A stretch of 50,252 bases of DNA, taken from IMG/VR virus record IMGVR_UViG_3300017989_000157, positions 1 through 50,252 of that record; one strand, written 5' to 3'. The translations under genes and the position numbers were made by a program. Shown here piece by piece: positions 1 to 50,252 of this stretch (positions are counted from its first letter, which is position 1; each line of letters begins with the position of its first letter). The notes beneath the pieces are model-generated. The model searched no databases, was not told the DNA's origin, and was given only the letters and a program-made list of their open reading frames with translations. Source of the stretch: a virus.

Positions 1-123
1 GGTGATCGTGATTACCCAGAAGGGCCGCGACCCGCACACCCACCGGGTCGCGGCCCGCCAACCCTTCCCCGTCTCCGTGGTCCACGCCCTGCACGAGGAG
101 GTCGGGGGCTACCCGCTCTGGGA
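1..123. repeat. Terminal direct repeat, left copy (circle overlap)
   Basis: These 123 bases are identical to positions 50130-50252. The repeat lies inside a gene that reads across the junction, so it most simply marks the overlap of a circular or circularly permuted assembly. A true packaged terminal repeat cannot be excluded from sequence alone. Confidence 0.97.
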
Positions 124-919
124 CGTCTGCGCCGAGGCCCGCCAGGTCTGGCCGATGGTTCGGGGCCAGTACGTCACTTTCAACCACCAGGAGTTTCTCC
201 ACTGTCCCCACCGCCTGGAATACACGCTGGACTACCTGGAGCTGACGCGCCCCACCCTGGCCCTGGGGAACCTCCGCCGGTTTGGGCGATTCATCGGCGA
301 GCACTTCTACCAGACCGACCGCGGCCGGCCAGAGAGTGATGCGGTTACCGAACGGCTCCGCCGGCGGGCGGGCTACCTCGCCGCGGCCGAGGCGGAGATG
401 GCGCCCACCGTGCACTGGCTCTACTGGGAGCCGGCCCAGCAGCCCGGGGAGTGCCCCTTCATCGAGGACCTCTTCTTCGCCCGGCGGGACTGGTTGGAAG
501 ACTTCCAGATCCTCGGGCACGCAGAGGACCTGATCTTTCAGGACGTGTACGACCTGCTCGGGGCGGCCTGGGAGCGGCTGGGCAGGCACGGCCTCCAGCC
601 CGACTGCGTCCGGCTGGACCTCGATACCCACAAGGCCCTGCACCTCTGGCACCCCTGCGAGTTCACGAGCTTCCGCGCCGACGTGCGGGACTGGTTCCTC
701 TCCCAGCCCGAGCGGTGGGGGCGGACGGCGTTTGCCAGGGCCGACCTCTGGGACCGCCTGGTCGGCCGCAACGGTCACTCCGGCTGGACCCGTGATGAGC
801 ACGCCGTGTGGTGCTTCCGCCGCGGGCGGGGCGGGACCGTCAGCCGCTACGTGCAGGGACTCGACCGCTGGCTGAAGACCCCGGCCGGCCAAGCCCAGGC
901 ACGGAGGGCGACACCATGA
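2..919 (+). CDS. Glycosyltransferase-like protein, 3' part (5' part at 50011-50252)
   Basis: This reading frame is open from the first base and continues the gene that starts at 50011. Joined across the circle junction it encodes 345 residues. The joined N-terminus has a hydrophobic strand followed by a second strand (VIVIT), as at the start of GT-A nucleotide-sugar transferases. No clear DxD motif can be picked out. The next two genes encode an FkbM-type methyltransferase and a second glycosyltransferase-like protein, linked by ATGA stop/start overlaps, so translational coupling and a joint role in sugar modification are likely. The cassette sits inside the virion gene block, which suggests modification of phage particles or the host surface late in infection. 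The family call is tentative; an uncharacterised virion protein is the alternative. Confidence 0.5.
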   Translation: MIVITQKGRDPHTHRVAARQPFPVSVVHALHEEVGGYPLWDVCAEARQVWPMVRGQYVTFNHQEFLHCPHRLEYTLDYLELTRPTLALGNLRRFGRFIGEHFYQTDRGRPESDAVTERLRRRAGYLAAAEAEMAPTVHWLYWEPAQQPGECPFIEDLFFARRDWLEDFQILGHAEDLIFQDVYDLLGAAWERLGRHGLQPDCVRLDLDTHKALHLWHPCEFTSFRADVRDWFLSQPERWGRTAFARADLWDRLVGRNGHSGWTRDEHAVWCFRRGRGGTVSRYVQGLDRWLKTPAGQAQARRATP

Positions 920-1479
920 TTCAAGGCGGTTCCCAACCACCCCTGGCCCAGGACGAGTGGGTGCTGGCCAATTCCGAGGGGCCCGGCTTCTTCGTCGAGG
1001 CCGGCGCCGGGGACGGGGTGCACCTCAGCAACACGATTCGGCTGGAGGAAGCCGGCTGGACCGGGCTGTGCGTTGAGCCGAGCCCAGACTACGCCCAGCT
1101 CTGCCGCAATCGCACCTGCCGGACGGACCCCCGCTGCCTGATGGCGGCATCAGGACACCGTGTCCGGCTGGAGGTAAACCCGGATCGCCTCTTGTCCAAG
1201 GTTTCGGCCGAGGGGACTGAGTGGCGAAGCAGTGTCTCTCTACTGGATTTGTTGCAAGAGCACGACTGCCCCCGCCAGATCGACTACCTCAGCCTGGATG
1301 TCGAAGGCGAGGAGACGCGGATTTTCGGAGCGTTCCCCTTCGGCGCCTATCGGTTCCGGTTGATGACGGTGGAGCACAACTACGTCCAGGCGGAGGAACT
1401 GCGGGCGATACTGACGGAGCACGGCTACGAGCTGGTGAAAACGGTTCTCTGGGAAGACTTTTGGAGGGACGCCAGATGA
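916..1479 (+). CDS. FkbM-family SAM-dependent methyltransferase
   Basis: This 187-residue protein is a compact FkbM-type (Methyltransf_21) methyltransferase, a family that usually O-methylates sugars. The glycine-rich SAM loop is VEAGAGDGVHLSNT at residues 27-40. It is followed by GWTGLCVEPSP, which carries the acidic ribose-binding residue, and by IDYLSLDVEGEE, the usual FkbM motif near the middle of the fold. The start ATG at 916 overlaps the stop of the preceding gene (ATGA), and the next gene overlaps its stop in the same way. It lies between two glycosyltransferase-like genes within the structural operon, so it probably caps or decorates a glycan made by them. The substrate is unknown. 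Confidence 0.85.
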   Translation: MIQGGSQPPLAQDEWVLANSEGPGFFVEAGAGDGVHLSNTIRLEEAGWTGLCVEPSPDYAQLCRNRTCRTDPRCLMAASGHRVRLEVNPDRLLSKVSAEGTEWRSSVSLLDLLQEHDCPRQIDYLSLDVEGEETRIFGAFPFGAYRFRLMTVEHNYVQAEELRAILTEHGYELVKTVLWEDFWRDAR

Positions 1480-2225
1480 CCTTCGTAACCGCGTTGATCT
1501 ACGGCGGCGCCGGCCCCGAGGCCCAGTGGTTGCGGGTCTCGGTGCCGTCGTTTCTCCACCACTGCGCGGGCGAGCTGCTCGTGCTCGACAACACGCCGGA
1601 CTGCGATCCCTACGGGGGTCTGGAGTGGCTGGCCACGCTGCCGCGGGTGCATATCAGCAAGAGCACCCGGCCGGTCTGGCGGGACGGCCGGCGACGGCAC
1701 GGGGACGGCTACCACGGGTGCCTGGAGTGGGCCCGGGACAACGGCTTTCGCGTCATGGTCAGCCTGGAGGCGGACTGCGAGGTGACCGGCGACACCTGGC
1801 ACCGCCGCTTGATCGAGGCGGTCGAAGAGGGGGCCTGGTTCGCGTCGACCTACCGTTGCAGCTACGGGCCGCTGCACCACTTCCCGGCGGCCTACGACAC
1901 CCACGTCGACTGGTCTTGCTGGGACTTCAACCAGGAGCCCAAGCCGCGGGAGCACCTCGACGATCCCCGCTATGCCGCGCTGGTCGACCTGGAGGCGATG
2001 CGGAGGATGTGTACTCACCTGGCCCACACCGAGGCCGGCCGCGAGAACCACTGGCGGTGGTTCTCGACCACCTGGGACGTCGGCCAGCGGCCGTGGTTCG
2101 AGGCCGCGCTGGCCGGCAAGGCGCAGCACGTCCACTGCAATCAGAGGCACGACGCCGGCATCCATCACTACTGGGGCGGGTCGCGGCGCGATCCCCCCGC
2201 CGAATTTGTGGAGCGGTGGCAGTGA
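1476..2225 (+). CDS. Glycosyltransferase-like protein
   Basis: A 249-residue protein that starts with MTFVTALIYGG and has LLVLDNTPDC near residue 35, resembling the first strands of GT2-type transferases. Around residue 90 it has a strand followed by an acidic cluster, VMVSLEADCEVTGD, in the place where GT-A enzymes carry the metal-binding DxD. The C-terminal half is rich in Trp and His (HVDWSCWDF, NHWRWFSTTWD, HHYWGGSRR). Start ATG overlaps the FkbM stop, and its own stop overlaps the GTG start of the next gene, so four genes are coupled in a row. The fold call is inferred from the N-terminal strands and context. The sugar donor and target are unknown. Confidence 0.6.
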   Translation: MTFVTALIYGGAGPEAQWLRVSVPSFLHHCAGELLVLDNTPDCDPYGGLEWLATLPRVHISKSTRPVWRDGRRRHGDGYHGCLEWARDNGFRVMVSLEADCEVTGDTWHRRLIEAVEEGAWFASTYRCSYGPLHHFPAAYDTHVDWSCWDFNQEPKPREHLDDPRYAALVDLEAMRRMCTHLAHTEAGRENHWRWFSTTWDVGQRPWFEAALAGKAQHVHCNQRHDAGIHHYWGGSRRDPPAEFVERWQ

Positions 2226-3727
2226 AGACGCGGCCGATCAAGTTGGTCTTTCCAGTGGGCGGCCTGGTCCGCCGATGGTCGTACCAGGCGCAGCCCCCCT
2301 ACACGACGCCCGTGGCGATGAACGTCTGGCCGATCGGCCCGGCGAACATGCGCCTCCGCGGCGCCCGGCGGGCCGGAATGGAGAAGATGACCGGCGGCAG
2401 CGCCGGGGGAAACCACTTCCGCTGCCTCGCGCCCGTCCCCAAGGCGGACGACTCGGACTACACCTACCGGCTGATGTGTGCCGCCGGGCAGAAGTGGTAC
2501 TACCCCGTTAACGGCGGCACGATGACCGAGTGGGTCACCGGCACCCTGGCCAGCTCGACCGGCCGCGTTGGCTGGGCGGTAATCGACTCGCTGCTCTATT
2601 ACCTCGACGCCGGCACCTTCAAGAAGATGGACCCCTTCGCGCCGAGCCTGGCCAACCTGGTCGCCGCGGCCGGGGCCCTGCCGACCGACTGCGACCTGCT
2701 CTGCCGGTACAACGGGCGTCTCACCGCGGCCCCATTCCGCGGCCAGCTCTGGTACATGGCCCGCCAGTCGGACCCGACCGACTGGGACTACACGGCCGAT
2801 TCCGACGATCCCCAACGGGCTGTCTGGAGCGCCTCCTGCGACCTGGGGAGCCTCCAGGACCCGCTATGCGCCTTCGCCCCGCTCGGTGACACGGAGCTGG
2901 TGTTCGGCTGCGACAACTCGATGTGGGTGCTAAGAAACGACCCGTGCTGGGGCGGGGCGATCGACAACGTCAGCCGCGAGCTGGGAATCGTCGGCCCGGA
3001 TGCCTGGTGCTACACGCCCGACAAGAGCCTCCTCTTTGTCGACTTCTCCGGGGTCTACATCCTGCCGCCCCGGGCCAACAGCCCGCAGCCGTTCAGCCGG
3101 GAGAAGCTCCCCTCGGATCTCCGCAACATGGACCCGGGCACCTACGACGTGGTCCTGCGGTACGATCCGCAGCACTTCGGATTTCTCCTCGGCTTGGTCC
3201 CCTTGACCGGGGCGAGCGAGTCGGACCCGGGTGAGCATTGGTGGATTGACTGGCCAACCCAATCCTTCTGGCAGATTTCCTTTCCTACCGCCAAGACGCC
3301 AAGGTTCTACGAGGAATTCCACTACGAGGCAGGCACCGATGACGTGCTGGCGCTGGGCTGCGAGGATGGCGTCCTGCGGATGTTCGACGACGATGGCGAC
3401 GACGACGGTGACGACGTGACCGGCTACTGCTCGATCGGGCCGTTCCAGTTGGGCGACGCCTACCATGAGGGGATGCTCCGGGAGCTGATCGGCGTCTTGG
3501 GCAAGACCTCGGGGGATCTGACCTGGAAGCTGTTCACCGCGGACGACGCCGAGACCTGCGCCCTGGCCTCGACGGCAAAGGATACGGGGACCTGGAGTGG
3601 CGGGCGCAACCGTTCGAAGCACCCCCGACGGCGCGGCCAAGCCGCCGTCTTGCAACTTTACGGGACGGAGTGCTGGGAGTTCGAGCAGGCCGTGGCCGTC
3701 CTCACAACCCTGGGAAAACACAGGTGA
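2222..3727 (+). CDS. Phage tail/adsorption protein, beta-propeller-like (nozzle type)
   Basis: A 501-residue protein beginning at GTG 2222, coupled to the preceding stop by a GTGA overlap. It has repeated Trp/Tyr-rich blades such as KWYYPVNGG, LYYLDAGTFKKM, LVFGCDNSMWVLR, LLFVDFSGVYILPP and WWIDWPTQSFW. Such serial blades resemble the propeller nozzle proteins that close the short tail of podoviruses. The pattern of a 'captured device' reading (display of constant, then dispute of values) is typical of this phage family. An Asp-rich loop (DDDGDDDGDD) lies near residue 390. It follows the sugar cassette and precedes the internal virion proteins. The structural role is inferred from size, blade pattern and position. 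Confidence 0.6.
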   Translation: MKTRPIKLVFPVGGLVRRWSYQAQPPYTTPVAMNVWPIGPANMRLRGARRAGMEKMTGGSAGGNHFRCLAPVPKADDSDYTYRLMCAAGQKWYYPVNGGTMTEWVTGTLASSTGRVGWAVIDSLLYYLDAGTFKKMDPFAPSLANLVAAAGALPTDCDLLCRYNGRLTAAPFRGQLWYMARQSDPTDWDYTADSDDPQRAVWSASCDLGSLQDPLCAFAPLGDTELVFGCDNSMWVLRNDPCWGGAIDNVSRELGIVGPDAWCYTPDKSLLFVDFSGVYILPPRANSPQPFSREKLPSDLRNMDPGTYDVVLRYDPQHFGFLLGLVPLTGASESDPGEHWWIDWPTQSFWQISFPTAKTPRFYEEFHYEAGTDDVLALGCEDGVLRMFDDDGDDDGDDVTGYCSIGPFQLGDAYHEGMLRELIGVLGKTSGDLTWKLFTADDAETCALASTAKDTGTWSGGRNRSKHPRRRGQAAVLQLYGTECWEFEQAVAVLTTLGKHR

Positions 3728-3731
3728 GACG

Positions 3732-4079
3732 ATGCCGATTGAAGACCTGCGGCGGGTGGTTGCCCACGCCGACAATCCGGTCGAGCTACAGCGCGCCCTG
3801 GACGCCCTCGCATTGCAGCAGCACCGGCTGTACAAGCTGTTCAAGCAGCTTGAAGCCGAAGACGAACTGAACACGATGGCGATCCAGAACGCCGGCGACG
3901 TGAGGATCGGGGGCGGCGAGATTGCCTGTTCCAAGCTTGGGCTTTCGGTTGATCCGGTCGCCCAGCAGGCGCACATTGCCGATCCGGCCGGCGGAGGCAC
4001 ACAGGACACCCAGGCGAGGTTGGCAATCGTCGCCATCCTCGCTGTCCTCGAGACCTTTGGTTTCACGGCGACCAGCTAG
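3732..4079 (+). CDS. Small structural-block protein, unknown function
   Basis: A 115-residue protein. The first 55 residues form a strongly helical, charged segment (ELQRALDALALQQHRLYKLFKQLEAEDEL) likely to be a coiled coil. A polar linker follows and the C-terminus is hydrophobic (LAIVAILAVLETFGF), long enough for one membrane helix or a buried helix. It starts 4 bases after the stop of the propeller-like gene. A coiled coil followed by a hydrophobic tail in this position suggests a minor virion or ejection component. I do not recognise the family. Confidence 0.7.
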   Translation: MPIEDLRRVVAHADNPVELQRALDALALQQHRLYKLFKQLEAEDELNTMAIQNAGDVRIGGGEIACSKLGLSVDPVAQQAHIADPAGGGTQDTQARLAIVAILAVLETFGFTATS

Positions 4080-4090
4080 GAGGATGGGAG

Positions 4091-5287
4091 ATGGCCCGAT
4101 ACCGGACGACTGCCGCCCAACCGGCGGCGACCACCACACGGAAACGCCAGCCGATCTACGCCCCGGGGTCGACGGGGGGAACCTACCCGTCGGCGCAGAT
4201 GCCCGACCTAGACCTGGCCGCCAGCGCCGTCGGTCTGCCGGGTGGCGGCGGGCGCTGGAACACCTACGGCGGCGGGCAGGGCCAGCAGCAGTATTTTACC
4301 GACCCAAACCGGCAGGTCGGTTACGCCGGCGGGTCTGGGAGCTGGACCAACACCGCGTATAACCAATCCAGAGCGACTCCACCGCCTGGTTACAGCCAGA
4401 TTCCGGGGCAGTCACCCCAGGAGATTCCCGGCGGCGGGACTAGCTCCACGGCGGGCCAACCCTCCTTCTACTCGCAGTTGTTTGGGAGCTACCAGGACGC
4501 CTGGAACCGGGCGGCCGCCACCAACGAGGCCCGCTACGGGGACATCCTTGGAGGCCACCGCGACCGCTACGGCACCGGCATGGAATTGGCCGAGAGCCGG
4601 TACGGCGCGGCAATGGGCCTGGTCGGGCAACTCGGCCAGGCGGAGCGGGCCGAGGTCAACCGGATCTACGACGCGAGGGAAGGGCAGATGATGCAAGACC
4701 TGGCCTCCAAGGGCCTGGCGACCGGTTCCCTGGCCTGGGGCGTGGGCCAGGGCGTCGACCGCGAGCGGAGCCGGCGAATGCAGGAGGTTGAAGAGGGACT
4801 CACCCGCGAGAAGCTCGCCCAGCACGGGGCCCTCTCCGGCGACCTGCTGTCCACGCACATGCAGGGAGCCGGCGACACGCTGGGGTTCATGGAACGGCGC
4901 ACGGACGAGTACCCGAGCTTGACCGACATGTACAACATGGCGATCAAGCTCGGCGAAATGGAAAGCGGCCGCGGGGGCGGCGGGTCGGGGGTGCAGTTTG
5001 CTTCGCCCAGCTCCTACGGCTACCAGGTCCCGGGACAGGCTTGGGGAATGGGTGGCGCCAACACCGGCTATCAGCTCCAGGGCGGGGGCCGGCAAGGCTA
5101 CGGGTACGGCGACCTCCAGGCCGCCACCCGATCGCTCAATGCGGCCGGCCAAAACCCGCAGGAGTGGCGACGGCTGATCGAGCAGGGCACCGATCCCCGC
5201 ATGGTCCGACAATTCCACCAGCTCCCGGCGGAGACCCAGAGGACGATGCTGGCCTACTACTACCAAACCGGGGCGGGGAGGGGTTAG
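4091..5287 (+). CDS. Internal virion protein-like, Gly/Gln-rich
   Basis: A 398-residue protein with a strong Shine-Dalgarno (GGAGG, 4079-4083). Both ends are rich in Gly, Gln, Ser and Tyr and look disordered. Residues about 150-270 form a charged helical core with repeated RYG motifs (EARYGDI, RDRYGTG, ESRYGAA), then DLASKGLATGSLAWGVGQGVDRERSRRMQEVEEGLTREK across two stretches. Proteins of this build, placed between tail genes and a giant last gene, are usual internal core or ejection proteins of podoviruses. Function is inferred from composition and position; no enzymatic motif is seen. Confidence 0.65.
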   Translation: MARYRTTAAQPAATTTRKRQPIYAPGSTGGTYPSAQMPDLDLAASAVGLPGGGGRWNTYGGGQGQQQYFTDPNRQVGYAGGSGSWTNTAYNQSRATPPPGYSQIPGQSPQEIPGGGTSSTAGQPSFYSQLFGSYQDAWNRAAATNEARYGDILGGHRDRYGTGMELAESRYGAAMGLVGQLGQAERAEVNRIYDAREGQMMQDLASKGLATGSLAWGVGQGVDRERSRRMQEVEEGLTREKLAQHGALSGDLLSTHMQGAGDTLGFMERRTDEYPSLTDMYNMAIKLGEMESGRGGGGSGVQFASPSSYGYQVPGQAWGMGGANTGYQLQGGGRQGYGYGDLQAATRSLNAAGQNPQEWRRLIEQGTDPRMVRQFHQLPAETQRTMLAYYYQTGAGRG

Positions 5288-5290
5288 CCT

Positions 5291-6391
5291 ATGGCGATCA
5301 CAGTCAAATATGCCCCCGTCGCAAAGCTGCTCGGCGCGGCGGGCCTGGAGATCGGCCGAGGCGCCCGCGCCGAGCGCGACCTCGATCGGGCCCGCCAGGA
5401 CGCCCAATTCGCCGCCCGGATTGCCGAGCAGCGGCGCCGCGACGAGCTGGTCGCCGCCCAGCGGGCCGCTGCCCAGCGGGCCGGCCTGGCTGAAGCGGGG
5501 ATGCGGACCCGTGGTCGCTTGGCCGAGACCGCGATGCGTGCCGACCAGGCCGCCCAGGCGGCCGCCGCCGAGCGGGCCCACGACATCGCCACGATCCAGG
5601 AGCGGGGACGGGTCAAGCAACAGAACTTCACCGCCCAGCAGAAGGCTGAGTGGGACCGCAGCGAGCGGGCCCTAATGTGGCTGCGGGGGCCCGAGGCGCG
5701 CAAACAATACCGGCCGGCGGAAATCGAGCAGCTCGAGTGGATGATCCGCCAGCAGATGCTCGGGATTGCCAAGCCGCTACCCGAGCGGCCCGATCGAGAC
5801 CCGCCCACGATCGAGGAGCTGAACCAGTCGGGCCGGGCGAGGATTCCGGATGGCTGGGCTGTAGTCCCCAAGGCGGACCAGTCCCTGGAGATCCGGCCGC
5901 CCGACGAGAGTAAGACGGTGGGCTACCTCCGCCAGAAGCAAGAGGGCGACCAGCAAGCGGCCGAGGCCAAGGCGGCCGCCGAGCGTCAAGCCGCCCGCCA
6001 GGAGGCGTTTCGACAGTTCTACGCGCAGGGCAAGATCACAGCCGAGGGGACCAAGGCCGCCTGGGCCAGCGTCGACGAGGCATACAAGGTCTTCGAGCAG
6101 ATCGAGGGGAAGGTCCCGGCACCCGTCGCTCCGCAGCTCCCTACTGCGGACCAAGGCGCCGCCGAGCCGCAGATCCAGCTACCCAACGACCCGCATGAAC
6201 TCGCCGGGATGGTGCGGGAGACCTACATCGACCTGGCACGGCGCGACCGGCCGGCCGACGACGACGAGGTGGAGGCGGCCAAGCGGCTGTGGATGCACTT
6301 GCGCCAGAAGAGAGCCCAGGGACAGTGGGACCAGTGGGACGCGGCCACGGCCGTCCAGATCAGGGAGGTGATCCAGAGTGGCCAGCGCTGA
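5291..6391 (+). CDS. Internal virion protein-like, long coiled coil
   Basis: A 366-residue protein. Residues about 25-130 are almost entirely Ala/Arg/Glu/Gln heptads (ERDLDRARQDAQFAARIAEQ and on), and a second coil spans about 205-250. A short ordered stretch between them holds WMIRQQMLGIAKPLPERP and GRARIPDGWAVVPKADQSL. The C-terminus again is charged and helical. It begins 3 bases after the previous stop, and its last 14 bases overlap the start of the giant gene. The coiled-coil build suits an internal core protein ejected with the DNA. This is inferred from composition and gene order. Confidence 0.65.
   Translation: MAITVKYAPVAKLLGAAGLEIGRGARAERDLDRARQDAQFAARIAEQRRRDELVAAQRAAAQRAGLAEAGMRTRGRLAETAMRADQAAQAAAAERAHDIATIQERGRVKQQNFTAQQKAEWDRSERALMWLRGPEARKQYRPAEIEQLEWMIRQQMLGIAKPLPERPDRDPPTIEELNQSGRARIPDGWAVVPKADQSLEIRPPDESKTVGYLRQKQEGDQQAAEAKAAAERQAARQEAFRQFYAQGKITAEGTKAAWASVDEAYKVFEQIEGKVPAPVAPQLPTADQGAAEPQIQLPNDPHELAGMVRETYIDLARRDRPADDDEVEAAKRLWMHLRQKRAQGQWDQWDAATAVQIREVIQSGQR
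6364..6373 (+). promoter_or_regulatory. Full-length Shine-Dalgarno of the giant gene
   Basis: The ten bases GGAGGTGATC are fully complementary to the usual 3' end of 16S rRNA and lie 4 bases before the GTG at 6378, inside the preceding gene. They fix the start of the giant gene and predict high translation despite its GTG start. Confidence 0.85.
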
Positions 6392-9300
6392 CGCCTTTTT
6401 GCGGGAGATCGACCAAGCCCTCCATGAGCCGCTCGGCACCCCCGAGCTGCTGGCGGAGATCGACGAGGCCCTGGCCGAGCCGGTCCAGCAGCCGGCCGCC
6501 CCCGTGGAGGAGCCCGCGGGCCCGGTGAGGCACCCGCCGGAAGTCGCCGCCATGACCGGCGAGGAGGCCGCCCGCCGGCAGCGGTTCTCCGACATCGGCT
6601 ACCGTGCGGCCAGGGCGCAGGCCGTGGGTATGCCCAGCGACGAGGAGCTGGCCGTCGCCGAGAAGCGGCGCCGGGCAGAGGCGGAACGAATCCAGCGGGC
6701 CGCCCGCCAGCGGGCCGGCTTCGTCTTCGGCCGGGCCCGCCAGGTCAGCAGCATGGAGGACGCCGGCAGCCTGGCGGACATCGGCCGGGCCTACAAGGCC
6801 GCCTTTAATGAGGAGATCCCGCCCCAAAGCCGACAGCAGTTTCGAGAGCTGACCGAGAGCTACCGGGAGGCCCGCAAGTTCCTGAAGCTGTTGATCGACG
6901 ACCGCCCCCGGGCCCTGGAAATGGCCCTCAAAGTGCCCGAGCAGCAGCGGCAGGTAATGGTCGCGGCCGTGGCCGATGTGGCCAAGGACGAGGGCCGCCG
7001 GGCGGGGATGGGGCCCCTCGAGCGAATGACCCGGGCGGTCGGCAAGGGGGGCGGGGAGTACGTCGAGTCGCTCGTGGAGCTGGCCGACCGGACCAACACG
7101 ACCGAAGACTGGATGTTCTTCGAGGACCTGAAGGCGGCCGTGGAGTACGGCGACCCGCTCAAACAGCAAGAGGACTGGTTCCTGCACAACTGGTTTATCG
7201 GCGCCGGCGAGCAGGCCGTGCCCTTCGCCATGTTCATCGCCGGCGGCCAGGCGGCCGGCGGCGTGGCCCGGGCGGCCGGGGCGGGCGTCAAGCTGGCCAG
7301 GGCGGCCACGAGCGTGGGAGTCGCCGCCACGGTCTATCCCCAACAGTACCGCCAGACGCGCCATGACCTGATCCGCATGGGACTGCCGGAGGACCGCGCC
7401 AACGGCTACGCCTCGGTGGCGGCGACAGCGATCGGGCTGGTCGAGTCGATCCTGCCCAACCCGGTCAGCCCGATCCACGTGGCCGGCCGCCAGGCGGCGA
7501 TCGCCGCGGTCCGCCAGTACGTCGCCGGAGCTGCCATGCGCGGCGTCGTCGAGCTGACCGAGGAGTATCTCCAGGGTGTCACCGAGCAGGCGGTCAAATC
7601 GGCCGCCCAGGCCTGGGAGACCGCCGATCCCACCGGCGGCTTCGGGGCACAGCTCGTCGCCGCCCACCAGGAGGGCTGGAGCCAGGGCAAGGAGGCCGTG
7701 GGTCCGCTGGCGGTCCTGATGGGTGTGGGCGGGGCTCCGGGGGCGATGAGCTTTGCCTCGACCATCGGGCCCTCGCTGCACTGGCTCCGGCAGCAACCCC
7801 GCGTGCAGGTCCCCGAGCAGCCCACCCAGGCGCAGCAGGAGGCCCTCGCGGCGGCCGCCGAGAAGGAGCAGCCGAGCCGGGGGGACCTCGAGCGCGCCGG
7901 GATCAAGGGAACCTCGGCGGAGATCCGCCGGCAGTTGGCCGAGATGCTCCGGGGCCTGCGAGAGCGGTGGCAAGCCGGGATGGCCCAGGCCGCCGAGGCG
8001 GGGGCACCGTTCCCGCGGGGGCGAGCCGAGGGCCCGCCCGTAGCGCCCCCCCCACAGGCCCCGCCGCCGCCAGCAACAGGAGCGACCCCCCATGCACCAC
8101 CGCAAGAAACGCCGCCCCCAGCGGCTCCCGCTCCAGGTCCCACCCCAGCCGGTCCGGCGCCGCCTCTGGCTACCGAACCGCCGGCGCCGCCCCAAGTCGA
8201 ACAGCCGGTACCGCCGGGGGCTCCCGCCCCGGCCGCGGGCCCCGCCTTTGTTCCCCCGGCCGGCCAGGGCGCCTTGCCGGGCATGGAAGAGGACGTTCGG
8301 GAGAGTGAGCGACGGCGGGCCTTTGCCGGCCCCTGGATCGAGGAGCTGACCGAGATCGGCGGGGCAGACTGGGCCGAGACCCACCGGCCGCTATTCGGCG
8401 AGATCCTCCGCCTGGCCGAAGCTGGAATCGCCCGGCTGCACGAGGACCCCGAACTAGGCCGCGGCGAGGTGGCCGAGGAGATCTTTGACGACGTCGTCGA
8501 GCAGCTCCCCGACCCCGACGACGAGCGGGCCCATCTTGTTCTGGAGCACGCGATCGACACGGCCTTGGCCGGTCGGGAGCTGCCGGCGGCCGTCCGCCTG
8601 GCCCGCCACGTCGCCGACGCCCTGGAGGCCGGTCGCCAGTTGGACAACCGGGGCTTCTTCGAGCTGGCCGACCGGGCCTACGGCGGCACGCGGGGCGAGG
8701 GTCGCTACCAGGCCTCCGAGGCCTACGACTCCCTGGAGCTGGGGGTCAACCAGTTCATCCGCGACCACCCGGAGCGGTTCAGCGTCGGCAAGGTGGCCGA
8801 TGGCCCGCAGCGGGTGATCCACTCCCTGGAGGTCTTGACCCAGCGGCTCCCACGCCAGACCGTCCGCACCGGGGAGAAGGAGCAGTTCCAGCAGTTTTCG
8901 ACGCCGCCGGCGTACGCCTACGTTGTGAGTTGGTTGGCCAATATCCAACCCGGGGAGATTGCCCTGGAGCCCTCGGCGGGGACCGGCTCGCTGGTGGTCC
9001 ACGCCCGCAATGCCGGCGCGGTGGTCCACGCCAACGAGATCAGCCAACACCGAGCCGAATTGCTGCGGGAGCTGGGCGCCATGGTCGTGACCCAGGAGGA
9101 CGCCGAACACCTCGACAAGAGCCTCCACGGCCAGGTGCAGCCGAGTGTCGTGCTCATGAACCCGCCCTTCAGCCGGGCCGGGAGCCGGCTGGAGGGCAAG
9201 AAGGTAGCCGGGATGGACCGCCGGCACGTCGACGCCGCGCTGAAGCTGCTCGCGCCCGGCGGCCGGCTGGTGGCGATCGTGGGGGCCCCGATGCGGGGCG

Positions 9301-12300
9301 GCAGCAAGTTCTTCGACCACTGGCTCCAGCAGGTGAAGAAACAGCACAACGTCCGCGCCAACGCCATCGTCGGCCGGAAGGTCTACGGGCAGTACGGGAC
9401 CAATTTTCCCACCCGGGTCTTGGTGATCGACAAGACCGGGCCCACGCCCCTGGGAAAAACCCGGGACATTTCGGTTGACAACCTGGAACAACTGGCCGCA
9501 CAATTACAGGGGGTGCGAGATGATCGCCCAGCTCCAACGCAACCCGCTCAACGTCCTTTGCCGCCGGCTGCTCCTGGCGGCCGGCCAGGAGCCCGACCCC
9601 CAGCGGCTCCACAGCCTCGACCTGGCCCAGTGGGCGGCGGAGTCTCGGGGCGACCTCCTGCCGGAGCCGGCGCGGGACAGCCGCGACCGCCTGGCGGAGT
9701 TTCTGGCGGCCAGATCCCTCCCGCAGCCCGACCTCCAACGACTGCTGCTCCCGGGGGACGTCCAGGAGGGCGACCCCCAGGCGGGGTGCAGCGACCTGGC
9801 CAAGCGCCTGGAGGGGGTCAGCCCGGGAGCGGCGGGACTCAGCCTGCTGGAGAATCTGTACCACCACCTCCAGCACCTTCCGGGGTTCGCCCCTCAGCCG
9901 TTCTAGACGCGGGGGAGGGCCCGCCGGCGGACGTGAGCGAGACCGACATCTTCACGCCGTATCGCCCCGGGACGACGTTCGAGGGCGCGAAGGCACACCC
10001 GGCGAAGATCGAGGAATCGGCGGCGATGGGGTCGGTCAAGGCCCCGCCGATCCAGTACCAACCGAAGATCTCCGCCAAACTCCTCGAATCCGGGGCGATC
10101 TCCGACGTCCAACTGGAGGGGATCGCCTCCGCCGGGGCGGCCCACCAGGAGACGCTCCCGGCCACCGAGGGCGAGACGCCGCGGCGCCGCGGCTGGTACT
10201 GTGGCGACGGGACCGGGCTGGGCAAGACCCGCCAGATGCTCGGAATCGTGCTGGACAATTTCAACCGGGGGCGGCGCCGGGCCGTCTATTTGACGCCGTC
10301 AATGAACCTGGTCAGCGAGATCCGGGAGGAGTGGCAGGCCTTGGGCCAGGACCCCGACCAGGTGAAGCTGCCGCCGAAGGCGACCGACGCCATCGACTAT
10401 CCCGATGGCACGATTGTCGTGCTGACGTACAACACGCTCAAGAACCAGGCGAAGGCGGGCAACAAACAGCGGCGGCTCGATCAGCTCCTCGCCTGGCTGC
10501 CGGAGGACTGGAACGGGGTGTTGGTGATGGACGAGGCCCACAAGATGGGCAACGTCCTCTCCATGAAGGGGACCCGGGGCCGGACGAAGCCCTCGGAAAC
10601 GGCGCTGCGGGGTGTCGAACTCCAGGACGCGAGGCCCAACGCCCGCGTGGTCTATGCCTCAGCAACCTCGGCTACCAAAGTGTCCAATCTGGCCTATGCC
10701 ACCCGGATGGGGCTCTGGGGCATCGGGACGGCCTTTGAAACCGTTCGGGAGTTTGTCAACCAAATCTCCTCCGCCGGGATCTCGGCGATGGAGGTGGTCG
10801 CCCGGGACCTGAAGTCGCTAGGCGGATACCTGGCCCGCAATATCAGCTACAAGGGCGTCACGTTCGAGCGGCTGGAGCACGTGCTGACGGAGGACGAGCG
10901 GGCGGTCTACGACCGGCTCTGCGACGCCTGGCAGGTGGTCCTCCGCGACGTCGGCGGCGCGCTCGAGTTGACCAACACGGGCGGCAAGCAGCGGGCAAGT
11001 GCGATGGCCCAGTTCTGGGGCGCCGAGCTGCGGTTCTTCGACCAGGTGATCACCGGCTTCCAGGCCGACGAGGTGATTCGTGCCGTTGAAAAGGACCTCA
11101 ACGCCGGATACTCGGTCTGTGTCCAGTTGACCTCGACGGGCCACGCCGCCACGATGCGGGCCCTGGCAGCCCTCGGCAAGGAGGGCAGCCTGGAAGACTT
11201 CGACGCCTCGCCGCGGGACATCCTGATCGGATGGGTCCGCAGCAGCTTTCCCACCACGCAGTTCGTCGACTCGATCGACGAGAACGGCAACGAGGTCAAG
11301 GTCCCCTTGCGCGACGCGGACGGCAACCCGGTCGAAAACCCGGAGGCGGTGGCGATGCGCGAGGCCCTGGTGGCCGACTTGGAGACGATGGCCACGCCTG
11401 AAAACCCGCTGGACAAGTTCCTCTCCCACTTCGGCGAGGAGCAAGTTGCTGAGGTGACCGGGCGAACCACGCGGGTCTTTCGCAAGGGCAACGAGACGGT
11501 CCGCCAGGGGACGGGGACCGGAAAACCGGTCGGCACGGCGGCCTTCCGGGCCCGGGAGATCGAGGCCTTTCGCGCCGGCAAGAAGCGAATTTTGGTCTTC
11601 TCGGATGCCGGCGGCACGGGGGCTAGCTACCACGCGGGCCTCCAGTACGCCAACCAGCAGAAGCGGCGGCACTATCTCTTGCAGGCGGGGTGGCGAGCGG
11701 AAAACGCGCTCCAGGGTCTCGGCCGGACCCACCGGGCATTTCAGAAGCAGCCGCCCGAGTACATCCTGGTTAGCACGGACCTCAAGGCCCAGAAGCGGTT
11801 TATCTCGACGATCGCGCGGCGACTGGCCCAACTCGGCGCCCTGACCAAGGGACAACGCCAGGCGACGGGTGGTGGGATGTTCACCGAGCGGGACAACCTC
11901 GAATCAACCGAGGCGATGGACGCGCTGGTGCAGTTTTTCGATGCGATCCGCGTGCATGGCATCCCGGGATTCGGATCGGTCGAAGACTTCGAGCGGCAGA
12001 CCGGACTGAAGCTGACCGACAACGAGGGCAACTCCCGGGCCACGCAGATCCCGATGAGCCAGTTTCTCAACCGGCTCCTTTGTCTGAAGATCAACGATCA
12101 GAACGCCGTCTACGACGCCTTCGAGCAGCTCTGGCACGAGAAGGTCGCTCAAGCGACCGAAGCGGGCACGCTGGATCGCGGGATCGAAACCTACCACGCC
12201 GAGGGCGGCATCACCAAGCAGCAGGACGAGGAGGTTCACCGCGACGAGGAGACGGGCACGGCGACCCGCTACGTGCAATTGACCGCCCGCCACAAGCGGC

Positions 12301-15300
12301 GGAGATACGGCCTGGACGAGGCGAAGCGACTCTCCGGCAGCTCCCCGACCCACCGGGGGTTCTTCACGAATACCCGCGGTGCGGTGCGGTTCGTCTCGGA
12401 CCTGGGGACGATCACGACCACGGCCGCCGGGCGGACCGTCCGCCGGATCCGGGTGATCGGGCCGGGGGTCCGGGAAAACCTCACCGACGACCGCCTCGAG
12501 AAGTGGCAGCGGATCAGTGAGGAGGAGGCCCGGCCGCTGTGGGAGCAGCAGCTCCAGGAGGTCCCCGAGTGGGAGGAGAAGCAGCTCCACATGCTCGCCG
12601 GCGTCCTGCTGCCGATCTGGGACCAGATCGTCCAGGACCGGCCCAAGGTGAGCCGGTTGAAGACCGACCAGGGCGAGCAGCTCCTTGGCCTGGAGCTGGC
12701 GGCGCAAAACGTCCAGCCGACGCTGCGCAACCTCGGCCGCGGCGCGGTCTCCGAGGCCCGGGACCTGCCGGGGCTGGCCAAGCGGCTGATTCGCGGCGAG
12801 GTCAAGGTCCGCCTGGCCAACGGCTGGAGGATCCAACCGGCCACGGTCCTGGGACAGGAGCGGATCGAGTTGGTCGGGCCCCCCTCGACGATGGAGAAGA
12901 GTCTCGCCGCCGACGGTCTCTACGTCGAGAAGATCAACTTTAAGACGCGGTTCTTTCTGCCGCGAGCCGACGTGGTCACGGAGAAGGTTTTGCGGCGCGT
13001 CACCGAACGACGGGCGATCGAGGCCGTGGAGGACTTGGAGGGCGGCGAGGAGGCGATGGCGAGCAAAGGGGGCCCGGCCGAAGGCGCTGCGCAGGCCGAG
13101 GCCGTGCAAAAGCTTCGCCAGGGCGAGATTGACGCCGAGGCTGCCGCCGAATTGGCGCGGGCCGCCGGCGATGCCTTCGACACGCTGACAAAGGCGGGAT
13201 TTGAGGCATTTGCCAAGGCGCTGGGCGTCACGGTCGACGGCACCAAGGCGCAGATGCTCCAGCAGCTCAACGACTTCTTCGGCCGGCTGGCGACGACGAC
13301 GCGTCAAGTCGACTTCAGCCAGCCTCCCAGGGCCGCCCCCGGCACGCCGGCCCACCCGGGAATGCCGGTGCGGATGACGCCGCCCCGGCTGTTCGAGTTT
13401 GAAGCCGTCGACCAGACCGGCCAGGAGATCCGCGACGTGGTGGAGGCGCCGGACGAGCAGGCCGCCCGCAAAAAAGTGCTCGATATGGGTTATGGCCTAG
13501 CCAAAATCAAGGCGCTGGAGGCCAAGCGGCCGCCGCCCCTGGGGGCCCGCCAGGTAATCGCCACAATGGAGAGGCTCTGGGACGTGCCGATCCGTGGCGG
13601 CCGGGTCCGGGGGGGACGGGGAATCCGAGGTCTCTTCAGTCGCATCTGGAATAGGGTTCGTCTGGCGTTCAGGGAAACCGCCTCGATCGACGTGGCCTGT
13701 CACGAGGTGGCCCATTTTCTGGACCGCCAGAGCGACGTGCGAAAGGGAATCTCCGCGGAGGCCCGGGGCGAGCTGGAGTCGCTGGACTACGATCCCGAGA
13801 AACGGCGGCCGTCTGAGGGTTTTGCGGAGTTCGTGCGGAATTACCTCACCGGTGGCCTGGACCCAAACATCACGCCGGAGCAACACGCCCGGGCCGGGAC
13901 CGTCAACCTGCGAGACGCGGCGCCCCGGTTCCTGGACCACTTTGAAGGCTGGTTGAGCCAGCACCCCCACTGGCAGCGCGTGATGGTGCAGACCGGCGAC
14001 CTGATTACCCGCTGGCGCCGCCAGGGCGCTTTCGGCCGCGCCGCCGGCCAGATCAGCAAGACCGGGCGGCAGTCGCCCGCGATCGGGCAACCCTGGGCGC
14101 GCAAGCTGGTCAAGCAGGGGATCGACAGAGCCTACTTCGAGATGAAGGACGAAGGCTGGTACATGAAGTTGTTCGAGAAGGAGCTGCGGGCGGCGGGTTA
14201 CGAGCCGCCGCCTGGTACCAGCTTTGTCGACCTGTACCGCGCCTTCATGCAGAATGGGCCCAACCTCGCGAACACGGCCATCATGGAGGGAGTCTTCACC
14301 TTAACCGGCGACATGCGGAAGATCGGCCCGAGCCTCCGTGAAATCTTCGACCTGGTCCCGCAGGCCGACTACGACGAGTGGGTCGTGTGGGCGTACTGCC
14401 GCCACGCGATCGAGTCCTGGGAGAAGGACAAGCCGCCGGGCGTGACCCTGGATGATGCGCGGGCGGTGTTCAACGAGCACGCCGGCGACGAGAACTGGAC
14501 GAGGGCCGCCGATCTGCTCCGCGACTTCAACAACGCCCTGTTGGAAATGCTCGTCGACGCCGGAGTGATTGGCGTGGGGACGGCCGAGATTTTCAAGAAC
14601 TACTACCGCACCTATTTGCCGCTGCACCGGGCCAAGCCGGGCGTCCGTCTGTCCGCCGCGCAGGGGAAGCGGCTGTTCGACTTGCCCGAGCCGATCAAGC
14701 GCCGGAAGGGCTCCGGTTACCAGGTGATCGACCCGGTACAGTCGACCGTCGAGCGGGCCGTCCGCTTCTACGAGCGGGCGGGCCAACAGTTGGTCGACGA
14801 CGAAATGATCCGGGCGGCGCGGCGGACCAAGGCGATCGGGAAGGGAAAGTGGATCGAAAAAATCCCCGCCCCACTCCGCAAAACCAGCTTTTCGCTGTCC
14901 GAAATCTGGCCCCAGGTACGGGAGACACTGGAGGCGGCCGGCTTCGAGCGGGAAGACCTCGAAGACGTGGACACCTCCGATTTGCTGAACGTCTGGCGGC
15001 CCGACTACTGGCGGCGAGGCGGCGACCCCATCGTCCTGCACCGCCGGCAGACGCCCCAGGGCGAGGTAAAGGAGCTGTACCAGATCGCCCCGGAACTGTA
15101 CCGGGCGGTGCAGGGAATGGAGTTTTTCCAGATGCCCTGGCTGTTGGATCAGACGGTCGGCGCGATGACTCGGCTAATCAAGCTGGGCGCCACCAGCCTG
15201 AACCCCTCCTTCTCCGTCCCCAACCTGGGACGTGACTACCTTACCTACTTGATGCAGCGGGAAGCCTCGGAGGGCGTGCGCGGCGCGGTCGACCCGGTGC

Positions 15301-16880
15301 TGATGATCGCCACGTACGCCTGGAGCGAGTTGCAGCAGCGACGCGGCAAAGAGGGCGACCCGCTCGTCCGACTCTGGCAGAAGATGGGTGGCGAGCTGAG
15401 CCAGCACCTCGGGCTCGACCGAAAGCGAATCCGGCAGGCGGTGGCCAACGCGGCGGCGGGCCGCGTTAAAATGGGGCCGGTCGACACGATCCGGGACGCA
15501 ATCGGCGTGACCGAGGTCGGGCCTCGCCTGGCTGAGTTCAAGGCGGTCTTAGACGGCCACGGCTGGACGCACCAGCGACTCGCCGCCGGTGAGCTGCCGC
15601 CCCGCGAGGTCCTCGTGGAGGCGATCAACGCAGCCCACGAGGTCACGGTCGACTTCCGGCGGATGGGGCGGACGGGCAAGTGGTTCAACCAGTTCATCGC
15701 CTTCCTCAACGCCCATTTGGAGGGCGTCGATAAGACGATTCGGACAGGGATCCACCACCCGAGCCGCACACTGGCCCGCGCCCTGCCCTACCTGGTAGTC
15801 CCCGCCGTCCTCCACTGGCTCTTGCACCGTGACAAGGACTGGTACCAGGAGCGGCAAGCCTGGCAGGACGCCTACTGGTGGATCACCGACGAGGATGGCG
15901 AGCCGGTGGCGAGGATTCCGCGGGCCCACGAGTGGGGCCTGGTCGCCAGCGGGATGGAGGCGATCCTGGATTCGATTTACCGCCGCGACCCCAAGAAGAT
16001 CGAGAGCTGGGTCTCCCACGCCTACGCCACCGCTAGGCCCAACACGAACGTCACCGGATTCGGCACCTTCGCCGAGGTGTTCAGGAATTACGATTTCTTC
16101 CGGCAGCGGCCGATCGTCAGCGAGCGGCTCCAGCGGCTCCAGCCCCGCCACCAGGCCTACAACTACAACACGCACCTAATGCGGGCGATCGGCGAGTACC
16201 TGAACCTCTCCCCAGCCAAGCTCGACCACGTGATGGAGAGTATGACGGGCGGCATGTACCGCCGGATCAGCAGCCCGCTGGAAAAGGTCGCCGGCGCTGA
16301 CCCCCTTGAACCGCCCGACATCCCCGGGATCTCCGGCCTATCGGTTCGCAAGGACTATTCGGTCTCGACGGGCGAGTTCTACAGCGAGCTGCGAGACGTG
16401 GAGCGAGCCTTCAGCAGCGCGAAGCTCAAGGGGAGCCCTTCCCGGGAGCTGGCCGAGCGACACTGGCGGCTGGGGCAGGTGTCGACCCTAATGGCCGATC
16501 TGCGCAAAACGCAAACGGCGCAATACCGGGCCAAGACCCGCGCCGAGCGATTCAAGACCGACCGCTACATCACCGGCCTGGCCCGCTGGGCCCTGGGCAA
16601 GCCCGAGCTGGAGCGGTATCCCAACCCGCTGGCCGCCGACCAGCTTCCCGATCACGTCCGCCGTGTACGCGACGAGCACCTCCAGGGCCGGGCTTACGCC
16701 GTGGCCTGGAAGGCCAAATCGGACGGGGGCACCCGCCGGAGTGCCCAGTATCTCCGCGACACCGGCGCCAACCCGGCCCGGTTGCGGGGCTTGCTGTTGG
16801 AGCAGACCGTGAAGCTCCAATTCCGACCCGAGACCCGATCCCTCTGGCTGAAGCGGCTCAAGGACCGCATGGAGGAATGA
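6378..16880 (+). CDS. Giant polyvalent protein: N6-MTase fold, Strawberry-notch helicase, metallopeptidase, LPD38-like
   Basis: A 3,500-residue multidomain protein. Residues about 270-390 hold hydrophobic segments that could be membrane-inserted on ejection. Proline-rich linkers lie at about 555-628 and 1048-1185. Between them is an adenine-methylase-type fold with SAM motif EPSAGTGS (864-871) and catalytic NPPF (928-931). Next comes a Strawberry-notch-like SF2 helicase with Walker A GDGTGLGKT (1276-1284), DEAH (1385-1388), SDAGGTGASYHAGL (from 1742) and GRTHR (1782-1786). A zinc peptidase motif HEVAH is at 2442-2446, with a third-ligand candidate Glu 2480. The region from about 2930 to 3170 (ATSLNPSFSVPNLGRDYLT) resembles the LPD38 domain of polyvalent proteins. 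Such proteins are thought to enter the host with the DNA and act early against host defences. Activity of each domain is unproven. Confidence 0.9.
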   Translation: MASADAFLREIDQALHEPLGTPELLAEIDEALAEPVQQPAAPVEEPAGPVRHPPEVAAMTGEEAARRQRFSDIGYRAARAQAVGMPSDEELAVAEKRRRAEAERIQRAARQRAGFVFGRARQVSSMEDAGSLADIGRAYKAAFNEEIPPQSRQQFRELTESYREARKFLKLLIDDRPRALEMALKVPEQQRQVMVAAVADVAKDEGRRAGMGPLERMTRAVGKGGGEYVESLVELADRTNTTEDWMFFEDLKAAVEYGDPLKQQEDWFLHNWFIGAGEQAVPFAMFIAGGQAAGGVARAAGAGVKLARAATSVGVAATVYPQQYRQTRHDLIRMGLPEDRANGYASVAATAIGLVESILPNPVSPIHVAGRQAAIAAVRQYVAGAAMRGVVELTEEYLQGVTEQAVKSAAQAWETADPTGGFGAQLVAAHQEGWSQGKEAVGPLAVLMGVGGAPGAMSFASTIGPSLHWLRQQPRVQVPEQPTQAQQEALAAAAEKEQPSRGDLERAGIKGTSAEIRRQLAEMLRGLRERWQAGMAQAAEAGAPFPRGRAEGPPVAPPPQAPPPPATGATPHAPPQETPPPAAPAPGPTPAGPAPPLATEPPAPPQVEQPVPPGAPAPAAGPAFVPPAGQGALPGMEEDVRESERRRAFAGPWIEELTEIGGADWAETHRPLFGEILRLAEAGIARLHEDPELGRGEVAEEIFDDVVEQLPDPDDERAHLVLEHAIDTALAGRELPAAVRLARHVADALEAGRQLDNRGFFELADRAYGGTRGEGRYQASEAYDSLELGVNQFIRDHPERFSVGKVADGPQRVIHSLEVLTQRLPRQTVRTGEKEQFQQFSTPPAYAYVVSWLANIQPGEIALEPSAGTGSLVVHARNAGAVVHANEISQHRAELLRELGAMVVTQEDAEHLDKSLHGQVQPSVVLMNPPFSRAGSRLEGKKVAGMDRRHVDAALKLLAPGGRLVAIVGAPMRGGSKFFDHWLQQVKKQHNVRANAIVGRKVYGQYGTNFPTRVLVIDKTGPTPLGKTRDISVDNLEQLAAQLQGVRDDRPAPTQPAQRPLPPAAPGGRPGARPPAAPQPRPGPVGGGVSGRPPAGAGAGQPRPPGGVSGGQIPPAARPPTTAAPGGRPGGRPPGGVQRPGQAPGGGQPGSGGTQPAGESVPPPPAPSGVRPSAVLDAGEGPPADVSETDIFTPYRPGTTFEGAKAHPAKIEESAAMGSVKAPPIQYQPKISAKLLESGAISDVQLEGIASAGAAHQETLPATEGETPRRRGWYCGDGTGLGKTRQMLGIVLDNFNRGRRRAVYLTPSMNLVSEIREEWQALGQDPDQVKLPPKATDAIDYPDGTIVVLTYNTLKNQAKAGNKQRRLDQLLAWLPEDWNGVLVMDEAHKMGNVLSMKGTRGRTKPSETALRGVELQDARPNARVVYASATSATKVSNLAYATRMGLWGIGTAFETVREFVNQISSAGISAMEVVARDLKSLGGYLARNISYKGVTFERLEHVLTEDERAVYDRLCDAWQVVLRDVGGALELTNTGGKQRASAMAQFWGAELRFFDQVITGFQADEVIRAVEKDLNAGYSVCVQLTSTGHAATMRALAALGKEGSLEDFDASPRDILIGWVRSSFPTTQFVDSIDENGNEVKVPLRDADGNPVENPEAVAMREALVADLETMATPENPLDKFLSHFGEEQVAEVTGRTTRVFRKGNETVRQGTGTGKPVGTAAFRAREIEAFRAGKKRILVFSDAGGTGASYHAGLQYANQQKRRHYLLQAGWRAENALQGLGRTHRAFQKQPPEYILVSTDLKAQKRFISTIARRLAQLGALTKGQRQATGGGMFTERDNLESTEAMDALVQFFDAIRVHGIPGFGSVEDFERQTGLKLTDNEGNSRATQIPMSQFLNRLLCLKINDQNAVYDAFEQLWHEKVAQATEAGTLDRGIETYHAEGGITKQQDEEVHRDEETGTATRYVQLTARHKRRRYGLDEAKRLSGSSPTHRGFFTNTRGAVRFVSDLGTITTTAAGRTVRRIRVIGPGVRENLTDDRLEKWQRISEEEARPLWEQQLQEVPEWEEKQLHMLAGVLLPIWDQIVQDRPKVSRLKTDQGEQLLGLELAAQNVQPTLRNLGRGAVSEARDLPGLAKRLIRGEVKVRLANGWRIQPATVLGQERIELVGPPSTMEKSLAADGLYVEKINFKTRFFLPRADVVTEKVLRRVTERRAIEAVEDLEGGEEAMASKGGPAEGAAQAEAVQKLRQGEIDAEAAAELARAAGDAFDTLTKAGFEAFAKALGVTVDGTKAQMLQQLNDFFGRLATTTRQVDFSQPPRAAPGTPAHPGMPVRMTPPRLFEFEAVDQTGQEIRDVVEAPDEQAARKKVLDMGYGLAKIKALEAKRPPPLGARQVIATMERLWDVPIRGGRVRGGRGIRGLFSRIWNRVRLAFRETASIDVACHEVAHFLDRQSDVRKGISAEARGELESLDYDPEKRRPSEGFAEFVRNYLTGGLDPNITPEQHARAGTVNLRDAAPRFLDHFEGWLSQHPHWQRVMVQTGDLITRWRRQGAFGRAAGQISKTGRQSPAIGQPWARKLVKQGIDRAYFEMKDEGWYMKLFEKELRAAGYEPPPGTSFVDLYRAFMQNGPNLANTAIMEGVFTLTGDMRKIGPSLREIFDLVPQADYDEWVVWAYCRHAIESWEKDKPPGVTLDDARAVFNEHAGDENWTRAADLLRDFNNALLEMLVDAGVIGVGTAEIFKNYYRTYLPLHRAKPGVRLSAAQGKRLFDLPEPIKRRKGSGYQVIDPVQSTVERAVRFYERAGQQLVDDEMIRAARRTKAIGKGKWIEKIPAPLRKTSFSLSEIWPQVRETLEAAGFEREDLEDVDTSDLLNVWRPDYWRRGGDPIVLHRRQTPQGEVKELYQIAPELYRAVQGMEFFQMPWLLDQTVGAMTRLIKLGATSLNPSFSVPNLGRDYLTYLMQREASEGVRGAVDPVLMIATYAWSELQQRRGKEGDPLVRLWQKMGGELSQHLGLDRKRIRQAVANAAAGRVKMGPVDTIRDAIGVTEVGPRLAEFKAVLDGHGWTHQRLAAGELPPREVLVEAINAAHEVTVDFRRMGRTGKWFNQFIAFLNAHLEGVDKTIRTGIHHPSRTLARALPYLVVPAVLHWLLHRDKDWYQERQAWQDAYWWITDEDGEPVARIPRAHEWGLVASGMEAILDSIYRRDPKKIESWVSHAYATARPNTNVTGFGTFAEVFRNYDFFRQRPIVSERLQRLQPRHQAYNYNTHLMRAIGEYLNLSPAKLDHVMESMTGGMYRRISSPLEKVAGADPLEPPDIPGISGLSVRKDYSVSTGEFYSELRDVERAFSSAKLKGSPSRELAERHWRLGQVSTLMADLRKTQTAQYRAKTRAERFKTDRYITGLARWALGKPELERYPNPLAADQLPDHVRRVRDEHLQGRAYAVAWKAKSDGGTRRSAQYLRDTGANPARLRGLLLEQTVKLQFRPETRSLWLKRLKDRMEE

Positions 16881-17149
16881 TGAATCTTGCAGACCTGGCC
16901 GGGAAATTGGACTCGATCGAGCAAAAGGTCGAGGAGACACGGAAGGCCGCGGTCCACCAGGCGGCCGTTTGCGACACGACCCGCCCGCGGCTCGACGAGC
17001 TGGAGCGCAGCCTGGGCGGCAACAGCCGTCCCGGGCTGGTGGAAGACATGGCGGAGGTCAAGGCGACCCTCAAGACGCTCCGCTGGGTCGCCTGGTTGAC
17101 CGCGACGGTCGTCGGGCTCTGGATCTCAATCCGCACCGTGTTCGGCTAG
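16877..17149 (+). CDS. Small coiled-coil membrane protein, holin/XhlA-like
   Basis: A 90-residue protein with a charged coiled coil over residues 1-65 (LAGKLDSIEQKVEETRKAA, then RLDELERSLGG) and one C-terminal membrane helix (WVAWLTATVVGLWISI, about 70-85). This is the plan of haemolysin XhlA and of some small phage membrane proteins that help lysis. Two ATGs (16877 and 16880) overlap the stop of the giant gene. The gene ends the rightward late block and overlaps the leftward SUMF1 gene tail-to-tail by 24 bases. A lysis role is plausible; a membrane-anchored ejection accessory is the alternative. Confidence 0.65.
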   Translation: MMNLADLAGKLDSIEQKVEETRKAAVHQAAVCDTTRPRLDELERSLGGNSRPGLVEDMAEVKATLKTLRWVAWLTATVVGLWISIRTVFG

Positions 17150-18406
17150 GCGGCGAATCACCCGGAACCCAATGTCCGCCCGCGACTTGTCGCCCTCGAA
17201 CGTGAACCGGTTGGCGCACCGGGCGAACTTCCACTTGTCGGCGCCGAACTGCACTGATCCGCCCCGGGTGAAGGGCAGCTCTGCGGAAAGACCGTCACGG
17301 CACCACTCCAGGGCGTTGCCGTGGACGTCGTAGAGCCCCCACTGGTTGGGCGCCAGCCGGCCGACCGGCTGGACCCGGCCCTGGGCGTTGTCGCAGAGCC
17401 AGGCAAAGCGGGGCAGGAGCCGGAGATCGTCGCCCCAGCAGAACAGCCCCTCGGTGCCGGCGCGGCAGGCGTACTCCCACTCGGTTGCGCTCGGTAGCGT
17501 GTACTCCGCCCCCTTCTCCTGGGGCTCCTCCGAGAGCCGGCGACAGAACTCGGCAGCCTCCCCGGCGGTGAGGCCGGTGACCGGCAGGGGGGCGTCGGCG
17601 CCGGGCCGCTGGCCCGCCAGGCGGGCCCACTGGCCCCGGGTCACCTCGGTGACGCCCGCATAGAAGGCCTTTTCGATCTTCTTTTCCTGCTGCGGGGCCT
17701 CGCTCTGGTAGCTGCCGATCGTCCAGGGGGCCTCGCCCTTGGCCTGCACGTCGGCAACGAGCTGCTTGACCATCGCCTCGGGGGTGCCCATCTGGAACTT
17801 ACCGGGGGGAATGAGCACGAGCTTCATCCCGATCGAGTTGGTCGTCTCGGCCGGGAGCTTCAAGTGACGGGCCCATTGCCGCTGGAGCACCTTGGCCTGC
17901 TTGGCGTCGAAGGGCGCGACGGCCAGCGGGGGTTGGCCGGAGGGGGTGAAGTCGTCGCCGCCGAGGTCCTTGAGCCGCCCTTCGACGGCGGCCCGCTGAA
18001 AGCCGGACAAGTCGGGCAGGGCCCTCAGGTAAATCTCCGCGGCCGCCAGGCGATCCCTCAGGCCCTTGGAGGCATTCCAGGCCTGGTGGCCCTCGGCCGC
18101 CATAGCGGGCCCCCGGAAGGCCGCCAGGCCGCGGCAGGCGTCGATCCCGACTTCCGGGTCGTCGGCCGCCACCGCCAGCCTGCGGGCGGCCACCAGCAGC
18201 ACGTAGCGTTCAGCCGGACTGGATCCCTCGACGGTCGCCAGGAGCTTCCGGGCCAAGGCCGACTTCTGTTCGGCGCTGTCAGCCGCCTCCAGTTCCTCGG
18301 CAAAGACAGCCCGCAGCGTTTCCCGGGCCTGAGCTAATGCCGCTTCTTGGGGGATTGGCTCCGCGGTCACACAACAGAGAGCACAGAGAAGGACAGTTGG
18401 GCACAT
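17126..18406 (-). CDS. Exported SUMF1/FGE-fold (C-type-lectin-like) protein
   Basis: A 426-residue protein with an N-terminal signal peptide (VLLCALCCVTAEP), a helical spacer to about residue 180, and a SUMF1/formylglycine-generating-enzyme fold starting at TNSIGMKLVLIPPGKFQMG. Other family blocks are GVTEVTRGQWARL, LPSATEWEYACRAGT, GLYDVHGNALEWC, TRGGSV and ADIGFRVIRR. The ARCANR block keeps one of the two cysteines used by active FGE, but the partner five residues earlier is Trp, so oxidase activity is doubtful. Exported proteins of this class are very common in planctomycetes. It is monocistronic, opposite to its neighbours, beside the candidate attP and has its own promoter: the signature of a lysogenic-conversion gene. 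The Shine-Dalgarno on the minus strand is AGGGAG, followed by ATG 18406. Confidence 0.9.
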   Translation of the reverse strand: MCPTVLLCALCCVTAEPIPQEAALAQARETLRAVFAEELEAADSAEQKSALARKLLATVEGSSPAERYVLLVAARRLAVAADDPEVGIDACRGLAAFRGPAMAAEGHQAWNASKGLRDRLAAAEIYLRALPDLSGFQRAAVEGRLKDLGGDDFTPSGQPPLAVAPFDAKQAKVLQRQWARHLKLPAETTNSIGMKLVLIPPGKFQMGTPEAMVKQLVADVQAKGEAPWTIGSYQSEAPQQEKKIEKAFYAGVTEVTRGQWARLAGQRPGADAPLPVTGLTAGEAAEFCRRLSEEPQEKGAEYTLPSATEWEYACRAGTEGLFCWGDDLRLLPRFAWLCDNAQGRVQPVGRLAPNQWGLYDVHGNALEWCRDGLSAELPFTRGGSVQFGADKWKFARCANRFTFEGDKSRADIGFRVIRRLAEHGAD

Positions 18407-18450
18407 GGCGATTCTCCCTGGAGAGTGGATAAGAACGCCAGTCTGTTGTC

Positions 18451-18478
18451 AGTCTACGCGGTCGCTCTGGTGTGTCAA
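18451..18478 (-). promoter_or_regulatory. Sigma70-type promoter for the SUMF1 gene
   Basis: On the minus strand TTGACA (18478-18473), 16 bases, then TAGACT (18456-18451). The predicted start lies about 40 bases before the ATG at 18406. The -10 equals that of the promoter at 18895-18900, which supports a shared host sigma-factor preference. Confidence 0.6.
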
Positions 18479-18553
18479 CCCGGTCTGTTAAGTTGGGTAG
18501 AGCACCGGTCTACGGAACCGGAGGTTACAGGTTCGAACCCTGTGGGGTGTACT
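18478..18553 (+). other. tRNA-Arg(ACG)-like fragment, candidate attP
   Basis: From about 18487 the sequence follows the tRNA plan. There is a weak D-arm ending GAGC (18500-18503) and an anticodon stem CCGGT/ACCGG (18505-18509, 18517-18521) around loop CTACGGA with anticodon ACG. The variable loop is AGGTT, the T-arm is ACAGG-TTCGAAC-CCTGT (18527-18543), and a 3' acceptor strand is at 18544-18550. The expected 5' acceptor strand (complement of GGGGTGT) is absent, with at most three or four pairs. A 3' tRNA part without its 5' end, near a tyrosine integrase, is the classic form of attP for tRNA-gene integration. No 3' CCA is encoded. A functional tRNA is unlikely. Confidence 0.7.
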
Positions 18554-18560
18554 CAACTGC

Positions 18561-18589
18561 TTGACGCCACCTGCGTTATATCGTAGCCT
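18561..18589 (+). promoter_or_regulatory. Promoter/operator 1 upstream of the XRE regulator
   Basis: TTGACG (18561-18566), 17 bases, then TAGCCT (18584-18589). The spacer holds an imperfect palindrome, CTGCGTT-AT-ATCGTAG (18571-18586). The same layout recurs at 18872-18900 with 15 of 17 bases identical in CCTGCG..TATCGTAG. This suggests autoregulation by the following XRE-type protein. Confidence 0.6.
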
Positions 18590-18608
18590 TGGAGGGATGG
18601 CAACCGTG

Positions 18609-18851
18609 ATGACCGAAGCCGAAATCCGCGAGCGGCTGGCCTTCAACGTCCGCCGGCTGCTGGCCTCGCGGGGCTGGAAGCAGGCCGATCTGGCCCGGGC
18701 CACCGAGGAGGCCGAGGGCCGCGTTTCCGGGCTCGTTCGCGGGACCGTCACGCCCCGGGCCGACTTCCTGGCCAAGGTGGCCGAGGCCTTCCGGGTCCCC
18801 GTCGACGAGCTGCTCCTGCCCGTCACTTCCGCCCAGCCTCAGAAAATCTGA
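18609..18851 (+). CDS. XRE-family helix-turn-helix regulator (lysogeny repressor candidate)
   Basis: An 80-residue protein that is little more than one HTH_3 domain: RERLAFNVRRLLASRGWKQ, ADLARATEEAEGRVSGLVRG (recognition helix), then FLAKVAEAFRVPVDELLLP. There is no C-terminal peptidase domain, so it is not a classical SOS-cleaved repressor. The Shine-Dalgarno GGAGGG (18591-18596) touches an ATG at 18597, so GTG 18606 or ATG 18609, at a better distance, are favoured. Matching operator-like palindromes sit in the promoters before and after the gene. It lies between attP and integrase, so control of lysogeny is the likely job. Confidence 0.85.
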   Translation: MTEAEIRERLAFNVRRLLASRGWKQADLARATEEAEGRVSGLVRGTVTPRADFLAKVAEAFRVPVDELLLPVTSAQPQKI

Positions 18852-18871
18852 CGGAAATCCAGGCCGGCCCA

Positions 18872-18900
18872 TTGACCGGTCCTGCGATTTATCGTAGACT
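18872..18900 (+). promoter_or_regulatory. Promoter/operator 2 before the integrase
   Basis: TTGACC (18872-18877), 17 bases, then TAGACT (18895-18900). The spacer carries the palindrome CTGCGAT-TT-ATCGTAG (18882-18897), 6 of 7 pairs. Offset and sequence match the element at 18561-18589, so one regulator probably binds both. It would drive the integrase and perhaps the early operon. Confidence 0.6.
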
Positions 18901-18901
18901 T

Positions 18902-18924
18902 CGCCAGTGACGTTTTCACTGGCG
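18902..18924 (+). terminator. Nine-base-pair hairpin, possible terminator or leader structure
   Basis: CGCCAGTGA and TCACTGGCG pair perfectly around the loop CGTTT, followed by GTTCTTGTT. It could end the XRE transcript. It also starts almost exactly where a transcript from 18872-18900 would begin, so a 5'-leader hairpin is equally possible. The rest of 18925-19091 shows no gene. Confidence 0.5.
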
Positions 18925-19091
18925 GTTCTTGTTGGCCCAGGCTGGGCCTCCTGGACACGCCGCTACCGGGAACACCGGGCACGGAACGTCCAGTATGTAC
19001 GACCTCGCCGATAATGGAAGTCGGGCTTCCCCCCCCCGCAATGGCGCGCAGCGTAGTAGACTTAAGGTGGGGCGGGATTCCCAACTTCTCG

Positions 19092-19988
19092 ATGTCAGCC
19101 AAGTCTCCGAGCTTGTTCGAGTTTCTGGAGGACTATGCGCTGGCCCACCCGGGACTCGGCACGGACTCCCTGCGACAGATGGAAATGGCGGTTCGCCTCC
19201 TGGATCGGTGGGCCGAGCGGTCGCTCACTTTGTACGATCTCTCCGAGGGTCTCTTGAGGCGATTCATGGCCGACTACGGCGGGCGGGTCCGGCCTGCCAC
19301 GGTCAACGCCAAGCTCCGCTCGCTGCTGGCGATCTGGCGGTTTGCGTACGACGAGGAGCTGGTCGACCGGCCCCCCCGCCGGGTCCGGCGGATGCCGGAG
19401 GAGCTGGCCGAGCCGGAGGCCTGGACGCTGGACGAGATCGAGAGGATCGTGAGTGCGGCGCGGCGGCAGCCGGGCGAGGTGGCCGGTCTGGCGGCCGGCG
19501 CCTGGTGGGTCTCGCTGCTGCTGGTGGCCTACGTGACGGGGGAACGACGGGGGGCCCTAATGCGGGTCCAGTGCCAAAACTTGGACCTGGCCGGCCGCTC
19601 GATTCTCTTCGCCCGGACCAAGCAGCGGCGGGCCCGCCGCCGCGCCCTCTCCGACCAGGCCGTCGCGGCCTGCGCCGCGATCTGGTGCCCCCACCGCGAG
19701 CTGCTCTGGCCGTGGCCCTTTTCCCGCGAGTGGTTCGATGCCTCGCTGCGGAAGATCCTCCGCCGGGCCGAGGTCTCCTTCGGCCGCGGCCGGGGTGGCC
19801 TGATGCACAAGTTCCGCCGGACCTCCGGCTCGATGGTCGAGGCGGCCGGGGGCGACGGTTCGCGCCACCTCGGCAACTCGCGGCGGGTCTTCGAGCGACA
19901 CTACGCGGCCCCGCGGCTGGTTGGCGATCCCACCAGCCGGCACGTCCCGAAACTACGGGACGAAGAAGGGCCGATGTGGGTGATCTAA
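19092..19988 (+). CDS. int: Tyrosine recombinase / integrase
   Basis: With the start at ATG 19092 the protein has 298 residues. An N-terminal SAM-like core-binding domain (SLFEFLEDYALAHPG to about 95) is followed by the catalytic domain. Catalytic residues are visible: Arg 152 in TGER, a Lys in the following TKQRR turn, HKFR (His 239, Arg 242), His 259 in RHLG and the nucleophile Tyr 271 in ERHY. The start is uncertain: upstream ATGs at 19014 and 19041 are in frame, but none has a good Shine-Dalgarno, and 19092 fits the domain edge best. It should recombine the tRNA-like attP at about 18500-18550 with a host tRNA-Arg gene. No excisionase is recognised. Confidence 0.93.
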   Translation: MSAKSPSLFEFLEDYALAHPGLGTDSLRQMEMAVRLLDRWAERSLTLYDLSEGLLRRFMADYGGRVRPATVNAKLRSLLAIWRFAYDEELVDRPPRRVRRMPEELAEPEAWTLDEIERIVSAARRQPGEVAGLAAGAWWVSLLLVAYVTGERRGALMRVQCQNLDLAGRSILFARTKQRRARRRALSDQAVAACAAIWCPHRELLWPWPFSREWFDASLRKILRRAEVSFGRGRGGLMHKFRRTSGSMVEAAGGDGSRHLGNSRRVFERHYAAPRLVGDPTSRHVPKLRDEEGPMWVI

Positions 19989-20070
19989 TTCTCTCCACGG
20001 AGGGCTTCTAATGGGTGCCGTCCGCAACACCCTGCCGGCAGCTCTTACTTTTACCCCCAGGAGAAGACCA

Positions 20071-20352
20071 ATGAGCGGTTGTTTAGGCGCAGAGGAACCC
20101 GGCGACGTTTCCCGAGCACTCGCCGAGTTGGACACGAGCAACGCGCGGATGAAGGCGGCGCTCGGGGGCCTCCACGAACGCCTGGCCGTCGTCCTGAGGC
20201 GGCAACAGACACAGGCTGCGGAGCAGGCCCCTCCGGCTCCTCCATCACCCGCCTATGGCTGCGACCTGGCCCAGGGCATCCAGGAGCGAGCCCAGGAGCT
20301 GGACCAGAGCACCCAGGTTCTCACCGACCTCATCACCCGTATCGCCCTCTAA
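20071..20352 (+). CDS. Small coiled-coil protein, unknown
   Basis: A 93-residue helical protein: ALAELDTSNARMKAALGGLHERLAVVLRRQQ, a short proline linker (APPAPPSPAYG), then a second helix GIQERAQELDQSTQVLTDLI across two pieces. ATG 20071 has AGGAG seven bases upstream. An in-frame ATG at 20011, also with a good GGAGGG, would add 20 residues that look less protein-like. First gene after the integrase in the rightward early operon. I do not recognise the family. Confidence 0.6.
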   Translation: MSGCLGAEEPGDVSRALAELDTSNARMKAALGGLHERLAVVLRRQQTQAAEQAPPAPPSPAYGCDLAQGIQERAQELDQSTQVLTDLITRIAL

Positions 20353-20367
20353 CCGACAGGTGCCCCC

Positions 20368-20958
20368 ATGCACCGTGCGGTCCTGGTCAGTCACGAGGCG
20401 GCCCGCGGCTGCGGCTTCCGCAAGCCGGGTGGGCTGTACCTGGTCGCGCGGGGGCCCGGCCGCCCGTGCGGGAAGCTGCCGCTGCCCCTGGAAATCTGCC
20501 CGACCTGCGGGGCGGGGATCAAGCCGACGCGGGGCTGGACGTGGGTCAACAGCACCGCCCTGGCGGCCACGGTGGCCTGCCGCTTGCCGGAGTGCGATGG
20601 CCTGTGCCCGATGGCCCGCGGCGTCGGCCGGGCGGGGCTCTTGTGGATCGGGGAGAAGTTTTACCCCCGGCCGGCAGACTGGCTCGACGAGGCACAGCGG
20701 ATGGGCGTTAGCCGGCGGATCGCCACCGTCCCCCGCGACTTCGAGCTGGGCAAGACCTGGGTTCTCGCGGCCCACCGCAAGGGGCTGCGGTGCCCGGATG
20801 GGAGCTTCACGCCGGCGGTGTTTCGCGTTTTTCAGCCCACCGCCGTCCAAGTCGTCGTCTCCGGCGAGGAGAGCGACGAGCAGATTGAGCGGCTCCTGGA
20901 GCGGGGACTCCAGCCAGTCAAGGTGGTCCAAACGCGGGACCAGCACGAAAGAAGGTGA
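20368..20958 (+). CDS. Conserved phage Cys-rich protein, unknown function
   Basis: A 196-residue protein starting MHRAVLVSHEAARGCGFRKPGGLYLVARG. Four cysteines in CPTCGAG (residues about 49-55) and CRLPECDGLCPM (about 71-82) suggest a zinc-binding knuckle. The C-terminal part has strands (ATVPRDFELGKTWVLAAHRKG, TAVQVVVSGEESDEQIERLL). Proteins with this start are seen in phage early regions without a known function. The stop overlaps a GTG just before the next ATG. A role in early takeover or nucleic-acid binding is a guess. Confidence 0.75.
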   Translation: MHRAVLVSHEAARGCGFRKPGGLYLVARGPGRPCGKLPLPLEICPTCGAGIKPTRGWTWVNSTALAATVACRLPECDGLCPMARGVGRAGLLWIGEKFYPRPADWLDEAQRMGVSRRIATVPRDFELGKTWVLAAHRKGLRCPDGSFTPAVFRVFQPTAVQVVVSGEESDEQIERLLERGLQPVKVVQTRDQHERR

Positions 20959-20960
20959 AC

Positions 20961-21245
20961 ATGGGAGGCCCAACCGGGGATCAGCGCCGGCTCTTGCGAG
21001 CCATCGAAAGCCAGCGCGGAGCGGCTGCCGCGCTGGAGTTTGCGCTGGCCATGGAAGAGGACCCCAGCCACTCGTTCACGCTGACTTTACGCCATCTAAC
21101 GGCGCTGATGGCCGCCCTCAGTGAGGTCGCCGACAGCGACTCCCCGATGGCCAAACCCTGCTCGACGGTTGCAGGTCACGTGTACACCCAGATCCCCGGG
21201 CATTGGATCTACCTGTTGGAGATGATCCCCGATGACTTCAAGTAA
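20961..21245 (+). CDS. Small helical protein, unknown
   Basis: A 94-residue protein: GDQRRLLRAIESQRGAAAAL, EFALAMEEDPSHSFTLTLRH, LTALMAALSEVADS, ending HVYTQIPGHWIYLLEMIPDDFK. ATG 20961 has AAGG five bases upstream; a GTG at 20955 overlaps the previous stop and is an alternative. Its 3' end overlaps the RecE-like gene by 14 bases, so it is probably translated together with it. No family is recognised. Confidence 0.65.
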   Translation: MGGPTGDQRRLLRAIESQRGAAAALEFALAMEEDPSHSFTLTLRHLTALMAALSEVADSDSPMAKPCSTVAGHVYTQIPGHWIYLLEMIPDDFK

Positions 21246-22212
21246 CACAGACCAGTGGCAGTGCCCGCTCTGCGGGCGGAGGGTTTCTCGCCGCGGCCGG
21301 GCCTCGCATGTTCGCTTTCACAAGCGACACCAGGGCGCCGTCTTCACCCCCGACCGCCGCGCCGCTCACCGGCCGATGACGCTGAAGTGGTACCACGCGG
21401 ACACCTCGGCCGTCTCCAACTCGATGCGCGAGACCCTCAGGGCGAAGGGGCCGGCCTACTACCACGGCCGCTACGTCACCGGCGAGTATGCCGACGAGCG
21501 GACCAAGGCCAAGGACGCCGGCTCCATCGCCCATGAGGCGCTGCTCTGCCCCCAGGGCCTCAACGGGGTCTTGGCGGTGATTCCCACCTCGGCCCTCAAC
21601 GAGCAGGGACACCGCAAGGGGGCCGCCTGGAAGAAGTGGGCAGCGGAGCACGAAGGACGATACCACATGAAGCAAGAGGAGGCGCAGCCGATCCTCGCCA
21701 TGGTCAACGCCGTCCGTCGCCACAAGACGGCCGCCCACATGCTGGACAACCGCCTGGCCACCGAGTACACGATCTACTGGATCGACGAGGAGACGGGGCT
21801 ACGACTGAAGTGCCGGCCGGACTTGATTTCGAGCTGCCCGGGGGGCGTGGCCTTGGCCGACTTCAAGGTGACCCACCACGGGACGCTCGCCGGCTTCATG
21901 AACCAGGCGGTCGACCTGGGCTACCACCGCCAGGCGGCCTTTTACTGGAAGGGGGCCGAGGCGATGGGGCTGAAGGTCGTGGTTTTCGTGTTCATCGTCG
22001 TCCACGCGGCGCCGGCCTACGAGGTCTTGACGCCCTTTCTCGAGGAACCCGACTACGAGCTGGGAGAGGAGCAAAACCGCCTGACCCTGCGGGACCTGGC
22101 CCAGCATTACCAATCCGACGTCTGGACACCGCCCGGCTACGGGGAGCTGCTGAGGGTCGGGCTCCCGCAACGGGCCTACAAGGAGGACCCATGGGCACTG
22201 GTAAAGAACTGA
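21232..22212 (+). CDS. RecE-like PDDEXK exonuclease with N-terminal C2H2 zinc finger
   Basis: A 326-residue protein. Residues 11-30 form a C2H2 finger (Cys 11, Cys 14, His 26, His 30), which is not part of ordinary RecE. From residue 52 follows a RecE C-terminal-type nuclease (DUF3799 class): DAGSIAHEALL, RLKCRPDLIS (Asp 197), ALADFKVT (Asp 210, Lys 212) and the helix with GYHRQAAFYW (Gln 234). The expected activity is 5'-3' digestion of double-stranded DNA ends, making 3' overhangs for the annealing protein encoded next. The RecT-like start lies inside this gene (22 bases of overlap), the usual coupling of exonuclease and annealase. Confidence 0.85.
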   Translation: MTSSNTDQWQCPLCGRRVSRRGRASHVRFHKRHQGAVFTPDRRAAHRPMTLKWYHADTSAVSNSMRETLRAKGPAYYHGRYVTGEYADERTKAKDAGSIAHEALLCPQGLNGVLAVIPTSALNEQGHRKGAAWKKWAAEHEGRYHMKQEEAQPILAMVNAVRRHKTAAHMLDNRLATEYTIYWIDEETGLRLKCRPDLISSCPGGVALADFKVTHHGTLAGFMNQAVDLGYHRQAAFYWKGAEAMGLKVVVFVFIVVHAAPAYEVLTPFLEEPDYELGEEQNRLTLRDLAQHYQSDVWTPPGYGELLRVGLPQRAYKEDPWALVKN

Positions 22213-23162
22213 CCACGCTCGGCAAGTCGGGGCTGGTGATTCGCGCCAGCCAGGAGCGCCTGGATGAAATGCAGGCCGTTGCAGACGACTGCTGCGGCCA
22301 GCTCATCAAGGCGGAGAACAAGTTTCGGGCCTCCCTCGTCGTCGCTGCGGCGATCCGGAGGCTGCACGAGCTGATCACCGACGAAATGATGCAGGACATC
22401 GTCGGCCTCCAGGGGCTCGGCTGCGGGTTTCGCACAGACCGCGACCCGACCGGCAAGGTCGGGCAGGCGCAGGCGCCCTACGGGGTGGACGTCGTGCGGA
22501 CGGTGTTCATCGAGGCCGCGGCGAGGGGGTTTTATCCGCACAACAACGAGTTCAACATCATCTCCGGCCGGTTCTACGGGGCCCAGGCCGGTTTCGTCCG
22601 GTTGGTGAAGCAGTTTCCCGGCTTGAGCCATTTGCATGTTCACTACGGCAAGATCGAGGTCAAGGGCGACAACGCCTACCAGGACGTCGTTGCCGAGTGG
22701 CTAGTCGACGGCCAGCCCGACAAGCTGGAGTTTGTCCGCAAGAAGCGCCCTGATGGTTCCGAGTTTGATGAGCGCCTTGTGGTGCGGAACAACGAGAAGA
22801 TGCAACTGTCGGCCGTCGAGGGCAAAACGATCAGGAAGGTACACAAGGCGATCTACGAGCGCCTGACCCGTAACGTGATCGACATCCCGGACGGTGAGGT
22901 GGATGACGACGTCACACCCGCCGCGGAGGAGGGTCGAAAGGTCGCCCAGAGTGGCCTCTTCTCCGACGAGCCGGTGGAGCCCGCGCCCGAGCAACATGAC
23001 CAGGGCGAGCTGGTCGAGGAGTATGAGCGCGACCTAGCGGAGTGCACGGAAAAAAACCACGTCAGCACAGTGGCCAAGCGAGCCGGTGGAGACGGCCGAC
23101 TAACGGACAAGACCCGCAGGGAGATCGCCGGCAAGTGCTCCGACCGCCGCAAGGAGCTTTGA
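22191..23162 (+). CDS. RecT-like single-strand annealing protein
   Basis: A 323-residue protein starting at ATG 22191 with AGGAGG just upstream. The core MQDIVGLQGLGCGFRTD, YGVDVVRTVFIEAAARGFYP and EFNIISGRFYGAQAGFVRLV matches the divergent RecT/Red-beta-type family found next to RecE-like nucleases. It also has DVVAEWLVDG, as in the annealase sheet. The C-terminus is acidic and flexible (about 240-290), as in many SSB-interacting proteins. It would anneal the ssDNA produced by the partner nuclease for recombination or concatemer formation. The family call rests on core motifs and context. Confidence 0.75.
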   Translation: MGTGKELTTLGKSGLVIRASQERLDEMQAVADDCCGQLIKAENKFRASLVVAAAIRRLHELITDEMMQDIVGLQGLGCGFRTDRDPTGKVGQAQAPYGVDVVRTVFIEAAARGFYPHNNEFNIISGRFYGAQAGFVRLVKQFPGLSHLHVHYGKIEVKGDNAYQDVVAEWLVDGQPDKLEFVRKKRPDGSEFDERLVVRNNEKMQLSAVEGKTIRKVHKAIYERLTRNVIDIPDGEVDDDVTPAAEEGRKVAQSGLFSDEPVEPAPEQHDQGELVEEYERDLAECTEKNHVSTVAKRAGGDGRLTDKTRREIAGKCSDRRKEL

Positions 23163-23267
23163 CACTCTAGCCCGGTCCGGCTCGTCGCCGGACCACCCCG
23201 CGCCCCGCCCGCGGCCGGTTGTTCCACGCCCCGGCCGCTGCGGGGGGGGGCGGGAAAAGGAGCCCCA

Positions 23268-23666
23268 ATGGCTACAGCCCGCCTGCCGATCTACCTTCGC
23301 CGTGAACTCTGGCGGTCGCGCCGGGAAGCCGATTTCTGGGACTACCTCCAGGCGATCGTCGGCCGCCTGGGGATCGCCGGCGGCACGATCACCGCCAAGG
23401 TCCACGAGGGCCGCGTGGTCGACCTCTCCTTCCACGCCGTACGGCTGGAGGGGCGCCGCTGGCCCGGACCCGAGCTGGCAGGCCGCATCGAGCGGCTCCT
23501 GGCGGGCTCGCGGCTGCGGTTCGGGGCCTTGACCCTGCGGGTCAAGAACGGGCGGCTGGCCTGGGTGGACGTGGCGACCAGACTGCTGGCCAGGGAGGGG
23601 CATCTGGAGCTGCTCACCGAGCTGCTCTACGACGGCCTGCCGCGGCGGAGGCCCTCTGTCGCCTGA
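23268..23666 (+). CDS. Tandem DUF2292/YezD-like small protein
   Basis: A 132-residue protein with two copies of a beta-hairpin motif: GGTITAKVHEGRVVDLSF (about 40-57) and FGALTLRVKNGRLAWVDV (about 85-102). Both resemble the 'G-S-hydrophobic..hydrophobic-G-R/K-hydrophobic' core of DUF2292 proteins, whose function is unknown. The ends are Arg-rich. AAAGGAG precedes the ATG. The 105-base gap upstream is very GC-rich, with a run of nine or more G but no clear terminator. Confidence 0.65.
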   Translation: MATARLPIYLRRELWRSRREADFWDYLQAIVGRLGIAGGTITAKVHEGRVVDLSFHAVRLEGRRWPGPELAGRIERLLAGSRLRFGALTLRVKNGRLAWVDVATRLLAREGHLELLTELLYDGLPRRRPSVA

Positions 23667-23683
23667 CATGGGAGAAACGTGAA

Positions 23684-24247
23684 ATGAAGCTCGAAGACCT
23701 GCTGGTCGAGGGAAGATGCTGTAGCTGCCACGGGGGCCTGGCCGGTGGGTGCCGGCTGATTGGGGTCGCTCGGCGGCCCCGCTGGGAGAACCCGTTCATC
23801 CAGGGGCCCGACTGGCGGCTGGCCATGGCGATGGTCTGTGTGTCCTGCTACGAGTCGAAACGCCCGCCGGTCTCGGCCGTCGAATTCCGCAAGGAGGGCA
23901 TCCGCTACCACGCGCTCGAGGAACTGGAGGCCGTCGCCCAGTTGCCGGACAGCCTGCCCGAGGTTGTCGTGGAGACCTTCAAGGTCATGTTCAAAACACG
24001 GCGCACCAAGGAGACGTGTTGTCCGACCTGCGGCTCGCCATTCAATACGATCACGACGATTGGCAAGGACCCAGAGGGGTTGATTCCGAGGCTCGGCACA
24101 CTGGGGCTCTGCCCCCACTGCGGCGCCCTGTTGCGGGTGGTGGATGAAGGCTGTGCACTGGCCGACGAGGCCGAACTGGAGGGCATGACCCCGCAGATGC
24201 GCGGCCTGCTGGAGGCCTGGCGGGCGGAGGCGATGACCAAGAAATAG
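23684..24247 (+). CDS. Double zinc-knuckle protein, unknown
   Basis: A 187-residue protein with an N-terminal Cys pair region (CCSCHGG at about 11-17 and CVSCYESK at about 52-59) and a second ribbon made of CCPTCGSPF (about 113-121) and LCPHCGALL (about 142-150). Two independent zinc sites are likely. It ends helical (LLEAWRAEAMTKK). It belongs to a run of short genes with good Shine-Dalgarno sites and tight spacing. A nucleic-acid or host-protein adaptor role is possible; I do not recognise it. Confidence 0.7.
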   Translation: MKLEDLLVEGRCCSCHGGLAGGCRLIGVARRPRWENPFIQGPDWRLAMAMVCVSCYESKRPPVSAVEFRKEGIRYHALEELEAVAQLPDSLPEVVVETFKVMFKTRRTKETCCPTCGSPFNTITTIGKDPEGLIPRLGTLGLCPHCGALLRVVDEGCALADEAELEGMTPQMRGLLEAWRAEAMTKK

Positions 24248-24259
24248 AGGAGGAGCGAA

Positions 24260-24598
24260 ATGGCTACGACACGTGTGGTTCTCCACCGCGAGGACTTTCG
24301 GGAACTGGTCCAGGGCCGGGTGGCCCACTGCGAGGGGGCGATGGTGATCCTCGCGGACATCGGGTACCTGGCGATGTGCCACGAGTTGCAGCTCGCCATC
24401 CAGGGCGATCCGAGCTTCCGGCTGCCGGGGGAGCGGGCCGGCGAGGCCGTGGCCCTGCTGCGGGCGTGGTGGGACGGCATCTGCCGGGCCCGCGACAAGC
24501 AGACGCGTAGCGAGGGGCTACGCGAAGTCATTGAGGCCCGGCGGGCATTGGAGGCCTGGTGCCGAAAAGACCAACAGCGAAAGGATCGGCCGTCATGA
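24260..24598 (+). CDS. Small helical protein, unknown
   Basis: A 112-residue, mainly helical protein (VLHREDFRELVQGRVAHCEGA, LADIGYLAMCHELQLAIQG, AVALLRAWWDGICRARDKQ). AGGAGG precedes the ATG. The stop overlaps the ATG of the next gene (ATGA). Nothing in it points to an enzyme. It lies in the accessory array of 23.3-26.7 kb. Confidence 0.65.
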   Translation: MATTRVVLHREDFRELVQGRVAHCEGAMVILADIGYLAMCHELQLAIQGDPSFRLPGERAGEAVALLRAWWDGICRARDKQTRSEGLREVIEARRALEAWCRKDQQRKDRPS

Positions 24599-24825
24599 AC
24601 AAACTTGAGGTAGCGAAGATATGTGCTGAGCGGTTGGGCTGCTGGGGGGCCGAGCTAACCAAGCAGCACGCCACACCCGTCTTACTACTCGGCGTCGGCC
24701 AGGACGACCAACGCGGAGAGTTGAACGTGCTGGTCTGCGAAGAAGTCGAGGACAAAGTGTTGAAACTTATGGTCACGGCGATCTTCCAGCAAGTCGTCTT
24801 GGATAAAGAGTGTCGTCTTGGATAA
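24595..24825 (+). CDS. Small protein with duplicated 3' end, unknown
   Basis: A 76-residue protein: MNKLEVAKICAERLGCWGAE, then LLLGVGQDDQRGELNVLV and KVLKLMVTAIFQQVVLDKE. The last residues CRLG come from the second copy of an 18-base repeat read in another frame, so the natural end has been altered by a tandem duplication. The base composition is less GC-rich than its neighbours, which hints at separate origin. Coupled to the gene before by ATGA. Confidence 0.6.
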   Translation: MNKLEVAKICAERLGCWGAELTKQHATPVLLLGVGQDDQRGELNVLVCEEVEDKVLKLMVTAIFQQVVLDKECRLG

Positions 24826-24829
24826 AGAG
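24793..24829 (+). repeat. Tandem duplication, 18-base unit with 19-base period
   Basis: GTCGTCTTGGATAAAGAG occurs at 24793-24810 and 24812-24829, identical. It spans the stop of one gene and the leader of the next, and shifts the frame at the end of the first. Confidence 0.95.
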
Positions 24830-24831
24830 CA

Positions 24832-25050
24832 ATGAGCAAAAAAAAGAAGCACAAGCCTGTCAAACTCGGCCCGCCGTGCCCGCGGTGCGGGTCGCGGCGG
24901 ACCGCCGAGCGCGGCGAGCTGTTCGCCTGTGCGGACTGCGAAGCGTTGTTCGATGGCAACCCCAACGAGGGTGGGGATTGGTCAGACCACAACCCGGCGG
25001 CGAGACTGGAGAGGGAGGAGCGGCGAAGGCATGGTGCAGGTTCACACTAA
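24832..25050 (+). CDS. Small zinc-ribbon protein
   Basis: A 72-residue protein with a Lys-rich start (MSKKKKHKPVKLG) and one zinc ribbon, PPCPRCGSRRTAERGELFAC then ADCEALFDGN, that is CxxC-x14-CxxC. The C-terminus is charged. Such mini-ribbons often bind RNA, DNA or polymerase subunits. The start follows the duplicated leader. It overlaps the next gene by 20 bases. Confidence 0.65.
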   Translation: MSKKKKHKPVKLGPPCPRCGSRRTAERGELFACADCEALFDGNPNEGGDWSDHNPAARLEREERRRHGAGSH

Positions 25051-25345
25051 ATTCGGGACGTTTCCGGTGAAACGGCGAGGCACCGTGGCGTTCTCCATCG
25101 TCGAGTCGAAAGGGGGATGCCGCCACAAGGGTCGCCTGTTGAAACCGGGAGACCTCACGATCATCGAGCACCGCAAGGTCCCGGCACAAGCCTGCGCCGC
25201 CCGGTTTGTTGCGATGGGCTGGGCCCGCTGGCTGGCGACCTACGATCTGGAGGGCCGGCTGTTGTTTTCCGACTCAGCCGTGGAGACAAAAGCACCTAAG
25301 GCGCAGGTCCGGCGGGCGTACCCGTCGGCCGACGCGGGAGATTGA
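25031..25345 (+). CDS. Small protein, unknown
   Basis: A 104-residue, beta-rich looking protein (HTKFGTFPVKRRGTVAFSIV, CRHKGRLLKPGDLTIIEHRK, ATYDLEGRLLFSD). GGGAGGAG lies upstream of ATG 25031. It ends in DAGD, and its stop region is one copy of a repeated junction sequence. No family is recognised. Confidence 0.6.
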   Translation: MVQVHTKFGTFPVKRRGTVAFSIVESKGGCRHKGRLLKPGDLTIIEHRKVPAQACAARFVAMGWARWLATYDLEGRLLFSDSAVETKAPKAQVRRAYPSADAGD

Positions 25346-25354
25346 GCAATGCCC
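25331..25354 (+). repeat. Repeated gene-junction cassette, copy 1
   Basis: A 24-base block that includes the last codons of one gene, GGGAGATTGA and the next start codon ATGCCC. It matches 25520-25543 at 22 of 24 bases. Confidence 0.85.
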
Positions 25355-25534
25355 AGGTTCCTGGTTGTTTGCGAGGTCCTTGCCGCTGCTGGTACCCAGA
25401 CCTGGGCGGTCGAGGCAGCGGATGAGGACGAGGCACGCGCGAGATTCAATCGGGGCGAGGGCGTAATCGTCTCCGATGACGTCGAGGTGCTCAAGCTCGG
25501 CGAACCAGAGGTGGAATTGGACGCAGGAGATTGA
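25349..25534 (+). CDS. Very small acidic protein, unknown
   Basis: A 61-residue protein: MPRFLVVCEVLAAAGTQTWA, then VEAADEDEARARFNRGEG and VIVSDDVEVLKLGEPEVELD. It is acidic with a beta-alpha-beta look. Start and stop both fall in copies of the same 24-base junction, as if the gene had been inserted or duplicated as a cassette. Confidence 0.6.
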   Translation: MPRFLVVCEVLAAAGTQTWAVEAADEDEARARFNRGEGVIVSDDVEVLKLGEPEVELDAGD

Positions 25535-25543
25535 ACAATGCCC
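25520..25543 (+). repeat. Repeated gene-junction cassette, copy 2
   Basis: Second copy of the 24-base block at 25331-25354, two differences. Again it covers the end of one gene and the Shine-Dalgarno and start of the next. Confidence 0.85.
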
Positions 25544-25894
25544 GGTGAAGACGCGAAAACGAGCCCCGAGGCCCAAGCCGAGTCGCTGCACACGCTTGTG
25601 GAGTTGAGCGGGCTGATTCACTGCGGCCAGCTTGCCCAAGTCATCGGGCGCCGCGTCGCCAGCGTGGTGAAGGAGTTGTGGGGCAAGTTCGATGCTGTGC
25701 AACGCGAGCGAGACAGTCTGAAGTCTGAACTGGCCCGGTGGCGCGAGTCCTACCCGGTAGAGCGGGTCTGCTGTCCAACGTGTGGCCACAAGTGGGCCGT
25801 TCCCAAGGAGCGTCTCGGCGACCCGGTGTGGGATTGTCCCCAGTGCCAGGCAAGGGAGGCCGGTGATGTTAGAGATGCCCCGCGGGGAGAGTGA
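25538..25894 (+). CDS. Helical protein with C-terminal zinc ribbon
   Basis: A 118-residue protein. A helical half (SLHTLVELSGLIHCGQLAQV, SVVKELWGKFDAVQRERDSL, coiled coil) is followed by a zinc ribbon CCPTCGHKWAVP and WDCPQCQA. The ribbon resembles those of transcription-associated small proteins. The start lies in the repeated junction at 25520-25543. No known family. Confidence 0.65.
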   Translation: MPGEDAKTSPEAQAESLHTLVELSGLIHCGQLAQVIGRRVASVVKELWGKFDAVQRERDSLKSELARWRESYPVERVCCPTCGHKWAVPKERLGDPVWDCPQCQAREAGDVRDAPRGE

Positions 25895-25904
25895 GAAGGA
25901 AACA

Positions 25905-26153
25905 ATGGCTGACCAGCTCCAATTATTCGATGCCGGTCCCCGGAAGCGCGTCCCCAGGCCCACATGCACGCCCTACCCGGTCGGCACCGGGCCGCGGGGC
26001 GAGACCTGTCGGACGTGCCGGTGGATCGTGCGGCTGCGGGGGCGTTACTTGAAGTGTCTGAAGGCCCGGGTGGCCTGGACGCACGGGGGCGCCACCGACA
26101 TCCGAGCGAAGTGGCCGGCGTGTAAGGCGTGGGAGGCGAGGGAAGAACCATGA
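25905..26153 (+). CDS. Small Cys-rich phage protein
   Basis: An 82-residue protein with ETCRTCRWIVRLRGRYLKC and HGGATDIRAKWPACKAWE: four cysteines in a pattern seen in short conserved phage proteins, probably one zinc site. ATG 25905 has AAGGA upstream; an in-frame ATG at 25866 inside the previous gene is less likely. Coupled to the next gene by an ATGA overlap. Function unknown. Confidence 0.65.
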   Translation: MADQLQLFDAGPRKRVPRPTCTPYPVGTGPRGETCRTCRWIVRLRGRYLKCLKARVAWTHGGATDIRAKWPACKAWEAREEP

Positions 26154-26347
26154 CACCCAAAGAAATCCAAGAGCACACTGACAAGATCAACGCCATGACC
26201 CGCCTGGAGATGGCGCGGCTGTGGAGATTCGCCCCCTCGGGGCACCCCTACTTCGACAACGGCCTCCCCCTGTACGAGGTCTTCGAACAGCGGTTCAAAG
26301 AGCTTGGCGGGTTCAGCCCGGAGATCAGTAAGCAAATCGGCTGGTGA
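26150..26347 (+). CDS. Small helical protein, unknown
   Basis: A 65-residue protein: MTPKEIQEHTDKINAMTRLE, MARLWRFAPSGHPYFDNGLP, LYEVFEQRFKELGGFSPEIS. The middle (LEMARLWRFAPSGHPYFD) resembles a small host-interaction or regulatory module seen in phage early regions. The start overlaps the stop before it. Confidence 0.65.
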   Translation: MTPKEIQEHTDKINAMTRLEMARLWRFAPSGHPYFDNGLPLYEVFEQRFKELGGFSPEISKQIGW

Positions 26348-26386
26348 GGAACTAGAGCCCAGCAACGGTCAATGGAGGGACTGGGG

Positions 26387-26704
26387 ATGCCCCGGCGTAA
26401 ACCGATCCAAGCCGGCGACGCGGTCTACGTGTTTCTTGCCGGCCGCTACCGGAGGGCTCGCGTCCTGATGCACATGCGGGGGCGGGGGACGTGCCGCCTT
26501 CAGCTGGCCGGCGGGCAGCGACTCACCGTCGACGCTCGGGAGGCCAAGGCCGACGCGGTCGTCAAGCAGGAGGTCCAGCAGATCTACCGTGCCCTGGAGC
26601 AAGCCCTGGGCCGGCCGCCGACCGCCGCTGAACTGGCCGTCTACTGTGGGGTGGGAGCAATGGACTGGCTCAGAAACGGGAGGAGACGCGGTGTCCAGCG
26701 GTGA
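26387..26704 (+). CDS. Small basic protein, unknown
   Basis: A 105-residue protein. Its N-terminal half looks like a small barrel (DAVYVFLAGRYRRARVLMHM, TCRLQLAGGQRLTVDA). The C-terminal half is helical and basic (QIYRALEQALGRPPTAAELA, YCGVGAMDWLRNGRRRG), close to a HTH. ATG 26387 is chosen because GGAGGG (26374-26379) lies seven bases upstream; ATG 26372 is in frame but has none. It precedes the replication gene and could be a regulator. Confidence 0.6.
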   Translation: MPRRKPIQAGDAVYVFLAGRYRRARVLMHMRGRGTCRLQLAGGQRLTVDAREAKADAVVKQEVQQIYRALEQALGRPPTAAELAVYCGVGAMDWLRNGRRRGVQR

Positions 26705-26739
26705 TTACGTGGGGGTCTCGTAGGTACGGAGGAGCCCGG

Positions 26740-27558
26740 ATGGCCCGGATACGCTCGATCAAGCCCGAATTCTGGACCTCGGAACAAGTCGCCGAATGCT
26801 CGCCGACCGCTCGACTACTGTTCGTCGGGCTGTGGAATTTCTGCGACGACCAGGGAGTGCACCCGGCGAGTACCAAGCAGCTCAAGATGGAGGTCTTTCC
26901 GGGGGATTCGTTCACCCTTCAGGAGATCGCCGACTGGATTACCGAGCTGCGGTGTGCCGGCCTGGTCGCCCAGTACCAGTGTTCGCAAGGCCTTTACTGG
27001 TGGGCAGTTACGGGCTGGCATCACCAGAAGATCGACAAGCCGACGAACAAGTACCCCCCTCCCCAGGCGGACGATGATGCGCCGACTGTTCGGCGAGCGG
27101 TTGGAGAGCGTTCGGGGATCGCTCGCCCTGGAGAGGAGAGGAGAGGAGAGGAGTCTACCGGAGGGGAGAGGAAGGGAGGGGAAGGTTGCTCCGAGCGTTC
27201 GAAGACGAACGGCTCGAAGCCGGCGCCCCCCCCCGATCCGCCGGACCCGCCGGAGGACGGCTTCCTGATCTTCCCCTGCTGCGGCCGCGACTCCCCGACC
27301 TGGACGCTGACTCAGGCCAAGGTCGCCGAGTACCGCGAGAGCTTCCCGGGGATCGACGTGGAGGCTGAGTGCCGCAAGGCCCTCCAGTGGTGCCGGGACA
27401 ACAAGCTCAAGCGCAAGACGGCCCGGGGGATGCCGGCCTTCCTGTCGCGGTGGCTATCGAAGGAGCAAGACCGCTGCAGCCGCGGTCCGCCGTCGCAAGA
27501 GCAGCAGCGGGCGTTTGTGGACGTCTCCAAGTTCAAGCCGCCGGAGCCTGGAAAGTGA
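26740..27558 (+). CDS. Phage replisome-organizer-type replication protein
   Basis: A 272-residue protein starting MARIRSIKPEFWTSEQVAEC, the standard opening of a phage replication protein family with a winged-helix N-terminal domain (ARLLFVGLWNFCDDQGVHPA, EVFPGDSFTLQEIADWITEL, WWAVTGWHHQKIDKP). A low-complexity linker follows (GEERRGEESTGGERKGGEG, then PPPDPPDPPEDG) and a C-terminal domain of about 70 residues. The family binds an origin and recruits the host helicase. The purine-rich repeat coding for the linker could be an origin inside the gene, as in lambda O. The Shine-Dalgarno is GGAGGAG. The stop overlaps the next start (GTGA). Confidence 0.8.
   Translation: MARIRSIKPEFWTSEQVAECSPTARLLFVGLWNFCDDQGVHPASTKQLKMEVFPGDSFTLQEIADWITELRCAGLVAQYQCSQGLYWWAVTGWHHQKIDKPTNKYPPPQADDDAPTVRRAVGERSGIARPGEERRGEESTGGERKGGEGCSERSKTNGSKPAPPPDPPDPPEDGFLIFPCCGRDSPTWTLTQAKVAEYRESFPGIDVEAECRKALQWCRDNKLKRKTARGMPAFLSRWLSKEQDRCSRGPPSQEQQRAFVDVSKFKPPEPGK
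27130..27153 (+). repeat. GGAGA microsatellite in the replication gene
   Basis: GGAGA repeated almost five times, all purine on the plus strand, followed by further purine-rich sequence to about 27185. It encodes the Gly/Glu/Arg linker and is a candidate origin element. Confidence 0.9.
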
Positions 27559-28232
27559 CCTGGGAAGAATTCGAGGACTGGTTCAGCTACCACGCCAGCC
27601 GGTTCACGGGCCTGCATACATGGCTCGGGAAGTACGCCGAGAGCCGGGCCGACGCCCGCAACGAGCGGGAGCCGACGCAGGAGAGCATTTTGCAGGGCTG
27701 GTTTCACACGCTGGCTCAAGTCGACCTGGCCGACGCCAAGCGGGCCACGGATCTGCTGCACGCCGGGGACGAGCCCGAGCCGAAGGGCCCCGACAAGATC
27801 GCCGGGGCGGTGGCCCAGATCGCCAGGCGCATGCGGACCGGTGCAGGGTGGACCGGCCGGGAGGAAGGCCCGCGGATCGTCGGTGGCGTCGAGACCGTGG
27901 ATTGCGTTACCTGCCAGGACTGGGGCCGGGTGTGGGTATGGCACCCCGAGGATATGGCCCGGGCGGCGGCCGGGAAGCTCAAACCACCGTTTCGATCCTG
28001 CCATGTCGCCTGCACCTGCCGGGCCGGCAACCGCTACAGGCGCACGCACCGGCTATTCGACCCGAAGCGCGATCTGCCGATCCGGCGGGCCGACGACGCC
28101 GGTCAATGGCGGACGCACGACTGGGGCGACCCGGCGGAGCACGAGGCGCTGCGGCGGTTCGTCGAGGCGATTCACCAGCAGCGGTCAACGGCCCAACCGG
28201 CGACGGACCCACAACAGGAGATCCCGTTTTGA
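27555..28232 (+). CDS. Replication-associated zinc-finger protein (loader-like position)
   Basis: A 225-residue protein starting at GTG 27555. The N-terminal half is helical (TWEEFEDWFSYHASRFTGLH, QESILQGWFHTLAQVDLADA). The middle carries a four- or five-cysteine cluster, VDCVTCQDWGRVWVW and SCHVACTCRAGN, of DnaJ or primase zinc-finger style. It lies directly after the replication initiator and before RusA, where helicase loaders often are, but no ATP-binding motif is present. I would call it a DNA- or replisome-binding accessory. Its stop overlaps the TTG start of the next gene. Confidence 0.65.
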   Translation: MTWEEFEDWFSYHASRFTGLHTWLGKYAESRADARNEREPTQESILQGWFHTLAQVDLADAKRATDLLHAGDEPEPKGPDKIAGAVAQIARRMRTGAGWTGREEGPRIVGGVETVDCVTCQDWGRVWVWHPEDMARAAAGKLKPPFRSCHVACTCRAGNRYRRTHRLFDPKRDLPIRRADDAGQWRTHDWGDPAEHEALRRFVEAIHQQRSTAQPATDPQQEIPF

Positions 28233-28744
28233 GCCGTGGTTTTCAATTCAGCTTCGTCGTGTACGGCCAGCCAGCCACGCAAGGCTCGAAGATCGAGCAC
28301 CTTATCCGGCGGAAGGGCGGCGAGGTCGTTATGAGAAACGGGCGCCCACTCACAGCACTCCGCGAGGACAACCCGCGGTTGCCGCAATGGCGCCAGGAGG
28401 TGGCCCAGGCGGCCCGGCGAGCATACTCGGGCCCGCTGATAATCGGCCCTGTGCGGCTCTCACTCGTGTTCTACCGGCCGAGGCCCGGCGGGCATTTCGG
28501 CGAGGGGAAAAACGCGGGCAAGCTCAAGCCGAGCGCCCCCGAGCACCCAATCAAACGGCCGGACCTGCTGAAGTTGGCCCGCGCCGTGGAGGACGCGCTG
28601 ACCGGCGTGATTTGGCGGGACGATTCGCAGGTCGTGGAATATGCCCCGTGGGACAAGGACACACCCGGCCTAGCCAAGCGATGGGGGCCCTTCCAGGTGA
28701 AAATCAGGGTGGAGAGTGTTGACGGACGGAGGGAACAACAGTAG
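28229..28744 (+). CDS. rusA: RusA-family Holliday junction resolvase
   Basis: A 171-residue protein starting at TTG 28229, coupled to the previous stop (TTGA). The family blocks are clear: FSFVVYGQPATQGSKIEH, RLSLVFYRPRP, IKRPDLLKLARAVEDALTGV and IWRDDSQVVEY. Conserved aspartates in RPD, EDAL and RDD would bind the catalytic metal. It resolves four-way DNA junctions formed by the RecE/RecT-like pair or during replication, giving packageable DNA. The use of a TTG start is inferred from the overlap and domain edge. Confidence 0.93.
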   Translation: MSRGFQFSFVVYGQPATQGSKIEHLIRRKGGEVVMRNGRPLTALREDNPRLPQWRQEVAQAARRAYSGPLIIGPVRLSLVFYRPRPGGHFGEGKNAGKLKPSAPEHPIKRPDLLKLARAVEDALTGVIWRDDSQVVEYAPWDKDTPGLAKRWGPFQVKIRVESVDGRREQQ

Positions 28745-28776
28745 GTCTTTTGAACCCCTTTTCATGGAGCTAAGCG

Positions 28777-29427
28777 ATGCCAAAAGCGAAGACTAAGGCG
28801 AAGCCGAAGACGACCAAGAAGGCCGAGCCGAGCGCCGAGCAGGCTTTCGAGGAGGCCCTCCGCCGCGCCAGCGACGAGCTGGTCGACGCAGCGCTGAGGC
28901 GGCGGGAGATCGAGGGCCAGTTGAAAGAGGCCCGGGGCGACGAGCAGGCGGCGGTCAAGGCCGTGGAGCGATTGCGGAAGCAGGGCCCCGAGAACCATCC
29001 CCTATTCGACGGGCCGGCCGACAAGGCGCCGCCCCAGCAACAGCAACCCGACTGGCAGGCCCTCCCGCTGACCGAGACCGGGCTCTCCGACAAGCAGGTT
29101 GCCAAGCTCGACAAGCTGGGGCAGAAGACGCTCGGCGACCTGGCGAAGCTGACCGAGCAGAAGGGCCCCAACTGGCACACGGCGTTCCAGGGCAAGGGGG
29201 TGGGGCCGGCCTTCTCGGCGGCCGTCAACGCCCACATGGAGCGCTTCTGGCAGGCGCATCCCGAACTGGTGCCGGCAGAGGAGCCGGGCGTCATCGTCCT
29301 GACCGAGGACCTGGAGGGCATCGGCCAGCAAGGCGACCAGTGCGTCGTTCTGCGGTGGGACAACGGCTGGCCGATCGTTCAGGGGAGCCAGGGCGACACC
29401 CTGCTGGCTCCGACCCACTGGAAGTGA
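28777..29427 (+). CDS. Lys-rich coiled-coil protein, unknown
   Basis: A 216-residue protein. Residues 2-16 alternate Lys/Ala/Pro (histone-tail-like), followed by a coiled coil to about 70. Residues about 90-120 (LTETGLSDKQVAKLDKLGQK, TLGDLAKLTEQ) resemble a helix-hairpin-helix of the RNA-polymerase-alpha C-terminal type. The C-terminus is a beta-rich module (QCVVLRWDNGWPIVQGSQGD). DNA binding is suggested by the tail and HhH-like part. Not recognised as a known family. Confidence 0.65.
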   Translation: MPKAKTKAKPKTTKKAEPSAEQAFEEALRRASDELVDAALRRREIEGQLKEARGDEQAAVKAVERLRKQGPENHPLFDGPADKAPPQQQQPDWQALPLTETGLSDKQVAKLDKLGQKTLGDLAKLTEQKGPNWHTAFQGKGVGPAFSAAVNAHMERFWQAHPELVPAEEPGVIVLTEDLEGIGQQGDQCVVLRWDNGWPIVQGSQGDTLLAPTHWK

Positions 29428-29440
29428 GGAGAGCCAGGCC

Positions 29441-29965
29441 ATGAAAGCCCTCACCCTGTTCGAGCCCCACGCGACGCTGATCATGTGCGGCGTCAAGCGA
29501 TTCGAGACCCGGTCGTGGGGTTGCGCGCACCGCGGCCCGCTCGCGATCCACGTCTCCGGCCGCCGCATCCAGGATCAACTCAACTGGACGGTTCACTCGC
29601 CGAGCTGGCCGGCCGACCTCACCCGCCGCACTCTTCGCGAGCTGGGCTACCTCGACGGCGGCGGGGAGCGTGCCTTTCTGCCGGGGGTGGTGTTGGGCGT
29701 CGTCGACCTGGCCGCGATCCACCTGGCCGAGAACGTCTCCCTCACACCCCAGGAGCAGCTCCAGGAACACGCCTTCGGGGACTGGAGGGCCGGCCGCCGG
29801 GTGTGGGAGCTGCGGAACATTCGCCCCTTTTGCGAGCCAATCGCCTACAAGGGGAGCCGCGGCCTCTGGGAGTGGGAGCCGCCGGCCGACTGGCAGTCGC
29901 GGCTGGAGGTCGAGCCGGTCCAACGGTGGTTCGTGGCGATCCACCTGAGCGCTACCCAGTGGTAA
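29441..29965 (+). CDS. ASCH-domain protein
   Basis: A 174-residue protein opening MKALTLFEPHATLIMCGVKR with the ASCH signature GxKxxExR (GVKRFETR, residues 17-24). The barrel strands continue in HRGPLAIHVSGRR, GVVLGVVDLAAIHL and RWFVAIHLS. ASCH proteins are PUA-like and bind RNA or modified nucleotides. In phages they are usually found in early operons, with no fixed role. The following 29966-30044 shows no gene. Confidence 0.88.
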   Translation: MKALTLFEPHATLIMCGVKRFETRSWGCAHRGPLAIHVSGRRIQDQLNWTVHSPSWPADLTRRTLRELGYLDGGGERAFLPGVVLGVVDLAAIHLAENVSLTPQEQLQEHAFGDWRAGRRVWELRNIRPFCEPIAYKGSRGLWEWEPPADWQSRLEVEPVQRWFVAIHLSATQW

Positions 29966-30044
29966 CCAGCGCGGCCGGCGGCGCAACGGGGTTTCCCCTC
30001 CTGCCCTGGAGTCCGCCGCGCCGCGCCTCACAGGAGCCAATCAA

Positions 30045-30248
30045 ATGAACCCGGGAATTTACGACTGGAGCGAGAAGTCTCCCCCAACGCCCGAGCAGAT
30101 CGAGGAGCGGGCCCGGGCGATCCGCGAGCAGAACCTAGCCAAGATGCGCGAGGGGCTAGGCGATAGCCGGAGCCCCTCGAGCACCGGGCTCCGGGCCTAC
30201 TCGCGCCAGGGCCGCTCCGGCGGTCCCTATCGCCCAGGAAATGCCTGA
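30045..30248 (+). CDS. Small protein, unknown
   Basis: A 67-residue protein with one charged helix (PPTPEQIEERARAIREQNLA, KMREGL) and a polar Arg/Ser/Gly tail. The Shine-Dalgarno is poor (AGGAGCC, about 13 bases away). Coding potential is only moderate. Confidence 0.5.
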   Translation: MNPGIYDWSEKSPPTPEQIEERARAIREQNLAKMREGLGDSRSPSSTGLRAYSRQGRSGGPYRPGNA

Positions 30249-30338
30249 GCCGCCTTGACCGCCTGCCCCCCTTGCGAGATACTTCCCGTGGCCTCGGGGG
30301 ACAGGCGGGCTCGACGTAGACGAGCAGGAGGGCCCGCC

Positions 30339-31001
30339 ATGCGCGGCGCCGAGCCCGCGGACGCGACCCCTCAACCGCCCAGCCAAGACGGCCGGATGAT
30401 CCTCTCCACACTCGACGAGGTCCGCGGCCTCATCCAGACTGGTGATGTCCTGGCCTACGGCCAAGACCACGGCCCAGGCGAGTGGATTGAGTGGTTCACC
30501 GACTCGGACCAAAGCCACGTCGCGACGGCTGTGGTGATCGGCGACCTACTGCTCGTGGTCGAAGCCACCGCCAAGGGGGTTCAGGTCCGGCCGCTGACGG
30601 TCAACTTCGAACACGCTGCCGACGTCTGGTTCCTCCCCTTGTCCGAAGACGACCGCGAGTTGATCCCCCAGGGGAAGCTGTTGACGTTTTTCGCGGATGT
30701 GTGCGAGCGGCGCGTCCCCTACGACTTCCGCGCCCTGTTCCCGTGGGTCTGGCGCCGCGGCCGGCCCCCGGAAGACTTCTCGCACCTGTACTGTTCGGAA
30801 TTGGTCGCGCTCGGCTTCCGGCACACCAACCTCTACGCCGGAACCGTCGAGCTGACACCGGTGGAGGTCTGCCAGTTGGCCCTCTACGCGCCGCGCTACT
30901 ACTGCCTGAAATGGAACTCCGCCGGCCCCAAAACAATCGCCGGCTACAACACGGTCGACCCGGCCGACGACGAGTTCGCCCGCCGGGGCGCCCGGCTTTA
31001 A
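30339..31001 (+). CDS. Permuted papain-like amidase/peptidase (YiiX/NlpC-P60 superfamily)
   Basis: A 220-residue protein. AGGAGG lies seven bases before ATG 30339. Motifs run in the circularly permuted order of the YiiX/YaeF-type papain fold (PF05708 class): TGDVLAYGQ, then SHVATAVVI (His 60), LLVVEATAKGV (Glu 75) and, later, FSHLYCSELVALGF (Cys 152). These enzymes cleave amide bonds in peptidoglycan or lipids. No signal peptide is seen. It opens a five-gene cluster with two membrane or exported proteins and a second papain-fold protein, so an endolysin or envelope-remodelling role is likely but unproven. Confidence 0.75.
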   Translation: MRGAEPADATPQPPSQDGRMILSTLDEVRGLIQTGDVLAYGQDHGPGEWIEWFTDSDQSHVATAVVIGDLLLVVEATAKGVQVRPLTVNFEHAADVWFLPLSEDDRELIPQGKLLTFFADVCERRVPYDFRALFPWVWRRGRPPEDFSHLYCSELVALGFRHTNLYAGTVELTPVEVCQLALYAPRYYCLKWNSAGPKTIAGYNTVDPADDEFARRGARL

Positions 31002-31018
31002 CCAGAGGGAGCAACCCC

Positions 31019-31318
31019 ATGCTCGACGCAAGATTCGGTTTTGCCCTGCGGATCGCGGCCCGCCGGGCGTGGCGGCGGGGCCAGGTCAGCGAGGCGGACT
31101 ACCGGGCGATCCGGGGCGTGGTTCGCAACCCGATTCGCCAGACGGCCGCCGGCACGGTCAACCTGCTAGAGGAGGCGCAGCGGGAGGTCCTCGAAGAGGC
31201 CTTCTGCCGAACGCTCGTCACCGACCCCGGCGTCGTTCCACAGGAGATTGATTGCGAGCAGCTCATCGAGCTGTTCGTTCAGCTCCTACCGTTGATTCTA
31301 GCCCTCTTCGGACTCTGA
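31019..31318 (+). CDS. Small protein with C-terminal hydrophobic helix (holin candidate)
   Basis: A 99-residue protein. Residues 1-75 are basic and helical (FGFALRIAARRAWRRGQVSE and on). The end, ELFVQLLPLILALFGL, is a short membrane helix ending at the C-terminus, as in tail-anchored proteins. AGAGGGAG precedes the ATG. Placed between an amidase and an exported protein, it could assist lysis; a virion membrane-active peptide is another option. Confidence 0.6.
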   Translation: MLDARFGFALRIAARRAWRRGQVSEADYRAIRGVVRNPIRQTAAGTVNLLEEAQREVLEEAFCRTLVTDPGVVPQEIDCEQLIELFVQLLPLILALFGL

Positions 31319-31358
31319 GTTTCGCGGCCCGCCCGCGACCAGGCGGAGGAAATCCCCA

Positions 31359-31742
31359 ATGCCCCGTATCCGCGAGCTGCTGGACCTCCTGCGGCGGGCC
31401 CGGGCCCTGGAGGAGATTCCGCCGGTCCACGAGTTCGACCGCTTCCGCCATTGGGTGAAGCAGGCCGCCGCGCTGGTGGATGACGTCGGAGACCATACCG
31501 AGGACGAGGCCGACGACCACGGCGGCCAGGTCCTCGCCGCGATCGTCGCCAGCGACGACGCCTGGCGGACCTTCTACCGCGAGCTGCTACTGTACGTCCA
31601 AGACTCGACGATGCCCCTGCTCGTTCAGTTGGAGGAAGCTGCGCAGTCTGCCCAGCAGCGCCTCCGCGACGTGGTGCACGTCTGGATGGTACTGGCCGGC
31701 TGCGTCGGCCTCGACAATGACCAAAGGAGGCGCGAACCATGA
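31359..31742 (+). CDS. Helical acidic protein, unknown
   Basis: A 127-residue protein: IRELLDLLRRARALEEIPPV, a His/Asp/Glu-rich turn (DDVGDHTEDEADDHGG) that could hold metal, then FYRELLLYVQDSTMPLLVQL and a last helix. GGAGG precedes the ATG by nine bases. The stop overlaps the next start (ATGA), so it is co-translated with the exported polyproline protein. Not recognised. Confidence 0.65.
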   Translation: MPRIRELLDLLRRARALEEIPPVHEFDRFRHWVKQAAALVDDVGDHTEDEADDHGGQVLAAIVASDDAWRTFYRELLLYVQDSTMPLLVQLEEAAQSAQQRLRDVVHVWMVLAGCVGLDNDQRRREP

Positions 31743-32602
31743 GACCGTGCCTGCCGTGGGCGGTCGTCGCCCTTTGCCTCTTGCTGCCGGCCGCCGAGGC
31801 GGCCGACGTGACCCTGATCGGCCCGGAGCGCGTCGCGGTTGGCGAGCGGTTCGACGTGGAGGTCTCCGGCGTCACATGGGACGTGTCGCTGTACACAAGG
31901 CCAGACCTGCCGCAGACCGAATGGCGGGTGTTCAACGGCGAGCACGAGCTGCGCACGCATCTGGATATCCGCTGCGTCGTGGCCCCGGGCGAGACCACGA
32001 TCTTGCAGGTCTTGGAGGACGGCCAGGTCAAGACCCTGGAGGTCACCGAGGCGGGGCCAATCAAGACGGCCGTCGTCCCGTTCTGCACCCTGCGGGCGCT
32101 GTCCGCCGGGCGAATGACCGTCGTTTTCCTGTACGTCGCAGACGGGCAGGCGAAGCTCTTGGCCCTGCCGATCGAGGTTGGCGAGGAGCCACCGCCCCCG
32201 CCACCGCCACCGCCACCACCCCCGCCACCGCCTCCGCCGCCCCCCGTAGACCAGTGGCAAATCGTGATCTTCCACCAGTCCGAGGACCTGGACAACCTGC
32301 CCGCGCCCCAGCGGGTGCTGATTTCCGGGCGAGCCTTCCGGAAATCGCTCGAGGAGCGTGGGCACAGCTTCGAGGGAGGCTACGACTACGACGCCCTGGC
32401 CGCCGGCGGTCGGACGGTGTGCGGCCCTGACGGCTGCTTCCCTGTTGGCCTGCCTGAGGACCTGAAGCCGTGGTGGGCGGCCGTTCAAGGGGCACAGCTC
32501 CCGGCCGCCTGCCTCGCGCCGATGGAGGGTGGGACAATCCGCGTTTTTCCTCTCCCGGCCAACAAGGCCGCGTTCTGGCAACTCCTGGAGAATCCACAAT
32601 GA
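31739..32602 (+). CDS. Exported protein with 19-residue polyproline linker
   Basis: A 287-residue protein with a Sec signal peptide (WAVVALCLLLPAAEA, cleavage about residue 22). The first domain, about 23-148, is beta-rich and Ig-like (VTLIGPERVAVGERFDVEVS, TRPDLPQTEWRVFNG, GRMTVVFLYVADGQAKLLAL). Nineteen prolines in a row (151-169) join it to a second domain (DQWQIVIFHQSEDLDNLPAP and on) with a Cys pair in RTVCGPDGCFPVG. Export plus a stiff linker suits a protein that spans the periplasm or reaches the cell surface. It is coupled by ATGA overlaps to the genes on both sides, including the papain-type protease. Confidence 0.75.
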   Translation: MRPCLPWAVVALCLLLPAAEAADVTLIGPERVAVGERFDVEVSGVTWDVSLYTRPDLPQTEWRVFNGEHELRTHLDIRCVVAPGETTILQVLEDGQVKTLEVTEAGPIKTAVVPFCTLRALSAGRMTVVFLYVADGQAKLLALPIEVGEEPPPPPPPPPPPPPPPPPPPVDQWQIVIFHQSEDLDNLPAPQRVLISGRAFRKSLEERGHSFEGGYDYDALAAGGRTVCGPDGCFPVGLPEDLKPWWAAVQGAQLPAACLAPMEGGTIRVFPLPANKAAFWQLLENPQ

Positions 32603-33381
32603 TCCAGCGGTTTGACACCGACCGGACGGCCGACCTAAAGGCGCTGCTGGACCAGACGCCGGAGATGGGCGCCCTGCCCAGGCGGAGTGTGTACGGCGAG
32701 CCCGAGGGGCTGGTGCCGTTCGGCGAGGCCTACCCCGACACGCTGATCCAGCCGGCCGACTACAAGGAGGTCATCGCCGAGTGCGAGGCCGAGCGGGTTT
32801 TCCCGCTCTACCACCAGTACGCCAGCTGGGCGCCGCCGGGCGCGGAATGGAGCCAGGACGGCCTAAACTACTGCTGGGCCTGGGGGGTGGCCGCGGCGCT
32901 GATGGACCTCCGCAGCCGCGAGGGCCGCGAGACCGTCCTCCTCTCGCCGGTCTCGCTCGGCTGGACCGTCGGCTGGCGAAACACCGGCAACCACCTCGAA
33001 TCGGCGATTTCGGGAGCCAGGCAGCGCGGGATCTGCTCGCTGGAGTTCACGCCCGAGCCCCACAGCCTGCGCCCCAACCGCTACAAGGAAGGCTGGGAAG
33101 ATGACGCGCTGAACTACCGGATCGGCGAGGTCTGGGACTGCGACCCCCGCGCGATGCTCCAGCACGCCCTGACGGTCCTGGCCACCGGCACCCCGCTCTA
33201 CATCGCGTACAACTGGTGGGGGCACGCCCTGGAGTGCGTGGCGGTCCGCTGGGACGAGCGCCAACGGGACAACGTCGTCTGGGTGATCCGCAACTCCCAC
33301 GGCGAGGACGACGTGATCGAGCTGACCGGCAGCCGCGGTGTGCCCGACGAGGCCTACGGGCTGCGAGCGAGCCTCACATGA
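32599..33381 (+). CDS. Papain-type (C1-like) cysteine protease
   Basis: A 260-residue protein with the complete papain signature in order: Gln 86 of the oxyanion hole, Cys 92 in LNYCWAWGVAAALM six residues later (same spacing as papain Gln19/Cys25), His 209 in NWWGHALECVAV and Asn 232 in VWVIRNSHGED. No signal peptide is visible. It is the last gene of the rightward operon, coupled by ATGA to the exported polyproline protein and near the permuted amidase. Degradation of protein-rich host envelope at lysis, virion maturation or defence evasion are all possible. Its 3' end overlaps the leftward recombinase gene by eight bases. Confidence 0.85.
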   Translation: MIQRFDTDRTADLKALLDQTPEMGALPRRSVYGEPEGLVPFGEAYPDTLIQPADYKEVIAECEAERVFPLYHQYASWAPPGAEWSQDGLNYCWAWGVAAALMDLRSREGRETVLLSPVSLGWTVGWRNTGNHLESAISGARQRGICSLEFTPEPHSLRPNRYKEGWEDDALNYRIGEVWDCDPRAMLQHALTVLATGTPLYIAYNWWGHALECVAVRWDERQRDNVVWVIRNSHGEDDVIELTGSRGVPDEAYGLRASLT

Positions 33382-34096
33382 GCAAGGAACCCGATTCTCG
33401 CCGGAGGACCGCCTTGACCGTCTCGTGGCAGCACGGCGGGAAGCCTTCCTCGCGGATCAACCGGGCAATCGCGCGGTAGCTGAGCCCGTCCCCCCGAAGC
33501 TCGCCCATCCGCGCGATCGCGGCCTGCCCCCGGCTGTCGGGCACTAGCCGGCAGGGCAGGCCGCTCTTTTTGTGCTTGGGGCCCTCCTCGTCGAGCCGCC
33601 AGCCGTAACGCGGCCTTGACCCCATTCGCCGGCCCTGCTCCTGGTAGTGGAGCATCGCGGCCGAGGTCCGGGCCGCCAACTCTTCCCGAAAATACTGATC
33701 CAACGCCAGGGCGAAATGAAACATCAGCCGCCCCTGGGGCGTGGAGGTGTCGACCTGGAAGCCCGCCAGGGCCCACAGCGTCGCCCCTGCTGCGTCCAAC
33801 CGCTCATAGAGATGGATGGCGTCGCGGAGGTTCCGGGCGAATCTGGAGAGCGTGTAGACGGCCAGGAGGGCCTTCTCGCGACACGCCAGGTCCATCGCGG
33901 CCTGCAGTCCGTCGCGGTGTCGCAGCGTCCCACCGCTGCGGAGGACGTCCTGGTAGTCCCCAAGCACCACGAGGCCGCGGGAGAGGCAGGCGGCCCGCAG
34001 CTGGTGGAGCTGGTGCTCGACCGATTCATTCTCCTCGGGCCGCGGGCTGATCCGCGCGTAGAGGACCGCGGCCGTCATGGCTGGTTTTCGTCGCAT
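33374..34096 (-). CDS. Serine recombinase (resolvase/invertase family)
   Basis: A 240-residue protein. Catalytic Ser 17 is in VLYARIS; other resolvase blocks are ESVEHQLHQLRAACLSRG, LAVYTLSRFARNLRDAI (the DRLxR-type block) and TPQGRLMFHFALALDQYFRE. A short DNA-binding C-terminus with a resolvase-like HTH follows (ELRGDGLSYRAIARLIREEG). GGGAGG lies seven bases before the ATG on the minus strand. Its size suits a resolvase, not a large serine integrase, so with a tyrosine integrase already present it may resolve multimers or invert a segment. It is last in the leftward operon. Confidence 0.88.
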   Translation of the reverse strand: MRRKPAMTAAVLYARISPRPEENESVEHQLHQLRAACLSRGLVVLGDYQDVLRSGGTLRHRDGLQAAMDLACREKALLAVYTLSRFARNLRDAIHLYERLDAAGATLWALAGFQVDTSTPQGRLMFHFALALDQYFREELAARTSAAMLHYQEQGRRMGSRPRYGWRLDEEGPKHKKSGLPCRLVPDSRGQAAIARMGELRGDGLSYRAIARLIREEGFPPCCHETVKAVLRRESGSLLM

Positions 34097-34137
34097 TCGG
34101 AAGCCTCCCGTGCGGTTTGCCGCCGGCCCCGGCGGGG

Positions 34138-34335
34138 CTACTTGTCAGAGCAGAAATACAGAAACGGGCTGTTGGCTCGTCGGCGCACCTGGATGATTTG
34201 GCCGACGTGCAAGGCGTCGTAGAGTTCGGGGTGCCGATAGGTGGCGAGGGTGTAGTCCCTGCCCCTCACCCGCACGGCGATATTGGGATTGCAATAGTCT
34301 TCGGGCTTGGCGATATGCACAACCATGGCCTTCAT
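34138..34335 (-). CDS. Small beta-rich protein, unknown
   Basis: A 65-residue protein: MKAMVVHIAKPEDYCNPNIA, VRVRGRDYTLATYRHPELYD, ALHVGQIIQVRRRANSPFLY. GGAGGAGGATGAG precedes the ATG on the minus strand. The ending with GQIIQVRRR resembles a small OB- or SH3-like fold. It lies between the Topo VI-A-like gene and the serine recombinase, with GC-rich hairpins on both sides. Function unknown. Confidence 0.65.
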   Translation of the reverse strand: MKAMVVHIAKPEDYCNPNIAVRVRGRDYTLATYRHPELYDALHVGQIIQVRRRANSPFLYFCSDK

Positions 34336-34359
34336 GATCTCATCCTCCTCCAGGGTTCT

Positions 34360-34376
34360 GCCGGCCGGGGGCCGGC
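34360..34376 (-). terminator. GC-rich intergenic hairpin
   Basis: GCCGGCC-GGG-GGCCGGC, a perfect seven-pair stem between two leftward genes. A similar GC-rich element is at 34118-34134. Without a U-tract these are more likely attenuating or RNA-stability structures than full terminators. Confidence 0.4.
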
Positions 34377-34405
34377 GGGGCTGCTGTTCTCGGGTTCTGC
34401 TCGCG

Positions 34406-35296
34406 TTACAGGTGCTCCACCAAGTCGTCCCACTTCTCCGCCGCCTGCTCCAACTGTTTCTTCTGGAGCTTCTCCGCCTGGACGTCCGCGTCCCAGAGCT
34501 TCTTGTCGCGGAGGGCCTCGACTCGCTCGCGGATCAGGGCCTCCAGAACCGGCGGGTCCAGGGCGTCCAGCTCCCAGCTCTCTTCGCCGTGCAGGGCCAC
34601 GTAGCCGGCGTAGCGGGCGTCGGTGACCTTGGCCGGGTTGGGCGGCGGGTCGTGCTCTGCGACCTGGTCCATGTTCAGGGCGATCCGGTCCAGCCTGGTG
34701 TTGGCCCCGAAGATCGCCAGCCGCTCCTCGATGTCGCGGCTCATGTCGATGCCGGAGGGGTCATGGTCGCCGAGGTGAAGCACGTACGTCTTCTGGCCGC
34801 CCTCCTCGTAGCGGGCCAACCTCCGGCCGGCCCGCCACATCTCACTCTGCGACGTGTAGCCGCGGCACGAGAAGTAGTCGCAGTCGAGCCGGCGGCAGAC
34901 CCGCTCGATCACCCCGACCAGGGCGTCTTTCTCGATCCAGACCTCCACCCGGCGCGGCTGGCGGGCCCACTTGTCGATCTTGTAGCTGTAGGCCGCTGAG
35001 CCGATGATGTCGCCCGGCGAATCCCAATGGGAGGTGCCCTGGAGGTTTCGGGTGCGGTCCTCGATCGCCTCCCAGTCGATCAGCCCCGCCAAGCGGGCGT
35101 CACTCACCAGGGAGCCGAGCCGCTTGTACTCGCTCTGGGCGTTCGGGATCAGGTCCCGGGCCACGAACTGGTAGTAGAGCTGCCGCAGCGTCAGGGTGAA
35201 GCCCTGGGCCGCGTACTCGTCGATGATCTGGTTGGCCTGGTCGATCTTGGCCACAGCCGCGTTACGGAAGTCTCGGGCTTGATACGCGATCTTCAT
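34406..35296 (-). CDS. Orphan Topo VI-A/Spo11-like protein (5Y-CAP plus Toprim)
   Basis: A 296-residue protein. Near the N-terminus TLRQLYYQF (residues 36-44) has the R-x-x-Y-Y form of the catalytic tyrosine region of Topo VI-A and Spo11. A Toprim domain follows, with the conserved Glu in VEVWIEKDALVGV (Glu 122) and DxD in LHLGDHDPSGIDM (Asp 177, Asp 179). A charged helical tail ends it. Short single-subunit proteins of this kind (the 'Mini-A' class) are known from mobile elements, but their role is not settled. No GHKL (B) subunit is encoded here. It could cut DNA or relieve topological stress in replication. AAGGAG precedes the ATG on the minus strand. It may be coupled with the 55-residue gene before it. 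Confidence 0.8.
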   Translation of the reverse strand: MKIAYQARDFRNAAVAKIDQANQIIDEYAAQGFTLTLRQLYYQFVARDLIPNAQSEYKRLGSLVSDARLAGLIDWEAIEDRTRNLQGTSHWDSPGDIIGSAAYSYKIDKWARQPRRVEVWIEKDALVGVIERVCRRLDCDYFSCRGYTSQSEMWRAGRRLARYEEGGQKTYVLHLGDHDPSGIDMSRDIEERLAIFGANTRLDRIALNMDQVAEHDPPPNPAKVTDARYAGYVALHGEESWELDALDPPVLEALIRERVEALRDKKLWDADVQAEKLQKKQLEQAAEKWDDLVEHL

Positions 35297-35311
35297 GACA
35301 GGGGTCTCCTT

Positions 35312-35479
35312 CTAGTTTGTGTGACGCAAGAACCGGTCGCAGGGGAAGCTGGTTGCGTCCCCGTCGATCGGCAGGCTTTCGGTGGGCAGCTCGCCCCAAT
35401 CCCCGGCGACGTCTTCAGCGCCGTCTTCCGAGATAAGGACCGAGTCGTCTTCAAACAGGTGTAGCCAGTATTGGCACAT
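35312..35479 (-). CDS. 55-residue strongly acidic protein
   Basis: A short gene read on the minus strand from ATG 35479 to TAG 35312, with AAGGAGTG eight bases upstream of the start. It begins MCQYWLHLFEDDSVLISEDG and ends FLRHTN. Thirteen Asp/Glu against two Arg and no Lys make it very acidic, as in DNA-mimic proteins. It fills exactly the gap between its neighbours. Real gene likely from the Shine-Dalgarno and fit; function unknown. Confidence 0.6.
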   Translation of the reverse strand: MCQYWLHLFEDDSVLISEDGAEDVAGDWGELPTESLPIDGDATSFPCDRFLRHTN

Positions 35480-35493
35480 GAAAGGTCACTCCT

Positions 35494-35889
35494 TCATTCG
35501 TAATGCCGGCAGCCGCGGCTCTCGTGTTGGCCAGGCGTCTGCTCGACGACACAGAAAAACTCGGTCGGCCCATCGGTCTCACGTAGGTCGCTAGGCTCCA
35601 GGCCGTGGGCCTCGGCCTGGTCCAGCTCGCGGAGACACTGCTCGCCCCAGGCTCGGCGGGCGTCCCCGTCCATCTGCTTCACGAGGGCCGCCACGCGACC
35701 CTCTGCGGTCTCGGCGTCCTGTTTGGAGTGGAACCGCTGGTACTCCTGCAGCACGACGTCCTTGCCCCACCAGCCGCCCTCCTCCGGGCCGCCGTAGAAC
35801 GGCACCCGGGCGTAGAGGCTGAGGTACCAGGCCTCGGCGACGGTCGGCTGGTCGCAGATCTCCTGGAAGGATTGCTCGATTCGGTTCAT
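35494..35889 (-). CDS. Small helical protein, unknown
   Basis: A 131-residue protein: MNRIEQSFQEICDQPTVAEA, WYLSLYARVPFYGGPEEGGW, VLQEYQRFHSKQDAETAEGR, ending in a His/Cys-rich tail (CVVEQTPGQHESRGCRHYE). Start ATG 35889 fits the protein pattern, but its Shine-Dalgarno is weak. An internal member of the leftward operon. Not recognised. Confidence 0.6.
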   Translation of the reverse strand: MNRIEQSFQEICDQPTVAEAWYLSLYARVPFYGGPEEGGWWGKDVVLQEYQRFHSKQDAETAEGRVAALVKQMDGDARRAWGEQCLRELDQAEAHGLEPSDLRETDGPTEFFCVVEQTPGQHESRGCRHYE

Positions 35890-35911
35890 GGGAATCTCGG
35901 GGGCTTGAGGT

Positions 35912-36262
35912 TCACGCGGCCCAGGATCGGGCACACTCGATTGAACAGAAACGGTCGCTAAGGCCCCTCGGCCGGAATGTCTGGCCACACCACCGGCAGC
36001 TCCGACCGCGGCTCTGGAGGTGGGCCAACAGCCGGGCCTCGGGGCCGCGGCGGTCCTCCTGGATCACCAGGCCGCGGTTGCAGTGATCGCGGATCATATC
36101 CCAGAACTGAGCCACGATCGCCCGACCGGGGACGGGCCACCAGCCGCAGAGAGACTCCCGCCACATGGCGTCAGGCTCGGCGCGGGCCGCCTTGATGATG
36201 TCGACGTAGCGGGCTAGCGGGATCGGCCGGCCCTCGTAGGTTCGAATGACAAGCTTGTTCAC
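35912..36262 (-). CDS. Small protein with C-terminal zinc finger
   Basis: A 116-residue protein starting at GTG 36262 with AGGAGA upstream (minus strand). Helical N-terminal part (LARYVDIIKAARAEPDAMWR, IVAQFWDMIRDHCNRGLVI). The end, SCRWCGQTFRPRGLSDRFC then SIECARSW, is a treble-clef-like CxxC..CxxxC finger. GTGA overlap with the stop of the gene before it. Probably DNA-binding. Confidence 0.7.
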   Translation of the reverse strand: MNKLVIRTYEGRPIPLARYVDIIKAARAEPDAMWRESLCGWWPVPGRAIVAQFWDMIRDHCNRGLVIQEDRRGPEARLLAHLQSRGRSCRWCGQTFRPRGLSDRFCSIECARSWAA

Positions 36263-36729
36263 GATTGGGTCTCCTGAGAAACGGGGTAGAAGATGGCGGC
36301 CGCGTCGGTGGGCTCGCCCAACTGGTTGTAGACCTCGGCGAGTCGGGCGGGCTGATGGTTGCACTTGGTGCGGAAGAGGTGGACCTGGTCGCCCGCCTGC
36401 ATCCACTGGACCAGCCGCTTGCGGACGGCCCGCTCGGCGGCCGCGAGGTTGGGCTGGGTGTCGGTATGGCTGTCCCAATAACGAACGGTATAGGCCGTGT
36501 TGGGGGCGAGGCCCCTGGCCACGTCGGCCAGGTGGTAGATGTCCTCGGGCTTTCGCCAGCAGCCGCAGCGGTGTTTGGGGTTGTCCGACTCCAGCCGGAC
36601 CCGGGTGTCGGACCGCTTGGCCACCCGTAGATGCCGGACCCGCCAGCGGCCGGGCACGGGGTAGCAGTCGCCGCAGCGGGTGTACACCTCGTCGCCGGTG
36701 CGGAGTGGATAGCCATCTGCGGTTTTCAT
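36259..36729 (-). CDS. First gene of leftward operon, unknown Cys-containing protein
   Basis: A 156-residue protein: MKTADGYPLRTGDEVYTRCG, DCYPVPGRWRVRHLRVAKRS, then CGCWRKPEDIYHLADVARG. The N-terminal half looks like a small beta-barrel with two Cys pairs; the C-terminal half is helical (AAERAVRKRLVQWMQAGDQV). GGAG lies 10-13 bases before the ATG on the minus strand. It directly follows the palindrome-rich control region. Family not recognised. Confidence 0.65.
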   Translation of the reverse strand: MKTADGYPLRTGDEVYTRCGDCYPVPGRWRVRHLRVAKRSDTRVRLESDNPKHRCGCWRKPEDIYHLADVARGLAPNTAYTVRYWDSHTDTQPNLAAAERAVRKRLVQWMQAGDQVHLFRTKCNHQPARLAEVYNQLGEPTDAAAIFYPVSQETQS

Positions 36730-36776
36730 GGGTCGGTCTCCAGGTTGGGGTTGAGGGGTCGTCGCCAGCAGATTAT

Positions 36777-36871
36777 TGGGCCCATTAGTCAAGGGTTTTA
36801 GTGGGCCCAGAAAAAGAAGCGACAGTTTGTCGTAACCCGTTGGCGTGTAAGGGCGACAGTGTTTTGTCGCC
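36777..36871. promoter_or_regulatory. Cluster of palindromes in the divergent control region
   Basis: Two copies of TGGGCCCA (36777-36784, 36802-36809; a third, TGGGCCCG, at 36967-36974) and two of CGACA-n-TGTCG: 36820-36832 with a three-base loop, and a longer GGCGACA-GTGTTT-TGTCGCC at 36852-36871. They lie between operons that diverge. This is what paired operator sites look like. The rest of 36730-36987 holds no gene. Confidence 0.65.
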
Positions 36872-36975
36872 AAGACCAGATTGGTAGCGAATGAAGGTGG
36901 ACACTTTGGTCGATGATAATAGCCAGGTGGCGGGTCTGGATTGGGGGGGTGGCTGGGGCAATTTGTTGGGCCCGG

Positions 36976-36981
36976 TATAAT
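36976..36981 (+). promoter_or_regulatory. Perfect TATAAT box of a leaderless transcript
   Basis: TATAAT ends seven bases before the A of the ATG at 36988, so transcription should start at or next to the start codon. There is no Shine-Dalgarno. No good -35 is seen at the right distance, so an activator may be needed. Confidence 0.6.
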
Positions 36982-36987
36982 GCAGGC

Positions 36988-37476
36988 ATGGGAAAGAAAC
37001 GCGGGCGGCCGGCAACTGGCCCCAACCCAACCCGGAAGGTGACAGGCGTCCCCGACGTCGAGTGGACGCGATGGGAAGCGGCCTGGCGCGTGGCGGGCTA
37101 CCGGAGTTTCTCGTCGTGGGCCAAGGCGATCCTGGGCCGTGCCGCCAGGCGGGCCATCCGCCGGGGCAGAGCAGCCCGGGCACGTGCCGAGCCACCCGCA
37201 GCCGCCAGCCAGCCGCCAACGCCCGAGCCCGAGCGGCCGCCGGCCGACAAGCGGGACCCCCTGGCCCAGGTGCCAGGTGAACCGCCGGCCGAGGACCAGG
37301 CGGCGCTCCAGGAACCCGCGGTGCAGCCGACGCCGGAGCCGGCCCAGGAGCGGCCGACCTGCGAGACGTGCGCCGCCTTCATCCCGAAGCCCGAGAGCAC
37401 CATCGGCATTTGCCAGCAGCGGGGAGAGATCGTCAGGGCCGCCAGCCGGGAGCCGTGCTGGAGGGGGGAGGAATGA
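36988..37476 (+). CDS. AT-hook/ribbon-helix-helix-like DNA-binding protein (leaderless)
   Basis: A 162-residue protein. It starts with an AT-hook-like MGKKRGRPATG. Residues about 16-55 (RKVTGVPDVEWTRWEAAWRV, SFSSWAKAILGRAARR) have the strand-helix-helix pattern of a ribbon-helix-helix domain. A Pro/Glu-rich linker (about 65-125) leads to a Cys-bearing end (CETCAAFIPKP, GICQQRG, REPCW) that may bind zinc. The TATAAT box lies seven bases before the ATG and no Shine-Dalgarno exists, so the mRNA is probably leaderless, as for lambda cI. An array of eight 11-bp direct repeats starts six bases after its stop and is a natural binding-site candidate. Regulator or partition adaptor are the main options. 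Confidence 0.65.
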   Translation: MGKKRGRPATGPNPTRKVTGVPDVEWTRWEAAWRVAGYRSFSSWAKAILGRAARRAIRRGRAARARAEPPAAASQPPTPEPERPPADKRDPLAQVPGEPPAEDQAALQEPAVQPTPEPAQERPTCETCAAFIPKPESTIGICQQRGEIVRAASREPCWRGEE

Positions 37477-37482
37477 ACGTTT

Positions 37483-37570
37483 GAAGTAGGCGGGAAGTAG
37501 GCGGGAAGTAGGCGGGAAGTAGGCGGGAAGTAGGCGGGAAGTAGAGGGGAAGTAGAGGGGAAGTAGCGTG
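37483..37570 (+). repeat. Eight 11-bp direct repeats (iterons)
   Basis: GAAGTAGGCGG five times, GAAGTAGAGGG twice, then a last GAAGTAGCGTG, starts exactly every 11 bases (37483, 37494 ... 37560). The period is one helical turn, so bound proteins would line up on one DNA face. The last unit contains the GTG start of the next gene. Confidence 0.95.
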
Positions 37571-37795
37571 GTCCCCAGGTGCAGCACATGCCGGTACTGG
37601 GCGAAGCGGGCCGACGGCGCGACCGGCGATTGCCGACGCCGCTGTCCAGTCTTCCGCGTCGAGGGCTTCGGCATCGAGGAGCCCGTCGAGCCGGCACACC
37701 CAGTCACGCCTGTCGATCACTGGTGTGGGGAGTGGCAGCCCAGCGAGGCCGCGGTCGCCAAGGCGGTTGGGGTGCCCAAGATCGGAGGAGGGTGA
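37568..37795 (+). CDS. Small Cys-rich protein, unknown
   Basis: A 75-residue protein starting at GTG 37568, inside the last iteron. Cysteines in VPRCSTCRYW, GDCRRRCPVF and DHWCGEWQPSE follow a pattern seen in short phage zinc proteins. The purine-rich iterons serve as Shine-Dalgarno-like sequence, so translation and repeat occupancy could affect each other. Function unknown. Confidence 0.65.
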   Translation: MVPRCSTCRYWAKRADGATGDCRRRCPVFRVEGFGIEEPVEPAHPVTPVDHWCGEWQPSEAAVAKAVGVPKIGGG

Positions 37796-38205
37796 TGCGT
37801 CCACGCTGCACGGAAAACAGTTTTCCGTGTTGGGGTGAGGTGGGGTTAGATCGAGGAGCCCGACGGCGGGCTCCCGCGCGCGAGGCCGCCGCGGACAAAC
37901 GCTGTCCGTCCGCGGACAAACGCTGTCCGCACGCGGACAAACGCTGTCCGCGAATCCCCCAGCGGCGGGGCGTGGTGACGGGTGTGGCGACGAGCGTCCC
38001 CTCGTTGACACGCCGGCCGCCAAGCTGGGCGAGCTGGGCAGCCAGCCGGCCAAGGCGAAGCGGAGCGGCGGCGGTCGGCGGGGGCCCCATCGAAGCGGAA
38101 TCCGAACCGCCCCCCCCCGGCAGCGTGCCGGGGGCCCCAACACCTACGCGCCTCCCCTCGATACTCTATTTTTCGCGTAACCCGTTTCCCCGCAACGCCT
38201 TCTAG
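37795..38205 (+). CDS. Doubtful ORF with triple ADKRCP repeat
   Basis: An open frame of 136 codons from ATG 37795, preceded by a good GGAGG and overlapping the previous stop by one base. It would contain AADKRCPSADKRCPHADKRCP, shown here as three heptads. The rest is Arg/Pro/Ser-rich and codon use is unlike the neighbouring genes. A stretch near 38010-38180 looks more coding-like in another frame without a start codon. It may be a decayed gene or noncoding control DNA. Confidence 0.25.
   Translation: MRPRCTENSFPCWGEVGLDRGARRRAPAREAAADKRCPSADKRCPHADKRCPRIPQRRGVVTGVATSVPSLTRRPPSWASWAASRPRRSGAAAVGGGPIEAESEPPPPGSVPGAPTPTRLPSILYFSRNPFPRNAF
37809..37829. repeat. Perfect 9-bp inverted repeat
   Basis: CACGGAAAA-CAG-TTTTCCGTG, AT-rich at its centre within GC-rich DNA. 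No U-tract follows, so an operator or origin element is more likely than a terminator. Confidence 0.85.
37891..37950 (+). repeat. Three 21-bp repeats, each with an inner palindrome
   Basis: GCGGACAAACGCTGTCCG occurs identically at 37891-37908, 37912-37929 and 37933-37950. Each unit has CGGACA..TGTCCG arms around five bases. Two helical turns per unit. Either protein-binding sites or, since 21 is a codon multiple, a peptide repeat. Confidence 0.95.
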
Positions 38206-38290
38206 CCGCCCCTCCCGGTCCTATCCCCTAAAACCTCTCTAAACCACCCCTTGACACATAGAGTATCTCAGCGTTACTTCTTGCGCTGAG
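38160..38290. promoter_or_regulatory. AT-richer control segment with inverted repeats and a -35 box
   Basis: GATACTCTAT (38160-38169) is repeated inverted at 38258-38267. TTGACA (38251-38256) matches a -35 box, but the -10 region is poor (TTACTT). A hairpin CTCAGCG-n10-CGCTGAG spans 38267-38290. The segment is less GC-rich than the rest of the genome. It may drive the rightward genes from 38350 or act as an unwinding element. No gene is seen in 38206-38349. Confidence 0.5.
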
Positions 38291-38349
38291 AGCGCGTTGG
38301 GGGTGCCCCTGCATTTCAGACGCCGCCCCCGCCTAACACGGAGGCCTCA

Positions 38350-38673
38350 GTGGTGGCCAATCCCGGGCAGGAACCCGACTCTGCGAACCGGCCGGCTCCC
38401 CCGGTGATCTGCTTCCGGGCTGGTAGACGGTCGTACACCTTCGAACCGCTCGCCGACATCACGCTCCCCGAGCTGTTCCGAATCCTCAAGGCCGTGATGT
38501 TCCTGGTCTCTTCGATCAAAATGCCGCCCGTCCTGGTGCTGAACGCCTTTGCAGGGCTCCCCGAACAGGTCTTGCGGCATTTCCGGGTTGAGGAGGCCCC
38601 GCGGATCGTTCAGGCCAGCCAGCTACCGCCCCTTACGGGGCGCAACGGCGGAACGAAACACCCCCACCGCTGA
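38350..38673 (+). CDS. Small protein, unknown
   Basis: A 107-residue protein starting at GTG 38350 (GTG 38353 is possible) with GGAGG five bases upstream. Core: PVICFRAGRRSYTFEPLADI, LPELFRILKAVMFLVSSIKM, PPVLVLNAFAGLPEQVLRHF. The first gene after the control region. Mixed alpha/beta, not recognised. It could be a regulator of the following late genes. Confidence 0.6.
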   Translation: MVANPGQEPDSANRPAPPVICFRAGRRSYTFEPLADITLPELFRILKAVMFLVSSIKMPPVLVLNAFAGLPEQVLRHFRVEEAPRIVQASQLPPLTGRNGGTKHPHR

Positions 38674-38680
38674 GGTTCAC

Positions 38681-39421
38681 ATGCCACGGGCCGAGAAAAC
38701 CACGATCACCCTAACGCCGGCCTTTTTCCAGGCAATGGCGAAGCTGGCTTGGGCCGACCTGGACCGGTCGTCCAGGGACCAACTCGCGGCGAACCTCGTT
38801 TTGCGGTTTATGGGTCACGGGTCCGAGGTGTTGGACATGGTGACCGCCGAGGAGCTGACCGGTGTTGCCCAGGAAGTGCTGCGGGAGCGTGACCTCAAGG
38901 GGGCGGTGGCTGCCGAGTTCACCGACGAGCGGTTGCGCCGGTTCGTCGGGGAGGTTGTACAGGGGCTGCTTGAGCACTCGCGGTCCCGGTGGCGCGAAAT
39001 GGTCCGCAAGGAGGCCGGTGCCCAATTTGAGCGTCTGATTGCAGGTCTCGATGGCGAAATCCAGGCCGAGGTTGCCAAGTACGCCAAAATTCCCGAGGGG
39101 GCGGTCCAGCAGGTCTTACAGGACTTGGATGCCCACGTGCGCCAGCTAATGCGTCAACGCACGGAAAAGGCGGTCGACAAGGCGACCGAGGGCCTGGAAG
39201 CCCAGTTGATACGGGGCGTCTCGGAAGCGGTGTACCGCAAGGCTCTTGCGATTGCCGAATCGAAGGTGCTGCACCAGGAGGTCTCGGATCACATGCACCA
39301 AGTTGCCTGGCGCAACGGGCTCCAGGCGGTACAGCGGGCGGTCGAAAGGGAGCGCGAGGGCGAGGGGCGACCACGGCCCTGGCGTGACAGGCAGGAGGAG
39401 GGGGAGCCCCGTGACGATTAG
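38681..39421 (+). CDS. Helical protein, unknown
   Basis: A 246-residue, nearly all-helical protein (TTITLTPAFFQAMAKLAWAD, RDLKGAVAAEFTDERLRRFV, EIQAEVAKYAKIPEGAVQQV, LRQ-type coiled coils) with a polar, charged tail. The N-terminus (EKTTITLTPAFFQAMAKL) could form a ribbon-helix-helix strand. Seven bases after the previous stop. No enzymatic motif seen. Confidence 0.65.
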   Translation: MPRAEKTTITLTPAFFQAMAKLAWADLDRSSRDQLAANLVLRFMGHGSEVLDMVTAEELTGVAQEVLRERDLKGAVAAEFTDERLRRFVGEVVQGLLEHSRSRWREMVRKEAGAQFERLIAGLDGEIQAEVAKYAKIPEGAVQQVLQDLDAHVRQLMRQRTEKAVDKATEGLEAQLIRGVSEAVYRKALAIAESKVLHQEVSDHMHQVAWRNGLQAVQRAVEREREGEGRPRPWRDRQEEGEPRDD

Positions 39422-39659
39422 CCGGCGAGGATTCTTCGAAACAACGGCGGCCCTGTTGGCGGGCTTCGCGGGGCTCCGCCGGCTCCTGGGGTGCCCTCAG
39501 GCGGACGCCCTACCGCCGCGGAACTTCAAGCCGTGGGACTTCGAGCCGCGGGGCTTCAAGGACTCCACGCCGACAAGGCGGGGTTCTACCTGCCCGGAAC
39601 CCCTGGGAATCGACTACTGGCTCAAGCTCCCACCACGAATCCCCCCCCAGGAGCCTTAA
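39411..39659 (+). CDS. Short protein with twin-arginine signal
   Basis: An 82-residue protein starting at GTG 39411 with GGAGGAGG upstream, overlapping the previous gene by 11 bases. Residues 4-20 (SRRGFFETTAALLAGFAG) match the Tat consensus SRRxF followed by a hydrophobic stretch. LLGC at about 26-29 is a possible lipobox. The mature part is short and Pro/Phe-rich, with a repeated FKPWDFEPRGF. Folded-state export or membrane anchoring is suggested, unusual for such a small phage protein. Confidence 0.6.
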   Translation: MTISRRGFFETTAALLAGFAGLRRLLGCPQADALPPRNFKPWDFEPRGFKDSTPTRRGSTCPEPLGIDYWLKLPPRIPPQEP

Positions 39660-39745
39660 TCCGAGCGGCTACAAGCCCTTAACAACCTAACCGGGCAACC
39701 GGCGGCGGCCCCAGGCCAGGGGAGTCGGCGGGGGCTCAAAGACAG

Positions 39746-39789
39746 GCGGCAGTCTGGTGCCAGACCACTGGACTGCCGCTTTTTTGTTT
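39746..39789 (+). terminator. Strong intrinsic terminator
   Basis: GCGGCAGTC (39746-39754) pairs with GACTGCCGC (39771-39779) and is followed at once by TTTTTTGTTT. It separates the control-region transcript from the terminase/late operon. Confidence 0.9.
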
Positions 39790-39793
39790 CTTG

Positions 39794-39812
39794 GGCCCGC
39801 CCGGGCCTTTTT
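39794..39812 (+). terminator. Second, compact terminator-like hairpin
   Basis: GGCC and GGCC pair around CGCCCG, followed by TTTTT. It backs up the terminator just before it, 14 bases ahead of the next start codon. Confidence 0.6.
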
Positions 39813-39825
39813 CGGGAGTGGAGCA

Positions 39826-39963
39826 ATGCCACGCAAGATCGACGGCCGTCCGCTTTCAGCAAAGGAGCATCGCCAGTGGAAGCGGGTCAAGGCCTCGACC
39901 GGCTCCGGCGGGGCGGCCACCAACGCGGTGCGGCGATCGCGGCGGCGCCACCGCAGGGAGTAG
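39826..39963 (+). CDS. 45-residue basic protein
   Basis: MPRKIDGRPLSAKEHRQWKR, then a Gly/Ala stretch and NAVRRSRRRHRRE. Very basic, likely nucleic-acid-binding. The Shine-Dalgarno is GGAG, seven bases upstream. It is the first gene after the tandem terminators and just before the small terminase candidate. Confidence 0.55.
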   Translation: MPRKIDGRPLSAKEHRQWKRVKASTGSGGAATNAVRRSRRRHRRE

Positions 39964-39967
39964 CCCG

Positions 39968-40501
39968 TTGCTGGCCAAGACCACGATCCGCCGACAGGCC
40001 GAGCAGTATGGGCTGTTGGACCACTTCACCACCGAGCGCGAGCGGCTCAAGGCGGAGGGCAAGTCGGTACCGGAGGCCTGGCGGCTGGCCTACGAGCGAA
40101 TCGTCAAGCCGGCCGTCGAGCACGGGCAGCGGGAGCCGGAACCGGAGGGAGGTCATTCGCTGCCGCCGCGACCCACGATCGGCGACGAGCGACTGACGAT
40201 CGTCGAAGAGATGCGATGGGGCCTGGAGACGATCGGCCACTACCGGGCGACCCGCGAATGGCCCAAGAAGTGCCCCTGTAAGGGGGCCTGGTTTTGGTTC
40301 GACCTCGGGCTAGCCAAGCCCGACTACCTCGGCAACTTGGTGCTCAAGACGGCAATGCGAGGTGAGGAAGACGAGGGGGAGGACTGGCTTTGTCATGGTA
40401 AGCAGCAGCAAGACGAGCTTGAGCGATTCATCGCCGAAGTCCAAGCCGCTCTACCCGCAGGTCCCCAAGGACCTCCTGGGAAACCTGCGGTGGCGGCGTG
40501 A
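39968..40501 (+). CDS. Putative terminase small subunit
   Basis: A 177-residue protein from TTG 39968 (AGGGAG upstream). The N-terminal half has a HTH-like segment (IRRQAEQYGLLDHFTTERER, KSVPEAWRLAYERIV). The C-terminal half has MRWGLETIGHYRATREWPKK, a Cys pair (CPCKGAWFWFDLG) and a helical end. The call rests on position directly before the large terminase, which overlaps it by 107 bases. A small DNA-recognition role in packaging is expected. Confidence 0.55.
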   Translation: MLAKTTIRRQAEQYGLLDHFTTERERLKAEGKSVPEAWRLAYERIVKPAVEHGQREPEPEGGHSLPPRPTIGDERLTIVEEMRWGLETIGHYRATREWPKKCPCKGAWFWFDLGLAKPDYLGNLVLKTAMRGEEDEGEDWLCHGKQQQDELERFIAEVQAALPAGPQGPPGKPAVAA

Positions 40502-42266
40502 ACTGATCCGGCGGGTGATGGACGATCCGCAGCGGGCCTCGCTGCTGCGGTGGGCCTGCGCTTCCGATCCCCTCTTCTGGATCAACTCCTTCGTCTGGAC
40601 CTACAACCCTAAGTCGCAAGGCCGTAAGAAGTTACCGTTTGTCACTTGGCCGTTTCAGGACAAGGCAATCCGCGCCCTGTTGGACTCGGTCGGCAACCAC
40701 GATGTGCTGATCGAAAAGTCGCGGGACATGGGGGCGAGCTGGATCTGCCTGATGGCGATCCTTTGGCAGTGGCTCTACCACCCGCTGACCAACTTCCTGC
40801 TCTCCAGCCGGAACGACGATTACGTGGACAAGTCGGACGAGCCGAAAAGCCTCTTCTGGAAACTGGACTTCGCCCTGAAGAACCTCCCGGTGTGGCTCCT
40901 GCCGGCCGGCTGGCACTGGCAGAGACACCGCAAGGTCAAACGGCTGGTGAACCCCGAAAACGGCGCCGTCATTGTCGGAGAGGCGACCACCGAAGACCTC
41001 GGCCGCGGAGGCCGCTTTACGGCGATCCTGCTCGACGAGTTTGCCGCCTGCCAGGTCGGGATGGGCATTCTGCGGAGTACCGGGGACGCCACCGATAGCC
41101 GCTGGTTCAACTCGACGCCCAAGGGGACCGGCAACGCCCACTACCGGATGGTCCAGCGGGCGCGGGAAAAACCGGAGGCGATTCGCACGCTGCGATTCCA
41201 CTGGCCGGAGCACCCACAGAAAGGCGCGGGGCTGTACACGAGCGACAAGCTCGGGGCCCTGGAGATCCGCGACAAAAGCTACGCGTTTCCGCCGGATTAC
41301 CCCTTCCTTCTGGACGGCAAGCTCCGCTCCCCCTGGTACGACCGCCGCTGTGCCCGGGCGGCGACCGCCGCCGAAGTGGCCCAAGAGGAAGACATCGACT
41401 ACCTGGGCTCCGGCTATGGGTTCTTCGAGGCCGACAGGATCGAGGCCTTGATCCAGTTGGCCTGCACGCCACCCCGCCAGGTCGGTTTCCTCGACCTCGA
41501 CGACGACACCCTCCAGCCCAAGGCCTTCCACGAGCACCCCAAGGGGCCGCTAGCCCTGTGGCTGGTCCTCGCCGCCGACGGCATCATCCCGATCGACCGC
41601 CCCTATGTGGCGGGTGTCGACGCCGCCGCCGGCAGCGGCGCCAGCAACAGCGTGATTTCGATCTGGGACGGGCGGACCGGCGAGAAAGTCGCCGCCTACG
41701 TCAATCCGCGAATCTCGCCGGAGGCCCTGGCGCGGGAGGCCGTGGGACTCTGCCACTGGTTCAACGACGCCTTCATTGTCTGGGAGGTCGGCGGCTCGGG
41801 CACCCAGTTCGGCACGGCCCTGATGGCCCTCGGCTACGGCCACTACTACTGCCGCGACAGCGAGGCGACCGAGCAGCCCAAGCGTGGCAACCGGCCCGGC
41901 TGGAGCCCGACGCCGGACAACAAGCTGCAACTACTGGGCGCCTACCGCCAGGCCTTGCACGAGGGGACCGTCTGCAACCGGGACGAGGCCGCCCTGCGGG
42001 AGTGTCTCCAGTACGTCTACACGCCGGCCAACACGGTCGAGCACCAGAAAACCGTCGACTGCGAGGACCCCAGCGGGGCCCGCAAGCAGCACGGGGACCG
42101 GGTAATCGCTGATGCCCTGGGCGTGAAGCTGCTCGGGGAGCGCGTCTACCAGCCGTCTGAACTGGTCTTCGAGGCCTCCCCCCTGTCCTACGCCGGCCGC
42201 CAGCAGCTCCGCAGGGAGCGAGCCGAACGCCGGCGTCAACCGCAATCGGAGTTCGTGTTTAACTGA
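40395..42266 (+). CDS. terL: Terminase large subunit
   Basis: A 623-residue packaging ATPase/nuclease. A Walker-A-like loop EKSRDMGASW (107-116) and Walker B with catalytic Glu, AILLDEFA (Asp 214, Glu 215), are followed by the coupling region WFNSTPKGTGNAHY. The RNase-H-like nuclease domain starts at VAGVDAAAGSGASNSVISIW and ends with HGDRVIADALG, giving the metal-binding aspartates. It drives DNA into the prohead and cuts concatemers. The start ATG 40395 lies inside the small-subunit candidate gene, with GGGGGAGG 11 bases upstream. The stop shares one base with the portal start. Confidence 0.93.
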   Translation: MVSSSKTSLSDSSPKSKPLYPQVPKDLLGNLRWRRELIRRVMDDPQRASLLRWACASDPLFWINSFVWTYNPKSQGRKKLPFVTWPFQDKAIRALLDSVGNHDVLIEKSRDMGASWICLMAILWQWLYHPLTNFLLSSRNDDYVDKSDEPKSLFWKLDFALKNLPVWLLPAGWHWQRHRKVKRLVNPENGAVIVGEATTEDLGRGGRFTAILLDEFAACQVGMGILRSTGDATDSRWFNSTPKGTGNAHYRMVQRAREKPEAIRTLRFHWPEHPQKGAGLYTSDKLGALEIRDKSYAFPPDYPFLLDGKLRSPWYDRRCARAATAAEVAQEEDIDYLGSGYGFFEADRIEALIQLACTPPRQVGFLDLDDDTLQPKAFHEHPKGPLALWLVLAADGIIPIDRPYVAGVDAAAGSGASNSVISIWDGRTGEKVAAYVNPRISPEALAREAVGLCHWFNDAFIVWEVGGSGTQFGTALMALGYGHYYCRDSEATEQPKRGNRPGWSPTPDNKLQLLGAYRQALHEGTVCNRDEAALRECLQYVYTPANTVEHQKTVDCEDPSGARKQHGDRVIADALGVKLLGERVYQPSELVFEASPLSYAGRQQLRRERAERRRQPQSEFVFN

Positions 42267-44020
42267 TGGACCCCCACGACCGCGACGACCGGGCTCGCTT
42301 GATGCGGGCCGTCGAGCACAGCCGCCGGAAACTGGAGCCCTTCCGGGTGAAGCGCACGGCCCTGCTGCGCCGCTACGCGGGCTCCGAATACTCGGACGAC
42401 GGCGCACTCGAGCCGACGCCGGTCAACCAAATCGCCCAAGCCGTGGGAATCTACGTCCAGCAACTCGCCGGCGGCGAGCCCCAAGCCCTGGTTTTGACGC
42501 ACAACCCCACCCTCCAGGTGGCCGCGCATGAGCAGACCCTCGCCCTGAACAAGGTAGCCAAGACGATGGGCCTGCGGCGGGTCCTTCAGCGGCTTATCAA
42601 CAGTGCCCTGTTTGGCCTGGGGATCGCCCGCGTGGGGCTGGTGCCGATCGGCAGTCGCCCGACCAAGGAGCTGTTTCCTCACCTGGATGAAGACGGTGTG
42701 AGCAGGGTCGGCCAACTCGCCATCGACATCATTTCGCTCGACTCGTGGGTCCACGACATGTCGGCCGACGTCCCCGAGCAGGTCTGGTTTTGTGGCCACC
42801 AATATTGGGTCCTGCGCAGCGAGCTGGGAGACTTCCTGCCTGAGCTGCCGGCCGACGAGATCCCCGAACAAGAACGCCGCCCCCGGGACGAGGCCGGCCA
42901 GTCGCGGGCCACCACGATCAGCCGCGGCGAGACCGACTACGACGAGGCCGACTACGAACCCCGGTTCTGGCTCTGGGATCTCTGGCTGCCGCGGGAACAG
43001 GTCCAGATCACCACCCAGGTCGACGGAACCGGGGAATACGCGCACGTCCGGCCCTGGACCGGCCGCCGAAAGGGACCCTACATCTACCTCTACTACGACG
43101 AGATCCCGGACCAACTGATGCCCAAGGCGGTTTGCGCCGACCTGGCCGAGTTGCACGACAGCCAGAATAGCGCGTTTCGCAAGTTGATCGCCCAGACGAA
43201 GCGGGAGAAGGTCGTGACCGGCTACCGGCCGGGGCACGAGGACGACGCCAAGCGGATCAAGGAGGCCTCGGACGGCTCGATGGTCGCGATGCGCGACCCG
43301 CAGGCAGTCCAGGAGTTCCAATTCGGGGGGCCGACGCAAGAGGTCCTGGCAATGTTCCTGCAATCGCGGGACCTGGCCAGCATCCTGGGCGGCAATCTCG
43401 ATTCACTCGGTGGGCTCGGACCGCAGGCCCAGACGGCCACCCAGGACCAGCTCCTCCACGGCTCGGCGGGGCAGAAGATCAGCAAGATGCAGATCGACAC
43501 GACCTGCTGCACCGTGGAGCTGCTGGAGGCGATCCGCTTCCACCTCTGGCACGACCAGCATAGGCCGATCGACCTGGAGAAGGAGGCGCCCTTACTCCCC
43601 ATGGGCCTGCCGGCCCAGTGGCCGCCGCGGACCGGCCTGGAGGGGGCCTTCGACGACTTCGAGATGCAGATCGAGCCCTTCTCGTTGGTCTACCGCAGCC
43701 CCGAGCAGCGGGTCGAGACGCTGCTGATGCTCTACGAGCGGGTCATCGTGCCGGGCGTGCAATCGGGCCTGATCCAGCAGGCGCCCAACACCGAAAAGCT
43801 CCTGGAGATCTGCGCCCGCTACCTCAATCAGCCGGAACTGCGGGAAATCCTGGACTTCACGACGGCCGACGACCTGCCGCGGCCCAGCCACGGCGCCACC
43901 CAGGCCCCGCATACCACGCGGGAGACGATCCGTCGCGGGGCGCCGGGCATGACACCCCAGGGTGCGGGGCGGGAGATGATCCAGCAACTCATGAGCGGCG
44001 GAAGGGGGCCCCAGCGATGA
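42266..44020 (+). CDS. Portal protein
   Basis: A 584-residue protein in the podovirus-type portal size range. N-terminal LEPFRVKRTALLRRYAGSEY and a wing domain (LINSALFGLGIARVGLVPIG, QVWFCGHQYWVLRSELGDFL) are followed by a helical stem/crown region with QTATQDQLLHGSAGQKISKM, usual for portals, and a disordered tail. Twelve copies would form the DNA entry pore at one capsid vertex. It is placed between terminase and scaffold, the standard order. The stop is coupled to the next gene (ATGA). Confidence 0.88.
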   Translation: MDPHDRDDRARLMRAVEHSRRKLEPFRVKRTALLRRYAGSEYSDDGALEPTPVNQIAQAVGIYVQQLAGGEPQALVLTHNPTLQVAAHEQTLALNKVAKTMGLRRVLQRLINSALFGLGIARVGLVPIGSRPTKELFPHLDEDGVSRVGQLAIDIISLDSWVHDMSADVPEQVWFCGHQYWVLRSELGDFLPELPADEIPEQERRPRDEAGQSRATTISRGETDYDEADYEPRFWLWDLWLPREQVQITTQVDGTGEYAHVRPWTGRRKGPYIYLYYDEIPDQLMPKAVCADLAELHDSQNSAFRKLIAQTKREKVVTGYRPGHEDDAKRIKEASDGSMVAMRDPQAVQEFQFGGPTQEVLAMFLQSRDLASILGGNLDSLGGLGPQAQTATQDQLLHGSAGQKISKMQIDTTCCTVELLEAIRFHLWHDQHRPIDLEKEAPLLPMGLPAQWPPRTGLEGAFDDFEMQIEPFSLVYRSPEQRVETLLMLYERVIVPGVQSGLIQQAPNTEKLLEICARYLNQPELREILDFTTADDLPRPSHGATQAPHTTRETIRRGAPGMTPQGAGREMIQQLMSGGRGPQR

Positions 44021-44295
44021 GCAAACGGAAGAGACGGCCGGACCTGCGGGCGAAAATCCCCTTCCCGCATTTGCTCCGCGACCCGATTTGCCGCAGCGAC
44101 AGCCTTGGCGTTCATCCGAGGCAGATCCCCGAGGCTAAGGCCTACGCTGCGGAACTGGGCTGCGAGGTCGATTACGAACCGGACGGCACGGCCGTGATGA
44201 AGCGCAGCGAGCGGGGCAAGTACCTCGACCGCCTGGCCCGGGCCAAGCCAAACCAACCTCGAATAGTCGACTACAACCAAGGTTTCACGATCTGA
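44017..44295 (+). CDS. Small head-region protein, unknown
   Basis: A 92-residue basic protein: MSKRKRRPDLRAKIPFPHLL, SLGVHPRQIPEAKAYAAELG, CEVDYEPDGTAVMKRSERGK. The middle is a short alpha/beta unit. Small proteins of this type sit between portal and scaffold in related phages. It is followed by a hairpin. Function unknown. Confidence 0.7.
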   Translation: MSKRKRRPDLRAKIPFPHLLRDPICRSDSLGVHPRQIPEAKAYAAELGCEVDYEPDGTAVMKRSERGKYLDRLARAKPNQPRIVDYNQGFTI

Positions 44296-44391
44296 GGCAA
44301 ACAACCTAACGGAGGGCCGCGCTTCGGCGTGGCCACCGCAAGGGCAAACCGGCCAGGAGGGCCGGGACGGCCCGAAACGTCGCCCCTTTCG

Positions 44392-44429
44392 GGAGGGTCG
44401 CGCAGAGTGTGCGGCCCTCCCCTTCTTTC
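44392..44429 (+). terminator. Hairpin before the scaffold gene (attenuator-like)
   Basis: GGAGGGTCGC (44392-44401) pairs with GCGGCCCTCC (44411-44420) in a ten-pair stem with one wobble, followed by CCTTCTTTC. It could lower read-through or mark an RNA end ahead of the capsid genes. Confidence 0.6.
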
Positions 44430-44442
44430 AAGGAGCGCGACG

Positions 44443-45522
44443 ATGGCCGAAGAAGCCGATGGGGTTGCCCCCCTGCACGAGGTCGACGACGGACAGACCC
44501 CCACCGCCGAGGAGCAGGCGGCCGGCGACGCCAAAATCCTGGAGGCCTGCAAAGGCAAGTTCGAGGAAGCTGGCCTCTCCTACGAGCCGGAGCCGGGCGA
44601 CGGGGGCGACGGCCGAGCAAAGCGTACACCGACTCCCGCCACGGGCGAGCGCAAGCCCCGCGGCGAAGGCGGACCGAGACAGCCGGAGGGCAAGCCCGAG
44701 GGGCTCGACCCGGCGACCTTGGCCCGCGCCGAGCTGGCCGGGATCAACCCATCCCAGGTCGAGCGCCTCCACCAGGCCGGTCTGCTGGAGGAGATCCTGG
44801 CGGCAGCCGACCGCCGCGCGATCGCGGCTTTCGAGCGGCCCCAGGGTGGTACAGCGGCGGGTGCCCCCGCGGCGGGCCAGGCGACTGCGGCCCAGCCGGC
44901 AGGCGGGCAGCCGCCAGCCCCGACCGGAGAGAACCAGCGTGGTGACCAGGCGCCGCCGCGCCAAGCCGAGATGCCTCCACCCCTGGCGGACGCCGAGGAG
45001 GAGTACCCCCCGGAGATCGTTGCCCGGGACAAGTGGCATCAGGAGCAAATCGCGGCGCTGCGGGCCGAGCTGGAGGGCATGCAAACGGTCGCCAATCGTT
45101 TCGCCCGCCAGCAGCAGACCCGCTTCGACTCGTGGCTGGACAAGCGTTTCGAGGAGTTGGACAGCGAGTTCTACGGCAAGGGCCGGATCGAGGATCTCCC
45201 GCCGGATTCCCCGGAAGTGATCCGGCGGCGGAAGGTGGCCACGGGCTACATCCAGCTCTGCGGGGCCTTCCAGCTCGACCCGGCCGACTGCGACGACTCC
45301 TACCTCCAGCGCGCCGAGACGGTCACCTTTCCCGACCAGGCAGCCAAGGCGCACGAGCGCCAGATGCAGCGGCGGCTCCGCGACTCCGAAGGTCGCTTCG
45401 TCTCCCCGCGGCGCCCCTCCTCGGGGCGTCCGCCCGCCAGAAAGACCCCACCCGTCGACGACGGGGGGGAGGACTTCCCGGCCGAAGCGCTCCAGAAGAT
45501 CGAGGACATCGTCCGCCGCTAA
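44443..45522 (+). CDS. Capsid scaffolding protein
   Basis: A 359-residue acidic protein with AAGGAG seven bases before ATG 44443. Long disordered Pro/Gly/Glu/Gln-rich N-terminal half; the C-terminal half is a coiled coil (HQEQIAALRAELEGMQTVAN, RFARQQQTRFDSWLDKRFEE) and a short helical end. Composition, length and place directly before the major capsid gene are those of a scaffold that guides prohead assembly and leaves later. No protease is visible next to it. Confidence 0.8.
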   Translation: MAEEADGVAPLHEVDDGQTPTAEEQAAGDAKILEACKGKFEEAGLSYEPEPGDGGDGRAKRTPTPATGERKPRGEGGPRQPEGKPEGLDPATLARAELAGINPSQVERLHQAGLLEEILAAADRRAIAAFERPQGGTAAGAPAAGQATAAQPAGGQPPAPTGENQRGDQAPPRQAEMPPPLADAEEEYPPEIVARDKWHQEQIAALRAELEGMQTVANRFARQQQTRFDSWLDKRFEELDSEFYGKGRIEDLPPDSPEVIRRRKVATGYIQLCGAFQLDPADCDDSYLQRAETVTFPDQAAKAHERQMQRRLRDSEGRFVSPRRPSSGRPPARKTPPVDDGGEDFPAEALQKIEDIVRR

Positions 45523-45555
45523 TCGCGCCCTGCGCGTTTATGAGGAGGACGCCCT

Positions 45556-46590
45556 ATGGGTCTCCAAGCGGAACAAATCGCGGACGTGGTGGAGGTGGTC
45601 AAGGACGTGGAGCGTCCCGGGACCTACACCCTGCTGACGACCGAATTGCAGAAGTACCCGGCCATGAAACAGATCATGGCCAGCAAGAAGCGCAGCGAGC
45701 GCGGCGGGGAGCAACTCAGCTTCACCGCCATGGTCGGCTCGAACGACTCGGCCCAGACGACCGCGTTGTTCGGGGAAATCGACATCACCCAAGCGGACCT
45801 GTTCAAAAAGGGGCGCGTGCCCTGGCGGCACGTCACCAACTTCTACCTCTTCGACGAGCGGGAGCCGGAGCTGAACAGCTCCCCCCGCGACCTGGCGGAC
45901 ATCGTCCGCGGCCGGCGAACCGACTGCATGGTCGGCCTGGCCAAGAAGTTCGAGATCTGGTTTTGGGAAACCCCGACCGGCGCCGAGGACGCCGACGACG
46001 CCCCGCCCTACGGCGTGCGCTACTGGATCCAGCGCGACAACACCGACACGGACGGGGCCTTCCAGGGCGGTAACCCGGCCGGTTTCGCGGCGGGCTGCGC
46101 CGGCCTGTCGAGCACGACCTACCCGAACTGGGCGAACTACAGCGTCGGGTACGAGGACGTCGGCGAGGACGACTTCGTCAAGCGATTGCGCAAGGCGGGC
46201 CAGTGGTGCGACTTCGAGAACCCGGTGGTGGTTCCGGGGGACAGGACGGCCAGCTACGGGTACTACACCAACTGGACCGTCTTCGACGCCTTGTCCGAAG
46301 TGGCCAAGTCCCGCAACGACAACCTCGGCTGGGACCTGGCCCTACAGGCCCCGATCAACAAGGGGGTGGCGATCCAGTACGTCCCCTACCTCAACGGAGA
46401 CTCGGAAAACCCGTTCTACGGGATCGACTGGGCCGTCTTCCGGCCGACCTTCCAGCGGGGCGAGTGGATGAACGAGACGACGGTCCCCCACCCCGGCAAA
46501 CAGCACCGGACGGTGGCCACGTTTGTGGACTGCTCGCTGAACTACGAGTGCCGCGATCGTCGCCGCCTGTTTGTTCTCTACGAGGTCTGA
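45556..46590 (+). CDS. Major capsid protein (HK97-like)
   Basis: A 344-residue protein directly after the scaffold, with GAGGAGG seven bases before ATG. An N-terminal helical arm (QAEQIADVVEVVKDVERPGT) leads into a core with RRTDCMVGLAKKFEIWFWET, YYTNWTVFDALSEVAKSRND and the C-terminal strand VATFVDCSLNYECRDRRRLF. Size, place and strand pattern fit the HK97 capsid fold. It is followed by two decoration-like genes. No proteolytic prodomain is evident. Confidence 0.85.
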   Translation: MGLQAEQIADVVEVVKDVERPGTYTLLTTELQKYPAMKQIMASKKRSERGGEQLSFTAMVGSNDSAQTTALFGEIDITQADLFKKGRVPWRHVTNFYLFDEREPELNSSPRDLADIVRGRRTDCMVGLAKKFEIWFWETPTGAEDADDAPPYGVRYWIQRDNTDTDGAFQGGNPAGFAAGCAGLSSTTYPNWANYSVGYEDVGEDDFVKRLRKAGQWCDFENPVVVPGDRTASYGYYTNWTVFDALSEVAKSRNDNLGWDLALQAPINKGVAIQYVPYLNGDSENPFYGIDWAVFRPTFQRGEWMNETTVPHPGKQHRTVATFVDCSLNYECRDRRRLFVLYEV

Positions 46591-46652
46591 GCCGACAGGG
46601 CGCCCATTCGCCGTTGTTCGTAAACACACTCCTCACCAGGAGGATCACGATC

Positions 46653-47495
46653 ATGACTCTTGCTGCACGACTCCGCGGCCAACTCGGCTCGGAGCAAACC
46701 AACCGAGGCCCCAGCCGCGGAATCTGGGGCCGAGCACCGGTGCTGTCCGTCCTCGAAGGGACGATCGACGGCTATTACTGGTTCGACGACTTCCTCGATT
46801 ACGTCTCCACCGCGACGACCGTCCGCAACCGCAGCGGCGTCCCGGTGTTCGAGGGGGATTGCACGGTGACCGGCGGCGCGCTGACCGGCGGCGTGCTCCA
46901 GTTGTTCGGGACCACCGACAACGAGGAGGCGGCCCTCCAGGTGGGCGGCGGCGCCTCGGCGCCGTTTGTCATCCCGGCCGACTCGGCGGACGGGCACACC
47001 CTCTGGTTCGAGTGCCGGGTGAAGAAGTCGATCATCACCGCCGATAAGGCGGGGTTCTACGTCGGCTTCGCGAGCCAAGGGGCCGGCGTGGCCGACTTCA
47101 TCGCCGACGCCGGAAACGATTTCGCCGACGTGGACCTCCTCGGGTTCTGGAACCTGGAGGGGGAGGCGAACATCGACGCGATCTGCCAGAAGACGTCCGC
47201 CGCCTTCGACACCGTGATCGACGAGATGGAGGTGTTGGAGGCGGACACCTGGACCAAGCTGGGGCTGATCTACGACCCCAAGGCCGACGACGAAAAGAAG
47301 ATCACCTTCTTCGTCAACGGCATCCCCCAGACGACCTACGTCGGGGAGGACTCCGGGGACGCGACGGTCTACCTGGGCGACACGAGCAACTTCCCCGGCG
47401 GGGAGGAGATGTCGCTGCTGATCGCGATGAAGATGGCCGCGGCCGACGACGTGACCGTCTCGCTGGACTGGTGGAGGTGCCTCCAGTTGGCCTGA
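46653..47495 (+). CDS. Lectin-like (ConA-type) virion decoration protein A
   Basis: A 280-residue protein with AGGAGG nine bases before ATG. From residue about 40 (YYWFDDFLDYVS) it shows a jelly-roll layout: HTLWFECRVKKSIITADKAG, FYVGFASQG, WTKLGLIYDPKADDEKKITF and VTVSLDWWRCLQL. The same ordered blocks recur in the C-terminal half of the gene at 48785, so the two are paralogues. Laminin-G/ConA-like folds on phage capsids bind glycans or stabilise the shell. It is the first gene after the capsid protein. Confidence 0.65.
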   Translation: MTLAARLRGQLGSEQTNRGPSRGIWGRAPVLSVLEGTIDGYYWFDDFLDYVSTATTVRNRSGVPVFEGDCTVTGGALTGGVLQLFGTTDNEEAALQVGGGASAPFVIPADSADGHTLWFECRVKKSIITADKAGFYVGFASQGAGVADFIADAGNDFADVDLLGFWNLEGEANIDAICQKTSAAFDTVIDEMEVLEADTWTKLGLIYDPKADDEKKITFFVNGIPQTTYVGEDSGDATVYLGDTSNFPGGEEMSLLIAMKMAAADDVTVSLDWWRCLQLA

Positions 47496-47507
47496 CCTGG
47501 AATTGCC

Positions 47508-47539
47508 CCCCCCGCCCGCCTTCACCGGCGGGCGGGGGG
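47508..47539 (+). terminator. Thirteen-base-pair GC hairpin
   Basis: CCCCCCGCCCGCC and GGCGGGCGGGGGG pair perfectly around TTCACC. Very stable but without a U-tract, so it may slow polymerase or protect the capsid mRNA end. Confidence 0.7.
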
Positions 47540-47562
47540 CGTCCTGTACAGGAGCACCCCCG

Positions 47563-48345
47563 ATGCCCGACACCCCCGCGCTGCTGACCTTTACGGAGTA
47601 CCTCGTCGAGTCGGCCGATCAGGCCGGCTGGGGCCGGGACAGCGACAAGTGGGACGACGACGAGACGGCCCGGCTGGGCCGGGCGATCAACCTCGCCTAT
47701 CAGCAGCTCCTCTTCCCGCCGATCCTCCCCGGGGAGACGACCGCCCACCGCTGGACCTTCCTCCAACCGGTGACCACGCTGGAGACCGTCAACGGCACCT
47801 GGGAGTACGACCTGCCCGCGATCTTCGGGACGCTGATCGGTGACCTGACCTACGCCACCGACGACGGCGTGCCCCACGCGATCAAGCTCACCAACGAGGA
47901 GCGGATCCGCAAGCTGCGCAGCGACAACGACGCGGACGGCCGGCCGAACTACGGGGCCGTGCGCCCGGCGGACACGACGATGGCCGCGCAGCAGACGATG
48001 GAGCTGCTGCTCTACCCGACCCCCAATGACGCCTACACCCTGAGCTACGCCTTCGACGTCCTGGTGGTCGACCTCTCCGACGCGAACCCCTACCCGCTGG
48101 GCGGCCAGCCGCACAACCTGACGCTCTTGCAGAGCTGCCGCGACCTGGTCGACGTGCTGATCAACGACGGGGTCAGCAACGGGCGCGAACACGCCCGGTT
48201 TCTCGAGCGCCTGGCCGCCTCGGTGGAGTACGACCGCCGCAACGCCCCGGCCGCGCTGGGCTACAACGGCGACGGCGAGCGGCGGATCGTGGTCCGCCAC
48301 GGCACCGACTTTAGCTGCTCGATCGCCACACCCCTTCCGCTCTAG
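47563..48345 (+). CDS. Head-tail connector-like protein
   Basis: A 260-residue protein: FTEYLVESADQAGWGRDSDK, ARLGRAINLAYQQLLFPPIL, WEYDLPAIFGTLIGDLTYAT, MELLLYPTPNDAYTLSYAFD, and near the end LTLLQSCRDLVDVLINDGVS. It resembles the adaptor (Gp11-type) proteins of podoviruses that sit under the portal, and is usually paired with the propeller-type nozzle found here at 2222. CAGGAG precedes the ATG. The role is inferred. Confidence 0.65.
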   Translation: MPDTPALLTFTEYLVESADQAGWGRDSDKWDDDETARLGRAINLAYQQLLFPPILPGETTAHRWTFLQPVTTLETVNGTWEYDLPAIFGTLIGDLTYATDDGVPHAIKLTNEERIRKLRSDNDADGRPNYGAVRPADTTMAAQQTMELLLYPTPNDAYTLSYAFDVLVVDLSDANPYPLGGQPHNLTLLQSCRDLVDVLINDGVSNGREHARFLERLAASVEYDRRNAPAALGYNGDGERRIVVRHGTDFSCSIATPLPL

Positions 48346-48355
48346 GAGCAAACCA

Positions 48356-48703
48356 ATGAAAGGTGTCCCCTTTGAAGTGCGAGAGGCGCTGGTCAAGTGG
48401 GCCACCCACGCGCCCGCAGCCAACACCGACGCCGTCTGCACGCTGGCGGCCGAGGCGGGCACCCGGCACGCCTTGAAAAAGGTCTGGTTCAGCTACGACG
48501 CCGACCCGGCCGGCTCGATCACGATCGTGGCCACGGTCAAGGGGGTCGAAACGACCTTCAAATTGGACGTGACGGTCAAGGGGGTCGACCGAATCGACTT
48601 CTCTGAACTGGCGATGGTGGGCGACGCGAACACGGCGATCACCATCACGCTGGCTGCCGGCGGCCAGGGGGTCACCGGCAAGCTGGTGGCGATGTACCGA
48701 TAA
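48356..48703 (+). CDS. Small beta-rich virion protein
   Basis: A 115-residue protein of strands and short loops: TLAAEAGTRHALKKVWFSYD, ADPAGSITIVATVKGVETTF, KLDVTVKGVDRIDFSELAMV, TITLAAGGQGVTGKLVAMYR. The sequence reads like a small jelly-roll or fibre-tip module, as in minor tail or decoration proteins. AGGAG precedes the ATG. Placement between connector and lectin-like protein fits a virion part. Confidence 0.7.
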   Translation: MKGVPFEVREALVKWATHAPAANTDAVCTLAAEAGTRHALKKVWFSYDADPAGSITIVATVKGVETTFKLDVTVKGVDRIDFSELAMVGDANTAITITLAAGGQGVTGKLVAMYR

Positions 48704-48784
48704 CGACGACCGCGGCGGCCGGGCCGGACAGCGGCGGCCGGGCCGCGCGTGACCAACTCTCCCGCTGTCAAGGAGGAGCTGACA

Positions 48785-50014
48785 ATGGCTTCCCCCCACA
48801 CGCTGCAGCGCTACTGGCGCGAGGCCCCCTGGCGGATCAACGACCTGGGCGACGGGGTCAAGGTGCCCCACAGCAAGGTCGGCCTGTACGAGATGACGGT
48901 CGCCGCGGCGACCGCCGAAACGGCGACCCTGCCGCGTCCCAGCCGCCGGGGCCTGCTGCTGCTGCTGGTCGCCACCAGCGTCGGTGGCGGCGGCCAGCGG
49001 ACGATCACGGTCACCGGCGGCTACAACGTCGCCGGCAACACCTCCCTGGTGTTCGCCACCCAGGGCGGCTGGGCGATGCTCTGGTCGGTGGAGATCAACG
49101 GCTCCTTCCAGTGGGTGCTGATCCAGCACGAGGGCGTCACGGGCCCGACCATCGACGTGGGCGCGATCGACGTGGACACGGTTACCGTGGACACGGCGGT
49201 CAACCTGGCCGACGACGTCTACGCCCTGTTCGGCACCGGCTCGGACGTCAAGCTCCAGTGGAACGGCACGTACCTGGAAGCCGGCCCGGCGAGTGGATTC
49301 TGGGCCGGGGCCCCCAGCCCCGCGGACCCGCAGTACCACGTCCACGCCCACGAGTTCTTCGACGACTTCCAGGTCGCCCCCCTGGACGCCAACCTGAAAT
49401 GGCACGAAGAGGACGACGGCGGCACGGGCACCAACGCCATCACGGATGCAGCGAACGGCGTCGGCACGGTCGTTACGGCGGCCGCCGACAACGACTACCA
49501 CGCCATTTCATCGCTGGCGGAAATCTTCAAGTTCGCCACCGGCAAGAAGCTCTGGTTCGAGGCCCGCTTCAAGCTGGCCGAGGCGGCTACCAACGAGTCG
49601 GCCTGGTGGTTCGGTCTGACCGACACCCTGACGACGGGCGGTCTCCAGGCCGACGCCGCCGGCCCGCTGGCCAGCTACGACGGGTTTCTGATCTGGAAAG
49701 ACGAGGGAACGCTCAAGGTCGACAGCGAGCTTTCCGAGGCCGGCGACCAGGACACCGACGCCGAGGAGGCCGATTTCGTCTCCAACAAGTGGTCCCGCGT
49801 GGGGTTCTACTTCGATGGCGTGGACACGATCACCCCCTACTACGACATGAACGAGGCGGGGGCGTGGACAGCCGGCACGGACAAGAAGTTCGCCGGCAAC
49901 CTCGCGCTGGCCGACATGGACGAGATGCACGTGGTCGCCGGTGTCAAGGCGGGGCCCTCGGGCAACGCCGAGACGCTCCAGATCGACTACATCCAGGTGG
50001 TGCAGTTGCGATGA
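48785..50014 (+). CDS. Lectin-like (ConA-type) virion protein B
   Basis: A 409-residue protein with AAGGAG six bases before ATG. An N-terminal beta domain (MTVAAATAETATLPRPSRRG, RTITVTGGYNVAGNTSLVFA, WAMLWSVEINGSFQWVLIQH) is followed by a linker of TVDTAVNL type and, from about residue 195 (HEFFDDFQVAP), a jelly-roll half with KKLWFEARFKLAEAATNESA, WWFGLTDTL, FLIWKDEGTLKVDSEL and LQIDYIQVVQLR. This half parallels the protein at 46653. A carbohydrate-binding spike or decoration is likely. The stop overlaps the next start (ATGA). Confidence 0.65.
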   Translation: MASPHTLQRYWREAPWRINDLGDGVKVPHSKVGLYEMTVAAATAETATLPRPSRRGLLLLLVATSVGGGGQRTITVTGGYNVAGNTSLVFATQGGWAMLWSVEINGSFQWVLIQHEGVTGPTIDVGAIDVDTVTVDTAVNLADDVYALFGTGSDVKLQWNGTYLEAGPASGFWAGAPSPADPQYHVHAHEFFDDFQVAPLDANLKWHEEDDGGTGTNAITDAANGVGTVVTAAADNDYHAISSLAEIFKFATGKKLWFEARFKLAEAATNESAWWFGLTDTLTTGGLQADAAGPLASYDGFLIWKDEGTLKVDSELSEAGDQDTDAEEADFVSNKWSRVGFYFDGVDTITPYYDMNEAGAWTAGTDKKFAGNLALADMDEMHVVAGVKAGPSGNAETLQIDYIQVVQLR

Positions 50015-50252
50015 CCGAGCCCCTGTTGACGATTCTGCTGTTTGTCGACGTGGAGAAGGACCCGGAGCTGACCGAGTTCTTCTTCACGGGGCTCCGGCTC
50101 TGGAATCGCCGGGCCATGCAGCGGACGCAGGTGATCGTGATTACCCAGAAGGGCCGCGACCCGCACACCCACCGGGTCGCGGCCCGCCAACCCTTCCCCG
50201 TCTCCGTGGTCCACGCCCTGCACGAGGAGGTCGGGGGCTACCCGCTCTGGGA
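50011..50252 (+). CDS. Glycosyltransferase-like protein, 5' part (3' part at 2-919)
   Basis: This start (ATG 50011, overlapping the previous stop) opens the gene that leaves the window at its right end. The first 40 residues, LLTILLFVDVEKDPELTEFF and on, are followed by the sequence repeated at position 2 onward. Joined, the protein has 345 residues. Annotating only 2-919 would miss the true N-terminus. See the 3' part for function. Confidence 0.8.
   Translation, partial: MTEPLLTILLFVDVEKDPELTEFFFTGLRLWNRRAMQRTQVIVITQKGRDPHTHRVAARQPFPVSVVHALHEEVGGYPLW
50130..50252. repeat. Terminal direct repeat, right copy (circle overlap)
   Basis: Identical to bases 1-123. The repeat is part of the junction-spanning gene. 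Confidence 0.97.

Follow-up and report, generated by a model that had tools for sequence, protein, structure and literature searches.

Does a gene for a DNA-binding protein that is followed at once by a tandem array of short repeats mark a partition locus in a phage, or does the array belong to the gene that comes next? A striking layout of one protein plus iterons can mimic a plasmid centromere even when the array is the leader of the neighboring gene, and such a layout is found in the DNA described here. This DNA (hereafter, the window) is an IMG/VR virus record, complete at 50,252 bp and classified as linear, with a GC content of 67.6%, and was analyzed over its whole length. The initial annotation, made from the letters of the DNA, proposed a one-gene partition or copy-control locus that would point to a phage-plasmid phase or, failing this, a phage-specific master switch. 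The explanation that we favor, at slightly less than an even chance, is that of a leaderless, probably autoregulated phage RHH regulator lying next to an array that represents the duplicated leader of the following gene (Table 1).

Table 1. Features of the RHH gene, its control region, the repeat array, and the duplicated leaders
Feature	Position	Strand	Remarks
19-bp tandem duplication	24793-24829		Before ATG 24832; two copies
Divergent intergenic control region	36730-36987	.	Separates the RHH gene from the leftward gene 36259-36729 (-)
TTGGGCCC, immediately upstream of the -10 box	36966-36973	.	Possible operator, inferred
TATAAT (-10 box)	36976-36981	+	Sequence; first base 12 bp before ATG 36988
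Gene for the 162-aa protein	36988-37476	+	GRP hook with RHH domain at about aa 3-56; linker rich in Pro/Ala; Cys4 tail at about aa 123-160
Array of eight direct 11-bp repeats with the core GAAGTAG	37483-37570	+	Sequence
GAGG, Shine-Dalgarno-like, within unit 7	37555-37558	+	9 nt before GTG 37568
Next gene, 75-aa small Cys4 protein (CSTC...GDC...WCGEW)	37568-37795	+	Starts at the GTG that closes repeat unit 8
19-bp tandem duplication	48708-48745		Before GTG 48749; two copies, start 48749 uncertain

The -10 box of the 36988 gene is the sole TATAAT of the 50,252-bp record on both strands, where a first-order Markov model expects 0.25 + 0.28 copies (two strands), and the chance of a random TATAAT falling in such a slot of some gene is about 0.004. 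It is separated from the ATG (36988-36990) by six bases, GCAGGC; the perfect hexamer reported initially is thus confirmed, and its distance of seven bases has to be corrected. As had also been noticed, the Shine-Dalgarno sequence is missing: none of the tetramers GGAG, GAGG, AGGA, or AAGG occupies the usual slot before this ATG, and such a tetramer is present at 26 of the 39 ORF starts tested in the window. No sigma-70 -35 match was found upstream of the hexamer. In surveys, bacterial leaderless genes have been defined by a TANNNT motif about 12 bp before the start codon (PMC3160421), and the 36988 gene, with its -10 box at this distance and no Shine-Dalgarno sequence, has that exact geometry; most other genes of the same phage, in contrast, carry a Shine-Dalgarno sequence. 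Transcription from such a -10-only promoter would start at or next to the AUG, so that a leaderless message is probable. Starting from an in-frame ATG at 36913, the protein would gain 25 residues.

The 162-aa product would be a DNA-binding phage regulator of the RHH kind, carrying a GRP hook at the N-terminus and ending in a Cys4 tail. Taken alone, the protein matched no RHH Pfam model, and whole-protein searches returned no homologue in phage and plasmid records, in viral and GTDB contigs, or in 46 related viral records. In genomes from the same phylum as a Planctomycetota bin, a 65-aa protein shares 39% identity with it over the hook and RHH region, and further small GRP-hook proteins were reached via this relative, which as a lone query recovered no more family members at a strict cut-off. 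With the window protein left out, the family profile still gives that protein 31-35 bits, with 2,000 shuffles reaching at most 10.8, the homology being partly circular because the family had been gathered with the window protein as seed. The profile matches the NikA-like (8e-8) and TacA1 (2.5e-4) models, the DUF6290 and HicB models, and the solved TacA-type RHH antitoxins PDB 6ajm/6gto (2e-3). AlphaFold places helices at residues 23-36 and 41-59 with a pLDDT of about 87, and Foldseek structure searches gave no confident match. Of the beta strand followed by two helices by which an RHH domain is recognized, the AlphaFold model, that of a monomer, shows the two helices and not the strand; the family sequence match supports the assignment. 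An N-terminal RHH domain of NikA/TacA-like type with a GRP hook is strongly indicated, and the early description of an AT-hook/RHH-like protein is borne out by the relatives and the profile matches.

Small RHH proteins of the NikA/TacA (DUF1778) type resemble the 162-aa protein in their strand-helix-helix order, and the profile links extend to PF21983 and PF08681 as well as to the two structures. Unlike them, the 162-aa protein combines a GRP hook with a Cys4 tail, whose pattern is similar to the CxxC...GxC...WCGEW of the downstream 75-aa protein. The surroundings also differ from those of NikA and TacA, as neither a relaxase nor an oriT was seen here, and the neighboring genes, searched for the GNAT toxin gene that adjoins a TacA-type antitoxin, gave no GNAT match.

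In the divergent intergenic region, palindromes TGGGCCCA, related to the TTGGGCCC that abuts the -10 box, are found at 36777 and 36802, and both kinds are candidate operators. Position and the habits of the RHH family make autorepression the most likely role of the protein, which would act on the divergent control region via the TTGGGCCC/TGGGCCCA palindromes. Two dyads whose arms read GACA...TGTC (CGACAAACTGTCG and GGCGACAAAACACTGTCGCC, minus strand) also lie in this region, at 36819-36871; they resemble the 21-bp dyads found downstream of the array and differ from them in loop length.

The array was initially described as eight 11-bp repeats beginning six bases after the stop codon, and both statements hold, with the correction that the final triplet of unit 8 (37568-37570) already serves the next gene as its start codon. 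In register from 37483, the units are five copies of GAAGTAGGCGG, two of GAAGTAGAGGG, and one of GAAGTAGCGTG; the lag-11 match is 73 of 77 over the 77-bp span, compared with 38 or fewer elsewhere in the window. An in-frame TAG at 37553, inside the array, leaves GTG 37568 as the sole start codon available in frame, and the presence of this GTG in unit 8 and of the Shine-Dalgarno-like GAGG in unit 7 points to the array as the 5' leader of the 37568-37795 gene. As to its origin and role, we infer that the array would be a transcribed leader grown by tandem duplication around the ribosome-binding site of this gene, acting at most in cis on it, by tuning translation or by offering additional binding sites. 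Elsewhere in the window, two 19-bp tandem duplications, perfect or near-perfect and also intergenic, end 2-3 bp before ORF starts, and leader duplication may be a habit of this genome, with only two copies in each of these other cases and one uncertain start codon (Table 1). No Rfam match was obtained, and the array shows no folding as RNA nor as DNA of the other strand. Weak tblastn matches of the 75-aa protein are to cyanophage hypothetical proteins.

Beyond the 75-aa gene, three 21-bp units of exact period, each a perfect dyad CGGACAAACGCTGTCCG, occupy positions 37889-37951. Their neighborhood also contains a 21-bp palindrome, CACGGAAAACAGTTTTCCGTG (37809-37829), and hairpins (37855-37874, 38114-38134). 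The 21-bp dyad had no match in viral contigs. As RNA, the segment 37796-38140 folds far better than its shuffles (z = -4.2).

Eight units repeated at exactly 11 bp, all with the same 7-bp core, would fit an array of binding sites as well as a leader. The main rival to the leader is thus an operator cluster, possible and, in our estimate, rather unlikely, in which one RHH dimer would sit on each 11-bp unit along one helix face, and the block would silence the next gene or organize the terminase-proximal region, with no partition role. The adjoining RHH gene speaks for such a cluster, as do the period of one helical turn, the conservation of GAAGTAG in 8/8 units while positions 8-10 vary, the confinement of the core GGAAGTAG to the array within the window, and the scarcity of long 11-bp arrays in 2.2 Mb of viral loci, part of which had been fetched for carrying 11-bp arrays. 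However, GGAAGTAG is missing from the protein's own promoter (36730-36987), the distant RHH-bearing phages lack the array, and the five identical units resemble a recent duplication; core invariance is weak evidence here because there are few independent changes between units. Should the protein bind the array, the locus would offer a compact, testable case of an RHH regulator working via an array that overlaps a start codon. A scan of viral_contigs for the array gave no match with a strict pattern and four short three-copy arrays, in unrelated surroundings, with a looser one; a control pattern of the same composition gave nine matches in the same set, which means that such arrays are not enriched. 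Neither was the array found in 392 genomes from the phylum to which a Planctomycetota bin belongs. An 11-bp array in the locus L089 was rejected as a parallel, since it sits within coding sequence. The array is an unusual local feature.

A one-gene partition (centromere) locus of the R388 StbA-stbDR or ParR-parC type, which would imply a plasmid phase, is very improbable. Compared by arrangement, R388 and this locus have in common a single DNA-binding protein and an array of 11-bp period, the stbDRs being 9-bp repeats with 2-bp spacers, and StbA stabilizes its plasmid without its ATPase StbB (PMC3098194). ParR-parC and pSM19035 omega-parS likewise join an RHH protein to contiguous repeats, of which the pSM19035 centromere proteins require at least four (PMC9499535), and the window does encode a serine resolvase. 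However, known par and stb arrays sit at the promoter from which their own operon is read (PMC5016525, PMC3098194), and the known RHH or one-protein systems combine an array at their own promoter with a partition NTPase, StbA excepted (PMC5016525, PMC3098194, PMC9499535). The stbDRs lie on either side of the stbABC promoter, ahead of the gene, and ParR-parC and omega-parS use a partition NTPase, with arrays located at promoters of their own or at related ones, whereas here the array is downstream of the RHH gene, as the leader of the next one. No ParA, ParM, or TubZ was found when the 61 ORFs of the window were compared with Pfam and PHROGs, so the adjacent ParM or ParA NTPase of type II (ParMRC) and type Ib systems is missing, and the DNA of the region had no match to 72,556 plasmids. 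With no partition NTPase, and with the core missing from the promoter of the protein, the partition or copy-control reading is left unsupported. Nor is a phage-plasmid phase supported. The window encodes a tyrosine integrase (19014-19988) and has a separate cI-like gene (18561-18851), which indicate ordinary lysogeny by integration; their location together at 18.5-20 kb also weakens the master-switch reading.

There is a slim probability that the array, 2.8 kb upstream of the terminase, is a packaging (pac/cos) site or a replication-origin iteron site ahead of the terminase genes. In favor are this position and the adjacent, highly structured segment with three 21-bp dyads; against it, the replication-initiator gene is at 26701-27558, and the array overlaps a start codon.

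The initial annotation had suggested looking for the same protein-plus-array in related phages; at distant phage RHH genes, in the loci L053 and L079, no adjacent 11-bp array is present. In both loci the RHH genes were found with the A4 profile and lie upstream of the terminase. In L079, which has the structural module in common with the window, repeated AGGGGTGTAATACACCG palindromes lie in front of a tandem pair of RHH-like genes; in L053, which has only a toprim gene in common, the RHH gene (11995-12240) is located between toprim and terminase, and its consensus promoter reads TTGACA-17 bp-GATAGT-7 bp-ATG, with a TTGACATTGTCAA dyad over the -35. The leaderless-type promoter geometry, already recognized in the window, thus recurs at a distant phage RHH gene. 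A third match, in the record of L012, is at a contig edge. With RHH genes recurring ahead of the terminase in three very distant phages, and a leaderless-type promoter in one of these as well, this position of a small regulator would seem worth surveying. Such genes might even define a class of phage regulators, leaderless RHH-Cys4 proteins encoded immediately before the packaging genes of unrelated phages, the one described here coating an array that doubles as the ribosome-binding region of the next gene and so coupling occupancy to expression of the packaging-proximal operon, a proposal that we consider improbable.

The terminase, portal, and capsid proteins of the window have relatives at 27-44% identity. 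A link to a Planctomycetota host consists only of distant terminase matches and the small RHH family, which is insufficient to establish the host. The structural module (40362-50252) seems to exit at the right end of the record and to resume at the left end (1-6391); ORF 1526-3727 matches L079 downstream of the structural genes common to both, which suggests a circularly permuted genome. Within the replication-initiator ORF, purine-rich (GGAGA)n repeats at 27130-27185 are a possible origin inside the initiator gene, by analogy with lambda O. A 3,500-aa polyvalent protein encoded at 6378-16880 carries a Strawberry-notch-type helicase (AAA_34, Helicase_C_4) and an LPD38 domain. Adjoining the cI-like and tyrosine integrase genes, positions 17126-18406 encode a protein with an FGE-sulfatase domain, a fold that is frequent in variable display proteins.
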